From a virus: a stretch of 58,667 nucleotides of DNA. This document shows positions 1 to 58,667 of this stretch, piece after piece. The stretch is from the IMG/VR virus record IMGVR_UViG_3300025082_000009, positions 1-58,667 of that record; one strand, written 5' to 3'. The notes beneath the pieces were generated by a model, which worked only from the letters and a program-made list of their open reading frames with translations, was not told where the DNA came from and ran no database searches. Positions within the stretch are counted from its first letter, which is position 1; each line of letters starts with the position of its first letter. A program made the translations under genes and the position numbers.

Positions 1-1
1 A

Positions 2-169
2 GCATGGGTATGGGTAAACGGACACTATCGCCATGGACACTGGGTAAGGGGGCATTGGACAGTTCGACATGTCCGCCCTCACCTCATTGAGAGAAATCCT
101 CATCGGTATGCACGCTACCGTTCCGGGCGCCCAAATAGTCCGCCGCCAAGGCGACACCGCAGACGTTAA
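2..169 (+). CDS. C-terminal end of a WxxGxW-repeat-like protein (5' truncated)
   Basis: One frame stays open from the left edge to a TAA at 167-169, while the other two frames hit stops early. The 55 visible residues are rich in Trp, His, Gly and Arg, with units such as NGHYRHGHW and RGHW resembling the WxxGxW/YxxGxW repeat proteins of bacterial envelopes, followed by an Arg/Pro-rich tail. The start lies outside the window. It ends 10 nt before the -35 box of the next promoter, as expected for the end of a transcription unit. The function is unknown, and the repeat resemblance is by eye only. Confidence 0.45.
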   Translation, partial: AWVWVNGHYRHGHWVRGHWTVRHVRPHLIERNPHRYARYRSGRPNSPPPRRHRRR

Positions 170-179
170 AAAAAAGTAC

Positions 180-208
180 TTGACATTGCCTCCCAAATTT
201 AGTATACT
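180..208 (+). promoter_or_regulatory. Sigma70-type promoter
   Basis: TTGACA (180-185), 17-nt spacer, TATACT (203-208). Transcription would start near 215, leaving a leader of about 13 nt before the TTG start at 228, just enough for the GGGAGG ribosome site. Confidence 0.8.
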
Positions 209-224
209 ATAAATATGGGAGGCA
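187..224. repeat. 9-bp perfect inverted repeat around the -10 box
   Basis: TGCCTCCCA (187-195) is the exact reverse complement of TGGGAGGCA (216-224). One arm lies in the promoter spacer and the other covers the SD site of the following gene. Because the left arm lies upstream of the expected start of transcription, a DNA-level operator is more likely than an RNA hairpin. A chance match to the purine-rich SD is also possible. Confidence 0.5.
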
Positions 225-227
225 TTC

Positions 228-680
228 TTGTCTTTATTGGGCGAAGAGTACAAGTACTCGACATCGGCTGACAAGCACCACACTTATAGGGGTCGAGTTG
301 GGCGGTACATGGATCTGGCACGTCGTGTTGCTCAACAATCCGCTTTCGACGGCCCCCGTCATGGAGCAGTCTTGGCAAGAGGAGCATCTGTAATCAACGT
401 ATCGAAGAACAAAAACAACTTTTGTTCTTTTGGTCGTCGTTTTCGCAAGGGTGACATCCAGCCAGGACATTCCACAGTTCACGCAGAACTTGGGAGTATC
501 CTAGGAATTGACCGTCGCAAGACGGAAGGGGCAGACATATATGTGGCTCGTGTTGGCAAGAAAGGTGATTTCAAAATGTCAAAACCCTGTCCTATGTGCG
601 AATCTGCTCTTCGGCACGTGGGAATTCGCAGAGTCGTCTACACCATTAACAATAAAATAGCAGGAAGCTACAGACTATGA
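228..680 (+). CDS. CMP/dCMP deaminase-family zinc enzyme
   Basis: The 150-aa protein has the zinc signature of the cytidine/deoxycytidylate deaminase superfamily: HAE at residues 85-87 (His zinc ligand, Glu proton shuttle) and PCPMC at 120-124 (two Cys ligands). Known phage members turn dCMP into dUMP for dTTP synthesis, which would fit the dUTPase and ribonucleotide reductase encoded downstream. The start is TTG, chosen because GGGAGG sits 6 nt upstream and no ATG is available before the domain. The C-terminal part is shorter than in T4 Cd, so a tRNA- or free-base-type deaminase is an alternative. The family call is firm and the substrate is inferred. Confidence 0.75.
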   Translation: MSLLGEEYKYSTSADKHHTYRGRVGRYMDLARRVAQQSAFDGPRHGAVLARGASVINVSKNKNNFCSFGRRFRKGDIQPGHSTVHAELGSILGIDRRKTEGADIYVARVGKKGDFKMSKPCPMCESALRHVGIRRVVYTINNKIAGSYRL

Positions 681-812
681 ACACCACTTGTACAGGCATC
701 GCCAGAGGGATACAAAAAAATGATAACACAAACACAACCTACTAAACCCATCAAAGCACCAAACCCAGTATTATTGCTTGGAAAACATAAATACCCAATT
801 GGCGGAGACCAA

Positions 813-1775
813 ATGAAACGACTATTAATTGTTGACGCACTAAACGCTTATTTAAGGGCGTATATTGTAGATCCATCCCTGTCAACCCATGGACAACCCA
901 TCGGCGGACTAAAAGGCTTTATTAAAATCCTTCAAAAGCTTGTGAGGATGACAAAGCCCGATCAAATTATGATTGTGTGGGACGGACCAAACGGATCCGC
1001 CAAACGCAAGATTATGGACAAGAACTATAAGGCCGGCCGCAAGCCAATCCGGCTTAATCGCGCCTTTCACAATCTTACGGATAACGAAGAGCTACAGAAC
1101 AAAATTTGGCAACAATCTCGAATTATTGAATACTTGAACGAGATGCCTATTATCCAGTTTATGCTTCCAGAGATCGAAGCAGACGACGTTATTTCTTATG
1201 CAACCCAGATGTCTTATTACAAAGGCTGGCAAAAGATCATTGTTTCCAACGATAAAGACTTTATGCAGTTATGTGACGATGAGACTGTCCTTTGGCGCCC
1301 CACCAAAGATGAAGTCCTCAACACTAGTCGCATTGTAGAGCAAACAGGTGTTCATCCGACTAATATGGCACTTGCTAGAGCCATTATTGGCGATGCCTCC
1401 GACAATCTCCCGGGCGTTAAGGGTGCCGGGTTTGCCACGGTGGCCAAGCGCATCGGTTTTCTGGCAGAGAGCGACACGCACACTATCGACAACGTAATGG
1501 ATCACTGTGAACTCAAATTGGAGAAGAACAAGTTGAAGTTTTATAGCAATGTGGCAGAGAATAGGGAGCTTATCGAACACAACTATAAAATGATGCAACT
1601 ATATTCTCCTGTAATGTCGATTCAATCGAAAAACATAGTAACACAAGGCGTTGAGAATTTTGAATTTGGACTTAACCGTACAGAAATCATAGGGATGATG
1701 AGGGAAGACGGTTTCGGCGAACTGAACTGGGAAGACTTAAGGGTAAACTTAAACCGAATTGTGAACGAAAACTAA
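813..1775 (+). CDS. 5'-3' exonuclease / FEN-type flap nuclease
   Basis: This 320-aa protein has the order of acidic motifs seen in T4 RNase H and bacterial Pol I 5' nucleases: VDALN near residue 8, WDGP at 56-59, EADD at 122-125, SNDKD at 145-149, GDASDN at 193-198, then a helix-hairpin-helix-like GVKGAGFAT stretch. The role would be removing RNA primers and flaps at the replication fork. ATG 813 is preferred because GGAG lies 5 nt upstream and the conserved beta-strand begins at its second residue. An in-frame ATG at 720 would add 31 residues with no domain match and a poorly spaced SD. The helicase follows from its own promoter. Confidence 0.85.
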   Translation: MKRLLIVDALNAYLRAYIVDPSLSTHGQPIGGLKGFIKILQKLVRMTKPDQIMIVWDGPNGSAKRKIMDKNYKAGRKPIRLNRAFHNLTDNEELQNKIWQQSRIIEYLNEMPIIQFMLPEIEADDVISYATQMSYYKGWQKIIVSNDKDFMQLCDDETVLWRPTKDEVLNTSRIVEQTGVHPTNMALARAIIGDASDNLPGVKGAGFATVAKRIGFLAESDTHTIDNVMDHCELKLEKNKLKFYSNVAENRELIEHNYKMMQLYSPVMSIQSKNIVTQGVENFEFGLNRTEIIGMMREDGFGELNWEDLRVNLNRIVNEN

Positions 1776-1808
1776 TATCGCTAGCGGGCAAAAACTTTAA
1801 GTTTTGAC

Positions 1809-1836
1809 TTGACATTTCGGACAAATCAGTTATACT
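1809..1836 (+). promoter_or_regulatory. Sigma70-type promoter for the helicase-RNR unit
   Basis: TTGACA (1809-1814), 16-nt spacer, TATACT (1831-1836). A short palindrome, AAAACTTTAAGTTTT (1791-1805), sits directly upstream. It could be an operator or only a weak terminator for the exonuclease gene. Confidence 0.75.
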
Positions 1837-1857
1837 TATTATAAAGAGAGGGCATTG

Positions 1858-3240
1858 ATGACAACACAAGAAGCAGGCTTTGGAAGGTATGGGAAATCCT
1901 TCCAAGAAGGCCTCGTCCAGCTGATCTATGAAGATCGACCATTCGCTGATCAAATTACGGAAGTGTTAAATGGGGACTTCCTAGAGTTGGACTATCTTAG
2001 GATCTTCTTGCGCAAGATCACAGACTACCGCGATAAGTATAGTCGCCACCCCTCGGTGGAAGCGATCGCCACCATTCTTAAAACTGAATTAGATGAAGAA
2101 GAAGAGGTCCTTCAACGTCAGGTGCGCGAATATTTCCTGCGCATTCACAATCGAGAACTGACCGATGTAGAGTTCATTAAAGAAACTTCTATTGACTTCT
2201 GTCGAAAGCAAAATCTAAAAGAAGCAATGCTAAAGTCGGTTGGGCTCCTTCAAAATTGTTCTTTTGATGAGATCTCAACAGTCATTAATGACGCTTTAAA
2301 GTTGGGATCCGAGAACAACTTCGGCTATGACTATATGGCTGATTTTGAAGCTCGTTTTGTGCCCCGATATCGCCGACCTTGCACGACAGGCTGGAAAGAG
2401 GTCGATCAGATCTGCGGAGGAGGCTTGGGAAAAAGCGAGCTTGGAGTGGTGGTTGCGCCAACAGGCGCCGGAAAGAGCATGGTACTCGTACATCTAGGCA
2501 CCCAAGCAATCAAAGAGGGAAAGACAGTAATTCATTATACAATGGAGCTTCAGGACACTATCATCGCTACTCGATATGACAGTTGTATTACAGGGTACCC
2601 ACTTTCAGATATCATAAATTTTAAAGAAGAAGTATACGACGAAATTAAAGATTTAGACGGAACGTTGATCGTCAAGGAATATCCGACAAAATCGGCTTCG
2701 ACTGCGACTATTAAAGCGCATATCGCCAAGCTTATAAAGCGAGGTATAAAGCCCGGAATGATTATTGTGGACTATGCGGACCTTTTAAGGCCGACTGTAA
2801 TAAGAAAAGAGAAAAGAAGCGAATTGGAATCTATTTATGAAGAGTTGAGAGCCATTTCAACTGAATGCCAATGTCCGGTATGGACAGCCTCTCAAACTAA
2901 CAGATCGGGACTGAATGCAGAAGTAATCACAATGGAGCAAATATCCGAAGCATTTAACAAGTGCTTCGTGGCTGACTTTATCTTTTCTATTTCGCGAACT
3001 ATCGAAGATAAGCAAAACAATCTTGGCAAGATGTTTATTGCAAAAAATAGAAACGGACCGGACGGAATGGTGTATAATATCTTTATGGACACTTCGAACG
3101 TTTCGATTAAGGTCTTGCCGCCCCAGACAGTTAGTACTGTAAATGGAAACACGGTGAGAACAGGTCCGCCGGTACTTGGACCACGAATGCAGCAGCAGTT
3201 ACTGAAAGACAAATACAACAAATTAAAAGGAAAACGCTAA
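1858..3240 (+). CDS. dnaB: Replicative DNA helicase, DnaB/SF4 family
   Basis: The 460-aa protein has an N-terminal helical domain (about 1-160) and a RecA-like motor. Walker A is APTGAGKS at 200-207, a TMEL motif lies near 229, Walker B IIVDYADL is at 302-309, and the polar sensor TASQTNR is at about 343-349. This is the layout of hexameric fork helicases such as DnaB and T4 gp41. It would unwind parental DNA ahead of the family C polymerase at 8309. ATG 1858 is chosen over the adjacent TTG at 1855 because AGGG is then 5 nt upstream. The ribonucleotide reductase gene begins 1 nt after the stop, so the two are co-transcribed. Confidence 0.9.
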   Translation: MTTQEAGFGRYGKSFQEGLVQLIYEDRPFADQITEVLNGDFLELDYLRIFLRKITDYRDKYSRHPSVEAIATILKTELDEEEEVLQRQVREYFLRIHNRELTDVEFIKETSIDFCRKQNLKEAMLKSVGLLQNCSFDEISTVINDALKLGSENNFGYDYMADFEARFVPRYRRPCTTGWKEVDQICGGGLGKSELGVVVAPTGAGKSMVLVHLGTQAIKEGKTVIHYTMELQDTIIATRYDSCITGYPLSDIINFKEEVYDEIKDLDGTLIVKEYPTKSASTATIKAHIAKLIKRGIKPGMIIVDYADLLRPTVIRKEKRSELESIYEELRAISTECQCPVWTASQTNRSGLNAEVITMEQISEAFNKCFVADFIFSISRTIEDKQNNLGKMFIAKNRNGPDGMVYNIFMDTSNVSIKVLPPQTVSTVNGNTVRTGPPVLGPRMQQQLLKDKYNKLKGKR

Positions 3241-3241
3241 T

Positions 3242-5233
3242 ATGAGAACACTTGAAAACATCCGTCGGTTTAGATTATCGGACACGTTTATCGAACCTTA
3301 TAAATCTGCAGATGTGCCTTGGGGACCTGTCGGTTATGTTACTTTTAAGCGTACTTATGCCCGCCGATTAAGCGAGTTCAATGCTGGGACCCCTGGCACC
3401 GAAGAGTGGTGGCAGACCTGTCGGCGCGTTATCGAGGGTATGTTTAACATGCAAAAGCAGCACGTTTTCATGCTTGGACTGGAGTGGAACGACGCCAAAG
3501 CACAGGCTACTGCAAAAGACGCCTTTGATCGGCTTTTCGCTCTCAAGTGGACTCCCCCGGGCCGCGGACTGTGGATGATGGGTACCAAATTCGTTGAAGA
3601 GCGCACTGCTGCTGGTCTTTTCAATTGTGCTTTCCGCTCCACTCGTGATCTTTCTACGAAAGGTGGATATCTTTTTGCGTGGATGATGGATGCGCTAATG
3701 CTGGGAATCGGCGTGGGTTTTGATACCGAGGGTACAAGCACTGTTACTATTCGAGAACCCGAATACACCAACGACACCCACATTATTGATGACTCTCGCG
3801 AGGGCTGGGTCAACTCGGTTCACATGCTTCTTGATGGCTTCTTCTTTGGCGATAAGGTACCCAAGTTTGACTACTCTGCTATTCGTCCCGAGGGCGCTCT
3901 TATTAGAGGGTTTGGTGGAACATCTAGCGGTTATGGTCCCTTGAAGGAGCTACACGACAACCTTACAGCACTCTTTTCAGCCAAGATTGGCGAACCCATC
4001 AGTTCGGTTGATATTGTAGACACAGAGAATCTTATCGGTCGGTGTGTGGTGGCTGGTAATGTTCGCCGATCTGCGGCATTAGCAATGGGTCACCACCGAG
4101 ACAAAGAATATCTTCAAATGAAGAACGACCAAGAGAAGCTATATCATCACCGCTGGGGTTCAAACAATTCCTTCAATGCGGAGGTAGGCATGGACTATAC
4201 ATGGCACGCAGAACAATCACAGAAGAATGGAGAGCCCGGCTATATTTGGCTGAACAACGCCCGCACACATGGTCGTTTTAAAGATGGGCTGAAATATGAT
4301 GATGTCAACGTTGCTGGCTTTAACCCTTGCGTAGAACAGCAATTGGAAGACGCAGAGCTTTGCTGCCTAGTTGAGACTTTTCCTGCCAAGCACGACGACT
4401 ATGAAGACTATTTGAAGACCTTAAAGATTGCATACTTGTATGGAAAGACTATTACGCTATCGAACACACATTGGCCAGAGACTAACGCCAAGATGTTGAA
4501 GAATCGCCGGATCGGACTTTCTCAATCTGGCGTAGTTCAAGCGTTTAACAAATTCGGTCGCCGCGCCATGCTTGACTGGTGCGATAATGCCTATAGCCAC
4601 ATTAAGGCTCTAGATGAAGAATATTCCAACTGGCTTTGTATTCCCAAGTCTGTAAGGATGACGTCAATTAAGCCATCTGGCACAGTGTCGTTGCTTAACG
4701 GCTCTACACCCGGAATCCACTTCCCAGAGAGTGAGTACTACATCCGGCGAATTCGTTTCTCCAAAGACAACGGACTAGTTGAGCCACTTAGAGAGGCTGG
4801 ATATAAGATAGAAGATGATGCCTATTCTCCAAATACATACTGCATCGAATTTCCTGTATGTGAGCCTCATTTTTCAAGAAGCAAAAAGACGGTTTCGATG
4901 TGGGAACAGCTGGAGATGGCTGCACAATATCAACATTACTGGGCAGACAATTCTGTATCCATTACAGTGACCTTTAAAGATGAAGAGGCTGAACAACTTA
5001 AGAGCGCTCTTGAAATGTACGAGACTCGCCTAAAAGCTGTTTCTTTTTTGCGTTACAAAGATACAGGTTATAAACAGGCTCCCTATGAGTCGATTACTGA
5101 AAAAGCTTATAATAAGCTGATTAAGAACATTACCCCTATCCAGCGCGCCAACGTTCAGGAGTCAGGCGCCGGCACTAAATTTTGCACCAACGATAGTTGT
5201 GAAATCCAATTCGATAAACCCCAGGAGAAATGA
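3242..5233 (+). CDS. nrdJ: Class II (adenosylcobalamin-dependent) ribonucleoside-triphosphate reductase
   Basis: The 663-aa protein resembles the monomeric Lactobacillus-type enzyme. The N-terminus contains DVPWGPVGYVTF. The redox Cys pair appears as C129 and C374, the active-site NPCVE at 361-365 supplies the thiyl-radical C363 and E365, and a C-terminal CxxxxC (C648, C653) can be reduced by thioredoxin. It makes dNTPs from NTPs without oxygen, using host B12. No class I or III reductase is visible. A thioredoxin-like protein at 15884 is a plausible reductant (inference). It is joined to the GroES-like gene by an ATGATG overlap. Confidence 0.92.
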   Translation: MRTLENIRRFRLSDTFIEPYKSADVPWGPVGYVTFKRTYARRLSEFNAGTPGTEEWWQTCRRVIEGMFNMQKQHVFMLGLEWNDAKAQATAKDAFDRLFALKWTPPGRGLWMMGTKFVEERTAAGLFNCAFRSTRDLSTKGGYLFAWMMDALMLGIGVGFDTEGTSTVTIREPEYTNDTHIIDDSREGWVNSVHMLLDGFFFGDKVPKFDYSAIRPEGALIRGFGGTSSGYGPLKELHDNLTALFSAKIGEPISSVDIVDTENLIGRCVVAGNVRRSAALAMGHHRDKEYLQMKNDQEKLYHHRWGSNNSFNAEVGMDYTWHAEQSQKNGEPGYIWLNNARTHGRFKDGLKYDDVNVAGFNPCVEQQLEDAELCCLVETFPAKHDDYEDYLKTLKIAYLYGKTITLSNTHWPETNAKMLKNRRIGLSQSGVVQAFNKFGRRAMLDWCDNAYSHIKALDEEYSNWLCIPKSVRMTSIKPSGTVSLLNGSTPGIHFPESEYYIRRIRFSKDNGLVEPLREAGYKIEDDAYSPNTYCIEFPVCEPHFSRSKKTVSMWEQLEMAAQYQHYWADNSVSITVTFKDEEAEQLKSALEMYETRLKAVSFLRYKDTGYKQAPYESITEKAYNKLIKNITPIQRANVQESGAGTKFCTNDSCEIQFDKPQEK

Positions 5234-5514
5234 TGTTTCAACCAGTCAATAGATATGTCCACATTGTGATAGAGGACGAAAGCGAGAACAAGACAGAAAG
5301 CGGCGTTGTCCTTCCGGATGATTTTAAGATTCATGACGACAAGTTTGTATCAGCCCACGTGGTATCATGGGCAGACGATGTGAGGTTCTCAGAGAGGCTA
5401 TCATCTGGCGCCAGTGTGATTGTAGATAAGTCCATGATCGAGGAAATTAATGTGGACAGCAAGCTATTTACTGTAATTCAAGATAATTACATAATAGGAA
5501 TTACTGTTACATAA
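5233..5514 (+). CDS. groES: GroES-like co-chaperonin
   Basis: The 93-aa protein matches the cpn10 fold order: an N-terminal strand (FQPVNRYVHIVI), a flexible loop with ESGVVLPDD like the GroES mobile loop, a central VSWADDV strand pair and a C-terminal NYIIGITV strand. Length is close to the usual 95 aa. It would cap a GroEL ring, and the phage carries its own GroEL at 22780, far away in another unit. Two ATGs (5230, 5233) are available. The second has the better SD spacing (AGGAG, 5 nt). Confidence 0.75.
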   Translation: MFQPVNRYVHIVIEDESENKTESGVVLPDDFKIHDDKFVSAHVVSWADDVRFSERLSSGASVIVDKSMIEEINVDSKLFTVIQDNYIIGITVT

Positions 5515-5533
5515 TTCGGGGGAATTCGCCCAT

Positions 5534-6451
5534 ATGACAATTGACAAGAGCTTTTATAATCAATCATCAGCAGCAAAATTAGGTTGGGAACCATCCTGGT
5601 TTGGTGAAAAGTATTATGACGAAAATCTCGTGAGAGCTATTAAAAAATGGCAGAAAGCGCGAAATATTTCGGTTGATGGGTTGTGCGGTCCAATGACGTT
5701 CCGTAGAATCTGGACGGAAAGACAAGCACAGATTCACTATCACGAACCGTGTCCGTTAAATTATTCTAATTTTATTGTCTATCAAGGCAACTTTTACCCT
5801 ATTAAGTGGGACAAAGTGGTGTTGTGGTCGGAGCCCGATGGCTTAAAGGCAAACCCGGGCACATATTATGATTACACTGGGCGCCCAAAGCGGAATATTC
5901 GATTGTTTGTGAATCACTGGGATGTCTGTCTCAATTCAACGTCCTGTGCGAGCGTATTAAACAGAAGAGGCATTTCAGTTCATTTCCTAATCGACAACGA
6001 TGGCACGATTTATCAAACTCTTGATATGCAACATGGTGCATGGCATGCTGGACACTCTAGATCTAATCGAGCCTCCGTGGGCGTAGAGATATCGAACGCC
6101 TACTATCCTAAATTTCAGTCTTGGTATACCGAACATGGTTTTGGTGATCGCCCAATAATTGATAACGCATGGGTTCATTCTGAAAAGCTTGAAAGTTTTC
6201 TTGGGTTTTACCCCGCTCAAATAGAGGCAGCCAAAGCCTTGTGGCAGGCGGTTCACAACGCCGCTGGCGTAGAATACAAAACACCGCTTAGTCAAACTGG
6301 TGTAACCTCTACTAAATATTGTCAAGATGCTCTCTATGGAAACTTCAATGGTTTTGTGAGCCACTATCATGTTAGTAAGAAGAAAATTGATTGTGCCGGC
6401 CTCGACCTCAAGACACTCCTCGCAGAACTCGAAGAATCCGAAGAAGAATAA
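5534..6451 (+). CDS. Endolysin: N-acetylmuramoyl-L-alanine amidase with N-terminal wall-binding domain
   Basis: The 305-aa protein has a peptidoglycan-binding-1-like helical domain (about 10-62, VDGLCGPMTF) and an amidase_2/PGRP domain. The zinc site follows T7 lysozyme: H128 (NHWD), H279 and C287, with the same 8-residue His-Cys spacing as T7 H122/C130. HAGH at 171-174 and GVEISN at 183-188 are also typical. It would cut the amide bond between muramic acid and L-Ala at lysis or during DNA entry. No signal peptide is visible, so release would need a holin, which is not identified here. Confidence 0.88.
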   Translation: MTIDKSFYNQSSAAKLGWEPSWFGEKYYDENLVRAIKKWQKARNISVDGLCGPMTFRRIWTERQAQIHYHEPCPLNYSNFIVYQGNFYPIKWDKVVLWSEPDGLKANPGTYYDYTGRPKRNIRLFVNHWDVCLNSTSCASVLNRRGISVHFLIDNDGTIYQTLDMQHGAWHAGHSRSNRASVGVEISNAYYPKFQSWYTEHGFGDRPIIDNAWVHSEKLESFLGFYPAQIEAAKALWQAVHNAAGVEYKTPLSQTGVTSTKYCQDALYGNFNGFVSHYHVSKKKIDCAGLDLKTLLAELEESEEE

Positions 6452-6475
6452 TGAATCGGCAAGTTAGGGGGAGCT

Positions 6476-7390
6476 ATAGCTGTCCATTTTGAACAAATTG
6501 TAGTCGGTAGTTCTCTAGAAGCGCTGCTATATGCATTTATACACGAAATGCCAGTCTTTTATAGCACTCCGCACAAGCCTTTTAGGTTTGATCACTTGGA
6601 TCCGTCCCTTGATCTCACATGCTTAAAAGTGCCACCTCTCACACAGAGCTTAAAAACCCACACCGAAACAAAGATTGTGGGTGTCCCGAAGAATATATTA
6701 TGGGAACGACTTGTCTTTCTGCTCTCCATACACGGCCACGCACCCTTGTCAGATCGGTGTAAGAGTCTTCGATATGGTGGCGAAAATACCATAACCTTTT
6801 CAGACGCATACGCCAAACTGATTGATGTGGAGTTTGACGAATGTTATTACTTTGGTGATGATAATGCAAGCGGTCTGCCAAAAATAGAGCTTGACAACAC
6901 AAAAACAATATGCTATGATTGGATTGCATTCAATAGGGGAGGGAAGCACGACATCGATCACATCGAGACTGGCGATGATTTTGTAAAAGAGATCTGGTTC
7001 TACTCTTCCGATAGGATTGATGGCAAGACACCCGTAAAAGATGCATGCGTTGTTTCGCTTTTGACTCCGGAAGAATTAGAAGACTTTGATTTTTCGGAAA
7101 CGATGGCGCGGTTTAAAGCCGTAAGCGAAATGGAAATAAGAGGGATGAAAGGGAAATTTAATGGACTCGGACCTAATGGAAAGCCAAAACATTATAAATT
7201 TAGAACAACATGTATCACCAGAGGATTGGGTCATTCGACTGCACCGCTTGGCGAGTCCACAACAAAAGCAAAAGTCATTGTACCAGAGGGCGCTAGAGAT
7301 ATTATATTGGATCCAAGACAACTCCTCCAATGTTTACCAAGAAGTACGTCACCATATAAGAAGATATTAGATTATTTAGAATGCACCTAG
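6476..7390 (+). CDS. Putative dinucleotide-binding-fold protein, probable non-canonical AUA start
   Basis: From the first ATG (6548) the protein is 280 aa and starts mid-domain without an SD. The same frame is open back to 6455 and adds FEQIVVGSSLEALLYAF, which looks like the first strand, glycine turn and helix of a Rossmann-type nucleotide-binding fold. An AGGGGGAG ribosome site at 6466-6473 precedes an ATA codon at 6476. No ATG, GTG or TTG exists in frame between the stop at 6452 and 6548. I therefore place the start at AUA 6476, with AUU 6497 as second choice. The rest of the protein is unfamiliar. It overlaps the next gene by 10 nt. Function unknown; an oxidoreductase or mutase role would be a guess. 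Confidence 0.55.
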   Translation: MAVHFEQIVVGSSLEALLYAFIHEMPVFYSTPHKPFRFDHLDPSLDLTCLKVPPLTQSLKTHTETKIVGVPKNILWERLVFLLSIHGHAPLSDRCKSLRYGGENTITFSDAYAKLIDVEFDECYYFGDDNASGLPKIELDNTKTICYDWIAFNRGGKHDIDHIETGDDFVKEIWFYSSDRIDGKTPVKDACVVSLLTPEELEDFDFSETMARFKAVSEMEIRGMKGKFNGLGPNGKPKHYKFRTTCITRGLGHSTAPLGESTTKAKVIVPEGARDIILDPRQLLQCLPRSTSPYKKILDYLECT

Positions 7391-8253
7391 CAGGAATTAT
7401 CCCCGTCGCTCAACTTGAGACTGACTACGAATCAATCACCCCGGACGTTTTAACGCTCTTGGAGCCTAGATTTACGGCTATACAAAACGCTGTGATGTCC
7501 TGTGCTATGGCCGGCTGCAAGACAATATGGATCGTAGCCAATAACGATTTGGCTCCCATTATTAAGCAGGCAGTTGGGGAGTGGGTTTATGATCCAGTTT
7601 ACTATAAGCGAGATTTTACCAAGTTTTATTCGAATGTACGCAAAGAAGTGCCTATTTATTACGTCCCAATACACCCAAAAGACTTGGACAAACGAAATTC
7701 GTATGGCTGGTCAGTATTACATGGGATATATTCGTCATGGTTTGTGTCTTATAAGATTTCCCGGTGGATTCTGCCAGAAAAATACTTCATAGCATTTCCA
7801 ATGTCTATATATGATTATCGTATTTTGAGGAAACTTAGACCGCTGATCCAAGACACGAATAAAAACTTTACATTAACATATAACAACAAGACTGTGACAG
7901 AAGATCTCCCGATCAGTTTTACAATGAAAGGAGATGACTATTTACAATGTCGCCGCAATATAAACAAGATAACCACAAGGGAATATTTACCCCCTTCACC
8001 AGGCTCGCTACCGAGCCAGAGGCGTCCACTCAACGAAAGGTGGTCCGCCAGGTTTTTCGACCTACCCACCGTGTTTCAGAAGCTGAATCTGAAAAAGAGC
8101 AATAGACACGAACTAGATTGGTTCTATGATATTAGAGAGTGGGACCAATACCGCAGCTACATGGCGTCAGACAATCGGGTTGCTGTGCCCTACTACGAAA
8201 TTTACAAACCTCGCACTTACAATCTAGCACCTAAAAAAGAAATCTCAACTTAG
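7381..8253 (+). CDS. Putative nucleotidyltransferase-like (GT-A/Rossmann) protein
   Basis: The 290-aa N-terminal part reads like a sugar-nucleotidyltransferase fold: AGIIPVA near residue 4, an IQNAVMSCAMAGCKTIWIV helix-strand around 35-53 and VANNDLAPIIKQAV after it. The lysine-rich glycine loop of true pyrophosphorylases is absent, so catalysis is doubtful. The C-terminal half has no recognisable motif. The 10-nt overlap with the preceding gene suggests coupled translation and perhaps a joint role. Low-confidence family call. Confidence 0.4.
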   Translation: MHLAGIIPVAQLETDYESITPDVLTLLEPRFTAIQNAVMSCAMAGCKTIWIVANNDLAPIIKQAVGEWVYDPVYYKRDFTKFYSNVRKEVPIYYVPIHPKDLDKRNSYGWSVLHGIYSSWFVSYKISRWILPEKYFIAFPMSIYDYRILRKLRPLIQDTNKNFTLTYNNKTVTEDLPISFTMKGDDYLQCRRNINKITTREYLPPSPGSLPSQRRPLNERWSARFFDLPTVFQKLNLKKSNRHELDWFYDIREWDQYRSYMASDNRVAVPYYEIYKPRTYNLAPKKEIST

Positions 8254-8256
8254 TGC

Positions 8257-8285
8257 TTGCAATCTTGGTGCGTCTGTGTTATATT
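8257..8285 (+). promoter_or_regulatory. Sigma70-type promoter for the DNA polymerase gene
   Basis: TTGCAA (8257-8262), 17-nt spacer, TATATT (8280-8285). It is followed by GGGAGGGA just before ATG 8309. Confidence 0.65.
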
Positions 8286-8308
8286 AAGAGAACATTCGGG
8301 AGGGATGA

Positions 8309-11300
8309 ATGACAAGAACCACGTCAAAAATTAAATTTGTTGGGCTACACGCCCATAGCGTTGCAGGATCGATCTTCGACGCGATTGGATATCCACAAGA
8401 CCACATGGATTTCGCATACGAGAACGGCATGGCTGCTCTCGCGTTAACTGATCATGGAAACATGAACGGGTTAGCTTATCAAGTGATTCATGCCAAGAAG
8501 ATGCGCGCCGAAGGCAAGGATTTCAAGCCCATCTTCGGGGTCGAGGCCTATTTCACCACATCTGTTAAGGAGTGGAGAGAGGCTTATGATGAAGCCATGG
8601 CAGACAAGAAAAGAGCCCGGGCCACCAAAAAGACGACCCAATCAGGTGCCACAACAGAGGATGAGGGAGATACAAAAGCCTCCCAGCCGATCCTTAAGCG
8701 CCGGCGCCACTTGATCCTCCTCGCGCAGAACCAAACTGGATTGAACAACTTGTTCAAGCTAGTCTCGAAGAGCTACACAGAAGAATACTTCTATAGATAC
8801 CCACGAATGGACTACGACCTCCTTCGAGAGCACTCGGAGGGCGTTATCGCTGCGTCTGCGTGCTTGGGAGGGGTGTACGCCGGCAACTACTGGGAGAACC
8901 GAGAGGAGGGCTCTGAAGCCGTCCTAGAGGCTATGCGCGAAACCACCCGCGAAATGGTGTCAATCTTTGGGGATCGCTGGTACGCAGAGTTACAGTGGAA
9001 CAACATCCCGGAACAACACGAGTTGAATCAATACGTTATTGAGATCGCTAAAGAATTCGGACTTAAGCTGATCTCCACAGCAGATAGTCACTACCCCACC
9101 CCAGGCTCATGGAAAGACCGGGAGATGTATAAGCAGCTTGGTTGGCTTGGAAAAGGCAAGCCATCATGGAAGACGGACGAAGGCGAAGACGAAAGCGTTC
9201 TCCCTGAATCAACTGACGTCATTGGTTATGAACTTTACCCAAAGAATGGCGATCAGATGTGGGAGTCATACAAGAAGTATTGCGCCTTGCAGGGAACAGA
9301 ATATGACGACGAACTTGTGCGACAAAGCATAGAGCGAACACACCAGATCGCTTATGAGAGGATCGAAACCTTTCTGCCAGATACGACGGTGCGTCTCCCA
9401 GACTTTGTTGTTCCTGAAGGTCTGACGGCAACACAAGCCTTGTTCCGCGCCGCCACTGGCGGATTAGAGGCACTCGGGTTCCATGAGAATGAAGAATATA
9501 CCGCACGCCTAAAGCGCGAGCTTGATGTTATCGATGATCGTGGGTTTTGCAAGTACTTCTTGACAATGAAGGCGATCGCTGACACCGCAACAGACATGAT
9601 GCTTACTGGACCCGGCCGAGGATCGGCTGCCGGCTCACTGGTTGCGTATGTGTTGGGTATCACCCAAGTTGATCCAATTAAATATGGACTCCTATTTTCA
9701 CGATTCTTGCGTTCAGACGCCACAGACTATCCAGATATCGATTATGACATATCAGATAGCATGGTGATCAAAGAGAAGCTAGTTGACATGTGGGGGAAGG
9801 ATTGTGTTGCCCCTATTTCCAACTGGAACACTTTGCAATTGCGCAGCTTGATCAAGGACATCTCTAAACTTTATGATATTCCTTTTACAGAGGCTAACAC
9901 CGTTACTTCTGTTATGATCCGCGAAGCCACTCCCGAAGCAAAGAAGAAGCACGGGATCCGAGCAGGTATCTATGCGCCCACTTGGGAAGAGGTGATGGAG
10001 TTTTCGCCATCGCTCCAAAAGTATTTGAATAAATACCCCACAGTTAAGGCACATGTTGAAGGCCTCGTCGGACAAGTTCGCTCCTGCAGCCGTCATGCTG
10101 GCGGTGTGGTTATTGCCGAGGAACTGGACCGTAGCATGCCGCTAATCAATAGTGGGGGTGTTCGTCAGGCTCCATGGGCAGAAGGACAGAACGTTCGACA
10201 CCTAGAGCCGATGGGTTTCATTAAGTTCGATTTGCTTGGGCTCTCCACTCTCAAGATGATGGAGGGTTGCATCGAGCACATCTTGCGCCGCCACCACGGG
10301 GTTGCGGAGCCAACATTCGCCCAGGTCCGCGAATATTACGAAAAAACCCTCCACCCAGACAATTTGGATTTCGATAACCAGGAGGTCTATGAGAATGTTT
10401 TCCACGCTGGCAAGTGGGCTGGTATCTTCCAATTCACAGAGCAGGGCGCCCAAGGCTTCTGCAAGCGCGCCAAGCCGAATAGCATTGTTGACATCTCTGC
10501 AGTTACTTCTATCTTCCGACCGGGACCCCTGTCGGCGGGTGTTGATGCAGATTATGTAGAGGCAAAAAATCACCCCCATCGCATTTCATATATCTCGGAG
10601 GCTGCACAGGAAATCACCGAGGAGACTTATGGTTTCCTTATTTTCCAGGAGCAAATCGCCTTGTTGGCTCACAGGCTTGGCGGACTGACCCTCGATGAGG
10701 GCAACATGCTTCGCAAGGTATTGACCAAGAAGGGCACCGGCAAGAATAGCGTTAAGGGAAAGCTTCATGATAAGTTTATCAATGGCTGTGCTGCGAACGG
10801 TATTAGCGTTGATGTCTCTCAAGGGCTCTGGGATAAGTTCGAGTTCTTCTCCGGCTATGGCTTCAATAAATCACACGCCGTGTCTTACAGCATCATCTCG
10901 TTCCAGTGCGCATGGCTGTGGAACTACTATCCCGCAGAGTGGATGGCAGCGTTCCTCGACAAAGAGCCAGAGAGCAGAAAAGAGAAGGCGATCAACATTG
11001 CAAAGAAATATGGATTTGACATTGCGCCTCTCGATATCAACAAGTCCGGTACCGTCTGGGAGATTAGCGAAGATGGAAAGACACTTATCCAGCCTCTGAC
11101 TTCAATCAAGGGTTTCGGCGACTCGGCTATCCAGCAGGTTCTCGAACATCGCCCGTTCAACACCGCAGAAGAGTTGCTTTTCAACGAGGAAGTCGTGTAT
11201 TCCAAGCTGAACAAGAAGTGCTTGGACGCTCTTTGTCGAGGGGGCGCCCTAGATGAACTTATTGATGATCGTTTTACGGGAATGAAACACTTCTGGTCTG

Positions 11301-11752
11301 CATGCATTGTTGACCGTCCCAAAAACCTCAAGAGATTGGCAGAGAATATCAAAACTTACAGCCCTGAAGGAGACTTCAGTCACGAGGAGATTATTCAGTT
11401 TAAGACAGATTTAACTGGAGTCTTCCCCATCAACTTGGTCATAGGAACAGAGAAGATCGAAAAACTTAAGGAGAAGTTTGTTCCACCAATCTCTGAATTC
11501 GACCCCGCGTTGACTTTGTGCTGGTTTATTCCTCGAAAGATTATCGAGCGCAAGACCAAGAATGGCAAGTTATATTGGATTGTGGAAGTGATTGATTCAA
11601 ATAATGAATCAACGAGGATTCGATGCTGGGGCGTTAAGCCACACAAGGATACCATCCGTATTAATCGACCCTATATGGCAAAGCTTAAGTACGATGAGAA
11701 CTGGGGATTTTCCACATATGCAATTGGCAAAACATTTAGACTATTAGGATAA
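8309..11752 (+). CDS. dnaE: Family C DNA polymerase, DNA polymerase III alpha (DnaE type)
   Basis: The 1147-aa protein is the replicative polymerase. The N-terminal PHP domain keeps metal motifs HAHS (14-17), TDHGN (47-51), SACLGG and TADSHYP. The palm carries PDIDYD at 475-480 (D476/D478) and KFDLLGL with D641, matching E. coli D401/D403/D555. RPGPLSAG and the finger motif GYGFNKSHAVSYS follow. No proofreading DnaQ-like exonuclease is inserted, which is DnaE rather than PolC organisation, and the C-terminus ends in a short beta-rich domain. It is roughly the length of bacterial DnaE. Phages with family C polymerases are a minority. ClpP follows 4 nt later. Confidence 0.93.
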   Translation: MTRTTSKIKFVGLHAHSVAGSIFDAIGYPQDHMDFAYENGMAALALTDHGNMNGLAYQVIHAKKMRAEGKDFKPIFGVEAYFTTSVKEWREAYDEAMADKKRARATKKTTQSGATTEDEGDTKASQPILKRRRHLILLAQNQTGLNNLFKLVSKSYTEEYFYRYPRMDYDLLREHSEGVIAASACLGGVYAGNYWENREEGSEAVLEAMRETTREMVSIFGDRWYAELQWNNIPEQHELNQYVIEIAKEFGLKLISTADSHYPTPGSWKDREMYKQLGWLGKGKPSWKTDEGEDESVLPESTDVIGYELYPKNGDQMWESYKKYCALQGTEYDDELVRQSIERTHQIAYERIETFLPDTTVRLPDFVVPEGLTATQALFRAATGGLEALGFHENEEYTARLKRELDVIDDRGFCKYFLTMKAIADTATDMMLTGPGRGSAAGSLVAYVLGITQVDPIKYGLLFSRFLRSDATDYPDIDYDISDSMVIKEKLVDMWGKDCVAPISNWNTLQLRSLIKDISKLYDIPFTEANTVTSVMIREATPEAKKKHGIRAGIYAPTWEEVMEFSPSLQKYLNKYPTVKAHVEGLVGQVRSCSRHAGGVVIAEELDRSMPLINSGGVRQAPWAEGQNVRHLEPMGFIKFDLLGLSTLKMMEGCIEHILRRHHGVAEPTFAQVREYYEKTLHPDNLDFDNQEVYENVFHAGKWAGIFQFTEQGAQGFCKRAKPNSIVDISAVTSIFRPGPLSAGVDADYVEAKNHPHRISYISEAAQEITEETYGFLIFQEQIALLAHRLGGLTLDEGNMLRKVLTKKGTGKNSVKGKLHDKFINGCAANGISVDVSQGLWDKFEFFSGYGFNKSHAVSYSIISFQCAWLWNYYPAEWMAAFLDKEPESRKEKAINIAKKYGFDIAPLDINKSGTVWEISEDGKTLIQPLTSIKGFGDSAIQQVLEHRPFNTAEELLFNEEVVYSKLNKKCLDALCRGGALDELIDDRFTGMKHFWSACIVDRPKNLKRLAENIKTYSPEGDFSHEEIIQFKTDLTGVFPINLVIGTEKIEKLKEKFVPPISEFDPALTLCWFIPRKIIERKTKNGKLYWIVEVIDSNNESTRIRCWGVKPHKDTIRINRPYMAKLKYDENWGFSTYAIGKTFRLLG

Positions 11753-11756
11753 AACG

Positions 11757-12362
11757 ATGAACGTAATAGTAGACCATAGCGCCCTGTTCAAAAAGGTGGA
11801 GTTAGTAGACGATCTCCCTGTTGTCATTCGAGTGAGAAAGTTCACAGAGGACTCCGCAAAGGAATTTTCAGAGCTAATGTGCAAAGCTCAAAACACCGGA
11901 CAGCCCGTGATACCGGTTATCATCGACAGCTATGGTGGACAAGTCTATAGTTTGATGTCTATGATATCAGATATCCGCCACGCTACTCTCCCCGTGGCCA
12001 CCATCATTCAGGGAAAGGCAATGAGTTGCGGCGCCATCCTTGCGAGCTTTGGCGACGAAGGGCGCAGATATATGGATCCCGATGCCACCCTTATGATTCA
12101 CGACGTATCTTCAATGAACTGGGGGAAAGTAGAAGAAGTAAAGGCCTCTGCGGAAGAAACTGAACGCCTCAATAAAAAGGTCTATCGAATGATGGCGAGA
12201 AATTGTGGCCACCAGGAAGACTATTTCTTGAAAATTGTACACCAGAAGGGGCACGCTGATTGGTTTTTGGACTATGAAGAGGCCTCGCGCCACAACCTCA
12301 TCAACCATGCGCACGTTCCGAAGCTGAAAATATATACTAATGTTGAATTTGACTTTGGCTAA
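11757..12362 (+). CDS. clpP: ClpP-like serine protease (first copy)
   Basis: The 201-aa protein has the S14 order of catalytic residues: S90 in GKAMSCG, H115 in MIHDV, and D168 in ADWFLDYEEA. The IDSYGGQV strand is typical of the ClpP oxyanion-side sheet. Phage ClpP-like proteins often serve as prohead proteases, but a replication-side role is possible because the gene directly follows the polymerase. No Clp ATPase is encoded in the window, and the hydrophobic N-terminal loop of bacterial ClpP is not obvious. A second copy lies at 20373. Confidence 0.8.
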   Translation: MNVIVDHSALFKKVELVDDLPVVIRVRKFTEDSAKEFSELMCKAQNTGQPVIPVIIDSYGGQVYSLMSMISDIRHATLPVATIIQGKAMSCGAILASFGDEGRRYMDPDATLMIHDVSSMNWGKVEEVKASAEETERLNKKVYRMMARNCGHQEDYFLKIVHQKGHADWFLDYEEASRHNLINHAHVPKLKIYTNVEFDFG

Positions 12363-12376
12363 ACACTACTTATGAT

Positions 12377-13084
12377 ATGTCTACCTCTACTCAATTTCGA
12401 TGGAAGCGATCGCTTAACGGGCTTCGTTTTCTCCACGAAGAGCATGCTATAATATGTGAGGTGGCTAAATCCTCTGGTCCAGAATTTCAAGAATACTATG
12501 AGAAGTTCTGTGCCGAACATGGCATCGACATCGCAGAGCTAAATGCTAAACATGCCGAAAGAGTAAGAGAGGCGTATGGGATCGAGGAAAACCTAGGTCA
12601 ACTTTCTGATGAACAGATAGAAGAGCAGAAAGTATCACCAGCCGAAGAAACCGCAGTTATCAAATTTCAAGGATCTGCTGGCGAAGAAGGGGAGGCTGCT
12701 ATCGACAAGGAGATGCATGAGACATTCACGCGACTATTTAAGGCTATAGCGACCCATGTTCATCCCGATAAAGCCCGCGATGACTTCACTAGAGACTTAT
12801 TTGAGGAAGCGTTCAAAGAGGCAAAGCATGCGCTAGACAAGCAGCAGTACTTTAAATTACTAGAAATGGCAGAAGAGCTTGACATTGAGTTGCCAAAGAA
12901 TTATAATGAACAAATAAGCTGGATGGAAACAGAGCAGAAAAGATTGAGAAACTCAATTCAAAAAGCTACGCAAACATATAACTATCTCTTTTATGATTGT
13001 GATTCCGATGATAGGCGAGACAATCTGATTCGCAGTTTCCTCAAACAACTATTTGGTTTTGAAATTCCTCAAAAAAACACTTGA
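12377..13084 (+). CDS. J-domain (DnaJ-like) protein
   Basis: In this 235-aa protein a helix (FTRLFKAIATHV) leads into the diagnostic HPDK at about residue 133, followed by a long helix with EEAFKEAKHALD. This is the helix II-HPD-helix III core of J proteins that stimulate Hsp70. The N-terminal half is charged and helical, and the C-terminal part contains a coiled coil. It probably recruits host DnaK, since no Hsp70 is seen here. Its TGA stop is embedded in the -35 box of the next promoter. Confidence 0.7.
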   Translation: MSTSTQFRWKRSLNGLRFLHEEHAIICEVAKSSGPEFQEYYEKFCAEHGIDIAELNAKHAERVREAYGIEENLGQLSDEQIEEQKVSPAEETAVIKFQGSAGEEGEAAIDKEMHETFTRLFKAIATHVHPDKARDDFTRDLFEEAFKEAKHALDKQQYFKLLEMAEELDIELPKNYNEQISWMETEQKRLRNSIQKATQTYNYLFYDCDSDDRRDNLIRSFLKQLFGFEIPQKNT

Positions 13085-13109
13085 CTTTTGATTCCAACTC
13101 AGCTATAAT
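13081..13109 (+). promoter_or_regulatory. Sigma70-type promoter, -35 overlapping a stop codon
   Basis: TTGACT (13081-13086), 17 nt, TATAAT (13104-13109). The TGA at 13082-13084 ends the J-domain gene, so stop and -35 share bases. Confidence 0.85.
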
Positions 13110-13134
13110 AAGAATGAACCAATAAGGAGGGCTT

Positions 13135-13386
13135 GTGGCCAATACACTAAAAGAGAAACAAAAGTACGTGAAGGAATATATCCGCTCACTTAACGCCATT
13201 GAAGAGGCAATGGAGCCATACAAGGAACAACGACGGGAGCTACGTAGCGAGTACCGCGAAAATCGCTGGCTCGACACAGATGAGATCCGAGCAGCAGTCA
13301 AAGCTTACCGCTTGTTTAAGGGAAAGATTAACATTGACGAAGTGGTGGACAACTACAACCTTCTTACAAAGGGAGAAGATCAGTGA
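13135..13386 (+). CDS. Small charged helical protein, GapR-like by layout only
   Basis: The 83-aa protein starts at GTG behind an AGGAGGG ribosome site. It is predicted entirely helical, with an N-terminal coiled-coil stretch (IEEAMEPYKEQRRELRSEY), then WLDTDEIRAAVKAYRLFK and an acidic C-terminal helix. This order resembles DUF2312/GapR nucleoid proteins, but the match is loose and I do not assign it. It is the first gene of the nucleotide and DNA-modification unit and overlaps the dUTPase start by 4 nt. Confidence 0.7.
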   Translation: MANTLKEKQKYVKEYIRSLNAIEEAMEPYKEQRRELRSEYRENRWLDTDEIRAAVKAYRLFKGKINIDEVVDNYNLLTKGEDQ

Positions 13387-13844
13387 TTCTTGAATATTCA
13401 AAGGTTCGCGGCAATGCACGATCGCCTGATCGTGCAAATCCGTCTGATGCTGGGCTTGATTTATTTCACTGTCCGGAAGAGGGCTGTGTCGCTGGCCGCT
13501 GGTTGAGACCCGGACAATCGGGACTCTTCCAGACTGGCTTGAGGTTCGGGATTCCACACGGATATATGCTCGAAGTAAAGAACCGTTCAGGTAACGCTGC
13601 AAAAAAGCACCTCCTTGTCGGAGCCTGCGTAGTAGACAGTGGCTATGATGGAGAGGTCTTCGTCAACCTTCACAATGTTGGAAAAGAGCCACAATTCATT
13701 CACGCAGATATGAAGATCGCACAAGTTGTGCTGATTCCTGTTGTACACTTCCGCGCCATCGAGCGCACTGCCGGCAATCTATATGATTACCCAATGACAA
13801 TTAGTGAACGAGGCGCCGGGTCTTTAGGGAGCACAGATCAATGA
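13383..13844 (+). CDS. dut: dUTP diphosphatase (trimeric dUTPase)
   Basis: The 153-aa protein shows all five signature motifs in order: SDAGLDL, NRSGNAAKKH, VVDSGYDGEVFVNL (catalytic Asp with GY), AQVVLIP and ERGAGSLGST (the Gly-rich P-loop-like C-terminus, with Leu in place of the usual Phe/Tyr). It hydrolyses dUTP to dUMP, keeping uracil out of DNA and feeding thymidylate synthesis. GTG start, overlapping the preceding stop by 4 nt. Length is typical of the family. Confidence 0.92.
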   Translation: MILEYSKVRGNARSPDRANPSDAGLDLFHCPEEGCVAGRWLRPGQSGLFQTGLRFGIPHGYMLEVKNRSGNAAKKHLLVGACVVDSGYDGEVFVNLHNVGKEPQFIHADMKIAQVVLIPVVHFRAIERTAGNLYDYPMTISERGAGSLGSTDQ

Positions 13845-14431
13845 TGGATAGTCGTGTTTATATTGAGCATTTTGAGAAGGATTTTTACAAATCTGTATAT
13901 AGGCGATGGCGCCTAGATTCTGAAAAAGCAGCAAAGGATATTGTAGGAGAAGAGTATGAATCTTTCAGGAGCACCATCTATAAACAACACGGCTTTAGTG
14001 TTGTAGAGGAGAAAAGTCGAAAGACTATTGGTGGGTACGACGCGGACTTGGCGATCGAGCGCGACGGCGAAATTATCATCGTTGAAGAAGCAAAGGGACA
14101 TTATGTAGATTCGTGCTTCCTGCAACGCGCAATTAGCAGTTGTGCAATTGTGGTTGCGCACTGTATATCTGAAAACAAAGAGCCGCCACATTTTGTTTTA
14201 AGCTGTCCTACCAAGATGAATAATTATTCAGAAGTGTTCGACCGTCAATGTGCGTTATATCGCGAGGACATTCGCCATTACTTAAAAACAAAGTTTACAT
14301 ATCTTCCAGTGTGTGCCCACGGCCGTGTCGGTCGCCGTAAGTATTACGCTAATGAGGAGAACTGCTTCACTTTGAACGAAGAACTGGTACAGCAACAACT
14401 TTCATTTTTAGAGGGCATGAAGAATGATTGA
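13841..14431 (+). CDS. Putative PD-(D/E)xK nuclease, candidate restriction endonuclease
   Basis: In this 196-aa protein a strand with GGYDADLAI (D67/D69) and a second strand ending in EAK (E83, K85) form the D...ExK metal site of restriction-type nucleases. The following helix, SCFLQRAISSCAIVVAH, fits the fold. The start overlaps dut by 4 nt, and its end overlaps the DNA methyltransferase gene by 8 nt, the usual context of type II restriction-modification pairs. Other possibilities are a repair or recombination nuclease. Specificity cannot be read. Confidence 0.55.
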   Translation: MMDSRVYIEHFEKDFYKSVYRRWRLDSEKAAKDIVGEEYESFRSTIYKQHGFSVVEEKSRKTIGGYDADLAIERDGEIIIVEEAKGHYVDSCFLQRAISSCAIVVAHCISENKEPPHFVLSCPTKMNNYSEVFDRQCALYREDIRHYLKTKFTYLPVCAHGRVGRRKYYANEENCFTLNEELVQQQLSFLEGMKND

Positions 14432-15155
14432 TGAGATTTTAACTGGGGATTGCCTCGAACGACTCAAGGAGTTGCCAGATAATTCGATTGACATGGTACT
14501 CTGCGACTTGCCGTACGGCACGACTCAATGCAAGTGGGACACTATTATACCTTTTGAGCCTTTATGGGCGGAGTATAATCGAGTGTGTAAGATAAATGCG
14601 CCAATGGTCTTCACAGCCTCGCAGCCTTTTACGAGCCAGCTTATAAATTCTAATATTAAAAATTTCAAATATACATGGGTATGGGAAAAGTCAAAGGCAA
14701 CAGGCTACTTGAATGCAAAACGCATGCCAATGAGAGCCCATGAGGATGTCTGTGTATTTTATCGCAAGCCTCCGGTATACAATCCGCGTATGCGGCAAGG
14801 CACCCCCTACAACAAGGGCCGCGCCCATCGCCCTACTGAAGTGTATGGTTCTCAAGTCTCTACCTTGGTGAAGAATGATACAGGTCTGCGGTATCCAAGA
14901 ACTGTAGTATACTTTAAGACAGCAGAATCGGAAGGTAAGGTTCTTCACCCTACTCAAAAGCCGGTTGAATTGTTTAAATATTTAATCGAAACTTATTCTA
15001 ACGAAGGCGATGTTATTTTAGACTCGTGCATAGGCGTTGGTACGACGGCACTGGCAGCTATACAGAGCGATCGCCACTATATTGGTATTGAACTGGATCC
15101 AAAGTATGTTTCCATAACCAATCACCGAATTAAAGAATTGAAGGAAAGCAAATGA
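14424..15155 (+). CDS. Site-specific DNA methyltransferase (beta-class N6-A or N4-C)
   Basis: The 243-aa protein has the catalytic motif IV DLPYG at 28-32, near the N-terminus. A central variable region (60-170) probably recognises the target, and near the C-terminus HPTQKP is followed by the SAM-binding motif SCIGVGTTALAA. This order defines beta-class exocyclic-amine methyltransferases. Gene overlap with the upstream nuclease candidate suggests protection of its site. As an orphan it would instead protect phage DNA from host restriction. Confidence 0.88.
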   Translation: MIDEILTGDCLERLKELPDNSIDMVLCDLPYGTTQCKWDTIIPFEPLWAEYNRVCKINAPMVFTASQPFTSQLINSNIKNFKYTWVWEKSKATGYLNAKRMPMRAHEDVCVFYRKPPVYNPRMRQGTPYNKGRAHRPTEVYGSQVSTLVKNDTGLRYPRTVVYFKTAESEGKVLHPTQKPVELFKYLIETYSNEGDVILDSCIGVGTTALAAIQSDRHYIGIELDPKYVSITNHRIKELKESK

Positions 15156-15643
15156 ATAAAGCAACGCAAAAGACAATGTTTAGCTCTGCCACTGGCAAAT
15201 GGTCGACACCCCAAGAATTTTTCGACAAACTAAATTGGAGATTTGGACCCTTTAGTCTTGATCCGTGTGCGTCAGAAGAAAACACAAAGTGTGCAAAATT
15301 CTTCACAGAAGCAGACGACGGGCTTACCAAGGATTGGACAGGGCATACGGCTTTTGTTAATCCCCCATATGGCCGCGGTATTGATCAGTGGATTCAGAAG
15401 GCTTATGAATCAGCCGAAGCCGACGCAGACACCAAGGTCGTTATGTTGATTCCGGCACGAACCGATACCAAGTATTGGCATGACTATGTGATGAAGGCAG
15501 AGTATGTCTATTTCATTAAGGGCCGCCTCAAGTTTGGTGATAGCAAGAATTGTGCGCCATTCCCATCTGCCGTGGTGGTATTCCGCAAGCACCCCACGTG
15601 GGCGCTGGGTGCTCTTCCATCGATGGGAGTACTAACACGATGA
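15152..15643 (+). CDS. Phage Dam-type DNA N6-adenine methyltransferase
   Basis: This 163-aa protein matches the compact phage Dam family (PF05869 type): KWSTPQEFFDKL at the N-terminus, the SAM-contact LDPCAS at 36-41, the catalytic NPPYGRG at 70-76 and an IPARTDTKYWHDYV helix. It methylates adenine, in known members at GATC or promiscuously. It overlaps both neighbours by 4 nt, so two methyltransferases are made together. Confidence 0.9.
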   Translation: MNKATQKTMFSSATGKWSTPQEFFDKLNWRFGPFSLDPCASEENTKCAKFFTEADDGLTKDWTGHTAFVNPPYGRGIDQWIQKAYESAEADADTKVVMLIPARTDTKYWHDYVMKAEYVYFIKGRLKFGDSKNCAPFPSAVVVFRKHPTWALGALPSMGVLTR

Positions 15644-15894
15644 ATCGAAAACAGCGCAGGACAGCGGATGCGAAGCGCCGAAAGGCAGATAGCCAGCAAA
15701 TGATGGAGGACAAGTTGATGATGTTTGGACACTTGCCAGAGAGTTGCTCCGTTTGTTCAGCGTCTTTCGATAAGTCGGACCGAGAGATGGTCTTTTCTTG
15801 GAAGGTGGTGGTTCGAGAAGAAAAAGAGTCAGTTACACTATTCTGCCCAGATTGTATTAAAAAAACACAGGAGGCATTAGCCAATGCCAGTTAA
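15640..15894 (+). CDS. Small zinc-ribbon protein
   Basis: In this 84-aa protein a basic start (MNRKQRRTADAKRRK) is followed by CSVC (near residue 36) and CPDC (near 72), spaced for one zinc knuckle pair around a beta hairpin. ATG 15640 overlaps the methyltransferase stop. Nucleic-acid or protein binding is plausible, and no specific function is known to me. Confidence 0.75.
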   Translation: MNRKQRRTADAKRRKADSQQMMEDKLMMFGHLPESCSVCSASFDKSDREMVFSWKVVVREEKESVTLFCPDCIKKTQEALANAS

Positions 15895-16252
15895 CAGGAT
15901 TTCCGAGAACGCTTTACGAAAGCTTATCAAGGGGCATATCGACCAAGAAGCTCTTTGTGTCATAAAGTTTTACTCCAATGGGTGTGACTATTGTTCAGCA
16001 CTGCATGATCGCTACGTGGAGTTATCCGACTCGAACGAAGAACAGTCCGTACATTTCTTTGCATTTAACGTAGACGACGCCAACAATCTAGACTCTCTTA
16101 TTAAAATAAACGGAGTCCCGACGATTGCTAGTGTGAAAACTGGGCTTATAAAGCCCCGCGTGAGAATTTTAAAAGATCCCAAGCCTCCTCATGAGAATAC
16201 TTGGTATCACTCTGGGGATATTGAAGAATTTATCCAGCGAGGAAAGTCATGA
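15884..16252 (+). CDS. Thioredoxin-fold redox protein
   Basis: This 122-aa protein carries FYSNGCDYC with redox pair C34/C37 at the start of a helix, then FFAFNVDDAN and the cis-proline segment GVPTI, the standard thioredoxin order. The active site CDYC differs from the usual CGPC. It may re-reduce the class II ribonucleotide reductase C-terminal CxxxxC (inference from co-occurrence). It overlaps the zinc-ribbon gene by 11 nt and the next by 4 nt. Confidence 0.8.
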   Translation: MPVNRISENALRKLIKGHIDQEALCVIKFYSNGCDYCSALHDRYVELSDSNEEQSVHFFAFNVDDANNLDSLIKINGVPTIASVKTGLIKPRVRILKDPKPPHENTWYHSGDIEEFIQRGKS

Positions 16253-16497
16253 GAGAGGGTGAACCAAAGAGAACGCGATCGACCGACTTCATAAGAACGG
16301 AAGATGGTAAGATCTATCTACCTCGACCAAAGGGCTGGATGCACGGAATGGGATTGCAGAGCCTATTTAGAAAAACCCTTAACGAACAGATCCATATAGC
16401 ATCACCAGAATACTGGGAGACACTAAAGAAAGACAACAAGATGCTAACATTGCTAATGATATCCGATACAGAACACAAAGTGATTGTAAAACCCTAA
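16249..16497 (+). CDS. Small hypothetical protein
   Basis: The 82-aa basic protein includes DFIRTEDGKIYLPRPKGW and a C-terminal LTLLMISDTEHKVIVK strand pair. It is not recognised. The 4-nt overlap with the thioredoxin-like gene is the best evidence that it is translated. Confidence 0.6.
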   Translation: MREGEPKRTRSTDFIRTEDGKIYLPRPKGWMHGMGLQSLFRKTLNEQIHIASPEYWETLKKDNKMLTLLMISDTEHKVIVKP

Positions 16498-16565
16498 CGC
16501 AAAGCAACCCCCGAGGACACAGACAGTAAGTGGGAAACAGAAAGCAAGATACAAGAGGAGCCGTC

Positions 16566-16760
16566 ATGAATGAAATAGAGAAAGTTAGAGATGAACTCGG
16601 AGACGAAAAAGCTAAAAGACTCAATCAGTTAAGAGAATACTCAAAAGCGATAGTAAACATGTCTTTGTGCAGAGATCTGCAGGGGAAGAAAGCTCTAGCC
16701 GATTGTTTAAACGAAGTCAACGAGATATTGGCTGAAGCGGGATTGGTGTCAAACAGATGA
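16566..16760 (+). CDS. Small helical hypothetical protein
   Basis: The 64-aa protein is highly charged and helical throughout, possibly a coiled-coil dimer. ATG 16566 is chosen over GTG 16530 because GAGGAG lies 6 nt upstream. It overlaps the next start by 4 nt. No known family. Confidence 0.65.
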   Translation: MNEIEKVRDELGDEKAKRLNQLREYSKAIVNMSLCRDLQGKKALADCLNEVNEILAEAGLVSNR

Positions 16761-16990
16761 ATCCTCTTATTAAATCTGGAGACTTGGTGAAACACAAGGC
16801 AACTTGGCACGACTATGGAGTTGGACTCGTTATTTGCAAAACAGGAGAGATCAATACGTGGGGAATGAGACACGATCCAGACGAGCACATGAGATGGTGG
16901 GTTCTTTGGACAAGCTCGCCCAGCAAGCCAGAACCTAACGGATATTCTATAACTTACGAAACGGACGTTACAATCGTCCATGCTGCATAA
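16757..16990 (+). CDS. SH3-like KVGDLV-family protein, distal member
   Basis: The 77-aa protein SGDLVKHKATWHDYGVGLVI followed by WWVLWTSS strands has the same N-terminal core as the dense array at 40-49 kb but lies 23 kb away in the metabolic unit. It shows that the fold exists outside the array. It is the only family member visible in the first 20 kb. Confidence 0.7.
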   Translation: MNPLIKSGDLVKHKATWHDYGVGLVICKTGEINTWGMRHDPDEHMRWWVLWTSSPSKPEPNGYSITYETDVTIVHAA

Positions 16991-17005
16991 AATAAAGGAA
17001 GCACA

Positions 17006-17179
17006 ATGAGAAGAGGACCAGCAGACAGACAGAGGCGCCGAGAGGCCGCCGAGGGGAGAGCCTTTGAGCGCTCAAACCGCACCGCACAACAGCAACTAGA
17101 TAAGCTAGATGCGCTCCTCGGAGAAGGTGCAGGCGCCGTTAAAGAACGCGCGCGCCTTGAAAAACAACTCCGAGACTAA
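17006..17179 (+). CDS. Small Arg/Glu-rich protein
   Basis: The 57-aa protein starts at ATG 17006 with AAGGAAG 6 nt upstream and stops at TAA 17177-17179. It is strongly basic at the N-terminus (RRGPADRQRRR) with an amphipathic second half (QQLDKLDALL). It fills an otherwise empty 200-nt gap and has normal spacing to both neighbours. Function unknown; RNA or DNA binding is possible. Confidence 0.6.
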   Translation: MRRGPADRQRRREAAEGRAFERSNRTAQQQLDKLDALLGEGAGAVKERARLEKQLRD

Positions 17180-17194
17180 AGAGAGGTACAATTC

Positions 17195-17545
17195 ATGAGT
17201 ACAGCAAGACAACAATTCGTAGAAGTAGCCTTAATGAAGTTACGAGCGGAACTATTAGAACATAAGGCTATCATTGATGCTTATTTAGAGAGGCCGCTAT
17301 CTTCTATTAAAGACGAAGTTTATTTTAATGACATCGTAGAGCATGCCAAAGCAGTGGCTCTCTTGGAACACACCTACAGAATAGTGCAAACTACATACTT
17401 ACCGCCACCAGTCGCCCCGCCAGCACCGATTCCCTCTGACCCCACGGCAAAGGAAGCTGCCATCACCGAAGAAGACTTGGCGGCAAGGTCGCCAACTTTC
17501 CGAAAATCACAGAAGACCAAAAAGAAGAAAAAGGCAGACAAATGA
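17195..17545 (+). CDS. Hypothetical protein with proline-rich linker and basic tail
   Basis: The 116-aa protein has a helical N-terminal domain (1-68), a Pro/Ala linker (LPPPVAPPAPIP) and a lysine-rich C-terminus ([10 protein letters not shown]). It overlaps the IMPDH-like gene by 4 nt. Similar helix-linker-Lys-tail proteins occur in phages, but I do not recognise the family. Confidence 0.65.
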   Translation: MSTARQQFVEVALMKLRAELLEHKAIIDAYLERPLSSIKDEVYFNDIVEHAKAVALLEHTYRIVQTTYLPPPVAPPAPIPSDPTAKEAAITEEDLAARSPTFRKSQKTKKKKKADK

Positions 17546-18570
17546 ACAGGGCCCTGTCGTACGATGATGTACTCCTGGTTCCCCAGTATTCGGACATCGA
17601 CTCTCGCACGGAGATTGATATTGGCACCGATTTAGGAAAGAATATCAAGCTAACGTTGCCTATTATTGCTTCGCCGATGGATACTATCACGGGCACTCGC
17701 ATGGCGCTAGCCATGGCGACTGCCGGCGGTACAGGTGTGGTTCACCGCTACAATACCCCCGCTTCCCAATGTGAACAAATACACCAGCTTATGTTAGAAA
17801 CAGGGGCTGTCCCCCAAATTGGTGCGGCGATTGGGGTTAATGGAGACTATTTGGAGAGAGCACGCCAGTTGATCGCCGCCGGCGCCGGCTTTTTCTGTGT
17901 TGATGTAGCTCACGGTCATCATGCGATGGTGAAACGCGCGCTTCAGAAACTTCGAAATGAGTTTGGCGATAGTGTACACATCATGGCAGGAAATGTCGCA
18001 ACTCTCCAAGGGGTCAACGATCTCGCGGATTGGGGTGCAGATAGTGTGCGCTGTAATATTGGTGGTGGTTCTATTTGTTCCACACGAATTCAGACCGGCC
18101 ACGGCTTACCCGGCTTACAGACAATCTTCGAGTGCGCCAAGACCGACCGTGATGTAAAGATCATCGCTGACGGTGGCATTAAGAACTCTGGTGATATGGT
18201 GAAAGCCTTGGCTGCCGGCGCAGATGCAGTGATGGTCGGCTCTTTGCTCTCGGGCACGGACGAAACTCCAGGACCACTACAGAGGAGCCCCGATGGAACA
18301 CAATGGAAAGCTTACAGGGGAATGGCCAGCAAAGAGGCACAGATTTGTTGGCGAGGTAAATACTCTTCGTTTGAGGGAGTTGCAACGCGTGTTCCGTACC
18401 GCGGACCTGTGGGTGCAGTATTGGAAGATATTGAGAGAGGAATTCGTTCTGGACTATCTTATTCAGGCGCCCGAACGATTGTGGAACTCCAGGCTAAAGC
18501 CCAATTTGTAAGACAGACTACATCAGGATTGAGCGAGAGTAGGACACATATCCTGTCGAGGAGTTGGTGA
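17542..18570 (+). CDS. IMP dehydrogenase / GMP reductase family enzyme
   Basis: This 342-aa TIM barrel begins [14 protein letters not shown], with SPMDTIT near 44, the phosphate loop DGGIKNSGD, and the catalytic GGGSICSTR whose Cys (C179) forms the covalent purine intermediate. The regulatory CBS pair of IMPDH is absent, and the flap is [10 protein letters not shown]. It controls guanine nucleotide supply in either direction (IMP to XMP, or GMP to IMP), and the sequence does not settle which. It adds a purine branch to the phage's dNTP genes. It overlaps the next start by 1 nt. Confidence 0.88.
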
Positions 18571-18902
18571 TGAGCGATGAAGGTGAAGCAGACTATGGTA
18601 AGCTCAATAAGCGCGTGGTATTTTCAGACAACGAACATCGTCACGCCAAGCTTGTTCTTAAACTCAAACACGATGGGTTTAAACAGGGGCAATTCTTTAG
18701 AGCAATCATTACCGGCTACATTAATGACGATCCCGTGTTGCAACAGTTTGTTGACGAAGTGAAAGAGCAGTCTCCGAGGATTAAAAAGAAATCTCGCCGC
18801 CTCCGCGATCAAGGAGAAGCGACAATGAACGAACTCGGCTTTAACGAAGGTGATATAGAAAACATATTTGACCTTATTGAGCAAGAGCACCCGGACTTAT
18901 GA
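18570..18902 (+). CDS. Possible ribbon-helix-helix regulator
   Basis: In this 110-aa protein a basic strand (KRVVFSDNEH) is followed by two helices (AKLVLKLKHDG, QGQFFRAIITGYI) of the size seen in ribbon-helix-helix repressors. A basic middle (PRIKKKSRRLRDQG) and an acidic C-terminal helix follow. ATG 18570 has GAGGAG 6 nt upstream and overlaps the preceding stop by 1 nt. DNA binding is inferred. It is coupled to the sigma-region-4 protein by a 4-nt overlap, suggesting a two-gene transcription control unit. Confidence 0.6.
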   Translation: MSDEGEADYGKLNKRVVFSDNEHRHAKLVLKLKHDGFKQGQFFRAIITGYINDDPVLQQFVDEVKEQSPRIKKKSRRLRDQGEATMNELGFNEGDIENIFDLIEQEHPDL

Positions 18903-19162
18903 AAAAGAATGACGGACTCACAGAATGCGCCCGCTGTTGCCGAAAGAATCTCTTAAATTGCCCACTCACAGAATGTAAAATGTGGATTAATTATGAAAAA
19001 GATAGCAATTGCACATTGGTGGCTATTTATAACAATGATCAAAAACCTATGACCTTAAGACAGATTGCAGAGCGTTTAGGAATCTCTTTTGCGAGAGTAA
19101 AACAGATTGAAACCAAGGCGTTCGCGAAACTTAAAAAACATCTAGTTGAGAAACCTTATTAA
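18899..19162 (+). CDS. Small zinc-cluster protein with sigma70 region 4-like helix-turn-helix
   Basis: In this 87-aa protein residues 51-80 (MTLRQIAERLGISFARVKQI then ETKAFAKL) match sigma region 4.2, the part that reads the -35 box. Before it lie six Cys (10, 13, 14, 21, 26, 38) that could bind zinc. Regions 2 and 3 are missing, so it is no complete sigma factor. It might remodel the host RNA polymerase, as small T4 proteins such as gp33 and gp55 do, or act as a plain DNA-binding regulator. Virion-type genes start right after it. Confidence 0.7.
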   Translation: MKKNDGLTECARCCRKNLLNCPLTECKMWINYEKDSNCTLVAIYNNDQKPMTLRQIAERLGISFARVKQIETKAFAKLKKHLVEKPY

Positions 19163-19189
19163 GTTTTAGGCACATTGACATTTGTACTA

Positions 19190-19219
19190 CTATTTATTGA
19201 TGAGTTTATGTAAATAAAC
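19190..19219 (+). promoter_or_regulatory. Late-promoter-like CTATTTATT plus palindrome
   Basis: CTATTTATT (19190-19198) lies 36 nt before the start at 19234. It is followed by the palindrome GTTTAT-GTAA-ATAAAC (19204-19219) and a good AAGGAG ribosome site. The same 8-mer precedes several virion-type genes. TTGACA at 19175 has no partner -10 at a normal distance. Confidence 0.4.
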
Positions 19220-19233
19220 AAGGAGATTTTATA

Positions 19234-19872
19234 ATGGCTCGTAAGACTTTGTTAACCGAGAGCGAACTTCGCCGCTTCATGAAGCTCGCTGATATGCGCC
19301 CCGTAGGGGAAAAAAGAATTCAAGAAATGGGAGCGCCGCCTTATCCCGGTGCTCGCGATGAAGAAGAAGAAGTAGAGGCCGAGGTAGAACTCGGACCTGC
19401 GGATGACGTGCCTATGGGCGAACCAATGGACGAGCCAATGGACGAGCCAATGGAGGAACCTATGGACGAGCCAATGGACGAGCCAATGGACGACATGTCC
19501 GTTGAAGCAGACCCAGCGGTGGAAGCTAAATTTGCCGAGTTTATGACGCAAGTGGCAGCAGTCGCTCAAGAAGTCCTCGGCATCGAGGTCGATGTTGAAG
19601 AAGCTCCAGCAGCCGGAGACGAACTCGGCGGAGAAGAAGACATAGAAATGGACGCTGCAGCAGTAGAAATGGAGCCAATGGGCGATCTCCCGGGAGAGGC
19701 CGAAGAAGGAGGTGAAGAACTTGAATTTGGCTCAGAAGAAGAAGAAGACCCAGAGGCTGCAATGGTCGCTGAAGTCGCTCGACGCGTTGCTGTGCGCCTC
19801 CAAAGAGAGGGGCGCAAAGCAGAAGTTGTCGACCAACTAGCCGAAAGAATCATGAAGAGGCTCACAAAATAG
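19234..19872 (+). CDS. Acidic repeat protein, scaffold/prohead-core candidate
   Basis: The 212-aa protein has a basic helical N-terminus (TLLTESELRRFMKLADM), then a very acidic body with a PMDEPMDEPM tandem repeat near residues 62-85, long Glu runs and a basic C-terminal helix (LQREGRKAEVVDQLAERIMK). Basic ends around an acidic low-complexity centre suggest a prohead scaffold or core protein, with LLTE fitting an LxE maturation site. No enzyme motif is present. It is followed directly by a strong terminator. Confidence 0.7.
   Translation: MARKTLLTESELRRFMKLADMRPVGEKRIQEMGAPPYPGARDEEEEVEAEVELGPADDVPMGEPMDEPMDEPMEEPMDEPMDEPMDDMSVEADPAVEAKFAEFMTQVAAVAQEVLGIEVDVEEAPAAGDELGGEEDIEMDAAAVEMEPMGDLPGEAEEGGEELEFGSEEEEDPEAAMVAEVARRVAVRLQREGRKAEVVDQLAERIMKRLTK
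19417..19488. repeat. Six 12-nt tandem repeats inside the acidic protein gene
   Basis: Six in-frame units close to GACGAGCCAATG, each encoding (D/G/E)EPM, lie head to tail. Third-position differences in units 1 and 4 show that copies have begun to diverge. Slippage could change the linker length. Confidence 0.85.
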
Positions 19873-19901
19873 TTGACAAAATAATACGAGAGTGTTAAGA
19901 T
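19873..19901 (+). promoter_or_regulatory. Sigma70-like promoter abutting a terminator
   Basis: TTGACA (19873-19878), 17 nt, TAAGAT (19896-19901). The -35 starts directly after the TAG at 19870-19872. The terminator stem begins at the next base, so RNA from here would lose part of the 5' arm. Confidence 0.5.
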
Positions 19902-19938
19902 ATAACCATCGACCTCTTAAGGCGATGGTTATTTTTTT
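19902..19938 (+). terminator. Rho-independent terminator
   Basis: A perfect 10-bp stem ATAACCATCG / CGATGGTTAT (19902-19911 with 19923-19932) has an 11-nt loop and is followed by seven T. It ends the acidic-protein transcript. It is the clearest intrinsic terminator in the window. Confidence 0.9.
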
Positions 19939-19948
19939 ATAGAGAATT

Positions 19949-20347
19949 ATGAATTATTTATTAATGACGCTGGTCTTTATCTTTGGGTATTTGACCTGCA
20001 AGGTATTTTATTATCTCAAATCAGCAAGACTTAGTATTCAGCTTATACAGATGTCAAATCTTGTTTCGCTCTTTCTTTTAACTCGCGCTTTGGAGAATTT
20101 TGAACATTCTCGAGTTCTTTGCCTTAAAGACTTACGAGAAAAAGATATCTCCGAACGCAATTTGAAGATTTATGAAGAGAATTTAGATTTAGAAATTGAA
20201 TTATTTAAGAAGCGCTCAATATCGCTGCTTTTGGAGGTTCATCCGGATTTTTTCCAAGGAGTGGTTCCCTATACTGACTGGAGTTCTGCAATGAATTATT
20301 TAGAATCCAATAGAAATGTCATCATGAGCACCTATTTAGAAAAGTAA
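19949..20347 (+). CDS. Membrane-anchored hypothetical protein
   Basis: This 132-aa protein has an N-terminal transmembrane helix (about 3-24, YLLMTLVFIFGYLTCKVFYY) followed by a second hydrophobic stretch (VSLFLLTRAL) and a charged helical cytoplasmic part rich in Glu and Lys. No family is recognised. It starts 10 nt after the terminator T-tract with a weak AGAGAA ribosome site. Confidence 0.65.
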   Translation: MNYLLMTLVFIFGYLTCKVFYYLKSARLSIQLIQMSNLVSLFLLTRALENFEHSRVLCLKDLREKDISERNLKIYEENLDLEIELFKKRSISLLLEVHPDFFQGVVPYTDWSSAMNYLESNRNVIMSTYLEK

Positions 20348-20372
20348 CAAGTAGCAAGGAAGGGGTTGCATT

Positions 20373-20984
20373 ATGATTAAAAAGATAAAAAAGCTGATAT
20401 CCAACGAAGAGGCTCAAAAACACCCACCAGCCCCAACACAGAAAAGAGAGCCCGACTTACGCACCATAGGACTATTTGCCGAGGTTTCATCCGAGAAGAT
20501 TGCCGAGGTTAGCCACGCGTTGCTATACCTTAATGAACTCAATCACATGAATGAGGATCCTCGCACTCATCGCCCTATCTTATTTTATATCTCCACTTAT
20601 GGGGGTAATGCTGACGATATGTTTGCGCTGTACGATCTTATGCGCGCCATTCGCAGTGAAACAGAGATACACACGTGTGGGCTCGGAAAGGTTATGTCTG
20701 CTGGAGTTTTGATACTCGCCGCCGGCACAAAAGGAAGCCGCTTTATCGGGAAGAACTGCCGAGTCATGATTCATTCTGTGATGGGCGGTAATGCTGGTAG
20801 CTTGCATGATATGATGAATGAGATGGACGCAATAGAAAATCTTCAACAGATGTACATCAACTGCTTGGTTGCGGAAACAAAATTAACCGAGACTAAGCTT
20901 AAAAAAATGCTGGAACGCAAGGTTAACATCTATTTATCTGCAGAAGAAGCGGTTGAGTATGGTATCGCCGACCACATAATTTAA
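20373..20984 (+). CDS. clpP: ClpP-like protease (second copy), altered triad
   Basis: The 203-aa protein carries S109 in GKVMSAG and H134 in MIHSVMGG as in ClpP, as well as the STYGGNADD turn and C-terminal SAEEAVEYGIAD. Where ClpP has the catalytic Asp (DRFLS), this protein reads NIYLS, with Asn at about 185. It may be weakly active, use another acid, or act structurally in a mixed ring with the first ClpP-like protein. It has a basic N-terminal extension of about 30 residues. Virion-side location suits a prohead protease. Confidence 0.8.
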   Translation: MIKKIKKLISNEEAQKHPPAPTQKREPDLRTIGLFAEVSSEKIAEVSHALLYLNELNHMNEDPRTHRPILFYISTYGGNADDMFALYDLMRAIRSETEIHTCGLGKVMSAGVLILAAGTKGSRFIGKNCRVMIHSVMGGNAGSLHDMMNEMDAIENLQQMYINCLVAETKLTETKLKKMLERKVNIYLSAEEAVEYGIADHII

Positions 20985-20995
20985 AGAGGACTAAT

Positions 20996-22705
20996 ATGTC
21001 AGACTTACATAAGATTTTACAAGAAGAGTACGAAAAGAAGCTCACTCTTTCCCCTCACCTCTTGATGGAGATGATCGGGGAAATGATGGACGAGATGACC
21101 GCGCATGCTCTGTCCCCCTCTCCAATTGAGGAAGAAGCTTCTAACCAATCAACTCGCACTTATCATGTATCAGAAATTCCCATGATCCCGATTTCAGAAT
21201 TGGGGTGGGCTAATGCTGACGATGACGCCGCCAATGATGACCCGAGTGTACCACCCTCTCAGCGCGCAGGCCTGGAGCAGTATTTAAGAAACATTCCTGG
21301 TACCGGATTTGACGATAAGCTTAATGCAGTTTCTGATATTATGAAGGAAGGGATCAACTCACTTCCTAAAGATAATCCTCGTGAGTTCATCCAGCAGGCC
21401 ATGGCCTTCTTGGTGTTCTATAAGACCCTTACAATGGCAATTACCAACTTCAATGCATCTGCTGCAGGCTTTAACTTTGAAGCTTTCCTGGCAGCATTGA
21501 TGGATGGAAAACAGATCCCAGCCTCTGGCGCCAATACAATTGCTGATATTACAGCAAACGTCGATGGAGAGCGCGTACCAATCAGTCTCAAACTTTATAA
21601 CGATGCCGGACTTGAGGTCGGCGGTAGTTTTGTAGATTTGAGTAACGATATGATCGTGCCTAACCCAGCCTGGGAGGCCTGGGTGGCGTCCAATCCGGAG
21701 TTCGAAGGCGGCGCCATGCGCTATATTGCATGTACAAAGCAGTTATCAGGTGACGGAGTGGAACAAGAAGGGGTTATCAACTTTTATGAGTTTGATATCA
21801 CACGTTCAAATCTCTTTGAACTTCTCTCTAATGCCGGCCAAAAAGGCCAGAAATGCATTCTTTCTAACCGCGCCTTTATGAGCGCCCTTACGCGCTACAT
21901 GGAGACTGGAGAAGAGACTGAAGCACTTGAGTGGGCGGCTAACATTCCAGCCCGAAGCGATACTAGTGATTCGGCAGAGATGTCAACGATGTGGTCGAAC
22001 TGGCTCGACAAAACACCCCTTGAGGGATTGCAAGAATTCGGAGTAGATGATTCTCAAATCGAGGCTATAAAAGATGCGATACTCCGCTTATATATCGATA
22101 CTATCGAGAGAGAACAAAAAGCCCTCCGACTTGGCACACCCTCGCAAATTAAGGGAGCAATACTCTCTGTGATTAATCCTGAACTTAAAACCAGTTCGCG
22201 ACACCCCGAGGTGGAGAAGACAAAACAAATAGCAGCATTGTTTATAGATCTTTTTAATCAATTTAAGAAACAAGAGATAAAATCCCGAGATGCGCGCTCA
22301 AACTTCCTTAATAGCGTTGAGGAGTGGGCGACTGGAAACGAAGTAGTAGAGTGGTACAATGCCCTAACTCCAGAACTGAAGGCTGTTGCCATCAAGAATT
22401 CAAGAGGATATCTATCCAACTCTCACTGGGTGGTCCCACGCGGCGCCACCATTAGACTGGGAGGTGGCGAGCCTTTCGCGATGCTTCAAATTGGCGCCAA
22501 GTATGTGGTACAAGTGTTGGAGACAGCCCGCGGCGAACTGATAGACGAGGTGTTCGGCATCTTTGACGAGATGGCAAAAATGTCAGCCAAGCTAAATTCA
22601 TTCTTTGCAAACGGACTCCAGGCTCCAGAAGAAGCCGAGGCAGGCGCCGAAGCCGGCGAAGCTGCCGCAGAGAAAGCTCGTCACGTTGCTGGCGTAGACG
22701 AATAA
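20996..22705 (+). CDS. Virion-type protein with possible PD-(D/E)xK core
   Basis: The 569-aa protein has an N-terminal helix (MSDLHKILQEEYEKKL) with an LQE site like a prohead-protease target. Around 160-200 the sequence FNFEAFLAALMDG (E162), then IADI (D184), then ISLKL (K199) has the spacing of restriction-fold nucleases, followed by GGSFVDL. The C-terminus is Ala/Glu-rich. A packaged nuclease or a structural protein reusing the fold are both possible. Neighbours are ClpP and GroEL genes, and it is not recognised beyond this. Confidence 0.6.
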   Translation: MSDLHKILQEEYEKKLTLSPHLLMEMIGEMMDEMTAHALSPSPIEEEASNQSTRTYHVSEIPMIPISELGWANADDDAANDDPSVPPSQRAGLEQYLRNIPGTGFDDKLNAVSDIMKEGINSLPKDNPREFIQQAMAFLVFYKTLTMAITNFNASAAGFNFEAFLAALMDGKQIPASGANTIADITANVDGERVPISLKLYNDAGLEVGGSFVDLSNDMIVPNPAWEAWVASNPEFEGGAMRYIACTKQLSGDGVEQEGVINFYEFDITRSNLFELLSNAGQKGQKCILSNRAFMSALTRYMETGEETEALEWAANIPARSDTSDSAEMSTMWSNWLDKTPLEGLQEFGVDDSQIEAIKDAILRLYIDTIEREQKALRLGTPSQIKGAILSVINPELKTSSRHPEVEKTKQIAALFIDLFNQFKKQEIKSRDARSNFLNSVEEWATGNEVVEWYNALTPELKAVAIKNSRGYLSNSHWVVPRGATIRLGGGEPFAMLQIGAKYVVQVLETARGELIDEVFGIFDEMAKMSAKLNSFFANGLQAPEEAEAGAEAGEAAAEKARHVAGVDE

Positions 22706-22719
22706 ATTAAATAAAGTGC

Positions 22720-22748
22720 TTGACAAATCCCTGTCAGGCGATTATAAT
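22720..22748 (+). promoter_or_regulatory. Consensus sigma70 promoter for groEL
   Basis: TTGACA (22720-22725), 17 nt, TATAAT (22743-22748): a perfect match in both boxes and spacing, among the strongest in the window. It is consistent with high chaperonin demand. Confidence 0.92.
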
Positions 22749-22779
22749 AATAATATAACTGCACAACTACGAGGTATTA

Positions 22780-24351
22780 ATGAGCAGAGCTTACGATGAT
22801 AATCAAACTTTACAGCAAAAGATTATCAATGGCGCCAATGTCCTAGCGGACAATGTGGCGTCCACTTTGGGACCAAGAGGCCGAAACGTGTTACTCAAAG
22901 AGAAGGACCAACAGCCCTTCATCACGAAGGACGGTGTAACGGTCGCCTACTTTGTTGCACTAGATGATCCTTTCGAGAATGCTGGTGCTCAAATTATTCG
23001 CCAAGCTGCTATTGAAACTAATAATACTGCCGGCGATGGCACCACCACATCTACGGTGCTTGCCCGGGCTATCTTGCGAGAATCACAGCGATTTATCGCA
23101 TCAGGTGTTTCTCCCATTGAACTACAGCGCGGAATTGACCGCGCTACGCAAGAAGTGGTCGCTAATCTCGAAAAGATGGCGAAGCCCATTACCAGTACGG
23201 AAGATATCGAACACATCGCGACTATCTCTGCCAACAATGATAAAACCATTGGGCACCTCATTGCACTTGCTGTTGATCGAGTCGGACAAGATGGCTCCAT
23301 AACTATTGAAGAGTCACGCTCTCATGATACAACTTTAGATGTTACAGAAGGCTTTAAGATTAATGCAGGTTACTGCGCCGGCGCCTTTATAACAGACGAA
23401 CGACGAGCTACCATGCACCATGACGAGCCTCTGTTTCTTGTAACTGACCACAAGATCAATACTGTTGAACAAGTATTGCCGATCTTGGAAATGATTGCTC
23501 GCGAGAGTCGCCCTCTTATTATTGTGGCTGAAGATATTGACGGACAGGCGCTAGCTGCCATGATTATGAATGCCATGCGCGGAACAATGAAGATCGCCGG
23601 CGTGAAAGCTCCTGCTTATGGTGAAGAACGCCGCCAGACCCTCGCAGACTTGGCCCTTTCTGTGGGAGCGACTTTTATTACTAGAGAAAGTGGACAAAAG
23701 CTATCAGACGTACGGATGACTGACCTAGGATCCGCAAAGTTTGTAGAAGCGTCTAAATTCAGTACCACCGTTGTAGGTGGTGCATGTGACTTTGAGGCGG
23801 TTGAGACGACTATCTCGGCTCTCAAGTCACAGATAGGACAAACAGACGATTTGAAGGTCTGTGAGCGCCTCCAAGATCGCATTGTGCGCCTCTCTTCTGG
23901 CGTAGCTGTTATTAATGTTGGCGGTTCGACAGAAGTAGAGATGACAGAGCGAAAACATAGAATTGAGGACGCCCTAGAAGCGGTACGCTCTGGACAAGAA
24001 CAAGGGATCATCACTGGCGGCGGCGCTGCTTTGCTCCGCGCTGCCAATAGCTTGCCTATTTCAACAGACAATACAGAACAAGACCTCGGCACCAGCGTGG
24101 TAAAGGCTGCCTGCGAGGAGCCTATTCGACAGATGGCGCTTAACGCAGGATTATCACCAGACTTGATGGTTGAAAAGATCAACAATGCCCCAGCAGAGGA
24201 GGGTGTTGATTTTCGAACTGGCGAACTAATTAACATGTTAGAAGCTGGAATTATTGATCCAGTAAAGGTTACACTTACGGCACTCACAAATGCCGCTAGC
24301 TGTGCGGGAACTTTAATCACTACCAATTATGGGATTATACAAGTAGAGTAA
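22780..24351 (+). CDS. groEL: GroEL-family chaperonin (Cpn60)
   Basis: The 523-aa protein has the family hallmarks: VASTLGPRGRNVLL near 26-39, ITKDGVTVA at 48-56, GDGTTTSTVLAR at 85-96, and the late ATPase segment DALEAVRSGQEQGI ITGGGAALL. It is about 25 residues shorter than E. coli GroEL and lacks the C-terminal Gly-Gly-Met tail. It would fold phage proteins, probably capsid proteins, with the GroES-like partner at 5233, though the host co-chaperonin could also serve. Phage-encoded GroEL is known mainly from large phages. Confidence 0.93.
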   Translation: MSRAYDDNQTLQQKIINGANVLADNVASTLGPRGRNVLLKEKDQQPFITKDGVTVAYFVALDDPFENAGAQIIRQAAIETNNTAGDGTTTSTVLARAILRESQRFIASGVSPIELQRGIDRATQEVVANLEKMAKPITSTEDIEHIATISANNDKTIGHLIALAVDRVGQDGSITIEESRSHDTTLDVTEGFKINAGYCAGAFITDERRATMHHDEPLFLVTDHKINTVEQVLPILEMIARESRPLIIVAEDIDGQALAAMIMNAMRGTMKIAGVKAPAYGEERRQTLADLALSVGATFITRESGQKLSDVRMTDLGSAKFVEASKFSTTVVGGACDFEAVETTISALKSQIGQTDDLKVCERLQDRIVRLSSGVAVINVGGSTEVEMTERKHRIEDALEAVRSGQEQGIITGGGAALLRAANSLPISTDNTEQDLGTSVVKAACEEPIRQMALNAGLSPDLMVEKINNAPAEEGVDFRTGELINMLEAGIIDPVKVTLTALTNAASCAGTLITTNYGIIQVE

Positions 24352-24353
24352 TT

Positions 24354-24599
24354 ATGGGCATGAAAATGGGCGACTTATTGCATATTCCACAGGCAGTGAC
24401 CTTGTGGTCTGCAGAAAAAACAACAAAAGGGCTCTCGATGCCTTATATTCAGACTGATAGACCGGTAGTAGCCTTGTATTTAGGGCCTTATCCACGAATG
24501 CTCGGCGCGCAAGACGCGCTAATAACTGTATTACTCAAGGGCCGTGAGCACTTTGTACACTCAAAGGACGTTTATTTATTTAAGGAAGACAAATGTTAG
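24354..24599 (+). CDS. Small SH3-like MGDLLHIPQ protein
   Basis: The 81-aa protein begins MGMKMGDLLHIPQAV and continues with alternating strands (PVVALYLGPYP, ALITVLLKGREHFV, KDVYLF). This is a beta-barrel pattern close to the KVGDLV family, though longer in the first loop. It overlaps the next gene by 7 nt. Distant family membership is by pattern only. Confidence 0.6.
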   Translation: MGMKMGDLLHIPQAVTLWSAEKTTKGLSMPYIQTDRPVVALYLGPYPRMLGAQDALITVLLKGREHFVHSKDVYLFKEDKC

Positions 24600-24886
24600 T
24601 AAAATTGACCGAAGTATGTAGCAGAGGTGCTGTCACCTCACAGCAGAACTTTTTGTTGAGAGAAGTATTTATCAACCCCGATCAGGTTGTGATGATCCGC
24701 GAGGATTTCCGTACGCGTGAGCTAAACGAAAGCGGACTTCTTAAAGAAGGATTGAATACAGACCATCGCTTTTCAAAGTTGACAATCAATAGAGGGCAGA
24801 CCGGAACAGAGGTTGTAGTGATCGGGGCCCCGGCTGTCATTGAGGAAGCGTTGCAAAATTTATCTCACAAACTATTGAAAGGATAA
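24593..24886 (+). CDS. Conserved phage-type hypothetical protein
   Basis: The 97-aa protein reads LREVFINPDQVVMIRED and later KLTINRGQTGTEVVVIG APAVIEEALQNL, an alpha/beta pattern similar to small hypothetical proteins of large environmental phages. No enzymatic residues can be pointed out. It is translated with its neighbours (7-nt overlap upstream, 8-nt gap downstream). Confidence 0.65.
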   Translation: MLVKLTEVCSRGAVTSQQNFLLREVFINPDQVVMIREDFRTRELNESGLLKEGLNTDHRFSKLTINRGQTGTEVVVIGAPAVIEEALQNLSHKLLKG

Positions 24887-24894
24887 AAGACGAA

Positions 24895-25269
24895 ATGAGC
24901 CAAAGAGTAACCCTGACATATAGTGTAGAGTTGGAACAACTCGAAGCCGAGACTCAACGTCTCTACAATAATGCAACTGATGCCCTAGCGAGTTCATCTG
25001 AACAATCATCAAATAAGTGCGAAATGTTAAGCACAATCACTCTTAGTCAAATTGAAGGCCTTCGCCGCAAACTTGCCTCGGTCGACACAATGTTATCCGA
25101 CATAGGGGAAATCATCCAATCTTATATTGAGTATAAGTTTCAAAAGGACATTCCCGCTATCGCAACGCCCGATATTTCTGCGATAGAGAAAGCGTTATCA
25201 CAAATAAACGACTTAAAAGAGCACACGGCTGATGAATCACACACCCCTCAAGAAGACCTCGCCCCATAA
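24895..25269 (+). CDS. Helical hypothetical protein
   Basis: The 124-aa protein is mostly coiled-coil-like helices (VELEQLEAETQRLYNNATDA; IEKALSQINDLKEH), is acidic, and contains one Cys. Its C-terminus overlaps the next gene by 38 nt, unusually long for this window. Unknown function, perhaps an assembly factor. Confidence 0.6.
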   Translation: MSQRVTLTYSVELEQLEAETQRLYNNATDALASSSEQSSNKCEMLSTITLSQIEGLRRKLASVDTMLSDIGEIIQSYIEYKFQKDIPAIATPDISAIEKALSQINDLKEHTADESHTPQEDLAP

Positions 25270-26002
25270 AAGCATTACCTATTTGAAGACGATCCTGCGT
25301 ACAGATACTCCTGTACACGTGATGCTATTACATGATGGATTTCTTGATGGCGCGCTTATAAAAGACAAACACCACGTATTTAGCCACACTAGTGCTATCA
25401 GCGTGTATAACTTTTGGGACTGTCTCTCGAAAGAGCCCAAGAAGCTCTATGATATGGTGGTGAGCCTAGACGCTACAAGTGCCCGTGAGCCAGAAAAGAG
25501 TTATGGATTTTTTCGAGATAGCTGGAACAAGCGCTCGAACGTCTATATGAGGGCGGCTTTATTTTTTATAGTCTCTATTTCTTCAGAAGATGGTACAATA
25601 TCTTCAGGAAAGATAGAGCAAAATGCTGCCAAGAAATTTTTGTTTGGCAAGCTCCGTGCCTTTCGCCCCAGCGATAGGTGGTTTCCAACTTATCATCACG
25701 AAATGAGCATTATTGAGCAAGTTGAGACAATTCCTCAAACACATCAGATAGTGATTCCTGCCGGCACCTATGATTATGATTTTTTAAGTCCATCAAAAAG
25801 ATATGGTGTGGAACAAACACCTATTATTCACAAGGATTTAAGAGAATTGTTTTACAAGTCTGATAATGTTATATTGACTTATTTTTATCACCCCGAACTT
25901 TTGGAGTTATATGATAGAGAATGTGTGACAATGGTTGACGAAAACGGTAACATAACCACCGACAGCACCCAGTGCAAGGAGCTTGTAATTGCCAAGCTAT
26001 AG
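25232..26002 (+). CDS. Degenerate D12-class adenine methyltransferase-like protein
   Basis: In this 256-aa protein the early strand VHVMLLHDGFLDGALI and the segment YGFFRDSWNKR...MRAALFF recall the YxxxRxxFN...AALFIYLN region of Dam/D12 methyltransferases, but no DPPY catalytic motif and no clear FxGxG are present. It may be a non-catalytic relative with a virion or DNA-binding role. The call is weak. It ends in an NGNITTDS beta hairpin. Confidence 0.4.
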   Translation: MNHTPLKKTSPHKSITYLKTILRTDTPVHVMLLHDGFLDGALIKDKHHVFSHTSAISVYNFWDCLSKEPKKLYDMVVSLDATSAREPEKSYGFFRDSWNKRSNVYMRAALFFIVSISSEDGTISSGKIEQNAAKKFLFGKLRAFRPSDRWFPTYHHEMSIIEQVETIPQTHQIVIPAGTYDYDFLSPSKRYGVEQTPIIHKDLRELFYKSDNVILTYFYHPELLELYDRECVTMVDENGNITTDSTQCKELVIAKL

Positions 26003-26339
26003 TGTAATCGCAGGCTTCGGGCTGTTTGTGATGGGGCACATATTAGCGTGGTTTCAGCTAAACTCACAGTTTGTGTGGCAGTGGTGGCAGAAACACCCCA
26101 TCTTCACAGTGGCGTTGTACGCCGTTCCTACGGGGCTTTGCTTCTTAATGGGGTCTAGACTCATTGTGGAAGCAACAGGCGCCCTGTGGACGTCTAGGTT
26201 CCTCGCATTCTCTGCCTCCTATCTTGCGTTCCCGCTCCTTACATGGCACTTCATGGGCGAGACTATGCTAACAACCAAGACAATGGTTTGTGTGCTTCTC
26301 TCTTGCATGATTGTAGCGGTCCAACTCTTTTGGAAGTAA
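25989..26339 (+). CDS. Multi-pass inner-membrane protein
   Basis: The 116-aa protein has four predicted hydrophobic helices (GFGLFVMGHILAWFQL; FTVALYAVPTGLCFLMG; FLAFSASYLAFPLL; VCVLLSCMIVAVQLFW). The TTG start has AGGAG 7 nt upstream inside the preceding gene. It shows the layout of small four-helix membrane proteins found in environmental phages. A holin role for the amidase is conceivable, but holins usually carry a charged C-terminus, absent here. Confidence 0.6.
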   Translation: MPSYSVIAGFGLFVMGHILAWFQLNSQFVWQWWQKHPIFTVALYAVPTGLCFLMGSRLIVEATGALWTSRFLAFSASYLAFPLLTWHFMGETMLTTKTMVCVLLSCMIVAVQLFWK

Positions 26340-26353
26340 TGTAAAATAACCAA

Positions 26354-26362
26354 CTATTTATT
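26354..26362 (+). promoter_or_regulatory. Late-promoter-like CTATTTATT
   Basis: CTATTTATT lies 18 nt before the 1672-aa gene start, in a 40-nt gap with no sigma70 -35 box. It is followed by GGAGG. See the motif finding. Confidence 0.4.
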
Positions 26363-26379
26363 GTATTGGAGGAAATTTG

Positions 26380-29300
26380 ATGAGTTATTCTACCGACAAA
26401 TGGTTTCGTTATTTGCGTACCGAAGCCTCCCGTTGCACTGTCCAGCCAACTTTTGATCAAGAATCAGAGGAGGTGAATAATAGAGTTGCTGCTTTATTAG
26501 AGCGCACCGAACTCCTCGATGAGATCTCACGCCAAGAAGCAGATAATGTTATGGACTGGTTCGACGACGATTACACCATGCTTTCGTTTGACGATCTGTT
26601 TAAGGGCAAGCTACGCAGAGCGGTACCGCTGCAGTCCGAGGACGCAAAGAAGCTACTGGAAGTGGTTAACCGACTTAAGGCCGAAGGCTGGAAAGTCCCA
26701 GAGAACCCAGAGGATGCCGCCTATCACAAGCGCAAGTTCCCAGTAAAGACTGTCAAGCAAAAAGAACGCCGCAGAGTAGGAGAGCTACCAGCAGGCTTTG
26801 GCGAAGTCAACCCAGAGACAAACCCCGATCCGCGACCCGTGGAGGAGTATGAGGTTGACACGGAGGTTGCCGACTTGCGCCTCACGAAGACTCGCACCAT
26901 CACAATCCCCAAGGGGCCAAGGGCAGGCGAGACTGTTGAGAAGAAAGACGAGACAACAATGTCTCGCGCGATCCTTAAGAATAAAAGCATACCAATAGAA
27001 CTGCAGGATTGGTGGAGAAAGAGGCAGGTCTACTATACTAAAGAAGGACAATGGAAACAGATCGAGCAGTTCTTTAAGGGAGATGTTGACAAAGATGAAC
27101 TAGGCATGATGGCAATCTTGTCTCGCCACCCTCTCGATGTTCTCCGCATGAGCGACATTGACAAAATCAGGTCTTGCCACAGTGAGGGGGCTTCGGAGTT
27201 TCATTGTGCCATCGCCGAAAGCCGCGGCCATGGACCGATTGCCTACCTTGTGTCCCCACAGCAGTATGAAAAGCTTATGGACGGAGATCTTGGAGAAGAT
27301 CCTAGCGTAGAAGAAGACATGGAGTTTAGGAAGAACCTTATAGGTTGGCTCGTAAAAGGTGAGGGAGCTAGTGTTCGATGGACTTTTGAGCCTCCTGACG
27401 AGATCAAACCCTTTTTAAATGAGGATGGAGTCTTCTCTGGAAAGCGATACGCGAGGGAGTATTTCATTCCGAAATACGAAAAGCTTTTCAAAGGCGCCTC
27501 GCCGAAGTACTTCGGTGAACATAACCTAACACCAGAGAATGTATCAGCCGCCCTTGCCGCAATCTTCCGAGCCTCTAACAACGAAGAGCGTAAAGAGATG
27601 ATGCCGCGATTTGGTTATAGCTATTTAACCTCTAAAGAACATGCTGACGATAGGCGCTTTAGAATAACCATGGTGGATAGACTGACTCACAGCGAAAAGT
27701 TTCACCAGTATGGCAAGAAAGACTTTGATAACAAGTGGTCGCAAACCGCACTTGACGGCGGAGAAATAGACTACGAAGAATACGCCAAAGAACACTTCAT
27801 TCCAAAATACTCACACAGTCTGGGGAACATCTCTGGGTTTGGCCCAGAGTGGCTTACTGTGAAGAACGTTGCCGCGGCAGCCGAGGCAGTTCATCGATTC
27901 GGAGACAACTCTATAGCCGCCTCGCCAGAAGATACGATGGATAAATACGGCTACAAGAGACCACCCACTCAACCCGTAGGACTATCGGCTGAATACGCAG
28001 ACTACGAACGAAAGAAGAAAGAGTGGGATCAGAAAGAAGAAGCCACCACTTGGTTGAAACAGTATTATGAGAAGTTTCCCAATGTCGCCGCGCGCATCGC
28101 ATCCAGCAACAGGGCAAAGAAACACGATGATGTCGATCAAGTGATCGATGGCATTCAGGATAGTAATAGTAGCGCCTTCACATCGTTGCCCACATCTGTT
28201 CGCAAGCATCTGAATGACGAATGGTTCATCCGAGCAGCGACAGCAGCAGTTAATAAAGACAACTTCAGTCTCAACGGTTTAAATCTGCAGCCGCCTCAAC
28301 CGCCGAAAGCACCAGAAAAGAAGAAGATTACAGACATCTCTGACTTTGATGATCAAGAGATCTTCAGAGATAAACATCGCGGCATTGAGGGCATCGGCGC
28401 AAGAGCCCGCGTACGATTGCGTAAGTTTGTTGATGATGAAGAGGGCATAGAGTTCACAGTCCCAGAGCAACGCCTCTATGGTTTAAGTGTTCCTGGGTTT
28501 CTTGAGGCCGTGCGTAAATGGACTTGGGATGAGCAGAAAAACTTGTTCACAGGACCAAATGGAGAGGTCACTCTCCCAAATTGGAACGCGCTTACTCGCC
28601 ATGGCGGTAGCTACGAAGACTATAGGGACGGGACAATACTTAATAACTTCTTCGCCGAAGGCGGATTCCCTGATGAGTATAGGGATGGCATCAACGTGTC
28701 TCACGAGTATGATGAAGATGAATACGAAAATCGACAGGAAGAGATTTTTCAAGAGACTGTTGACGAGGTTGAGAGCATAGTTAGAGCATGGAATGGGAGC
28801 TTTGAAGCCTGTGGTCTAGACGCAGAAGTAGAGGAGTTTAACGATTGGGACGATCAGAACATGGAGCCGTCTGTAACGGCTTGGGGCTCATGCCGTCTCT
28901 CTGTTAGACTACCGAATGCAGTATCGGTCAAGCAAGAGTTCCAAGCAGACCTAGGAGACAACAGTGTCCCCTACTTTGTCGTTCGATTCGAAGAGGATTA
29001 CTTTGAAGACGGCACAGCATCCATAGTCTTTCCAGTATCCTATCACTACAAGTCACCCGGCACACGCGACATAGAGGAGATACTCTCTCGCGGTGAGGGA
29101 GAAGAAGAGATCTCATGGGATTTAACAATGATGCAAGGCGAAGTCTATTTCAATGTTGAATACTCTATACCAGCGGATTACGATCATGGCAATGGACCTG
29201 ATGTGGCGGAAAGTCTAGGTCAATGGCTTCATGACGAATGGGACTCCAAGATCGACGAAATACATGAACAGGTTCGCAAAGGACTCATTGAGTTCGAATA

Positions 29301-31398
29301 CCTTGCGCCATCACATTTTGATAAGAAGGCTGAAGACGAGGACCACGAAAAGTGGGCAGAAGAACTGCGCTATTTCCGCTATCAGGGCCCCGACGATGAC
29401 GGAGAGATGTGGTTTACGCTCTTCCACGATTCAGGAGCCGAGCGCTTCCAGACAACGGACGTTATCGTGCCCTTTGGCTTGGTCGCGACTCGTGGCCAGG
29501 GGCGGATGGTTACCACTGATGTTGCTGCCATAATTGGCGGCACCGTCGACCGTGATGGTGCCAGAACGCAACACGTAAAGCACACAGGACAAGCCAAGAG
29601 AGCTTTGGCAGCCGAACTTCGCAGACTCGAAGCAGAAGCAAACGCTTATGTTGCCCGCCAAATGAACTTTGACTTCGGAGATCCTAAATACGACAAACCT
29701 GAAGATGCGTTTGGAATCGACATGGCGAAAACAGTGGTCTTTGCAACCTATCTCGTTGAGAACGACAGTTTGTTATCTCCCGAACAGCGCGCCCGATTAA
29801 AGAACGACAAAGATCGCTACCTTGGCTTTGGTATGAAGATTACTGTCAAAGCAGTTGACACAGAAAAAGAAATCGAGGGTGCTTTTAAGTTTGTTGAGTA
29901 CATCGACAAGAACATGGATAGAGTAAAGCTAGCCTTTGAGACAATTTACAAGGAATCCATCGAAGAGTACGAGGAGCAGCGAAAGAAAGTCCTGCAAGCA
30001 CGCTCGTCCAGAGGCACAATGAGCCAATACATTAACGCTCTCGACACTTACATCCGCAACGTAGGACCTCCAGAATGGGATTCCAGAGAACACCACCGCT
30101 GGATTCAGCGGCTAGCTTCGTCAATGGCGTTTGTTGAGTGGACAGATGATGCGTTCGATCACATGCGCGCATACGAAAAGCGCGCTTGGATAGAGAACTT
30201 CCTAGGTCCCCTTCAAGCCGGCAACGAAATGGCGTACGAGTTCTCACCAGATCGTGAAGCGGGCACACCCCGAAACTTTGGGGAAGCGGTCAGGGCCCAG
30301 CTAGCAGAAATGGGAGCATCACACGACCAAATAAACTCTTACACATGGGAAGGCCCAAAAACATACCCAGAGATTTATGACAAGATAGTAAATCCCTCCC
30401 AAAAACCAGAAATAGAAGCACCCTCACCCGATGAGGTTGCACAAGCGAGGTCAATTATGGCACAAGGCGACAGAATAGATCCAGACGCACAACTTGAAGA
30501 ACAGATCATGAGAATGGAGAACCTGCTAGCCGATCCTGCCACTCTTCCTGCTTCAACAGATAGAGCTACTTCCGAAGAAAGTCTTGAGGAGATGATCGAG
30601 CGCGCCGCATTTGACAGTCTTCTTGGCGAAGCTGATGCCGCTTATGATCTTCGTATCTATAGAATAACTGTAGGTTGCAATATTAGCGACGAACTTGGCG
30701 GCTCCGAGGCAGAAACTGCGGCAGAGATCCGTGGGATTGCTGGCGTTACCACCGTACGCCCCGTGGCAGACCTCAAGAGGCGTATTACGACTCAAAACGA
30801 GTATATCCCCTTTGAAATCAAATTCGAGCTTGTAGGGGCAGTCAGCCGGGTACAATACCGTGATGAAGTTCTGATGCCCGGCATGCGTCGGATTAAAGGA
30901 TTGAACGTGGTCGACTGGACTTCCATTCACAGAACAAATGTACAAGGAACTATTCATACAGTGCGTGAGAATGCTAGCAGCATGGGCGGCAATTTCGGCG
31001 GACTTGGTGGTATGGTGGGCGCTCAAATGGGAAAAAGATATCCAGCCCCCGAACGCGTAACTCCCACCCCAACTATTGACGATTTGATTGCTGATTGGGC
31101 AGAAGGTGGAGTTCAAATGTATGATCATCCGACAGATACGACCAACATGGCCTTCCACGTAATGATGCCAGTTAAGGAACTTTGGTCTTATTGTGCTACA
31201 TACTATAGGGGGGATAAAGTTTCTTTTGATGGAAATTATCAAGATTTTATAGCAAATGGTGCCCAAAACCCTGTATATCTAGCAATTGGCAAGAATGGCA
31301 GAGCAAAGGTTACGGGAAATGAGGACATTATTTGGTTTGCTAAGAAGTCTGGGCTAGAAGAAATTCCAGTATTTATTAGTTATCAAAGGCAAGTATAA
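26380..31398 (+). CDS. Very large (1672 aa) virion-candidate protein
   Basis: The largest gene in the window. It is soluble, acidic and without signal peptide. The N-terminus MSYSTDKWFRYLRTEA resembles short phage N-terminal tags. Two related blocks, starting YAREYFIPKY (about 357) and YAKEHFIPKY (about 468), form an internal duplication. A middle region (about 780-1130) is Asp/Glu-rich beta sequence. The last 250 residues hold an ACT-like segment (YRITVGCNISDEL...GIAGVTTVRP) and end in IPVFISYQRQV. An ejected internal protein or tape/tail component fits its size, and no catalytic motif is evident. It may be multi-domain by fusion. Confidence 0.65.
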   Translation: MSYSTDKWFRYLRTEASRCTVQPTFDQESEEVNNRVAALLERTELLDEISRQEADNVMDWFDDDYTMLSFDDLFKGKLRRAVPLQSEDAKKLLEVVNRLKAEGWKVPENPEDAAYHKRKFPVKTVKQKERRRVGELPAGFGEVNPETNPDPRPVEEYEVDTEVADLRLTKTRTITIPKGPRAGETVEKKDETTMSRAILKNKSIPIELQDWWRKRQVYYTKEGQWKQIEQFFKGDVDKDELGMMAILSRHPLDVLRMSDIDKIRSCHSEGASEFHCAIAESRGHGPIAYLVSPQQYEKLMDGDLGEDPSVEEDMEFRKNLIGWLVKGEGASVRWTFEPPDEIKPFLNEDGVFSGKRYAREYFIPKYEKLFKGASPKYFGEHNLTPENVSAALAAIFRASNNEERKEMMPRFGYSYLTSKEHADDRRFRITMVDRLTHSEKFHQYGKKDFDNKWSQTALDGGEIDYEEYAKEHFIPKYSHSLGNISGFGPEWLTVKNVAAAAEAVHRFGDNSIAASPEDTMDKYGYKRPPTQPVGLSAEYADYERKKKEWDQKEEATTWLKQYYEKFPNVAARIASSNRAKKHDDVDQVIDGIQDSNSSAFTSLPTSVRKHLNDEWFIRAATAAVNKDNFSLNGLNLQPPQPPKAPEKKKITDISDFDDQEIFRDKHRGIEGIGARARVRLRKFVDDEEGIEFTVPEQRLYGLSVPGFLEAVRKWTWDEQKNLFTGPNGEVTLPNWNALTRHGGSYEDYRDGTILNNFFAEGGFPDEYRDGINVSHEYDEDEYENRQEEIFQETVDEVESIVRAWNGSFEACGLDAEVEEFNDWDDQNMEPSVTAWGSCRLSVRLPNAVSVKQEFQADLGDNSVPYFVVRFEEDYFEDGTASIVFPVSYHYKSPGTRDIEEILSRGEGEEEISWDLTMMQGEVYFNVEYSIPADYDHGNGPDVAESLGQWLHDEWDSKIDEIHEQVRKGLIEFEYLAPSHFDKKAEDEDHEKWAEELRYFRYQGPDDDGEMWFTLFHDSGAERFQTTDVIVPFGLVATRGQGRMVTTDVAAIIGGTVDRDGARTQHVKHTGQAKRALAAELRRLEAEANAYVARQMNFDFGDPKYDKPEDAFGIDMAKTVVFATYLVENDSLLSPEQRARLKNDKDRYLGFGMKITVKAVDTEKEIEGAFKFVEYIDKNMDRVKLAFETIYKESIEEYEEQRKKVLQARSSRGTMSQYINALDTYIRNVGPPEWDSREHHRWIQRLASSMAFVEWTDDAFDHMRAYEKRAWIENFLGPLQAGNEMAYEFSPDREAGTPRNFGEAVRAQLAEMGASHDQINSYTWEGPKTYPEIYDKIVNPSQKPEIEAPSPDEVAQARSIMAQGDRIDPDAQLEEQIMRMENLLADPATLPASTDRATSEESLEEMIERAAFDSLLGEADAAYDLRIYRITVGCNISDELGGSEAETAAEIRGIAGVTTVRPVADLKRRITTQNEYIPFEIKFELVGAVSRVQYRDEVLMPGMRRIKGLNVVDWTSIHRTNVQGTIHTVRENASSMGGNFGGLGGMVGAQMGKRYPAPERVTPTPTIDDLIADWAEGGVQMYDHPTDTTNMAFHVMMPVKELWSYCATYYRGDKVSFDGNYQDFIANGAQNPVYLAIGKNGRAKVTGNEDIIWFAKKSGLEEIPVFISYQRQV

Positions 31399-31407
31399 TG
31401 TTCATAC

Positions 31408-32187
31408 ATGAAAAAGGCAATTCATAAATTCGGTAACTTTCTTTTTCAAGTTGCTTGTGTTAGCGCACTGTGTTTTCTAGCGCGTTCCTCTGTCCTTAAA
31501 CAACACAGTTCAGCGGACATTCCTAGTTCTGGCGAGATTCGTTCCTCTGAAAACGTCGATAACTCCTCTCCGATGCACGATGCGGCGATGGCATCGCGTA
31601 TGAGCACGGTTAAGGTTCTTAGTGTATCTGCAAATTACAGTATTTCAACAGCTTCTGGGACATATGTCACATACAGAGGTAGGTATTTTATCCTCACAGT
31701 TGCCCATGGGGTTAATCCTGATTGTAGTTTCGTGCGATTTATGGCAGCTACCGGCACCGGCGAATTGGTGGAATGTAAACAGACCATTGAAATCAATCAG
31801 TATGTGGACTATGCAATTATAGAAGTAGATAAGATAGATGAACTAACGGCTGTGGATATTCACAAGCAAGTTCCGACTTCGCGCGAGTGGATCGATACGT
31901 TCGCGACCTTCAATGAATTGATTTATACAGGATACCCTAGCAACATAGGAGTCTCTACTTTTAGGGGCGAGGTAATATCTTATACGCATGATGATTTGGT
32001 TTATTTACACTCTTTTGCATGGCCAGGTGCATCTGGATCAGGAGTATTTAACGAAGCGGGACAACTAGTCGGACACATTATGGCCTTGGCGGTAGGCGAG
32101 ACTGAACACGGTGTTGATGTTTTAGAGGACATTGTGGTGGTTGTCCCACTATTTAGTATTAATTGGTCGATTATTTCGCACCGATAA
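31408..32187 (+). CDS. Trypsin-fold serine protease with N-terminal membrane/signal segment
   Basis: The 259-aa protein has a hydrophobic N-terminal stretch (FGNFLFQVACVSALCFLA, 8-25) that suggests export or anchoring. The catalytic triad reads H100 (LTVAHGV), D134 (YVDYAII) and S209 (WPGASGSGVF), as in trypsin/DegS-type proteases. No PDZ domain follows. A periplasmic phage protease is unusual. It could act in entry, lysis or host envelope stress control. The gene stands alone between short spacers. Confidence 0.75.
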   Translation: MKKAIHKFGNFLFQVACVSALCFLARSSVLKQHSSADIPSSGEIRSSENVDNSSPMHDAAMASRMSTVKVLSVSANYSISTASGTYVTYRGRYFILTVAHGVNPDCSFVRFMAATGTGELVECKQTIEINQYVDYAIIEVDKIDELTAVDIHKQVPTSREWIDTFATFNELIYTGYPSNIGVSTFRGEVISYTHDDLVYLHSFAWPGASGSGVFNEAGQLVGHIMALAVGETEHGVDVLEDIVVVVPLFSINWSIISHR

Positions 32188-32201
32188 AGTGAGGTACAAA
32201 G

Positions 32202-32438
32202 ATGTCTAAAAAGAGTAAAAAGAAATTCTGCTTATCCACTCTCATCACTAAAGTTGAGAAAATGGACTTGACATGTGGAGAGATTCGTGATAATATAGCT
32301 AAGTTACGAGAGGCTCTTGGTGAGCCTGACGAGATTTGCCCCGATGAGGTCGAATCAGAGAAGGCCCTTAAGGGTATCCTTGAAGATATGGTCATGATGA
32401 GCATGGCGGAAAACACAACGGACAAAGGAGAGGCTTAA
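32202..32438 (+). CDS. Small acidic/basic hypothetical protein
   Basis: The 78-aa protein has a lysine-rich N-terminus (SKKSKKKF) followed by helices with CGEIRDNIAKLREALGEPDEICPDE and an acidic tail. Two Cys about 22 residues apart. It overlaps the next start by 1 nt and is not recognised. Confidence 0.6.
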   Translation: MSKKSKKKFCLSTLITKVEKMDLTCGEIRDNIAKLREALGEPDEICPDEVESEKALKGILEDMVMMSMAENTTDKGEA

Positions 32439-32788
32439 TGAGCGATTCTGAACAAGTTTCAGAGTTGGCGATTGAACCCGAAGATTTAAAACCCAAGAAG
32501 CCGAGCAATCGCGCTCCGCAGGGGATTAGAGCCTTCACGGTTTGTCGGCAGCGAGATGAAACAGGAGTATCTGGAGAGGGTGTTGTTATTGAAGGCGCAA
32601 CATTTGCTACGGGACACACCGTTATTCATTGGCTAACTCCTCCCCCGCGCGGCAGTATCGCGTTTTTTGATGCATTTGATGATTTTATTAAGATACATGT
32701 CGCCTCACATCCCGGAAATGGAACGATTATCACGTTTGAAGATGGTGAACAGACTATTTATGACGGAGAGAAAGCAGATGAGTTATAA
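32438..32788 (+). CDS. Hypothetical beta-strand protein
   Basis: In this 116-aa protein the core reads FTVCRQRDETGVSGEGVVIEG then GHTVIHWLTPPPRGSIAFFD, like small hypothetical proteins that carry an RxxDxxGxSGxG motif in environmental viruses. The motif is suggestive of a conserved fold but no activity is known to me. It overlaps the fibre-like gene by 11 nt. Confidence 0.6.
   Translation: MSDSEQVSELAIEPEDLKPKKPSNRAPQGIRAFTVCRQRDETGVSGEGVVIEGATFATGHTVIHWLTPPPRGSIAFFDAFDDFIKIHVASHPGNGTIITFEDGEQTIYDGEKADEL
32754..32761 (+). promoter_or_regulatory. CTATTTAT motif before the fibre-like gene
   Basis: CTATTTAT lies 16 nt before ATG 32778 but inside the end of the preceding coding region, so selection on protein sequence could also explain it. 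Confidence 0.25.
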
Positions 32789-33491
32789 ATTTACTATTGG
32801 TAGTGTGAAGCGCGGCGATATTCATTACGAAGAAGACGACGAACAAACATACATTGATTTTGACGATGACAAGATCGCGCTTAATGCCAATGGGGTAGTC
32901 TTGACCCTCGATGATAATCAGGCGGCGTGGACTGCCTGCAAGCTAGAGGGGGCCGCCCTGCACATTGACGAAGCCAACTTGTATCTCGACAACAATAAAG
33001 GAGTTCTGTGGGGCGATAGTTCCGTATTGGTACAAGGAAACGCAACACAGGAAACACTAAAACTTAAAGCTAATGCCACCACTTATTTTCATCTGGACGG
33101 GGACTCATCGCCAGGAAAAATAGGCATAGGCACCGAAAGTCCAGGATCTTTCCTACAAATCAGTGGTTCAACAGCGTTCAACATCACCCCGTTTTCTGAA
33201 AGTGTAACACTTGACTCAACTCATTTCACAGTAGTTGGCGACTGCAATAACGATAATGTAACATTTACACTCCCAGTCGCATCCGATACTATTGGCGGCC
33301 GCATATACGTCATCAAGCGCGTCGACTCGGGCGGAGGAGGGGGACACAACACCCTCACAATTGAGCGCAATGGAAAGACGATTGATGGCATGCCGAGCAA
33401 TTTAGAGATTGGCGGCGATGCAGGTTGCTACATTATACAGTGCGTTAACGCTACGTATGGTTGGATCATTTTAAGCAAGTATGTTGCATAG
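32778..33491 (+). CDS. Fibre/appendage-like virion protein
   Basis: The 237-aa protein is beta-rich and Asn/Asp/Gly-rich with repeated short strands and an IGIGTESPGSFLQISGS segment of the kind that precedes C-terminal domains of phage tail fibres. Its C-terminal half (NDNVTFTLPVASDTIGGRIY, then GCYIIQCVNATYGWIIL) resembles small beta-sandwich fibre tips. ATG 32778 is chosen because the frame upstream overlaps a real gene. It may be a fibre tip or head decoration rather than a full fibre, given the short length. Confidence 0.65.
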   Translation: MSYKFTIGSVKRGDIHYEEDDEQTYIDFDDDKIALNANGVVLTLDDNQAAWTACKLEGAALHIDEANLYLDNNKGVLWGDSSVLVQGNATQETLKLKANATTYFHLDGDSSPGKIGIGTESPGSFLQISGSTAFNITPFSESVTLDSTHFTVVGDCNNDNVTFTLPVASDTIGGRIYVIKRVDSGGGGGHNTLTIERNGKTIDGMPSNLEIGGDAGCYIIQCVNATYGWIILSKYVA

Positions 33492-33502
33492 AGGAATAAC
33501 AA

Positions 33503-34399
33503 ATGGATAAATGGTGGAGATTGATAAGAGAGGACAAAGAGCCGACCTACAAGAAGCGCATCCGAAGTTACATTAAAGATCGCAACAGTCTTTTAAAGAA
33601 GGGTGGCCAAAAAAACACGCCACCTTATACCAAATCAATGGGATCTCATGTTACTTTCGACAAGCAACTAGAAGAAGAAATTGACATGGAGACTTTTGAA
33701 AAACACCCAGAGCTTGAGCCACACATTTTTCGTGGCGACGTAATGAAACCCAAGATTCGCAAGCGACTCTTGAAGATCGTGGAAGATTTCTTGGACGGAC
33801 TCAAGATAGAGGTCAACCCTTTAGATATTCGTTTAACTGGCTCTCTTGCAAACTTTAATTGGTCAAAATATTCTGATATCGATCTCCATATCATTGTTGA
33901 CTTCGCCCAGCTTGGAGAAAATGAAGAACTTGTGAAGGCTTATTTTAATGCTGCGCGCATGAACTGGAACAATAAACATGATATTAAAGTTCACGGGTAC
34001 GAAGTTGAAATTTATGTGGAAGACGCACACGAAGAGCATGTAGCTTCTGGGCTCTACTCGTTGACTGACCAGCAGTGGCTTCAGGAGCCAGATCCCGCAC
34101 AAGTGGAGATTGATCATGCAACAGTCCACAAGAAAAGTGATGATATTCTATCACAGATTAATTTGATCGAGAGATTCGCTCTTCAAAAGCCCAAATCAGC
34201 AAAGAAGAGCATCGATAGATTAAAGGCGAAAATCCGCAGGTTGAGACGCGCCGGATTAAAGAGCGAAAAGGCAGAGTTTTCCGCTGAAAATATTGCATTT
34301 AAAATCTTGCGCAGAGAGGGTGCCCTTGATAGGCTTGAGGATATGAAGAATAACGTATATGATGTTCTGATGTCTATGGAGGATAAGGGTGAAGTTTAA
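33503..34399 (+). CDS. Pol beta-superfamily nucleotidyltransferase
   Basis: In this 298-aa protein the signature LTGSLANFNWSKYSDIDLHII gives G113-S114 and the metal pair D125/D127. A third acid probably lies in YEVEIYVED. The C-terminus is a basic helical region (KKSIDRLKAKIRRLRRAGLK). It starts MDKWWRLIREDK, another tag-like helix with an IRE site. It would transfer a nucleotide to protein, RNA or a small molecule; target unknown. Its location among virion genes suggests it might be packaged (inference). Confidence 0.75.
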   Translation: MDKWWRLIREDKEPTYKKRIRSYIKDRNSLLKKGGQKNTPPYTKSMGSHVTFDKQLEEEIDMETFEKHPELEPHIFRGDVMKPKIRKRLLKIVEDFLDGLKIEVNPLDIRLTGSLANFNWSKYSDIDLHIIVDFAQLGENEELVKAYFNAARMNWNNKHDIKVHGYEVEIYVEDAHEEHVASGLYSLTDQQWLQEPDPAQVEIDHATVHKKSDDILSQINLIERFALQKPKSAKKSIDRLKAKIRRLRRAGLKSEKAEFSAENIAFKILRREGALDRLEDMKNNVYDVLMSMEDKGEV

Positions 34400-34631
34400 A
34401 GATATCAAAGAAGAAGACACTGTTTATCCTGGTGAGTACCTCTTACATAAGCCCTCTCATCAGATTGTGGTGTGTGGTGCGTATATGAAAACTAAAGATA
34501 AGATCAAAGCTCTAGCTAATGGTCGTCTCCTTATTGATAACATAGCAGAGTTTCAGAAGCTCAATGTTACCAAGGAAGATTACGCCAATAAACTTAAAAT
34601 TTCTCGTTGTAAGGGATGCTCTTCAAAATAA
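34389..34631 (+). CDS. Small hypothetical protein with VYPGEYLLH motif
   Basis: The 80-aa GTG-started protein overlaps the nucleotidyltransferase by 11 nt. It contains DTVYPGEYLLHKPSHQIVVC and ends in basic CKGCSS. The Cys pair near the end could bind metal. Not recognised. Confidence 0.6.
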   Translation: MKFKDIKEEDTVYPGEYLLHKPSHQIVVCGAYMKTKDKIKALANGRLLIDNIAEFQKLNVTKEDYANKLKISRCKGCSSK

Positions 34632-34633
34632 GC

Positions 34634-34642
34634 CTATTTATT
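34634..34642 (+). promoter_or_regulatory. Late-promoter-like CTATTTATT
   Basis: CTATTTATT lies in the 30-nt gap before the GTG start at 34662. No TTGACA is seen at -35. Confidence 0.35.
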
Positions 34643-34661
34643 ATAAGTCTAGGGATATTAA

Positions 34662-34934
34662 GTGAAACAAAAAGAGCATGACCCCAATAAGCCGATCGGA
34701 CCCTTCAAAGAAGCGAAGGATGGAGCCTATCGTTTTGGATTAAATCTCATGTATGCAGCCGCGCTAGAGGAGTCTTTGCGGCTTTTAGAGGATATGCAGA
34801 AAGAATATGAAGAAGCTGTGGCTTGCAACGACTATGAGATGGCTCGCGCCAAAAAGGAAGAACTGGACTACTGCTTGAGTTGTTTGGAGGTGGGCAGTAT
34901 TGTGGCTGCCAGCGTGGGCGGCCGCAGCGAATGA
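34662..34934 (+). CDS. Helical protein with UVR-like motif
   Basis: The 90-aa GTG-started protein contains LLEDMQKEYEEAVACNDYEM followed by ARAKKEELDYC. This pattern, long helix-turn-helix with E..A....DYE.A...+.E, is that of the UVR/McsA motif, which mediates protein contacts. The rest is unremarkable. It overlaps the next gene by 4 nt. Confidence 0.6.
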   Translation: MKQKEHDPNKPIGPFKEAKDGAYRFGLNLMYAAALEESLRLLEDMQKEYEEAVACNDYEMARAKKEELDYCLSCLEVGSIVAASVGGRSE

Positions 34935-35194
34935 CGAAAATCTATATCTATTGTCTCTTTGATAGGTTTGATCGGTTTCTTGGTGTCTACTCCTCCTTGA
35001 AGTCTATCCACCGCGATGCTCTTCGGTATTGTAACACTGGCAACTCAAATGTTATTTTGTTCGTCGATAACCAACCACATGTGGCCACTCTTGTCAATTT
35101 GAGAAACCTATTCAAGGGAAAATGTGATCATGAGATACAGTATCGTAGCGACACTCGTGGTGTAAAAGTGTTAAAAACGAAACTGACCGAATAG
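34931..35194 (+). CDS. Small hypothetical protein
   Basis: The 87-aa protein is an alpha/beta sequence (TKIYIYCLFDRFDRFLGVYS, then a NSNVILFVDN strand), basic overall. It looks like a GIY-YIG start by spacing (IYIY) but lacks the GIYIG catalytic Tyr/Arg set, so no nuclease call is made. ATG 34931 overlaps the preceding stop. Confidence 0.55.
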   Translation: MTKIYIYCLFDRFDRFLGVYSSLKSIHRDALRYCNTGNSNVILFVDNQPHVATLVNLRNLFKGKCDHEIQYRSDTRGVKVLKTKLTE

Positions 35195-35201
35195 TTACTA
35201 T

Positions 35202-35426
35202 GTGTTAAAAAAAGGTCAATTGGTGCGGTGGGTGGTTGACTATCGCGCATTTGAAGCGTATGATGATAGTAATGTGGTCCGAGGAATAGACCCCATTTAT
35301 AAATACGGGATAATAATGGAAGTGGGAAGTGATAATCAATCCGCTGCTGTGTGTTGCTATGAGAAACACGACGGTTGTTGGGTTATTTTAAATTTAATTC
35401 ATGACAATTTAGAGGTTTTAAGCTAA
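35202..35426 (+). CDS. SH3-like family protein (KKGQLV type)
   Basis: The 74-aa protein starts at GTG with KKGQLVRWV, a long loop with YGIIMEV, and ends NLEVLS. Same strand order as the KVGDLV array, but without the fused junction: here the stop and the next ATG share one base (TAATG). Confidence 0.65.
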   Translation: MLKKGQLVRWVVDYRAFEAYDDSNVVRGIDPIYKYGIIMEVGSDNQSAAVCCYEKHDGCWVILNLIHDNLEVLS

Positions 35427-35794
35427 TGATTCAGCAAGGAGATTTGGTAAATCTTTACCGTCGCGCTAACTCTGGTGTTGGCATCGTCCTAGAGCAAATA
35501 GATGATACGTCAAAAGTACTAAAGATACCAGATGGTAGACAATTTACTGCCAATGTCCGCGACATGCATTGGAATACACGCGCACAGGTAATTGCAGAAG
35601 TAGTGTCGCTCACAGACAAACCCCGCCTTGGTTCTAGGTTCTTTTATTATAATTCGCAGTGGTGCAAGAAGTACAAGAATAGTTTTAGTTTTGTGAGGTG
35701 GTTTAAGTCTCCTTCTGCATATGGAGCAATAGAGACACAAAAAGATGGATGGTATCCCACCGAATGGCTAAAAACTATTAAAAAATCAACTTGA
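35426..35794 (+). CDS. SH3-like family protein with C-terminal extension
   Basis: In this 122-aa protein the first 50 residues (QQGDLVNLYRRANSGVGIVL onward) are family-like. The remaining 70 add an aromatic, basic domain (SRFFYYNSQWCKKYKNSF). It is the largest simple member outside the fused proteins. Its TGA stop lies in the next -35 box. Confidence 0.65.
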   Translation: MIQQGDLVNLYRRANSGVGIVLEQIDDTSKVLKIPDGRQFTANVRDMHWNTRAQVIAEVVSLTDKPRLGSRFFYYNSQWCKKYKNSFSFVRWFKSPSAYGAIETQKDGWYPTEWLKTIKKST

Positions 35795-35819
35795 CTTACC
35801 TATGTATTTATGATAGGAT
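35791..35819 (+). promoter_or_regulatory. Sigma70-like promoter overlapping a stop codon
   Basis: TTGACT (35791-35796), 17 nt, TAGGAT (35814-35819). The TGA of the upstream gene (35792-35794) is inside the -35. Confidence 0.65.
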
Positions 35820-35825
35820 AAAATC

Positions 35826-36458
35826 ATGGATACAACAATTAAAAATATTGAAGCGTCTTTATCTCGCGCTGTCTGTCAGGGCTGGGACAGAGGTTTCTTA
35901 ACTTCTATCCTAGGAACCCTCGAAGAGGGATCTCCGCTAACGACAAAGCAGTCTCAAACGCTTAAACAGGTGTTGAGCAGAAATACCGCTGAAGAAAATT
36001 CCTCCCACAAGAAATGGGCACCAGAGTTTCGCAATAAACATCAGAAGATTGCACTGGTCTTGGCTCACTATCACATAAGGAATCAATACTATAATGACAT
36101 GGCGCAAATTATCCTCGCAGGAGATATACCATTAAAGAAAAAATACATGAGAATGTACAATAATATATATTCACAGAAAATTATTAGAGAATTCGAGCGC
36201 CCTCCACGGCTGGAACTCGGCACTCATGTTTTGCCACGCGCCCGCTTTAATAAATTTAAACACGTAGAGCAAAGTTTTCTTGGTGACTACGAGAGTGAAA
36301 GAAAATCGATAGAGCGTTTTGTCAAAGATGGAGCTTTTATTGTCGGCGTTGAAGAATATATCATCTCCCCTGCGCGAGGCGCGAAGCGTTATCGGCTCTT
36401 ATCTCCTGGCTCTCAATGTGTTTTTTTGGTAGAAGAGCGTTTTTTGAAGCGAGTGTGA
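35826..36458 (+). CDS. Hypothetical protein with C-terminal SH3-like domain; paralog of the gene at 52946
   Basis: The 210-aa protein has a helical N-terminus, then LVLAHYHIRNQYYNDMAQII and KKYMRMYNNIYSQKIIREFE, then RLELGTHVLPRA, AKRYRLLSPGS and VFLVEERFLKR. The gene at 52946 repeats the same order (ACEYYGRSGYYSTITSRFF, HYDKVVNNKYAQKVITAWE, KYPVGTLVTLRS, CKRYKVLPVGS, CLVEERYLK). The two are clear paralogs 16 kb apart. Function unknown. Confidence 0.7.
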   Translation: MDTTIKNIEASLSRAVCQGWDRGFLTSILGTLEEGSPLTTKQSQTLKQVLSRNTAEENSSHKKWAPEFRNKHQKIALVLAHYHIRNQYYNDMAQIILAGDIPLKKKYMRMYNNIYSQKIIREFERPPRLELGTHVLPRARFNKFKHVEQSFLGDYESERKSIERFVKDGAFIVGVEEYIISPARGAKRYRLLSPGSQCVFLVEERFLKRV

Positions 36459-36462
36459 AAAA

Positions 36463-36484
36463 CCCACATACTTATTTATGTGGG
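36463..36484 (+). promoter_or_regulatory. Perfect hairpin covering the GTG start of the next gene
   Basis: CCCACATA / TATGTGGG form an 8-bp stem with loop CTTATT. The GTG at 36480-36482 is inside the 3' arm. No U-tract follows, so termination is unlikely; start-site masking is possible. Confidence 0.45.
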
Positions 36485-36725
36485 ACAGGGTGAAAAACAG
36501 CAATTAGCAATAGGCGATCTCGTCATAGGGCGATATGATTTGCAGTATTATAGTTATTTTTATGACGAGCTAACAGTAGTTGATTTTGTTGGGGTTATCA
36601 TTAAGCTCTCTGGGGATACCGATAATGATTTATCTGCTTTATTTGGGGGGCCATACTTTGAAGTTCGTTGCGTCGATGGGAGAAGCAGATTCTTTATCGA
36701 GAGTGAGTTAGAAAAAATCTCTTGA
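36480..36725 (+). CDS. SH3-like family protein
   Basis: The 81-aa protein contains LAIGDLVIGRY at residues 9-19 and then DFVGVIIKLSGD, YFEVRCVDGRSRFFI and ELEKIS. The first eight residues are an extension absent from relatives. There is no normal SD before GTG 36480, so the start is uncertain. Its TGA sits in the next TTGACA. Confidence 0.55.
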   Translation: MGQGEKQQLAIGDLVIGRYDLQYYSYFYDELTVVDFVGVIIKLSGDTDNDLSALFGGPYFEVRCVDGRSRFFIESELEKIS

Positions 36726-36750
36726 CAAGCTGGTTTAGAAATGTTATATT
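36722..36750 (+). promoter_or_regulatory. Sigma70-type promoter overlapping a stop codon
   Basis: TTGACA (36722-36727), 17 nt, TATATT (36745-36750). TGA 36723-36725 belongs to the upstream gene. Confidence 0.85.
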
Positions 36751-36797
36751 AAGAAGGTTGCTAAAAGTTAATCACAACAAAGAGATAGAGAAGATTT

Positions 36798-37028
36798 ATG
36801 AAAGTCGGAGAAGTTTATACATGGCTCGATCAGGGCCCCGTCATCCTATTGGAGAGGGTCGCCATCCCCGACCCTATCACAATAGAAGAATTGGAAGAGG
36901 AATATGGCTCTATAGAGGAGTTGATTGCCACAGCAGATTGGCCCACCGATGCGGGATGGAAGGTAAAACTCCTTGTAACCAACGAAGTTTTAGATGTGCA
37001 TGAAGAAACACTAAGAGTAATATCATGA
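36798..37028 (+). CDS. SH3-like family-related protein (KVGEVYTW)
   Basis: The 76-aa protein begins MKVGEVYTWLDQGPVILLERV and ends with WKVKLLVTNEVLDVHEETLR VIS, two strand groups separated by an acidic helical insert (ITIEELEEEYGSIEELI). It overlaps the following gene by 4 nt. It is more divergent than the array members. Confidence 0.65.
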   Translation: MKVGEVYTWLDQGPVILLERVAIPDPITIEELEEEYGSIEELIATADWPTDAGWKVKLLVTNEVLDVHEETLRVIS

Positions 37029-37246
37029 GAATAGGCTTGTTAACTGCGCTCTTGTTGGGGGAAGTGCTGGCGATCCACGAAACTAGCGCGGAGGTAATGA
37101 TAGGCGATCAACAAGAAGGAGAAAACATCAGATATGTCAACAAATTGTTAAGTCTAGATGAGTTCCCTTGCAATCCTTATCCAAATATGCTATTCTATTA
37201 TACAGAGCGTGACGAACTTCGTTGCGGTGAACCAGAACCAAACTAG
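37025..37246 (+). CDS. Small hypothetical protein
   Basis: The 73-aa protein reads MRIGLLTALLLGEVLAIHETSAEVMIG, possibly a degenerate first strand of the SH3-like family, then an acidic Pro/Cys-containing tail. Not secure as a family member. Translation is supported by the upstream 4-nt overlap. Confidence 0.5.
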   Translation: MRIGLLTALLLGEVLAIHETSAEVMIGDQQEGENIRYVNKLLSLDEFPCNPYPNMLFYYTERDELRCGEPEPN

Positions 37247-37256
37247 AGGAGATATT

Positions 37257-37499
37257 TTGATTTATACAGCGATCTTTGCCCAAGAAGACGGGAGATATGC
37301 GTACAACTTGTTCGACGCGCCAAACGGGTTTAATGCCGCTTGGAGCGCGATAGAGCGAGAGGTGAATAAGCAGGAGATAGCTATGTCGTTGGTGGCGATA
37401 GTACCTGGAAATCAGCAAATAGGCTTTCGGGACAACTTTGTTAACGGGCCATCACCCTTTCAGCAGCCACGCGCTCCAAAGGCGTGGGTGGCACGATAG
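37257..37499 (+). CDS. Small hypothetical protein, TTG start
   Basis: The 80-aa protein starts at TTG 37257 with GAGGAG 5 nt upstream, giving IYTAIFAQEDGRYAYNLFDAP. A longer reading upstream would overlap a better supported gene. The body is alpha/beta with FNAAWSAIEREVNKQEI as its main helix. Not recognised. Confidence 0.6.
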   Translation: MIYTAIFAQEDGRYAYNLFDAPNGFNAAWSAIEREVNKQEIAMSLVAIVPGNQQIGFRDNFVNGPSPFQQPRAPKAWVAR

Positions 37500-37745
37500 G
37501 TGCAAATCGGTGACATGGTGCGGATACGCCGTCGGAAGATGGTAGGAGAGGCGTGGGAGCCCCCACACTACGAAGAGTGGTGGGAGGCTGGCGGCATTGT
37601 CGTCAAGGAGTACCATACTTGGGAGAAGATAGTGACCATCGTTTTCAAAGGCGAGGAGATGAGACTAGCCGCCAACGACGTACAGCTTGTGAGTCGCCCC
37701 GCCAGAAGATGTCAACAGAGTGTCAAGAGTAAAAAAACTTATTGA
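37500..37745 (+). CDS. SH3-like family protein
   Basis: The 81-aa GTG-started protein, QIGDMVRIRRRKMVG and then GGIVVKEYHTWEKIVTIVF, follows the family pattern and ends with a basic tail (RRCQQSVKSKK). The start codon directly follows the previous TAG, and the TGA stop is inside the tRNA promoter's -35 box. Confidence 0.65.
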   Translation: MQIGDMVRIRRRKMVGEAWEPPHYEEWWEAGGIVVKEYHTWEKIVTIVFKGEEMRLAANDVQLVSRPARRCQQSVKSKKTY

Positions 37746-37770
37746 CTTTGAGTCCAAGGTATAGTACAAT
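37742..37770 (+). promoter_or_regulatory. Promoter for the tRNA genes
   Basis: TTGACT (37742-37747), 17 nt, TACAAT (37765-37770); expected start near 37777, 13 nt before the first tRNA. Confidence 0.75.
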
Positions 37771-37789
37771 GGCTAAACTAAAACATCAT

Positions 37790-37866
37790 GCCTCGGTAGC
37801 TCAATTGGACAGAGCAACGGCCTTCTAAGCCGTAGGTCACAGGTTCGAGTCCTGTTCGAGGTGCCA
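37790..37866 (+). tRNA. tRNA-Arg (anticodon TCT)
   Basis: A full cloverleaf: acceptor GCCTCGG/TCGAGGT with two G-U pairs, D stem GCTC/GAGC, anticodon stem ACGGC/GCCGT with loop CTTCTAA (anticodon TCT, reads AGA), and T stem ACAGG/CCTGT around TTCGAGT. The discriminator is G, and CCA is encoded. AGA is often rare in bacterial hosts, so the phage may be supplementing it. Confidence 0.95.
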
Positions 37867-37942
37867 CATTACTTTTAGGAAGGTATTTCATCAGGACATA
37901 AATAGCAATAGCTAGACGCTATAACACTAACCCCAACAAGAT

Positions 37943-38018
37943 ACGCGCGTAGCTCAGGGGTTAGAGCGTTGTTCTTATAAAGCAAATGCCGTGGGTTCAA
38001 TTCCCGCCGCGCGTACCA
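37943..38018 (+). tRNA. tRNA-Ile (anticodon TAT)
   Basis: Acceptor ACGCGCG/CGCGCGT, D stem GCTC/GAGC, anticodon stem TTGTT/AGCAA (one T-G pair) with loop CTTATAA, T stem GTGGG/CCCGC, discriminator A, encoded CCA. Anticodon TAT reads AUA directly. Bacteria usually read AUA with a lysidine-modified CAT tRNA, so this gives the phage an independent decoder. Confidence 0.93.
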
Positions 38019-38047
38019 CTTACCACAACAAGAGAGAAACAACAAAA

Positions 38048-38284
38048 ATGGAAAGAACTAAATTTACACCTGCTAACGTATTACGAGCGTTGCGCTATAT
38101 GTCATTTATGACAGTGACTATGGGATCGCTAATGTATTTCCTTGCGTGGGGTTGGGAAAATGTAGACGAGAAAACACAGCTATCGACGTACCTGCTTATG
38201 TCATCGCTTCTTTTCTTGCCGCACCTTATCGACGTATACGATTGGTTATTGAAAAAATGTTCACCACAACAAGGGGAGGAATAA
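38048..38284 (+). CDS. Small two-helix membrane protein
   Basis: The 78-aa protein has two hydrophobic helices (YMSFMTVTMGSLMYFLAW; STYLLMSSLLFLPHLIDV) with charged ends. ATG 38048 is preferred to an upstream start that would lie in the tRNA. Unknown role; too few features to call a holin. Confidence 0.65.
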   Translation: MERTKFTPANVLRALRYMSFMTVTMGSLMYFLAWGWENVDEKTQLSTYLLMSSLLFLPHLIDVYDWLLKKCSPQQGEE

Positions 38285-38285
38285 A

Positions 38286-38465
38286 ATGGAAAAAGAAATA
38301 GGAACAGTTGTGTGGAAATCATACCTTACTTATCTTTTGCTCGGCATTGTGCGCGAGGTTAAGGTTGAAGACGGTTGGCGTTTGCTTCGGATCGAATGGG
38401 ATCTGCCACATGCCGACTTTGTAGTAGACGATTGGCAACGAGCCAACAATGTGGGGTGCAGATAA
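38286..38465 (+). CDS. Small beta-rich protein, possibly divergent SH3-like member
   Basis: The 59-aa protein EIGTVVWKSYLTYLLLGIVR and then DGWRLLRIEWDLPHADFVV has the strand spacing of the KVGDLV family with GTVV for GDLV. It starts 1 nt after the previous stop and shares TAATG with the next gene. Confidence 0.55.
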   Translation: MEKEIGTVVWKSYLTYLLLGIVREVKVEDGWRLLRIEWDLPHADFVVDDWQRANNVGCR

Positions 38466-38677
38466 TGGCTCACCATTATGATAATTATTATCGCGACACG
38501 GTTACAAGCTGGACACCAACCCAACAGAGTCAAATGTCCTCTGTTCAAAAAGCTATCAGCCTGATTGAGAATCTTGAGGATGGCGATGATGCTAAAAATC
38601 AAGAGATTTTAAAGGGACTACGTTCTGTCTTAAAAGACTTGCGCGGAAACCCCACCAACTTCAAAGGAGAATTTTAA
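38465..38677 (+). CDS. Small helical hypothetical protein
   Basis: The 70-aa protein has a polar Tyr/His-rich N-terminus (AHHYDNYYRD), then two helices (MSSVQKAISLIENLED; NQEILKGLRSVLKDLRG). ATG 38465 overlaps the preceding TAA by one base. Unknown. Confidence 0.6.
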   Translation: MAHHYDNYYRDTVTSWTPTQQSQMSSVQKAISLIENLEDGDDAKNQEILKGLRSVLKDLRGNPTNFKGEF

Positions 38678-38678
38678 T

Positions 38679-39038
38679 ATGAAGATGAAATTATGTGTAC
38701 ACTGCGAGTTTGAGTTTGATCTAGACTCTACAATGAAAAAGAACGTCGGAGGCAAGATTAACGAATGCCCTGAATGTGTCGAAGAACTCGGCACCGAAAC
38801 AGCCGTTAAGTATTTGGGGCTAACATCAGGCGATGGCAAGATGGCTAGTCTGTCCATTGTTGCGTTTGATTCGGTTGAAGATCGAAAAGCCTACGGAAAG
38901 GCTTGGGCTAGCGCCACAGACCCATATACCAGCAATCCACAGAGTATGTCAGAAGTGAGCGGCTCTTTCGGTTCGGTTAAGATTAGGCATATCGCACACA
39001 ACGCGGGCAACCCTAATCACAAGGGACACAACAGTTAA
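38679..39038 (+). CDS. Zinc-ribbon hypothetical protein
   Basis: The 119-aa protein carries CVHC (6-9) and CPEC (31-34) around a short hairpin, one zinc-binding ribbon. A helical stretch (SVEDRKAYGKAWASATD) and a His/Asn-rich C-terminus follow. Probably nucleic-acid or protein binding. Confidence 0.65.
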   Translation: MKMKLCVHCEFEFDLDSTMKKNVGGKINECPECVEELGTETAVKYLGLTSGDGKMASLSIVAFDSVEDRKAYGKAWASATDPYTSNPQSMSEVSGSFGSVKIRHIAHNAGNPNHKGHNS

Positions 39039-39044
39039 TAATGA

Positions 39045-39296
39045 ATGGCAAAGGATTTGCAAGAAGAGGTTGAGTGGCTTGAACATAAAGTTGAAACTTT
39101 AGAAAAACATATTGAGCTACTTGAGCGTGAGAATTTCCATCTAAGAGGTATGATTACTAAAACTATTCATTCCTTGGAAGAATCAAACCGAGAAACAAAA
39201 AAGATTATTTATGGACAAACCCAAGGAAGCGTAAGAAAAAACTCTCACTCATTCACCTCCTATTATTATGCGGAGAGAGAAGACGAAAAAGATTAA
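39045..39296 (+). CDS. Coiled-coil protein
   Basis: In this 83-aa protein residues 4-55 form a heptad pattern (LQEEVEWLEHKVETLEKHIE continuing LLERENFHLRG). The C-terminus is Ser/Tyr-rich and acidic. Likely a parallel dimer or trimer. No further clue. Confidence 0.65.
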   Translation: MAKDLQEEVEWLEHKVETLEKHIELLERENFHLRGMITKTIHSLEESNRETKKIIYGQTQGSVRKNSHSFTSYYYAEREDEKD

Positions 39297-39416
39297 AAAC
39301 TTTCCAGCGCCCCCTTTATAAAAAAGATTAATCGCCCATCGTCGGATCCCCTTCGATTGAATTTTTTTTCTTTTTCGTCCTAAAATTTCCTTTCCCCAGC
39401 CACACAAAGGCACAAA
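39297..39416. other. 120-nt spacer with T-rich run
   Basis: No open frame or promoter match is seen. ATTTTTTTTCTTTTTCG (around 39360-39377) is a pyrimidine run without a stem, so I do not call a terminator. Confidence 0.5.
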
Positions 39417-39737
39417 ATGACCAAAAAACTTAACAAACTTGTACGATGTGCAGACGGATTTCACATGTCTGTTCAAGCCAACGAAAACGCATACTGTCAG
39501 CCTCGCGCCGCCGCAGGCCCTTACACAAAAGTAGAGGTAGGCTTTCCGAGCATGGAGGAGTCTCTTTTGATTCCCTTCGCAGATGACCCCGAAAAACCCA
39601 CCCAAACAGTCTACGGATGGGTGCCGATGACGACGGTAATAAACGTGATAGCCAAGCATGGCGGCATGATTGCGGGGGATCTCCCACAAGGTTTTCCATA
39701 TTTATATGCGGCTGGATTACAAGACGAACCTATTTAA
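39417..39737 (+). CDS. Hypothetical protein
   Basis: The 106-aa protein reads MTKKLNKLVRCADGFHMSVQ, later ENAYCQPR and a PYTKVEVGFPS strand, and ends QGFPYLYAAGLQDEP. It lacks a strong SD but the frame has balanced composition and standard start context. It resembles small phage proteins whose N-terminus reads RCADGFxMSVQA(N/S). Function unknown. Confidence 0.6.
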   Translation: MTKKLNKLVRCADGFHMSVQANENAYCQPRAAAGPYTKVEVGFPSMEESLLIPFADDPEKPTQTVYGWVPMTTVINVIAKHGGMIAGDLPQGFPYLYAAGLQDEPI

Positions 39738-39816
39738 TATAGAGTGCTTGAGTGTCCGACTATCTTCAACAATTCGACAGAGATAATACTGGTTTTATCT
39801 AAAAGGAAAAAATGCG

Positions 39817-40095
39817 ATGAAAGGATGGAAGTTTGGTATGATACTTGTCGAAGTGTGTGAAAAAACTGGAGAGGAGATTTGCGAACTGGTAGAACTCTAT
39901 GCCCTCGACAACGAAAATGAATATGGTATGTGGTGTCAAGCGCGCATAATGTCTCCAGATGAATTAGAGCTTGCCCATGCCGACGTTCAACGTGATGGTA
40001 TCAATCGGTGGTTCTATGAGAACGGAACATTTATAAGCGAAGTTGACGAAGAGACGAGAGAGCCACAATGGAATTGGGAACCTAACAATCCATAA
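39817..40095 (+). CDS. Small acidic hypothetical protein
   Basis: The 92-aa protein has alternating strands (KFGMILVEVCE; EICELVELYAL) then a helix (PDELELAHADVQRDGINRWF) and an acidic Trp-rich end. AAAGGA precedes the start. It is not recognised. Confidence 0.6.
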   Translation: MKGWKFGMILVEVCEKTGEEICELVELYALDNENEYGMWCQARIMSPDELELAHADVQRDGINRWFYENGTFISEVDEETREPQWNWEPNNP

Positions 40096-40102
40096 CCTTC
40101 TC

Positions 40103-40131
40103 TTGACGTACTATAATTTTTATGATACACT
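40103..40131 (+). promoter_or_regulatory. Sigma70-like promoter at the left edge of the cassette array
   Basis: TTGACG (40103-40108), 17 nt, TACACT (40126-40131). A second TATAAT at 40112-40117 lacks a good -35. Starts near 40138 would make the next mRNA almost leaderless. Confidence 0.55.
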
Positions 40132-40215
40132 ATGAATATGAAACAAAATTATTATGAAATTGCAGCTTTGATTCTCGCGGGAATGATTGTGGGCTATTTT
40201 ATTATAGGGGTATAA
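40132..40215 (+). CDS. 27-aa single-helix membrane peptide
   Basis: From ATG 40132 (or ATG 40138) to TAA 40215: a short polar start (NMKQNYYE) and one hydrophobic helix (IAALILAGMIVGYFIIGV). It lies between the promoter and the first cassette gene. Similar micro-proteins appear at 55.4-56.5 kb. Confidence 0.45.
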   Translation: MNMKQNYYEIAALILAGMIVGYFIIGV

Positions 40216-40217
40216 CA

Positions 40218-40445
40218 ATGAAAGTCGGTGATTTAGTTATTTATAAAGGTGATGTTCCCTTTTCAAACCCTAAAGGAAAATATACACCAGGAATTGTGAT
40301 TTCCCTCTATTGCCTCCACGATGAAGAAGAGAGAGGCTGGATCGGAAAAACATGTCAGTGCTGCGCTGATGTCTTGTGGGCTGGAGATCCTGTCATGACA
40401 GGACATGTCACCCGATGTTTGGAGGTTCACAATGAAAGTCGGTGA
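40218..40445 (+). CDS. KVGDLV cassette protein 1
   Basis: The 75-aa protein has MKVGDLVIYKGDV, then PGIVISLYCL and a Cys cluster (CQCC, later TRCLEV). It ends HNESR. First member of the array. Its first 37 nt are repeated exactly in the remnant at 40432. Confidence 0.75.
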   Translation: MKVGDLVIYKGDVPFSNPKGKYTPGIVISLYCLHDEEERGWIGKTCQCCADVLWAGDPVMTGHVTRCLEVHNESR

Positions 40446-40482
40446 TTTAGTTATTTATAAAGGTGACATTTGGAGGTTCACA
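40432..40482 (+). pseudogene. Collapsed cassette remnant
   Basis: ATG 40432 begins a copy of the first 12 codons of the previous gene (MKVGDLVIYKGD). It then jumps directly to a cassette end (WRFT) and the next ATG at 40483, in frame. The repeat tttggaggttcacaATG flanks it on both sides. It looks like a cassette deleted from within, leaving a 17-codon stub, and may act as an alternative N-terminus of the next protein. Confidence 0.7.
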
Positions 40483-40689
40483 ATGAAAGTCGGTGATTTG
40501 GTAGAATATCGCAATGATGATATGCGCCCTCATGGGTGCAAAACGGGAATTATTGTTGCAGAAGAGGCATGCACCCCTCCGTTGTACACGGTTAGCTGGT
40601 GGCTGCAAGGTGGAGAAGTATACACGTGTTCGGAATGGCCGCACGATTTAACAATTATTAGCAAAGGAGATAACAATGCAAATCGGTGA
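40483..40689 (+). CDS. KVGDLV cassette protein 2
   Basis: The 68-aa protein reads VEYRNDDMRPHGCKTGIIVA, then YTVSWWLQGGEVYTC. It ends KGDNNANR, an atypical tail replacing LEVINESR but keeping the 14-nt overlap. ATG 40483 has TGGAGG upstream; 40432 in frame is an alternative start. Confidence 0.7.
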   Translation: MKVGDLVEYRNDDMRPHGCKTGIIVAEEACTPPLYTVSWWLQGGEVYTCSEWPHDLTIISKGDNNANR

Positions 40690-40897
40690 TTTGGTAAAAA
40701 TAAAGTCCCCCTATGAACATGCTGGTCGTCAGGGTGTTGTAATTAATAAAATAAAAGGTTCCAGAGCATTTATAAAAAATAATGATTTTGATTTCTTTTT
40801 CTCCGTTAGGTTTACCGATACAGGTGAAATTATTAATTTAACCTCTTCGGCGGCTATCGTCGTCAGCGAAGCAGGGGCAAAAAAACAAAATGATTGA
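40676..40897 (+). CDS. KVGDLV cassette protein 3 (MQIGDLV)
   Basis: The 73-aa protein has QIGDLVKIKSPYEHAGRQGVVI, Phe-rich FDFFFSVRF, and an unusual hydrophobic/Ser end (AAIVVSEAGAKK). It overlaps the following membrane gene by 8 nt instead of the standard junction. Confidence 0.7.
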   Translation: MQIGDLVKIKSPYEHAGRQGVVINKIKGSRAFIKNNDFDFFFSVRFTDTGEIINLTSSAAIVVSEAGAKKQND

Positions 40898-41108
40898 ATT
40901 TATTTATTTATTAATTGGATCTTTTATCTTTTATAGTATTTTTGCATTGGCAGTGGAGATTCTCCACGACATCAGAAATAAAAAGTATGAACTGGCAGAC
41001 GCTAGAAACACCGAAGAGAGGCAAATCGCTGGTGAAGAAACAAGTGAAGTCGCTTTAGATTATTTACAGATAGCAAAAAGATCAGGAGGAACACGTGAAG
41101 CTCGTTAG
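40890..41108 (+). CDS. Single-pass membrane protein
   Basis: The 72-aa protein has an N-terminal helix FIYLLIGSFIFYSIFALAV anchoring a charged cytoplasmic segment (Glu/Arg-rich). It is coupled by 14 nt to the MazG-like gene, whose product it might localise (inference). Confidence 0.6.
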   Translation: MIEFIYLLIGSFIFYSIFALAVEILHDIRNKKYELADARNTEERQIAGEETSEVALDYLQIAKRSGGTREAR

Positions 41109-41430
41109 AGATAAGATTCCTAATATCATTAAAGAGTCAGGCCGAAAACCTGATTATTATAGTGCCCCTGCTCCCGAACGTATTCAACGTCTATTTGATA
41201 AAATGCGAGAGGAATTGGATGAATTTATCGAAAACCCTTGTCTTGAGGAGGCGGCAGATATTTATGAGGTGTTTCTGACCCTCTGTGCTGCCCATGAACT
41301 GTCCTTTAGGGAAGTGTTGGTAGTTGCTAGCGCAAAACGCGAAGAGCGCGGCGGATTCGACAATGGCGTCGTCTTGCGTGATCGCGCCGATAATGATGAA
41401 GAGTGGCGCAATTATTGTGCATGGGGGTGA
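41095..41430 (+). CDS. MazG-like / PRA-PH family pyrophosphohydrolase
   Basis: In this 111-aa protein KLVRDKIPNIIKESG at the start and REELDEFIEN...LEEAADIYEV give the paired ExxE/ExxD metal motif of all-alpha NTP pyrophosphohydrolases. GTG start with AGGAGG upstream. Phage MazG proteins are thought to adjust (p)ppGpp or clear non-canonical NTPs. The single-domain length fits the PRA-PH-like subgroup. Confidence 0.75.
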   Translation: MKLVRDKIPNIIKESGRKPDYYSAPAPERIQRLFDKMREELDEFIENPCLEEAADIYEVFLTLCAAHELSFREVLVVASAKREERGGFDNGVVLRDRADNDEEWRNYCAWG

Positions 41431-41433
41431 GTT

Positions 41434-41670
41434 GTGCTTGAACTATTTTTGGGATGTGTGTTATTTTCGATAGGATTTGTAGCTGGTGCGTGGTATAAAT
41501 CTATGATTTATGACAGTCAACCGTGGGAAGTCTTTCGCTGGGATTCTGTCGCGATGGGTTACCGTCCTATTCCAATGGGCAGTCTATTACATCGCGGCGA
41601 GAACGTATTGATGGGGTTGCGCCTGAACTCTGAAGCCTTTCCTTCCGAGGGGATTCCACTTGAGAAGTGA
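41434..41670 (+). CDS. Small membrane-anchored protein
   Basis: The 78-aa GTG-started protein has the helix LELFLGCVLFSIGFVAGAWY followed by a soluble Pro/Arg-containing tail with WEVFRWDSVAMGYRPIP. Unknown function. It ends just before promoter cassette 1. Confidence 0.6.
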   Translation: MLELFLGCVLFSIGFVAGAWYKSMIYDSQPWEVFRWDSVAMGYRPIPMGSLLHRGENVLMGLRLNSEAFPSEGIPLEK

Positions 41671-41681
41671 CTAAATTTCTC

Positions 41682-41737
41682 TTGACATTCACTTGACAAC
41701 TTTCCTATAGACAACCCCGATTAATCTGTGGTATAAT
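41682..41737 (+). promoter_or_regulatory. Promoter cassette 1
   Basis: TTGACA at offset 0 and 11, TAGACA at 26, and TGG-TATAAT at 50 (41732-41737). The functional pair is probably TAGACA-18-TATAAT with an extended -10. The two upstream TTGACA boxes, one helical turn apart, could be activator sites or alternative -35s. Leads to the gene at 41769. Confidence 0.85.
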
Positions 41738-41768
41738 GTAGGCATAAATCAAGAAGGAGTGAGAAGAA

Positions 41769-42386
41769 ATGCCAAACTGGTGCGATAACACATTAAACAT
41801 TACAGGAACCTCGGAGAGTATCAAACAGATCGTCCAAGCCCTGCGCGCAAATAACTTCAACTGGAATGAGACATTTATTCCATACGTAGATAGGAGTAGC
41901 TGGGGAACCAAATGGGAAGTGGACAACGGAACTCTTGAAGCCCTGATAGAACAGGACTATACCGAGGGAGATGACTTTTTAAATGTTTGGTTTGATACTG
42001 CTTGGGGCCCGAATCTCCCTGTGAGCGAAGCCATAGCTAGTAAGCATGGTGTGGAGATCACACATAAATACGAAGAGGGCGGAAACGCAATAATGGGGAT
42101 AGCTCACATCGACAGTTCTGGTGATTGCTATGATGAAGAGTTTGATACTTCCGACATCAGGCAAGTTGTAGCGTTCCACGACGGCATGATCCCAGACCAG
42201 TATTTGGCACTCACGAAGCCTGACGGAACGAAGATTGTAACGGGCGATCTCCTTTACCGCGATGATGCTCCTTTTGGAGTCTTGGTAAGCGAGGAGTCGC
42301 TTCTGCCTGTCGGCATGCAAGTGCCTATCACGGTGGGAGAGATTGATGGAGTTATTTATTTTGATGAATACGAGTGTGGGTTATAA
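41769..42386 (+). CDS. Api92/YubB-like protein (MPNWCxN family)
   Basis: The 205-aa protein has the conserved opening MPNWCDNTLNITG, FDTAWGPN and a central ferredoxin-like alpha/beta pattern typical of this family, known from phages and plasmids without a settled function. The C-terminal 60 residues (KIVTGDLLYRDDAPFGVLV onward) add strands like those of the cassette family. First gene of unit 1, sharing one base (TAATG) with the first cassette. Confidence 0.8.
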   Translation: MPNWCDNTLNITGTSESIKQIVQALRANNFNWNETFIPYVDRSSWGTKWEVDNGTLEALIEQDYTEGDDFLNVWFDTAWGPNLPVSEAIASKHGVEITHKYEEGGNAIMGIAHIDSSGDCYDEEFDTSDIRQVVAFHDGMIPDQYLALTKPDGTKIVTGDLLYRDDAPFGVLVSEESLLPVGMQVPITVGEIDGVIYFDEYECGL

Positions 42387-42568
42387 TGAAAGTCGGTGAT
42401 TTGGTAAGGGTAAGTTTCCCAACAGGATACGAGAAGCCTGTGCTGGCCGTCTATCTTCGCGATGACATCGTTATTTATGGCGTTGCTACTCGCGCCCTGA
42501 TCCTGTGGAAAGGACAGATTTATTCAACTCCCCTCGATCAAATGGAGATAATCAATGAAAGTCGGTGA
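42386..42568 (+). CDS. KVGDLV cassette protein 4
   Basis: The 60-aa protein reads VRVSFPTGYEKPVLAVYLR, then LILWKGQIYST. Ends MEIINESR with the standard ATG junction. ATG placed at the shared TAATG. Confidence 0.8.
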   Translation: MKVGDLVRVSFPTGYEKPVLAVYLRDDIVIYGVATRALILWKGQIYSTPLDQMEIINESR

Positions 42569-42722
42569 TTTGGTAAAGTTTCGATTCTGTGTGCAGGGAA
42601 TGGAGCGCATGGTTGGGCTCGTTGTGGGACTTAATGGCTCACAGCCCATCATTCAGTGGAGCAATGGCATTACTGTCGCAGAACCCGCCCAACTAATCGA
42701 GGTGATAAATGAAAGTCGGTGA
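42555..42722 (+). CDS. KVGDLV cassette protein 5
   Basis: The 55-aa compact member reads VKFRFCVQGMERMVGLVVG, then PIIQWSNGITVAEP. Ends LIEVINESR. It sits exactly between two standard junctions, so it is translated if its neighbours are. Confidence 0.8.
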   Translation: MKVGDLVKFRFCVQGMERMVGLVVGLNGSQPIIQWSNGITVAEPAQLIEVINESR

Positions 42723-42894
42723 CCTCATAAGAGAGAAAACCCATCCCACAGATGCCTGTGGCATCATTGTGGAAGTCGGAGACTTGAGAAAAAAGAAGCC
42801 TTACAAGGTTTTTTGTCCTGTTTGGGGTAAAGTTTTGGCTTTTGAAAAGAAGTATATTCAGCAAGAGTGCGAGGTTATCAATGAAAGTCGGTGA
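42709..42894 (+). CDS. KVGDLI cassette protein 6
   Basis: The 61-aa protein reads KVGDLIREKTHPTDACGIIVE, and contains a second internal VGDL (EVGDLRKKKPYKV). Its start region uses ggtgacCTCATA instead of the common ggtgatttggta. Ends CEVINESR. Confidence 0.8.
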   Translation: MKVGDLIREKTHPTDACGIIVEVGDLRKKKPYKVFCPVWGKVLAFEKKYIQQECEVINESR

Positions 42895-43069
42895 TTTGGT
42901 TAAGTTTAAAACTACACACTCGCCTAAGCCTTGGACGGAGAAAGTGTTTCTTGTATCAGAGTGCAACACTAACCATATTAAGTTAGTAGGCGCAAACAAC
43001 TATGGCCCAAGCGATGCCCCCTCGTGGCTCTACCGCGAGAACTGGGAGGTTGTCAGTGAAAGTCGGTGA
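42881..43069 (+). CDS. KVGDLV cassette protein 7
   Basis: The 62-aa protein reads VKFKTTHSPKPWTEKVFLV, then NTNHIKLVGANNYGPSDAPS. Ends WEVVSESR, and its Ser codon (AGT) creates a GTG start for the next gene. Confidence 0.8.
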   Translation: MKVGDLVKFKTTHSPKPWTEKVFLVSECNTNHIKLVGANNYGPSDAPSWLYRENWEVVSESR

Positions 43070-43214
43070 TTTGGTTAAATGTGTTTCTGCTGACGGTGTT
43101 ATCGGCTTGGTGGTTCGTATTAAGAACAACGCACACGGTACACCCATTTATGAGGTTTTAATCGGCTCAAACTGTTACCCCTTCCGCTCTGCTATGCTGT
43201 GGAAGGTGGTGTAA
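43056..43214 (+). CDS. KVGDLV cassette protein 8
   Basis: The 52-aa GTG-started protein has a minimal barrel: VKCVSADGVIGLVVRIKNN, PIYEVLIGSN and MLWKVV. It lacks the ESR tail: stop TAA, then the next GTG one base later, so a junction was lost here. Confidence 0.75.
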   Translation: MKVGDLVKCVSADGVIGLVVRIKNNAHGTPIYEVLIGSNCYPFRSAMLWKVV

Positions 43215-43215
43215 A

Positions 43216-43440
43216 GTGAAAGTCGGTGATTTAGTAACAAGAAAGCTCGGCGGTTCAACAATCTGGAAAAGGAACGCTGCATGGCAGCAACGACAGAAAC
43301 TCGGCACTGGAATAATCTTATCAAAACAGATGAGCGGAAAGCCCGAACATTCCTGTCTCACGGTTTATTACGCAAAAACAGGAGAGCAGTGGGACATCGC
43401 CGAGTCTCTTATGGAGGCTGTCAATAGTGAAAATCGGTGA
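43216..43440 (+). CDS. KVGDLV cassette protein 9
   Basis: The 74-aa GTG-started protein includes GTGIILSKQMSGKPEHSCLT and VYYAKTGEQWDIAES, nearly the same as the protein at 45181, showing duplication across about 2 kb. Tail reads NSENR rather than NESR. Confidence 0.8.
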   Translation: MKVGDLVTRKLGGSTIWKRNAAWQQRQKLGTGIILSKQMSGKPEHSCLTVYYAKTGEQWDIAESLMEAVNSENR

Positions 43441-43600
43441 TTTAGTAAGATGGGAAAGTGTAGACAATGACGGCACAGAAGTTATCTGGGCCGAGCTTGG
43501 ATTGGTAGTCGAAATAGGACTTGCAACCGCGCTTGTTTTGTTTTCAGACAACGAAAAGGTGTGGTTAAGAATAGATGATTTGGAGATAATGAATGGCTAA
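43427..43600 (+). CDS. KIGDLV cassette protein 10
   Basis: The 57-aa GTG-started acidic member reads VRWESVDNDGTEVIWAELGL, then LVLFSDNEKVWLRIDD. Ends DLEIMNG, overlapping a non-family gene by 8 nt. Confidence 0.75.
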   Translation: MKIGDLVRWESVDNDGTEVIWAELGLVVEIGLATALVLFSDNEKVWLRIDDLEIMNG

Positions 43601-43883
43601 TAAAATACAACCAATAACCGAGCTTCACCCCGATGCTCTCCTTTTAGAACCCCGCGAATACTTTGATAAGGCGTTGGTGGGCGTTATCGCGTTCCCTGAA
43701 GACGATTGGCCGCGGGTTGAACCCATGAACGTCGCCGCTTACGATGTATATTTATGCATTGAAGCCATCGAAGAATGGATCGGCTGTACAGAGGAAGACG
43801 CAACAGAATGGTTCCACTATAATACGGCTGGAGCATGGGCTGGTGAAGGCACTCCGACATTTGTAACGGACGATGAAGAATGA
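43593..43883 (+). CDS. Non-family hypothetical protein in the array
   Basis: The 96-aa acidic protein reads DALLLEPREYFDKALVGVIA, then YDVYLCIEAIEEWIGCTEED with two Cys and Trp-rich helices. It resembles phage proteins starting with LxPRxxFDxAxVGV. The 4-nt overlap to the next cassette. Function unknown. Confidence 0.65.
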   Translation: MANKIQPITELHPDALLLEPREYFDKALVGVIAFPEDDWPRVEPMNVAAYDVYLCIEAIEEWIGCTEEDATEWFHYNTAGAWAGEGTPTFVTDDEE

Positions 43884-44062
43884 AAGTCGGCGATTTGGTT
43901 AAATGGCAGGGAGCAACTGCCACTGTTATCAGAGTTTATCGCCGTCGTGAGTTGTCAGGCAACCCAGACGGCGATTTTGACATCATATTGAGCTATGACG
44001 TCTTGTGTGGTGGCAAGATTATCCGCACCAGACGCAGACTTCCAGTTATTAGCTCCTCTTGA
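43880..44062 (+). CDS. KVGDLV cassette protein 11 (unit-end type)
   Basis: The 60-aa protein reads VKWQGATATVIRVYRRRELS, then YDVLCGGKIIRTRRRLPVIS. Its paralog at 48037 has the same body and the same position just before a promoter cassette, so gene plus promoter were probably copied together. TGA is inside TTGACA. Confidence 0.8.
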   Translation: MKVGDLVKWQGATATVIRVYRRRELSGNPDGDFDIILSYDVLCGGKIIRTRRRLPVISSS

Positions 44063-44114
44063 CATTCACTTGACAACTTTCCTATAGACAGCCCCCATGA
44101 TCCTATGGTATAAT
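44059..44114 (+). promoter_or_regulatory. Promoter cassette 2
   Basis: Boxes at offsets 0, 11, 26 and 50 as in copy 1; TATAAT 44109-44114. First TTGACA contains the upstream stop (44060-44062). Confidence 0.88.
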
Positions 44115-44145
44115 GTGGTCACATTCAAACAAGGGAGAGTAAATT

Positions 44146-44520
44146 ATGGGATACCGTTCAGAAGTAGTTTTAGTCGTTGGCAGGGAGGTCATGCCACAGT
44201 TTATGGCTACGATGTGCTCCTCGCAACAGGCGCGCGCCATGTGCTTCGACGAAGCCACGCGCGTAAAAGATTACGAGGGCGAAGAAGGCGCTATTCTCTT
44301 CCGTTGGGATAGCATTAAATGGTACGACTCCTTCGAGGAAGTCGAGGCCATTGAGGACTTTATGGATTGGTGCGAGTGCGAAGAACTTGAGCTTGATGAC
44401 GAAATGCATTCAGCTATGGATTTCTTCCGTTTTGTTCGCATCGGCGAAGATACGGACGATGTAGTTGAGCGCGGACACGGCTTTTGGAGCGTTGGCGTAC
44501 GAAGGGCGATCTCATGGTAA
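44146..44520 (+). CDS. YRSEV-family hypothetical protein
   Basis: The 124-aa protein opens MGYRSEVVLVVGREVMPQF, a start shared with small phage proteins of unknown role. The body is acidic with a ferredoxin-like alternation (ILFRWDSIKWYD, then EVEAIEDFMDWCE, then FFRFVRIGED). First gene of unit 2. Possibly the same fold class as the lead gene at 41769. Confidence 0.7.
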   Translation: MGYRSEVVLVVGREVMPQFMATMCSSQQARAMCFDEATRVKDYEGEEGAILFRWDSIKWYDSFEEVEAIEDFMDWCECEELELDDEMHSAMDFFRFVRIGEDTDDVVERGHGFWSVGVRRAISW

Positions 44521-44690
44521 TGAAAGTCGGTGATTTGGTAAACAACCTTAACTCGGAGTGTGGACTGTTGGGGGTTATTGTGGGTTGGCATGTCTCCACC
44601 CATGGGCGCTTCCCTCTTATACACTGGAATGACGGGCGCACAAGTTGGATCATCGCGCATCGCGTGGAGGTGATTAGTGAGAGTAGGTGA
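44520..44690 (+). CDS. KVGDLV cassette protein 12
   Basis: The 56-aa protein reads VNNLNSECGLLGVIVGWHVS, then FPLIHWNDGRTSWII. Ends VEVISESR, GTG-type junction. Shares TAATG with the unit's lead gene. Confidence 0.8.
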   Translation: MKVGDLVNNLNSECGLLGVIVGWHVSTHGRFPLIHWNDGRTSWIIAHRVEVISESR

Positions 44691-44862
44691 TTTAGTAAAA
44701 GTCAAGGTGAAATACAACCGCGCCAAGATTGGCTTGGTAGTGGAAGTGGCGACTTACAACGGCAGCGGTGCCGTCTACGGATACATGGTCAAGCCTGTTG
44801 ATGGAAGTCGTCCCATTATTGCAGAACCTCAAGATATGGAGGTGATCAATGAGAGTAGGTGA
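44677..44862 (+). CDS. RVGDLV cassette protein 13
   Basis: The 61-aa GTG-started protein has VKVKVKYNRAKIGLVVEVAT and YGYMVKPVDGSRPIIAEPQD. About four fifths identical to the next gene, the clearest recent tandem duplication in the array. Confidence 0.8.
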   Translation: MRVGDLVKVKVKYNRAKIGLVVEVATYNGSGAVYGYMVKPVDGSRPIIAEPQDMEVINESR

Positions 44863-45031
44863 TTTAGTAAAAGTCAAGGCGAAATACAATCGCGTCAAGA
44901 TTGGCTTGGTGGTAGAAGTGGCGACTTACTACGGCGTTGCCGCCTACGGATACACGGTCAAACCTGTTGACGGAACTCGCCCCATTTTCGCGGAACCTCA
45001 AGACATAGAGATAGTAAATGCAAGTCGGTGA
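44849..45031 (+). CDS. RVGDLV cassette protein 14
   Basis: The 60-aa copy of the preceding gene is one residue shorter in the loop (YYGVAAYGY). Ends IEIVNASR: GAA to GCA in the tail turns the next start region from AAAGTC to CAAGTC (MQVGDLV). Confidence 0.8.
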   Translation: MRVGDLVKVKAKYNRVKIGLVVEVATYYGVAAYGYTVKPVDGTRPIFAEPQDIEIVNASR

Positions 45032-45194
45032 TTTGGTAAAGACAACATGTTTTGGCCCGAAGGGGGAAGTCGGCGAAGTTGGCATGATTATTCGTCGATA
45101 CCCTCGCATGATAAAGTGCTGGGAAGTTCTCTTCGGCAGCGTGATTCGTGTCATCGGTCAAGACGGACTGGAGGTGATTAGTGAAAGTCGGTGA
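45018..45194 (+). CDS. QVGDLV cassette protein 15
   Basis: The 58-aa protein reads VKTTCFGPKGEVGEVGMIIR, then CWEVLFGSVIRVIG. Ends LEVISESR, GTG-type junction. Confidence 0.8.
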   Translation: MQVGDLVKTTCFGPKGEVGEVGMIIRRYPRMIKCWEVLFGSVIRVIGQDGLEVISESR

Positions 45195-45402
45195 TTTAGT
45201 AATAAGAAAACGCGGTGGTGATTGGATCTGGCAGAGGCAAGCAGCGTATGAGCAGCGAAAGGAACTCGGCACTGGCATAATCTTATCAAAACAAATGAGC
45301 GGAAAGCCCGCACATCCATGCCTCACAGTTTATTACGCAAAGGCAGGAAGAACTTGGGACATAGCGGAGTCTTACATGGAGGTTGTCAGTGAAAGTCGGT
45401 GA
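45181..45402 (+). CDS. KVGDLV cassette protein 16
   Basis: The 73-aa GTG-started paralog of the gene at 43216 (GTGIILSKQMSGKPAHPCLT; AKAGRTWDIAES). The N-terminal third has diverged more than the last two thirds. Ends MEVVSESR. Confidence 0.8.
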   Translation: MKVGDLVIRKRGGDWIWQRQAAYEQRKELGTGIILSKQMSGKPAHPCLTVYYAKAGRTWDIAESYMEVVSESR

Positions 45403-45577
45403 TTTGGTTCAAAGAGGAAATGTTGTCGGACTGGTTGCGGAAGTCATGATTGCCAATGAAATCCAATGGATTAAGATTATCGCCAACAATGGAAAATACG
45501 TTGGCGGCAATAATAGGTATTTTTCTCAAATAGGCTGGAAGGTAATAAACCCAGCCACAACAAAGGTAGAGCAATGA
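45389..45577 (+). CDS. KVGDLV cassette protein 17
   Basis: The 62-aa GTG-started protein reads VQRGNVVGLVAEVMIANEI, then KIIANNGKYVGGNNR. It ends INPATTKVEQ without the ESR tail, overlapping a non-family gene by 4 nt. Confidence 0.75.
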   Translation: MKVGDLVQRGNVVGLVAEVMIANEIQWIKIIANNGKYVGGNNRYFSQIGWKVINPATTKVEQ

Positions 45578-45909
45578 GAGTTTGGGTTATGAGCGGGATT
45601 CACGAGGGTGACATGTGGGCATCCACCCACTTAACAGAGAAGGGCGCTGTACTGGCGGCCATTGCCGATGTGCTGGAGTATTTGAACGTGAGCGATGCGG
45701 AGGGTGCCCTAGACGCTATGAACCACTACGGGCGCTATAGCAACGAGGCAAATGGTGATCACACGGAGGCTACGCCATGGGATCCCAGCGAGCTAAGGAA
45801 GCTGAAATCGCCCGCTTTGTGGGAAATCTTTGCACAATGGTCAGAGCTTACGTGGGACAACTGCGTAGGCTATAGCGTCGAGGTCATGAAAACGACGATT
45901 GAAGCGTGA
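45574..45909 (+). CDS. Non-family hypothetical protein
   Basis: The 111-aa protein reads MRVWVMSGIHEGDMWASTHL, then helices (KGAVLAAIADVLEYLNV) and an acidic middle. Similar short phage proteins begin with a (V/I)xGIHEG strand. Ends 10 nt before promoter cassette 3. Unknown role. Confidence 0.65.
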   Translation: MRVWVMSGIHEGDMWASTHLTEKGAVLAAIADVLEYLNVSDAEGALDAMNHYGRYSNEANGDHTEATPWDPSELRKLKSPALWEIFAQWSELTWDNCVGYSVEVMKTTIEA

Positions 45910-45919
45910 TAATCGTCCC

Positions 45920-45975
45920 TTGACACTCTCTTTACAACTTAACTATAGACAACCCCGATTAAACTGTGGTATAAT
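45920..45975 (+). promoter_or_regulatory. Promoter cassette 3
   Basis: TTGACA, TTTACA (offset 11), TAGACA (26), TATAAT (50; 45970-45975). The second box deviates at one base. Confidence 0.85.
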
Positions 45976-46004
45976 GTTGGCACATTCGGAACAGGAGTAA
46001 TAGA

Positions 46005-46508
46005 ATGAAAGTACGCAACGCCCTCAAGAAAGTCAAGTCCCATTTCAAAAAACAGGGTATTGACATCGTTATCAATCATCCAGAACAACGCGGCTCTTAC
46101 AAGTGGTCATTCGAGCATGATGGCTATGTCGGCTCGTTCTCTGTGAACGGCATGCATGGCACTGACCCTGACGCCCTCGATGGCGATGCTACCCTGTTTC
46201 ACGTTCGCCGCGAGAACGACCACAGCGATCTGTACACAGACTACCACGCTGGCTCATTCCGCGATAACATCACACAGGTATGCGAGAGCCTTCTGGCCTC
46301 GCCTCCAAAGTATCCCGTTGGCACACTGGTGCGAGGCAGACAGAACAAGCGCGCCAAGCGTTTTAGCTTCAACGGCAAGGTGGGGCTCGTGATGTCTACG
46401 TCTGATGGCTATTGTGAAGTTCAATGGGTCGGCGAGACACCTAAAGTCAACGCCTACTATTATCAGGTACAACGGTACTCTTTCCGTGACCTTGAGGTGG
46501 CATCATGA
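46005..46508 (+). CDS. Lead protein of unit 3 with fused C-terminal SH3-like domain
   Basis: The 167-aa N-terminal domain (1-95) is an alpha/beta sequence starting KVRNALKKVKSHFKKQGIDI with a strand-rich core (YKWSFEHDGYVGSFSVNG). The C-terminal part begins KYPVGTLVRGRQNK and continues GKVGLVMSTSDGYCEVQWVG, i.e. a cassette-type barrel ending RDLEVAS. It shows the small domain used as a module in bigger proteins. Overlaps the next cassette by 4 nt. Confidence 0.7.
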   Translation: MKVRNALKKVKSHFKKQGIDIVINHPEQRGSYKWSFEHDGYVGSFSVNGMHGTDPDALDGDATLFHVRRENDHSDLYTDYHAGSFRDNITQVCESLLASPPKYPVGTLVRGRQNKRAKRFSFNGKVGLVMSTSDGYCEVQWVGETPKVNAYYYQVQRYSFRDLEVAS

Positions 46509-46654
46509 GAGTCGGTGATTTGGTTAAAGTCAGGTATGATGGAACCGTGGCGCTTGTCGTCCGCGTCATTGATGGCTCGCATCCGTGGATATATCTCCAC
46601 ACTGGCGAGTCTTTCAGGAGCGATAAGCTGGAGGTGATCAATGCAAGTCGGTGA
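46505..46654 (+). CDS. RVGDLV cassette protein 18
   Basis: At 49 aa, this is one of the two smallest intact members: VKVRYDGTVALVVRVIDGS, then PWIYLHTGESFRSDK. Ends LEVINASR, giving MQVGDLV in the next gene. Confidence 0.8.
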   Translation: MRVGDLVKVRYDGTVALVVRVIDGSHPWIYLHTGESFRSDKLEVINASR

Positions 46655-46880
46655 TTTGGTAAAGATTTATAACTATACACATAAAGCGCGCGAACAGGCG
46701 CACAAGCTAGGTGGCAGTGAGGTCGGACTTGAAGACATTAATGCCCACATGTACGGGCTGATCATCAAAGGCGATGGTAGCCCAAAGTACGGGCATTACC
46801 GCGAAGTGTTGCGCTCTTGCGACGGAGAAGCTAGGTTCTATAATGTTTGTCGTTTGGAGGTGGTCAATGAAGGTCGGTGA
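46641..46880 (+). CDS. QVGDLV cassette protein 19
   Basis: The 79-aa protein has a long first loop (YNYTHKAREQAHKLGGSEVG) and YGLIIKGDGS. Ends LEVVNEGR: AGT to GGT in the tail, so the next start reads AAGGTC, still Lys-Val. Confidence 0.8.
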   Translation: MQVGDLVKIYNYTHKAREQAHKLGGSEVGLEDINAHMYGLIIKGDGSPKYGHYREVLRSCDGEARFYNVCRLEVVNEGR

Positions 46881-47055
46881 TTTGATAAGATTTAGAGGAT
46901 CGCGATGGGCTGGCTATATGGTGGCAAAAATGTATCGGCCTGCATCTGGCAAGCATAAAGGCGCGCCGCGAGTTAACGCCCTTAATACCTTCACGGGTGA
47001 AACGATGATCGAGATACGCCCCAGCGCGCTGGAGGTGATCAGTGAAAGTAGGTGA
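46867..47055 (+). CDS. KVGDLI cassette protein 20
   Basis: The 62-aa basic member reads IRFRGSRWAGYMVAKMYRPA, then RVNALNTFTGETMIEI. Ends LEVISESR. Standard junction on both sides. Confidence 0.8.
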   Translation: MKVGDLIRFRGSRWAGYMVAKMYRPASGKHKGAPRVNALNTFTGETMIEIRPSALEVISESR

Positions 47056-47242
47056 TTTGGTACAGTTTGGCAACTGCGATACTTTTGGCCAAAATAGAGT
47101 TGGCATCGTCTTCGCGATTGATGAAACCATCGATCACGCAGACCCAGACGTTAGGTGGTGCGGTGTACTCTGGGCGAATCGCTTTCCACCACGCACTGTA
47201 ACTGCTAGCCGTTATTTGGAGGTGATAAGTGAATCAAGTTAA
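47042..47242 (+). CDS. KVGDLV cassette protein 21
   Basis: The 66-aa GTG-started protein reads VQFGNCDTFGQNRVGIVFAI, then RWCGVLWANRFPPRTV. Ends LEVISESS with TAA instead of R-TGA, since a different gene follows. Confidence 0.8.
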   Translation: MKVGDLVQFGNCDTFGQNRVGIVFAIDETIDHADPDVRWCGVLWANRFPPRTVTASRYLEVISESS

Positions 47243-47540
47243 AGTCAGTATCCGACCCGCGCTCTTCACTGCTCCGAGCGGTCAGCGTTATGCGGTTGCA
47301 GGCTCACAATGGGTTCCTGTGCCCTCGGACACAACTCAAGCGAACATCGACCAGTTTGTGATCTACTCGCCGCCAGAAGCCCAACAGGACGATAATAACG
47401 GGTCGTGGCAAGTAACAGGATCCAAGGGCAACACTTATACTGTGCGCACCCGTGATGGACAGTGGTTCTGCTCCTGTGCTGGGTTTAGCTTTCGTCGCAA
47501 GTGTCGGCACATCGAGGAGACAAGAAATGAAAGTCGGTGA
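47229..47540 (+). CDS. SWIM zinc-finger-like protein
   Basis: The 103-aa GTG-started protein, NQVKVSIRPALFTAPSGQRY, then SWQVTGSKGNTYTVRTRDGQ, then WFCSCAGFSFRRKCRHIEE. The last segment is the CxC...CxH set of SWIM domains, and the strands before it fit the usual SWIM context. Probably nucleic-acid or protein binding. It ends with the array's NESR tail, having been fitted to the standard junction. Confidence 0.75.
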   Translation: MNQVKVSIRPALFTAPSGQRYAVAGSQWVPVPSDTTQANIDQFVIYSPPEAQQDDNNGSWQVTGSKGNTYTVRTRDGQWFCSCAGFSFRRKCRHIEETRNESR

Positions 47541-47676
47541 CTTGGTGAAACATAAAACCACAAATAAGTGTTATGTGATTACAAACATACGTGGCAACCG
47601 TGCAGGCGTATGGACTGACGGGCAAGTGCGCTTCTTTGGTGGTTGGTGGTTGGAGGTGATCAATGAAAGTAGGTGA
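47527..47676 (+). CDS. KVGDLV cassette protein 22
   Basis: The 49-aa protein VKHKTTNKCYVITNIRGNRA, then VWTDGQVRFFGGWW, and LEVINESR. Equal in length to the gene at 46505 and probably close to the minimal fold. Confidence 0.8.
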   Translation: MKVGDLVKHKTTNKCYVITNIRGNRAGVWTDGQVRFFGGWWLEVINESR

Positions 47677-47878
47677 TTTGGTGAAACATTTTCTGACCGA
47701 TCAGTTGGGAATCATAATCGAGTCGAAAGACGAGCGCAATGATACAAGTCCATTTATCACGGTACAATACCATGTCTTATGGACTACGCAAGGACAGTCT
47801 CTGTTCGGAGCAGGACACAAAGAATGGTGCTCATGGTGCAGTATTAACACGGTGGAGGCGATCAATGAAAGTCGGTGA
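47663..47878 (+). CDS. KVGDLV cassette protein 23
   Basis: The 71-aa protein VKHFLTDQLGIIIESKDERN, then TVQYHVLWTTQGQS and a Cys/Trp turn (EWCSWCS). Ends VEAINESR. Confidence 0.8.
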   Translation: MKVGDLVKHFLTDQLGIIIESKDERNDTSPFITVQYHVLWTTQGQSLFGAGHKEWCSWCSINTVEAINESR

Positions 47879-48050
47879 TTTGGTTCGTAACAAGGAAGGG
47901 GAACATTTTTTAGTCGTTCAACGATACAAGGTTTATAACTATACTGGGCCCAATAGGTGGGCTGACTCCCTCTACTGTCAGTCAACAAAAACAGGAAAAA
48001 TAGAGAGCCTTCAAGTGAGCGATCTGGAGGTGATTAGTGAAAGTCGGTGA
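47865..48050 (+). CDS. KVGDLV cassette protein 24
   Basis: The 61-aa protein VRNKEGEHFLVVQRYKVYNY, then SLYCQSTKTGKIESLQ. Ends LEVISESR, GTG-type junction. Confidence 0.8.
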   Translation: MKVGDLVRNKEGEHFLVVQRYKVYNYTGPNRWADSLYCQSTKTGKIESLQVSDLEVISESR

Positions 48051-48246
48051 TTTGGTTAAATGGCGCGGTTCCGTCGCAGTCGTTGTTAGGGAGAACCGCC
48101 ACTATGTCAGGGATGGCTTCGTCGTCGATGAAGACAGCCTCACCGACGGCGCGCCGCTATTGCTGCGACATTTTAGCTGGGACATCCTTAGCGGGGATCG
48201 CGTGGTTCGTATCCTGCGAAAGCTCCCGCTGATTAATCCCTCTTGA
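48037..48246 (+). CDS. KVGDLV cassette protein 25 (unit-end type)
   Basis: The 69-aa GTG-started protein VKWRGSVAVVVRENRHYVRD, then WDILSGDRVVRILRKLPLIN. Paralog of 43880, also last before a promoter cassette and with its TGA inside TTGACA. Confidence 0.8.
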   Translation: MKVGDLVKWRGSVAVVVRENRHYVRDGFVVDEDSLTDGAPLLLRHFSWDILSGDRVVRILRKLPLINPS

Positions 48247-48298
48247 CATTCACTTGACAACTTAACTATAGACAACCCGAATCAAACTGTGGTATAAT
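48243..48298 (+). promoter_or_regulatory. Promoter cassette 4
   Basis: Boxes at offsets 0, 11, 26, 50; TATAAT 48293-48298. Upstream stop at 48244-48246 nested in the first TTGACA. Confidence 0.88.
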
Positions 48299-48329
48299 GT
48301 GCTCACTAGTTAGAGAAGGAGACAACAGC

Positions 48330-48560
48330 ATGACATTAACACCCTCGCGCAAAGCATCGAGTCGCACGAAGAACCGCATACGGGAACATGGCCCACACTT
48401 TGAAGTGGTTCGTGTTGACAACGCTATGTGTCTTCACGGGCGACAGGCGGCTCTTGTGACGGCTCCTGATGGCTGGAGGGGCTGGTTGCCTCTTGATGAG
48501 CTACAAGAGACTGTAAGGGCACCAGAGCGCACCCTGACTAACGACCCGATTGACTGGTAA
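48330..48560 (+). CDS. Lead gene of unit 4, hypothetical
   Basis: The 76-aa basic N-terminus (PSRKASSRTKNRIREHG), then HFEVVRVDNAMCLHGRQAAL and VTAPDGWRGWLPLDEL, a beta-rich core with a WxxWLP motif. ATG 48330 preferred to upstream GTG/ATG because AAGGAGAC precedes it. Unknown. Confidence 0.65.
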   Translation: MTLTPSRKASSRTKNRIREHGPHFEVVRVDNAMCLHGRQAALVTAPDGWRGWLPLDELQETVRAPERTLTNDPIDW

Positions 48561-48569
48561 GGAGACAAA

Positions 48570-48773
48570 ATGCAAGTAGGTGATCTAGTTAGATTTTATG
48601 AAAGCACCCACCCTGAATACAACGGGATTGTTATCTGGAGAGGTAGAGTTGACTCTCCAATGGAGACTGTGAAGATCCTCATGTTTGACGGATCCACCCA
48701 AATCAGATCGCCCAGTAGCATCGTGGAAGTCCTATCACCAGCGCATAAAGAGGTGATACATGAAAGTCGGTGA
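48570..48773 (+). CDS. QVGDLV cassette protein 26
   Basis: The 67-aa protein VRFYESTHPEYNGIVIWRG, then VKILMFDGSTQIRSPSS, and KEVIHESR. First in unit 4 with its own AAGGAGAC ribosome site. Confidence 0.8.
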   Translation: MQVGDLVRFYESTHPEYNGIVIWRGRVDSPMETVKILMFDGSTQIRSPSSIVEVLSPAHKEVIHESR

Positions 48774-48960
48774 TTTGGTAAAATGGAGAAGCAAGACAAA
48801 CCCAAACTATTACGGGGAATACCGCGAGGCTGTTGGGGTTATTGTGAAAGTTCACCACTATCCCGATAAAAGTATCATCGCCGACATTTTGATGGACGGC
48901 AAGGTGACCCGTTGGAACGAGACAAATCTTGAGGTGATAAATGAAAGCGAAAGTCGGTGA
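48760..48960 (+). CDS. KVGDLV cassette protein 27
   Basis: The 66-aa protein VKWRSKTNPNYYGEYREAVG, then VIVKVHHYPDKSIIADI. The tail reads LEVINESESR: a 6-nt duplication (GAAAGC/GAAAGT) in the junction lengthens it by two residues. Confidence 0.8.
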   Translation: MKVGDLVKWRSKTNPNYYGEYREAVGVIVKVHHYPDKSIIADILMDGKVTRWNETNLEVINESESR

Positions 48961-49102
48961 TTTAGTGAGGCACAGAGGTAACCACTCTATATGGCTGGTA
49001 ATGAAGACTGATGTTAACTTCGATGAAGTGTTGGTTGTTCGGAGCAGTTACAGAGAATGGATCTCTACAAAAGCATTTGAGGTGGTCAGTGAAAGTCGGT
49101 GA
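48941..49102 (+). CDS. KVGDLV cassette protein 28 (MKAKVGDLV)
   Basis: The 53-aa protein, because of the duplicated junction the start gives MKAKVGDLVRHRGNHSIWLV with two extra residues and a 20-nt overlap. Then VLVVRSSYREWIST, and FEVVSESR. A natural example of the junction tolerating an insertion without breaking either frame. Confidence 0.75.
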   Translation: MKAKVGDLVRHRGNHSIWLVMKTDVNFDEVLVVRSSYREWISTKAFEVVSESR

Positions 49103-49391
49103 TTTAGTCACGCTCTCGTCTTATGCAGAGGGGTTGATAGACCTTAAGGTGTATAGCTCCTTCTGGCGCGCCGAATACTTCAACAAGAAACCGCTGATGG
49201 GTATCATCGTGGAAGAGGTAAACTGGATCTGGATTGCCAAGCCATCACAGCAGCCCTTCCGTGTTCGCTGGCTCAATGAGCCTGACCCAAGGCTGATCCC
49301 CAATGGACGCGGAGGGAGGCACAAAGAGTGCTTCTTCACGCGCAAGGATCTGAAGCTAGTGAGAGCCCCCAAGAAGAAAAAGACCTCTTGA
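49089..49391 (+). CDS. KVGDLV cassette protein 29 (long)
   Basis: The 100-aa GTG-started protein, VTLSSYAEGLIDLKVYSSFW, MGIIVEEVNWIWIAKPSQQP, FRVRWLNEPDPRL, and a lysine-rich end (RAPKKKKTS). Largest plain array member. Its TGA lies in promoter cassette 5. Confidence 0.78.
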   Translation: MKVGDLVTLSSYAEGLIDLKVYSSFWRAEYFNKKPLMGIIVEEVNWIWIAKPSQQPFRVRWLNEPDPRLIPNGRGGRHKECFFTRKDLKLVRAPKKKKTS

Positions 49392-49443
49392 CATTCACTT
49401 GACAACTTTGTTATAGACAACCCCCATTAGCTTGTGGTATAAT
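49388..49443 (+). promoter_or_regulatory. Promoter cassette 5
   Basis: Offsets 0, 11, 26, 50; TATAAT 49438-49443; stop 49389-49391 nested in the first box. Confidence 0.88.
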
Positions 49444-49473
49444 GATGGCATATCAAGTAAAGGAGATATATCA

Positions 49474-49695
49474 ATGGCTACTAACCTTCCCAACGTAATG
49501 ACTTTCGCAGACGCATGCGAAACCTTCACCACCGAGATCCTCCCAGTGATCCAAGAGCAGTATGAGCAAGACGGCGAACCCGATTGGCCCGCACGATGCG
49601 AAACATGGAGCAACTGGACAGATAGCCTGTGTGAAAACAACCAGATCAGCGATTGGCAATGTGAGAACTGGTCACACCCACCCTGCAACGGTTGA
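49474..49695 (+). CDS. Lead gene of unit 5, small acidic protein
   Basis: The 73-aa protein NLPNVMTFADACETFTTEIL, then a Trp/Cys-rich half (WPARCETWSNWTDSLCENNQ). All-helical with four Cys; not recognised. It is the only gene between cassettes 5 and 6, and its TGA sits in the next TTGACA. Confidence 0.65.
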   Translation: MATNLPNVMTFADACETFTTEILPVIQEQYEQDGEPDWPARCETWSNWTDSLCENNQISDWQCENWSHPPCNG

Positions 49696-49747
49696 CATTC
49701 TCTTTACAACTTTGCTATAGACAACCCTACTTATTTTGTGGTATAAT
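49692..49747 (+). promoter_or_regulatory. Promoter cassette 6
   Basis: TTGACA, TTTACA (11), TAGACA (26), TATAAT (50; 49742-49747). Stop 49693-49695 nested. Confidence 0.87.
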
Positions 49748-49796
49748 ACTCTCGTATTCACAAAGAACCACACACCCAATCCAAGGATAACACCAC

Positions 49797-50882
49797 ATGT
49801 CAGTCGATTTCGCAACCTTTCTGTCCGTCGCCCCTCACATTCTCAACTCACGCTTGCCTGTTCTGGTTCGCGGCCGTCACGGAGTTGGCAAATCAGAGGT
49901 AGTATATCAGATCGCCGCCGCCCGCGATCTTCCTGTCGTTGAGCGCCGCGCCTCACAGATGACCGAAGGCGATCTTCTTGGTCTTCCTGATACCGCTGAC
50001 ACTGCTATTAACGGGCGCAAGTGTACCACTTGGAACGCTCCAGATTGGCTTGTAACCGCTTGCGAGCAACCCGTGTGCCTCTTCCTCGATGAGGTTGACC
50101 GCGCGACAATGGAAGTCCGTCAGGGGCTCTTTGAGTTGACCGATAGCCGTAAGCTCAACGGCTGGCACTTGCACCCTGAGACTCTCATCATCGCAGCCGT
50201 TAACGGTGGCGAGCATGGCGCACAATACCAAGTTGGCGAGATGGATCCCGCCGAGCTTGACCGCTGGACTGTCTTCGATGTCGAGCCTACTACTGAAGAT
50301 TGGCTCAAGTGGGGACAAGACAATGTAAACACTGTCCTGTGGGACTTCATCAACCAGAATCGCATGCACCTCGAACACACTGGTGACTTCGAGCCCAACA
50401 AAGTGTACCCTTCACGCCGTAGCTGGAAGCGTTTCAGCGATACCGCTGGCGATGCAGGAGTCTTTGAGGAAGGTGGGGACTCTGGGCTCCTGTTCCACCT
50501 TGCGACCGCGTTCGTCGGCTTCGAGGGCGCTGTAGCCCTCAAGGACTTCGTTGATCGCTACGAATGGCAAGTTACCATTGAGGACATTCTGGACAACGGA
50601 GAGGTCGCCAAGACTTCGCAATGGGGTATTAACGACCACGCCGCAATGATTGAAAAGTTCGAGGCATCTGAATCGTTCCGCGAGACTCTTACGGAGAACC
50701 AGATCCAGAACCTTGCAGACTACTTCGTCACGCTTCCTTCAGAGGTCGCTATGAAGCTCTGGACGGTCATCGGGGATGTCGATAACATCGACAACGTGGT
50801 TGCTATCCACAAGGCTACTGCAACCGATGGCACTCGCGTGTCTGACCACTTGGTGACTATCCTAGGCGGAGATCAGGCATAG
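49797..50882 (+). CDS. MoxR-type AAA+ ATPase
   Basis: The 361-aa protein has Walker A GRHGVGKS at 26-33, Walker B LFLDEVDR at 95-102, a sensor-1 region IIAAVNGG near 135, and PAELDRW as the likely arginine-finger segment. This is the layout of MoxR/RavA-like ATPases that work with VWA-domain partners to remodel protein or metal centres. Such a partner (metallopeptidase plus VWA) is encoded 580 nt downstream under the same type of promoter. Phage targets unknown. Confidence 0.85.
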   Translation: MSVDFATFLSVAPHILNSRLPVLVRGRHGVGKSEVVYQIAAARDLPVVERRASQMTEGDLLGLPDTADTAINGRKCTTWNAPDWLVTACEQPVCLFLDEVDRATMEVRQGLFELTDSRKLNGWHLHPETLIIAAVNGGEHGAQYQVGEMDPAELDRWTVFDVEPTTEDWLKWGQDNVNTVLWDFINQNRMHLEHTGDFEPNKVYPSRRSWKRFSDTAGDAGVFEEGGDSGLLFHLATAFVGFEGAVALKDFVDRYEWQVTIEDILDNGEVAKTSQWGINDHAAMIEKFEASESFRETLTENQIQNLADYFVTLPSEVAMKLWTVIGDVDNIDNVVAIHKATATDGTRVSDHLVTILGGDQA

Positions 50883-50892
50883 GAGCACGACA

Positions 50893-51129
50893 ATGAAAGA
50901 TAGAAAGAAAAGACGTTACGACATCGGAACATTGCTTATCTGCAATGCGAACAACCAAGCACACCTTATAACTGATTTGCGCGAGCTACCGAAAGCCGTA
51001 TATGGCACCACCGATGTAAAGCGCCGCGAATATCAGCTATTTGGTCGATGGGGACAATCGCCAAGTCGCAACAAAGAGCATCGGTGGGTCGCAGATGTCG
51101 ATCTCCGTGTCAAGTATTACATCCCGTAG
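50893..51129 (+). CDS. SH3-like family-related protein (DIGTLL)
   Basis: The 78-aa protein KRRYDIGTLLICNANNQAHL, then a basic middle and VADVDLRVKYYI. First strand matches the family with a basic six-residue extension. Lies 10 nt after the ATPase stop. Confidence 0.55.
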   Translation: MKDRKKRRYDIGTLLICNANNQAHLITDLRELPKAVYGTTDVKRREYQLFGRWGQSPSRNKEHRWVADVDLRVKYYIP

Positions 51130-51152
51130 CCACCCCCACAAGAGAGGACAAA

Positions 51153-51383
51153 ATGAACCAACCACCCAATACCCCAAACTACCCCAAGCCTATGACTGTG
51201 GGCTCTCTGGTGCGCCACAAGCGCCTTATCGATAACCCTGTCGGAATAGTGATCGAACACTTTATGTGGGATGGATACGCTGGTGGACTTGAGGTTAAGT
51301 TCCTCAAGCCCTACGCCAAGGGCTCTACTGGCACTTGGACAACCAGACGAGATCGCTATGACTCGTGGGAAATAGTCAGTTGA
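51153..51383 (+). CDS. SH3-like family protein with Pro-rich N-terminus
   Basis: The 76-aa protein has a Pro/Asn leader (NQPPNTPNYPKP) before MTVGSLVRHKRLIDNPVGIV and GLEVKFLKPYA. GAGGAC precedes the start. An inner ATG (MTVGS) would give a standard-length cassette protein. TGA nested in cassette 7. Confidence 0.65.
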   Translation: MNQPPNTPNYPKPMTVGSLVRHKRLIDNPVGIVIEHFMWDGYAGGLEVKFLKPYAKGSTGTWTTRRDRYDSWEIVS

Positions 51384-51435
51384 CAATCACTTGACAACTT
51401 AACTATAGACAGTCGTACTGATTCTATGGTATAAT
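51380..51435 (+). promoter_or_regulatory. Promoter cassette 7
   Basis: Offsets 0, 11, 26, 50; TATAAT 51430-51435; stop 51381-51383 nested in the first TTGACA. Confidence 0.88.
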
Positions 51436-51464
51436 ACCCTTGTATTCAGCGATAGGAGCCTTCA

Positions 51465-52700
51465 ATGACCGACCAACCCTTTAACTTGAACATGCACACG
51501 GCGCGCCTCTTGATGCGCGAGCCCTTCTTCGCCGCGCTCTCGCGACGGATTGACAAGACAGCTAGCACTCAAGTGCCGACTGCGGGCGTACGAATCAACC
51601 CTCATACCCAGCAGTTTGAGTTACTCTACAATCCTGATTTTATGGGAGCATTGAGTGATAAGCACAAGCTGGGCGTTCTGATGCACGAGTTCTATCATAT
51701 CATCTTTGAGCATGTGACGGGTCGCAAGCCAGCCGATGGACTCAAGCGGATCGACAACATCGCGATGGATCTCGCGATCAATGGCTTGCCCGAAATGAAC
51801 GGTATGCTTCCCAATGAGGCAAATCCTGGCCCTATCATAGAGGGCTCTACGGAGCCTATGAAGGGTGTCTTTCCTGAAGAAGGGCCCTTTGCTCATCTTC
51901 CACCTAGCATGACCTACGAATGGTATTTAGAGGCTCTTAAGAAGATGGGTGAAGACCAGCAAGAGAATGAATCTGGTGAAGGTGGGCAAGATGGGGATCC
52001 CTTCGATGGCGCAGACTCGTTTGACTCTCATGAGAGCTTTGGAGAGGGCGACAGCACCACGCAGGGGATCGCCAAGGAGCGACTTAAGGAAGCTGTCAAG
52101 AAGGCGGCTGAAGAGGCTCAACAGGCGCGTAACTGGGGCTCTGTCTCCTCCTCGATGCGTGAAGAGATCCTAGATCGCATTGCGACACATGTTGACTGGA
52201 AGAAAGTCCTGCGTTACTTCATCAAGACCTCTCAACGCGCGGATCGCCGTTCGACTCCTCGCCGCCTCAATCGGCGCTTTCCCCGCATACATCCTGGAAA
52301 ACGGGTACGTCGTCACGCTCGCATCGCTATCAGCATCGATCAATCGGGCTCTGTTGATGACCAAATGCTCGCCGCGTTCTTCTCCGAGTTGAACGAGTTG
52401 GCTTCGATTGCCGAGTTCACCGTCGTACCCTTCGATACTGAAGTTATAGAGAGTACCGTATATGTTTGGAAGAAAGGATCACACCGCCGTACCGAGCGCG
52501 TACTTCACGGCGGAACATGCTTCGATGCTCCCACGCGCTACGTCAACGATAACAGCTTTGACGGGCACATTATCCTGACTGACCTGATGGCCCCTAAACC
52601 GATTCCAAGCAAGTGTCAGCGCATGTGGATGACCACAAAGCGGTATGCTGACAACCCCTACTTTTCGACCAATGAAAGAATCATCGCCATCGACGTATAG
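51465..52700 (+). CDS. Metallopeptidase-like + VWA-like domain protein (DUF2201 type)
   Basis: The 411-aa N-terminal domain has HEFYH at 74-78 inside LGVLMHEFYHIIFEH, a zincin signature. A charged linker (about 155-215) leads to a C-terminal VWA-like domain with DQSGS at 292-296 (MIDAS DxSxS), GGTCFDAP and HIILTD. This architecture normally pairs with MoxR ATPases, here at 49797. Likely a phage-owned ATPase/VWA remodelling pair. Whether the peptidase is active is unknown. Confidence 0.85.
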   Translation: MTDQPFNLNMHTARLLMREPFFAALSRRIDKTASTQVPTAGVRINPHTQQFELLYNPDFMGALSDKHKLGVLMHEFYHIIFEHVTGRKPADGLKRIDNIAMDLAINGLPEMNGMLPNEANPGPIIEGSTEPMKGVFPEEGPFAHLPPSMTYEWYLEALKKMGEDQQENESGEGGQDGDPFDGADSFDSHESFGEGDSTTQGIAKERLKEAVKKAAEEAQQARNWGSVSSSMREEILDRIATHVDWKKVLRYFIKTSQRADRRSTPRRLNRRFPRIHPGKRVRRHARIAISIDQSGSVDDQMLAAFFSELNELASIAEFTVVPFDTEVIESTVYVWKKGSHRRTERVLHGGTCFDAPTRYVNDNSFDGHIILTDLMAPKPIPSKCQRMWMTTKRYADNPYFSTNERIIAIDV

Positions 52701-52701
52701 A

Positions 52702-52875
52702 GTGCAGGTCGGTGACCTCGTGAGAATCGAGGGAACCTATCAGTCCGACATGCCCGACTCAATGGTCGGTCTGGTGATCGAGAGGGAATCGAGAACCATG
52801 TGGAGAGTTTGCTTTACTAACGGCATAATCCTACACATCTGGCAAGGGCACATGACCCCCTTGACAAACACTTGA
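52702..52875 (+). CDS. QVGDLV cassette protein 30
   Basis: The 57-aa GTG-started protein, VRIEGTYQSDMPDSMVGLVI, then WRVCFTNGIILHIWQG. The start follows the previous TAG by one base. Its end runs into promoter cassette 8, with the TGA inside the second TTGACA box. Confidence 0.75.
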   Translation: MQVGDLVRIEGTYQSDMPDSMVGLVIERESRTMWRVCFTNGIILHIWQGHMTPLTNT

Positions 52876-52916
52876 CAACTTACCTATAGACATCCCCTGT
52901 AATCTTGTGGTATAAT
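52861..52916 (+). promoter_or_regulatory. Promoter cassette 8
   Basis: Offsets 0, 11, 26, 50; TATAAT 52911-52916. Here the first box lies inside the coding end of the cassette gene and the second contains the stop. Confidence 0.87.
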
Positions 52917-52945
52917 GTACGCACATTGAAACGAACAGGAACCTT

Positions 52946-53788
52946 ATGTACTTTAATAATCCGCCAAAGCCCGCCAATGCCCCCAAACGAACAAGCTGGA
53001 AATCTGCGTTTGCAGAGTTGCTATCCAACCCTGCGCTTTCTGATCGCGATCGCGGGGTCGTCAAATCGCTACAGGGTCACTATGAGAGGGCCCGCACGTT
53101 GACCGCTGGGCGTAAGTCGTACTTCTACATCATTAAGGAGCGCACCGATGCGGCGGCTGTCGCCATCGCCGAACGCGCCGCTTTGGGTGAAACCACAATG
53201 TGCGCGCGTTTGAAGGCGCTCGATTCTCGCATTGAAGATCGATCCTCTTGGGATGCTGGCTTCGTTGAGAGCTTGATTCGTCAAGAGGCTCAACGCCAGC
53301 TTTCTGCGCGTCAGGTGGAGACTCTAGAGAAGATCGAGGCTCGCCATACCGATGAGCTTCTCTCGGAGCGTCAGGCGTGGCTCAACGGCGGCTATGGGGC
53401 AACCGAGCGCGTACGCATGCGCTTGGCTTGTGAATACTATGGACGCAGTGGTTACTACTCTACTATTACCTCTCGCTTTTTTGCCGATGAGGATTATATG
53501 CCTACTAAAGAACACTACGACAAGGTAGTCAATAACAAGTATGCCCAAAAGGTGATCACTGCTTGGGAAGCGCCAGCAAAGTATCCCGTGGGAACACTGG
53601 TTACGTTGCGTAGCAATGCGCCCGCTAGCGTTTGGCGCACAATGGGGCCACAAGCGGCTTGTGTGGTGATCAGCGTCAATGAGCCCATCGTTAGCTCTGC
53701 CAAGGGCTGTAAACGCTACAAGGTGCTTCCTGTGGGGTCTGCCTTGGTCTGCTTGGTTGAGGAACGCTACCTTAAGATTCGCCGATAA
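52946..53788 (+). CDS. Lead gene of unit 8 with C-terminal SH3-like domain; paralog of the gene at 35826
   Basis: In this 280-aa protein the N-terminal 180 residues are helical and repetitive, with segments such as WKSAFAELLSNPALSDRDRG and WDAGFVESLIRQEAQRQLS that look like an internally repeated helical pair. The C-terminal 90 share the NNKYAQKV...KYPVGTLV...CLVEERYLK order with 35826. Function unknown. It could be a scaffold carrying the barrel. Confidence 0.7.
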   Translation: MYFNNPPKPANAPKRTSWKSAFAELLSNPALSDRDRGVVKSLQGHYERARTLTAGRKSYFYIIKERTDAAAVAIAERAALGETTMCARLKALDSRIEDRSSWDAGFVESLIRQEAQRQLSARQVETLEKIEARHTDELLSERQAWLNGGYGATERVRMRLACEYYGRSGYYSTITSRFFADEDYMPTKEHYDKVVNNKYAQKVITAWEAPAKYPVGTLVTLRSNAPASVWRTMGPQAACVVISVNEPIVSSAKGCKRYKVLPVGSALVCLVEERYLKIRR

Positions 53789-53837
53789 CCCATTACTCAC
53801 TCTAGTTACTATAATCAACAAATAAAGGAAGTATTTC

Positions 53838-54065
53838 ATGGAAACCCAACTTTCAGCATCAACAACACAGTTTGAGCTATCCCAGCTTGCAGCCGAGAAC
53901 ATCGTTTCACAACTTGTATTCTTCGCAATGCTTCGGGATCCCGCTGCACTGTCCGATCCGCTTTCCCCTATTCAGCTTAAACTTGATGGTGTCGATCAGG
54001 TTGGCTCGACGTTAGAGACTGTCCTGTTGCTAGCAACCCAGCGCATGGAGGCGGCTGAAGCATGA
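53838..54065 (+). CDS. Small hydrophobic-helical hypothetical protein
   Basis: The 75-aa protein FELSQLAAENIVSQLVFFAM, then LDGVDQVGSTLETVLLLATQ. Two amphipathic helices, acidic. AAAGGAAG upstream; 4-nt overlap with the next gene. Unknown. Confidence 0.6.
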   Translation: METQLSASTTQFELSQLAAENIVSQLVFFAMLRDPAALSDPLSPIQLKLDGVDQVGSTLETVLLLATQRMEAAEA

Positions 54066-54310
54066 GCGAAGTCAAAGCCTTGCGCGAGGCACTAGCGCAG
54101 ATTGTTGATAGCTACCTCTATCTGACGGATGGTGTGGGAGTCATCACTGACGACGCTTACCTCGCCGCTAGAGCGGCTCTTCGCCTGAATGCGGGTCGAG
54201 AGCCCTTCGAGAGTCTACCCACGAGCACAGACCCCACAGAGGCTCAACGCATTGACCCTTATGAAATGATAGGGGAAGTCCCGCAAACTCACAAGAAAAC
54301 AGCCAACTAG
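54062..54310 (+). CDS. Small helical hypothetical protein
   Basis: The 82-aa protein VKALREALAQIVDSYLYLTD, then YLAARAALRLNAG and a polar tail. Compare REALxxIVxxY proteins that pack with nucleotide-binding partners; no assignment made. Confidence 0.6.
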   Translation: MSEVKALREALAQIVDSYLYLTDGVGVITDDAYLAARAALRLNAGREPFESLPTSTDPTEAQRIDPYEMIGEVPQTHKKTAN

Positions 54311-54325
54311 GAGATATACACACAA

Positions 54326-54523
54326 ATGGATAATTATACAGCGATTGGACGCGCCGAAGGGTTCATTGATGCGACTGAAGAGCAACAGCTTGAAGCATGG
54401 CAACACTTGATCGATACTGGCATGGCTTGGACGCTTCAAGGCTGGTTCGGGCGAACAGCAACTCATTTAATCGAAGAAGGGATCTGTACTGATCTCACAA
54501 CTAACAAACAAGAGGATAACTAA
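54326..54523 (+). CDS. Conserved phage hypothetical (IGRAEGFIDA type)
   Basis: The 65-aa protein DNYTAIGRAEGFIDATEEQQ, then AWQHLIDTGMAWTLQGWFG. This small helical family recurs in many phages of diverse hosts, with the AWQHLIDTG...LQGWFGR core. Role unknown. AGGAGATATAC ribosome site. Confidence 0.75.
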   Translation: MDNYTAIGRAEGFIDATEEQQLEAWQHLIDTGMAWTLQGWFGRTATHLIEEGICTDLTTNKQEDN

Positions 54524-54525
54524 AT

Positions 54526-54852
54526 ATGGCTAAACGATATGACAACTGGTATGTGAGCCAAATCGAGATAAGCCTTGATGCTGAAGGGCGTTTGCAGGGC
54601 TATGAGAGCGTTCTGACGGTGCCCGAAGCATCAAAGAGCAAGATAGCGGGTCATAGAATGGCAACGTCTAGCCTGTCGCGATTTAAAGCGATTGGCATTG
54701 AGAACATCTTCCTGTGTGAACCTAACCATAAACGCTACTCCAAACTCTTGAGAGAGCAGAATAAAAGAAACAAGGTCAGAAAGATGTCTAAAAGAGAGAT
54801 TGAAAAGATCATGTCATCAGACCTAAAAGATGAAACACCCACAGCGTTGTGA
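54526..54852 (+). CDS. Hypothetical basic protein
   Basis: The 108-aa protein YDNWYVSQIEISLDAEGRLQ, then a highly basic helix (LLREQNKRNKVRKMSKREIE). Starts 2 nt after the previous stop. Possible nucleic-acid binding by charge only. Confidence 0.6.
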   Translation: MAKRYDNWYVSQIEISLDAEGRLQGYESVLTVPEASKSKIAGHRMATSSLSRFKAIGIENIFLCEPNHKRYSKLLREQNKRNKVRKMSKREIEKIMSSDLKDETPTAL

Positions 54853-55043
54853 TGAAAGCGGGCGATTTAGCGTGTTACTTGACACATAGTTGTGTGCCTG
54901 TACTTTTATTAAGGAAGGGCACCAATAACGATTGGGATAGGTGGGACACTTGGATAGTCAGCCTAAACGGTAAAGAGGTGGAAGCATGGAGCCAGAACCT
55001 TGTACCATGGAAAGACAGAGAGAAGGAAAACATTAAGACATGA
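54852..55043 (+). CDS. SH3-like family protein (KAGDLA)
   Basis: The 63-aa protein MKAGDLACYLTHSCVPVLLL, then WDTWIVSLNGKEVEAWS and NLVPW. A right-flank family member outside the promoter-cassette zone. Shares TGATG-type overlaps on both sides. Confidence 0.65.
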   Translation: MKAGDLACYLTHSCVPVLLLRKGTNNDWDRWDTWIVSLNGKEVEAWSQNLVPWKDREKENIKT

Positions 55044-55408
55044 AACATTGGAAGCCATGGTTCTATGAGAACAGCAGATTGCCCGCCGCGCTATCGAAGG
55101 TCGCGCCGATTGATATATGGGCGATCAGCATTGGCCCGTTTGTATGGTGCAAGGGCACACTAACCGAACGAGACAAGAGACACGAAACAATACATTATCA
55201 ACAGCAGCTAGAACTGTTGTTTGTTGTACAGTGGGTTTTATATTTTTTGTTTTACGCTATAGCGTTGGTTAGATATAGGAGCGGACTGTTGGCATACTTC
55301 AATAATCCATTTGAGGTTGAAGCATATAATAACGAGAATGATGAAGATTATTTATTAACTCGAAAGCGATGGAACTGGATTAGATCCTCGCGAGACTCAA
55401 ACAAATAA
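55040..55408 (+). CDS. Membrane-embedded zinc metallopeptidase-like protein
   Basis: The 122-aa protein KRHETIHYQQQLELL gives HExxH (about residues 49-53) followed by a long hydrophobic helix (FVVQWVLYFLFYAIALV) and NPFEVEAYNNEND with a Glu that could be the third ligand. Similar short membrane HExxH proteins occur in phages and bacteria without a defined substrate. Overlaps the previous gene by 4 nt. Confidence 0.65.
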   Translation: MKHWKPWFYENSRLPAALSKVAPIDIWAISIGPFVWCKGTLTERDKRHETIHYQQQLELLFVVQWVLYFLFYAIALVRYRSGLLAYFNNPFEVEAYNNENDEDYLLTRKRWNWIRSSRDSNK

Positions 55409-55422
55409 AGGAGGAAGAACTA

Positions 55423-55509
55423 ATGAAGTTTATTATTACAGCATTGATTACCATTATTGTATGGGAGAACAGATATACACTTATTCATTTAATAGAAGGT
55501 ATCAGCTAA
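55423..55509 (+). CDS. 28-aa membrane peptide
   Basis: ATG 55423, AGGAGG 8 nt upstream, stop TAA 55509. Sequence MKFIITALITIIVWENRY then TLIHLIEGIS: one helix plus amphipathic end. Shares TAATG with the next micro-gene. Confidence 0.55.
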   Translation: MKFIITALITIIVWENRYTLIHLIEGIS

Positions 55510-55559
55510 TGGTTATATTATTATTTGTATTGCTGTTTGTTGTAGTGAGTAGTAGATAG
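55509..55559 (+). CDS. 16-aa hydrophobic micro-peptide
   Basis: MVILLFVLLFVVVSSR, starting on the shared TAATG. Supported only by its coupling to the upstream gene and its all-hydrophobic content. Confidence 0.35.
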   Translation: MVILLFVLLFVVVSSR

Positions 55560-55829
55560 TGGTGCATTGTGGTGTAAAGTGGTGTGCAGTGGTTTGTGGG
55601 CGTTTGCCCTGTGACTGTATACTTATAAGATAAATGTCGTTTGTTTTTTATATTGTTATATAAATGTGTTAAAACGGTGGTGGGTCTTAGTACTACAACG
55701 CCCACAATGTCAAGCACATTCTATTAATGTATTAAATGTATAGCATGCTAACCGCATGCCTGCGTTGCATTAAATGTGTCAGAGAGTAGAGAGAGATTAA
55801 TAAATGTGTCAGCATGTGAGGAGAGATTG
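55560..55829. other. 270-nt gene-poor spacer with short repeats
   Basis: Starts with a TGGTG-rich stretch (TGGTGCATTGTGGTGTAAAG) and turns AT-rich. Holds ATGTGTTA (55664) and two ATGTGTCA copies (55774, 55804). No credible gene. No terminator hairpin recognised. Confidence 0.55.
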
Positions 55830-55958
55830 ATGACAGTGCGAGAGAAGATGGAAGATGTATTAGCGATTGTGATGGCGGTTGCCGCCTTTTATGTGTTATG
55901 GACAGCCGCCGCGCTAGCCGATGCTAGCATTGTCGCGAGCAGTGCAGGGATACATTAA
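55830..55958 (+). CDS. 42-aa single-helix membrane protein
   Basis: ATG 55830 with GAGGAG upstream, MTVREKMEDVLAIVMAVAAF then YVLWTAAALADASIV. A basic/acidic N-terminus and one helix. GTG 55776 in frame would add 18 residues but lacks an SD. Confidence 0.6.
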   Translation: MTVREKMEDVLAIVMAVAAFYVLWTAAALADASIVASSAGIH

Positions 55959-56191
55959 AAGTAGATGCGGCCGCCTGATGTGTTATATGTTATACTTATT
56001 ATCGCATTATCGGCGTTTGTCGCTTACTCATCATAGCTTTGAGCCGTTACGTCAAGACTTTTTGTAACGCTAGCGCAATAATCGGCAGGCTCGACTGCAT
56101 GCGTTTTGATTAAGGTTTCCCTTATAGGGAGAGGAATAAAAGTATTAATGTGTCAAGACTTTGCGCGAGACTAAAGATAAAGGAATAATAA
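55959..56191. other. 233-nt spacer with inverted repeats
   Basis: Contains a possible 18-aa hydrophobic frame from GTG 55980, the inverted pair CGTTAC/GTAACG around 56046-56071, the palindrome TCCCTTATAGGGA (about 56119-56131) and one ATGTGTCA. No longer gene seen. Confidence 0.5.
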
Positions 56192-56263
56192 ATGGATAAT
56201 ATTATGCTAGCGACCCTTGCGGCTGTCGCTTTATTTGTGTTAGCATGTGTGTGCGTCCTATAA
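56192..56263 (+). CDS. 23-aa membrane micro-peptide
   Basis: ATG 56192 to TAA 56263: MDNIMLATLAAVALFVLACV then CVL. AAGGAAT upstream. Fits the surrounding set of one-helix peptides. Confidence 0.45.
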   Translation: MDNIMLATLAAVALFVLACVCVL

Positions 56264-56290
56264 ATATATTATATAACAGGAGAGAAACGA

Positions 56291-56455
56291 ATGAGATTAA
56301 GAGAAAGAATAAAAAGATTAATACATAAACCTATAGACCAATCAACTACAGCCATGGCCACAGTGATCATCTTCGGTATAGTATATGTATCATGCATCCC
56401 TTACTTGCTAGGGAAGAAGACCGCCAAGCCATCGCATGACCCGATAGACTTTTAA
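56291..56455 (+). CDS. 54-aa single-pass membrane protein
   Basis: AGGAGAG upstream of ATG 56291. Strongly basic N-terminus (RLRERIKRLIHKP), helix TAMATVIIFGIVYVSCIPYL and a polar tail. Positive-inside rule puts the N-terminus in the cytoplasm. Confidence 0.65.
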   Translation: MRLRERIKRLIHKPIDQSTTAMATVIIFGIVYVSCIPYLLGKKTAKPSHDPIDF

Positions 56456-56718
56456 TGCGCGAGACTTATAATATATATATTTATTGTTATATGCATTGCG
56501 CTTGAGACTTATAACATTAAATAACTTTAATACATAATACATTTAACGGGTGCCACCCCCTCCCCCCTCCTACCCAGAATGTATGTCTCTATATATGTAT
56601 TATATGTGTCAGGCGCGCTATACCCGTTCGCAATAGCGCCAAGAAATTCGCAGATCTAAAAAATGCCCCCAAAAATTTTCCAGACTATTTAAGGTATACC
56701 ACCGCAGGAGTAAGCGAA
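56456..56718. other. 263-nt AT-rich spacer with direct repeat and C-rich tract
   Basis: GAGACTTATAA occurs at 56461 and 56514, each after TGCGC. A C-tract (CCCCCTCCCCCCTCCTACCC, about 56556-56575) would give four G-runs on the minus strand. One ATGTGTCA at 56604. No gene. A boundary or replication-control region is possible. Confidence 0.5.
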
Positions 56719-57018
56719 ATGAAGATTACCAGAGAACAACTTAAACAGATCATTTTAGAAGAGCTAAATGAATCAACCGGAGATGAAGTAATGAACGCCC
56801 TTGGAGATCAATACGGACCATCAAATCGATCTCAACTCGACGCCAAATTCACGCAGCACACAGCGGATTTTCAACACGTTGTCGACGAAATTACAAATGC
56901 CTACGGAAATGAACGGGTTAGAGATGTCGCCACCGAACTCGTAAGAATGATCGCCAACGAAGACGGTCTCAATACTGACACACTAGCATGGCCACGCGGG
57001 CGGAATAAACAAAAGTGA
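56719..57018 (+). CDS. MKIT-tag protein A
   Basis: The 99-aa N-terminal helix MKITREQLKQIILEEL shared with three downstream genes, then a helical body (FQHVVDEITNAYGNERVRDV). GCAGGAG upstream. The tag contains IxE sites. No domain recognised in the body. 4-nt overlap with the next. Confidence 0.7.
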   Translation: MKITREQLKQIILEELNESTGDEVMNALGDQYGPSNRSQLDAKFTQHTADFQHVVDEITNAYGNERVRDVATELVRMIANEDGLNTDTLAWPRGRNKQK

Positions 57019-57476
57019 AAATAACAAAAGCGCAACTAACTCAAATCATAGAAGAAGAGTTACAGAAAGTAGCAGAAGCCGCCGTGCCGGATCCCGTATG
57101 GGGTGGCCATACGTATACCAACCCAAAGCCGAAGATCGACTGTCCGCGGTTTGCAAAGGAGATTGCAGCGGACAAAGCCCAACTAGAAAACAACCCTAGC
57201 GAACTCGGACAAGTTTTTCTTCATAACAAAGAAGAACAATACAAAGCCAAGTGTCAGCCGGCGCCAAGTAGCGCCCTACAAGAAGGGTTCGAAAACTTTA
57301 CACCAGAGAATCTACGAATGGTTATCGATTCACTGATTCAAATGGGGATCCCCGCAGGGGGCGTAGTCGCGGCCGCCATGGCGTTAACGAATTTCTTCGA
57401 AGGTAAGCCGCGGGACTTAAGTGCCAAAGCAGATCTCTATGCAGCTGCAGAAGAAGAAGGTGCCAAGAGAAGTTAA
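57015..57476 (+). CDS. MKIT-tag protein B
   Basis: The 153-aa GTG-started protein, tag MKITKAQLTQIIEEELQK, then a Pro/Cys-containing middle, and a C-terminal helical region (IPAGGVVAAAMALTNFFEG). The C-terminal hydrophobic helix may be membrane-active. Unknown. Confidence 0.7.
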   Translation: MKITKAQLTQIIEEELQKVAEAAVPDPVWGGHTYTNPKPKIDCPRFAKEIAADKAQLENNPSELGQVFLHNKEEQYKAKCQPAPSSALQEGFENFTPENLRMVIDSLIQMGIPAGGVVAAAMALTNFFEGKPRDLSAKADLYAAAEEEGAKRS

Positions 57477-57511
57477 CGAAGGCTTTTTGCGCGGTAGGTC
57501 CTATCTACTAC

Positions 57512-57790
57512 ATGGGCAGATGTGTAGAAGGTAAGTATAAACTCCCCAGGGTGACGGATAATAAGTTTATGTGTCCATGCTGTGGGGCTCCGATTAATTG
57601 GACATGTCCCGGTGGCAATGGCACAAAGGGCTATGCATATTGTTCCAGGTCTATTAATGCTACACAAGTCTGGAGAAGGGGATATCGTCCTCCTGTGCCA
57701 TGTGTGTGGAAGGGTGAAGTCCGACGCCTGACGAACTTTAAGGTAGACATCTGGGATGATAGAGAGTGGACAAAGGAAGTGCTCTCCTAG
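57512..57790 (+). CDS. Cys-rich zinc protein
   Basis: In this 92-aa protein FMCPCCGAPINWTCPGG and YAYCSRS give CPCCG plus later Cys, likely one or two zinc sites. The rest is Trp/Arg-rich. Start has no clear SD, so the N-terminus is uncertain. Confidence 0.55.
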   Translation: MGRCVEGKYKLPRVTDNKFMCPCCGAPINWTCPGGNGTKGYAYCSRSINATQVWRRGYRPPVPCVWKGEVRRLTNFKVDIWDDREWTKEVLS

Positions 57791-57803
57791 CTTATGTGTT
57801 GCC

Positions 57804-58061
57804 ATGGATATTACACCTAGAGTTTCGACCCAGTTTGTGGTGGGCGATTTAGTATTCTTTCTTGGGTATTACAAGAATTACCACGAGGCGAACGAATACG
57901 GAGTCGTACTTAGTGTCGATGAGCCGGGAGCATGGCAGGAAATGGTTTATCATGTGTTCTGGTTTGATCGTGCGTACTCGGGACAATATTCTGGCGGTCA
58001 ATTGGTGTTAGTCTATGAGATCGATCCGCAAACGAAAAATATTACGCTCAATAAGTGGTAG
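57804..58061 (+). CDS. SH3-like family protein (VVGDLV), right flank
   Basis: The 86-aa leader DITPRVSTQ, then FVVGDLVFFLGYYKNYHEAN, EYGVVLSVDEPG and VYHVFWFDRAYSGQY. The last family member visible, 9 kb from the array end. Confidence 0.65.
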   Translation: MDITPRVSTQFVVGDLVFFLGYYKNYHEANEYGVVLSVDEPGAWQEMVYHVFWFDRAYSGQYSGGQLVLVYEIDPQTKNITLNKW

Positions 58062-58077
58062 CGTGTTGGAAATGCGA

Positions 58078-58085
58078 CTATTTAT
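58078..58085 (+). promoter_or_regulatory. Late-promoter-like CTATTTAT
   Basis: Lies 30 nt before the micro-gene at 58115 in a 53-nt gap with no sigma70 boxes. TAGGAG follows. Confidence 0.35.
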
Positions 58086-58114
58086 GAATGTATATGTGAT
58101 AGGAGTGTGAAATT

Positions 58115-58219
58115 ATGCGGTTGTTCTTGAATGAGTGGAGAAAATTTTTAACCGAAGATAGTGAAGGGGGTACGGTGGAAGATAGAGCGGCTAAAGTACA
58201 AGGAAATTTTTTAAAATGA
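58115..58219 (+). CDS. 34-aa tag-like protein
   Basis: MRLFLNEWRKFLTEDSEGGT then basic end. The start resembles the LFxxWRxFLxE N-termini of other phage proteins, but here almost nothing follows, as if a free-standing tag. Overlaps the next gene by 4 nt. Confidence 0.55.
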   Translation: MRLFLNEWRKFLTEDSEGGTVEDRAAKVQGNFLK

Positions 58220-58503
58220 AAATCACAAAACAACAACTTAAAGACATTATTAAAGAAGAGATAGCTGCAGTTTTCGAAGAGGCTAATCGCACTGAAAAGG
58301 GAAATGTTACCCAAAAGGCCCGAGAAAAATATGCAACAGTAGGTAAAGACAAGTTTCCTATTTTTGACAAGAAGAGCGCTGAAGCTGCTATTGATCTCCG
58401 TGGACATACTTCTAAAAAGAACCAGAAGAAGATTATTAACAAGGCTGCTAAGTATGCGCCAGAAGCTGCAAAAAAGGCTCGTGAAGTCGAAGCAGAAGAT
58501 TAA
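58216..58503 (+). CDS. MKIT-tag protein C
   Basis: The 95-aa tag MKITKQQLKDIIKEEIAAVF, then a Lys/Ala-rich, very basic body with RGHTSKKNQKKIINKAAKYA. A packaged DNA-binding protein is conceivable from charge. Its first 28 nt recur exactly in the next gene. Confidence 0.7.
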   Translation: MKITKQQLKDIIKEEIAAVFEEANRTEKGNVTQKAREKYATVGKDKFPIFDKKSAEAAIDLRGHTSKKNQKKIINKAAKYAPEAAKKAREVEAED

Positions 58504-58507
58504 ACAT

Positions 58508-58667
58508 ATGAAAATCACAAAACAACAACTTAAACAGATTATTAAAGAAGAACTTTTTTATGAAAGCCAAGGATCCGTAGGAAATTTTGGTGGTGTTGTT
58601 GGGGGCTTGGCAAGCATGCGGCCGCCGCCGACAGAAGACACACCAGACTCGGTGATTCAACAACAAG
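58508..58667 (+). CDS. MKIT-tag protein D (3' truncated by window edge)
   Basis: Starts MKITKQQLKQIIKEELFYES, then Gly-rich SVGNFGGVVGGLASM and Pro-rich RPPPTEDTP. No stop before the right edge. The Gly/Pro body suggests a structural role. Confidence 0.7.
   Translation, partial: MKITKQQLKQIIKEELFYESQGSVGNFGGVVGGLASMRPPPTEDTPDSVIQQQ

Follow-up and report, generated by a model that had tools for sequence, protein, structure and literature searches.

The N-terminal peptide MKIT(K/R)xQLxxIIxEE (tag A), which opens four genes of an uncultured virus of bacteria that differ in everything beyond it, is very probably a capsid-targeting sequence of the T4 kind, removed by a protease and carrying cargo that is ejected; binding to the prohead core, cleavage, packaging, ejection and the functions of the cargo are all inferred. 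Tag A belongs to a set of three or more tags (A, B, C) that replace one another, and the stretch of DNA analyzed here (the window, a 58,667-bp viral contig without end repeats, which is probably a fragment) contains an accessory cargo cluster of four tag-A genes and one truncated tag-B gene. We observed tags common to different proteins, their spread among contigs, tag swapping, recombination at the tags, linkage to a T4-type head module and agreement with the capsid-protein site. The T4-like reading, which a preliminary description had suggested from the letters of the window, is supported by 254 unrelated groups of mature parts behind tag A, co-occurrence with the protease and gp23, and linkage to head genes, and also by enrichment of (I/L)xE, the match to the capsid site, tag swaps, cargo exchange and the types of tag-B cargo. 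Packaging and injection remain inferred, because there are no virion data for any carrier.

In the mechanism that we propose, the helical tag peptide at the N-terminus would bind the growing prohead core and bring the protein into the immature head. The S77 prohead protease, a relative of T4 gp21, would cut after (I/L)xE at or near the tag end (E14 and/or E18-24) in the course of head maturation, and the mature cargo would stay inside with the DNA. It would then be ejected into the next host, acting before phage transcription starts.

Tagged genes at the right end of the window

The tagged genes and one associated feature are as follows, where ↓ marks a candidate cleavage site or junction.

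56719..57018 (+): tag-A ORF 1, 99 aa, starting MKITREQLKQIILEELNES..., tag MKITREQLKQIILEEL, orphan cargo
57015..57476 (+): tag-A ORF 2, 153 aa, GTG start, tag MKITKAQLTQIIEEEL
58115..58219 (+): tag-B ORF, 34 aa, MRLFLNEWRKFLTE↓DSEGG...
58189..58281 (+): recombination scar, where the tag of a 215-aa gene and the region upstream of it (positions 8295-8384 of contig L327) abut the tag of the following gene
58216..58503 (+): tag-A ORF 3, 95 aa, tag MKITKQQLKDIIKEEI, cargo domain FPIFDKKSAEAAIDLRGH...
58508..58667 (+): tag-A ORF 4, ending at the contig end (99 aa in L327), tag MKITKQQLKQIIKEEL

When a tag-A profile (trained on 341 rows, the window's own tags included) was run on the 129 ORFs of the window, exactly four matched (E ≤ 8e-11, next best 0.26), which confirmed the four proteins that the preliminary description had singled out by their common start. 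An independent tag-B profile matched ORF 58115 at 2.5e-7. For the cargo of ORF 56719, which has candidate sites ILE↓E and LNE↓S, a homologue search found none. The C-terminal domain of ORF 57015 is hydrophobic and belongs to a family with the motif xxEG(L/F)ENxTPEN; LQE↓G directly precedes it, and in the family the domain usually follows (I/L/V)xE↓G after a part of variable length. The cargo of ORF 58508 belongs to a G(S)VxNFGG family, all found homologues of which are tagged.

The tags had also been described as short amphipathic helices with an (I/L)xE site, and both statements held in part. The helical moment was only modestly above that of shuffled sequences (0.35 versus 0.30), and a single-sequence AlphaFold model of one tagged protein, which was of low quality (pLDDT 52), placed a weak helix over residues 5-22. 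A strict (I/L)xE site was present at residues 12-14 in all four tag-A sequences of the window; however, at residues 18-24 only one of the four had a strict site (LNE↓S), and three had a hydrophobic-x-E.

Elsewhere in the window, a run of very small ORFs (40218-49391) starts with M(K/Q)VGDLV(K/R) and often ends in ..EVINESR. These ORFs overlap head to tail and form a second array with a repeated N-terminus, one without the (I/L)xE tag. A GroEL-like chaperonin, apparently phage-encoded, lies at 22780-24351 and is kept in contig G030 with 62% identity.

Distribution of the tags

A wider search for the tag, as the preliminary description had suggested, was extended to contigs of related viruses and yielded tag A on at least 341 distinct proteins, the mature parts of which fell into 254 clusters, 227 of them singletons. 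Tag B (consensus MKLLFENWRKYLNE) was found on 295 proteins in 134 clusters, and tag C (M.RRKN.RFDPRYFMDEKT....E) on 28 proteins. Because the motifs used to collect tags B and C contained the terminal E, its conservation in these two tags is not independent evidence.

At the DNA level, a degenerate pattern for tag A detected at least 119 stretches in the viral collection. In a set of 11.3 million contigs from bacteria and archaea it hit only six, spread over four records of three MAGs; these records could be phage contigs caught in the binning. With a looser pattern, all 30 of the larger tagged contigs gave matches, up to 19 per contig, and the reversed pattern gave none. A tblastn search of cultured phages with a 22-aa tag returned nothing even at E 10, which we do not read as absence, because the search is likely to be insensitive for so short a peptide. 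One cargo protein had no match among cultured phages, and the tag strings were absent from the searched literature, which did not cover most subscription papers and bioRxiv.

The tag end as a putative protease site

Tag A was searched only to residue 15, and the IxE at residues 12-14 belongs to the searched motif. We accordingly give the frequency of [IL]xE beyond that point: it ended at residues 18-24 in 53.5% of 243 unrelated tag-A proteins, compared with 17.6 ± 2.4% (maximum 26% among 500 shuffles) when residues 17-40 were shuffled and with 5-8% deeper in the same proteins. In half of the A-tagged set no strict (I/L)xE falls within residues 18-24; if such proteins are cleaved, this would have to happen at E14 or at a relaxed site.

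The major capsid proteins of the examined tagged contigs contain an invariant LENQAKELLRE↓(A/S/G), the equivalent of the gp23 site. In sequence, the (I/L)xE at the tag end matches the LLRE↓(A/S/G) site of the capsid proteins in the same phages.

Linkage to a T4-type head module

Of 30 tag-A contigs, 20 encode the S77 prohead protease, and none of the seven that exceed 160 kb lacks it. For tag B the count is 14 of 18 contigs, and the 12 longer than 130 kb all have the protease. It was also present in 11 of the 12 relatives of the window; the one without it is a piece of 69 kb. None of eight random contigs had it, which is a weak control at such small sizes (18-66 kb). Among the tag-A contigs, gp23 was present in 18 of the 20 with the protease and in none of the 10 without it; the latter therefore look like fragments without the head module. 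A search for gp23 in the window record, itself a fragment, did not find it.

Nine contigs were analyzed at the level of single genes. Of their 50 A-tagged genes, 47 fell in an interval that starts 15 kb upstream of the large terminase gene and runs to the protease and that makes up 19% of the sequence (Fisher P = 5e-28); these 47 share the strand of the head genes. One of the nine, G030 (protease at 68446-69063), has core genes in common with the window, at up to 77% identity. From an orthologue in contig G015 we had inferred that the cluster of the window lies directly before the terminase; this proved wrong, since L327 extends 3.4 kb beyond the end of the window and contains no terminase there. 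For the same reason we regard the cluster of the window as accessory rather than adjacent to head genes. Tagged genes occur both near head genes and elsewhere in two other contigs (G043 and G013), and contigs of 240-290 kb contain many tags far from the protease.

Several further features of the head modules were recorded. A 242-kb tagged contig (G002) has two gp23-type capsid genes side by side (139350-142938). An S21-like ribosomal protein gene, which bears the annotation RpsU in Microcystis phage Mel-JY01, lies in the head module just 3' of the prohead protease; this gene or similar-looking small basic proteins were seen at L154 22183-22410, G005 71388-71630, G030 66788-67027 and G010 93245-93460. 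The motif RM(K/Q)(K/R)LAGI forms the C-terminal end of scaffold-like proteins in tagged phages, encoded just before the capsid gene (G030 59181, G029 34711 and others). A protein of Flavobacterium phage immuto (L153 16632-17096; FRRMQKLAGIITE) also has it, close to the N-terminus and followed by IxE; it is possibly another capsid address.

Exchange of tags and cargo

Thirteen cargo families were found behind different tags, several of them with the junction at xxE. For example, a protein with tag A in L091 reads ...RRLDE↓GHGLSKKDL and one with tag B in L271 reads ...REYLNE↓AHGLSQKDL, so that the tags end at the same place; in a second clear alignment, ...VLSE↓GE (L087:960-1382) versus ...FINE↓NE (tag B, L230:2947-3324), the two tags likewise end together. 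In the family of ORF 57015, one homologue (L069) bears tag B instead of tag A. If the tags work as in T4, such natural swapping would allow the address to be told apart from the cleavage site.

Recombination at the tags was observed in a single near-identical pair, the window and L327, which represent the same virus population (99.2% identity over 7 kb). The tag at 56719..56763 (+), together with the leader before it, is common to both up to codon 15, where identity breaks; it resumes at 57424, with different cargo between, and cargo has thus been exchanged behind one tag. The 34-aa tag-B ORF at 58115 is truncated: L327 has this tag-B gene intact, with 88 aa (8031-8297), and a tagged gene of 215 aa in L327 is absent from the window. 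The scar at 58189..58281 and the loss of the 215-aa gene are what a crossover between neighbouring tags would produce. Outside the tag cluster of L327, 2.5 kb beyond it, an untagged protein (12316-12843) has a kinase-like GEGQYGKVYL motif.

Alternative explanations

Neighbouring genes with similar N-termini are a frequent outcome of duplication, and the tagged genes could be ordinary paralogues, members of one family in which the N-terminus was conserved and the remainder diverged beyond recognition. We consider this scarcely tenable: the mature parts behind tag A form 254 unrelated groups, enzymes of many folds follow tag B and homologous cargo stands behind different tags, a swapping that by itself already contradicts paralogy. 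The exchange of cargo and the deletion of one gene at the tags of two near-identical viruses could instead mean that the 5' ends serve mainly as DNA recombination handles or translation leaders of a cassette system, with a peptide that has no targeting role. However, within the tags the third codon position is the most variable and the second the least, which indicates that the peptide itself is under selection; moreover, tags A, B and C differ in both DNA and peptide and yet substitute for one another on the same cargo, and a protease-like motif stands at the tag end. A role confined to DNA or translation is thus very improbable.

The possibility that retains somewhat more weight, although we still consider it unlikely, is that the tags direct proteins to another destination (the tail, the portal vertex, the inner membrane or a replication compartment) or dock a phage factor, without cleavage or packaging into the head. 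Direct evidence that places the proteins inside the head is lacking, some cargo, such as the 57015 family, contains hydrophobic stretches, and the cluster in the lineage of the window lies away from the head genes. Set against these points, the tagged genes of relatives are linked to the head module on the terminase, portal and protease side, (I/L)xE is enriched at the tag end and matches the capsid-protein site, and tags are swapped with the junction at xxE. We therefore prefer capsid targeting of the T4 kind. Whether a large group of marine T4-like phages possesses plug-and-play effector delivery, in which three or more tags act both as capsid labels and as DNA recombination handles by which members of one population exchange the injected set, is a wider proposal for which we judge the case to be evenly balanced.

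Comparison with known systems

In T4, the first 10 residues of IPIII suffice, and gp21 cuts after L/I-X-E (PMC9026906). The injected proteins Ip1-3 have only the leader in common and block different GmrSD nucleases, which are type IV restriction enzymes (PMC12373910). The tags resemble the T4 capsid-targeting sequences (CTS) of IPI, IPII, IPIII and Alt in being short N-terminal leaders on otherwise unrelated proteins that end in (I/L)xE, and the phages that carry them have an S77 protease and a gp23-type capsid; the small size and host specificity of the T4 CTS proteins were also counted as a likeness to the tagged proteins. Unlike in T4, several tags can replace one another, the cargo groups number in the hundreds among the relatives, and the cargo includes many enzymes. 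The tag profiles gave no match to the T4 internal proteins, and tag A (about 16-22 residues) has no similarity to the T4 leader; for tag B (14 residues) the likeness is a weak pattern (NWRKYLNE versus TYQEFIAE) that 3-8 of 500 shuffles equal in score. By analogy the tags would be functionally like the T4 CTS, while homology has not been shown, and packaging and cleavage are inferences.

The N-terminal 30 residues of P1 DarB are enough for loading a reporter into the head, and the cargo is anti-restriction (PMC9024508). The packaging signal is thus N-terminal as well; however, the Dar proteins have no recognizable common leader and belong to another head system. Phages of the SPN3US/phiKZ type have a protease related to T4 gp21, cleavage at AXE in SPN3US, and ejection proteins (PMC10052503, PMC5694885). 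These phages are similar in their cleavage after a glutamate motif and in that two of their propeptides are short, with 20 and 24 residues (PMC10052503, PMC5694885), but most of the propeptides are long (111-254 residues), the substrates are few and no short tag is common to many orphans.

T4 has only a small number of internal proteins, and their leader has entered the textbooks. If the present tags work as in T4, sequence alone would be enough to recognize injected proteins in thousands of contigs from uncultured viruses. Hundreds of candidate early effectors or anti-defence proteins, most of them outside known families, would become available, and the tags would be new candidates for leaders with which proteins can be loaded into phage heads.

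Cargo of the tags

Among 148 tag-A proteins, almost none had a match to Pfam, an annotated PHROG or PADLOC, as would be expected for fast-evolving internal proteins. The 105 tag-B proteins gave matches to SAM lyase (two), protein kinase (two), DnaJ (two), NUDIX and HD, and further to an RNase T-type exonuclease, a HAD-type hydrolase, an amidase, a zeta-toxin-like protein and a nucleotidyltransferase; Pfam look-ups to identify the individual SAM lyase proteins of tag B did not find them. Such cargo appears typical of early host takeover, the function of each protein being a prediction, and we infer that destruction of SAM, phosphorylation of proteins and cleavage of nucleotides at the start of infection would suit injected proteins. 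An ART-like look of three proteins (L042, L055 and L237) was noted by eye only and was not retained: L042 and L055 had no Pfam match, and a search for relatives of L042 matched only L042 itself.

Three further N-termini, MDKWWRLIRE, MSDLHKILQEE and TLLTESELRRFM, had been grouped with the tags. They exist in the window, at 33503, 20996 and 19234, but not within 56719-58667, where the preliminary description had placed them, and the three ORFs had no significant match to the tag-A and tag-B profiles.

33503..34399 (+): nucleotidyltransferase-like protein, N-terminus MDKWWRLIRE↓D, candidate cargo
20996..22705 (+): candidate cargo, 569 aa, N-terminus MSDLHKILQEE
19234..19872 (+): acidic protein, LLTE↓SELRRFM near the N-terminus

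A homologue of ORF 33503 (L093:3-896, 43% identity) bears a canonical tag B, and together with a Pfam match just below the cut-off this supports the earlier assignment as a nucleotidyltransferase. For ORF 20996, which had been called nuclease-like, no Pfam or PHROG match supports that label; its homologue (L093:896-1849, 24% identity) also bears a canonical tag B. ORF 19234 is only a weak candidate for tagged cargo. The cargo domain of ORF 58216 also exists without a tag, as a small protein of its own, in Microcystis phage Ma-LMM01 (gp033) and its relatives (locus L200 9034-9213).
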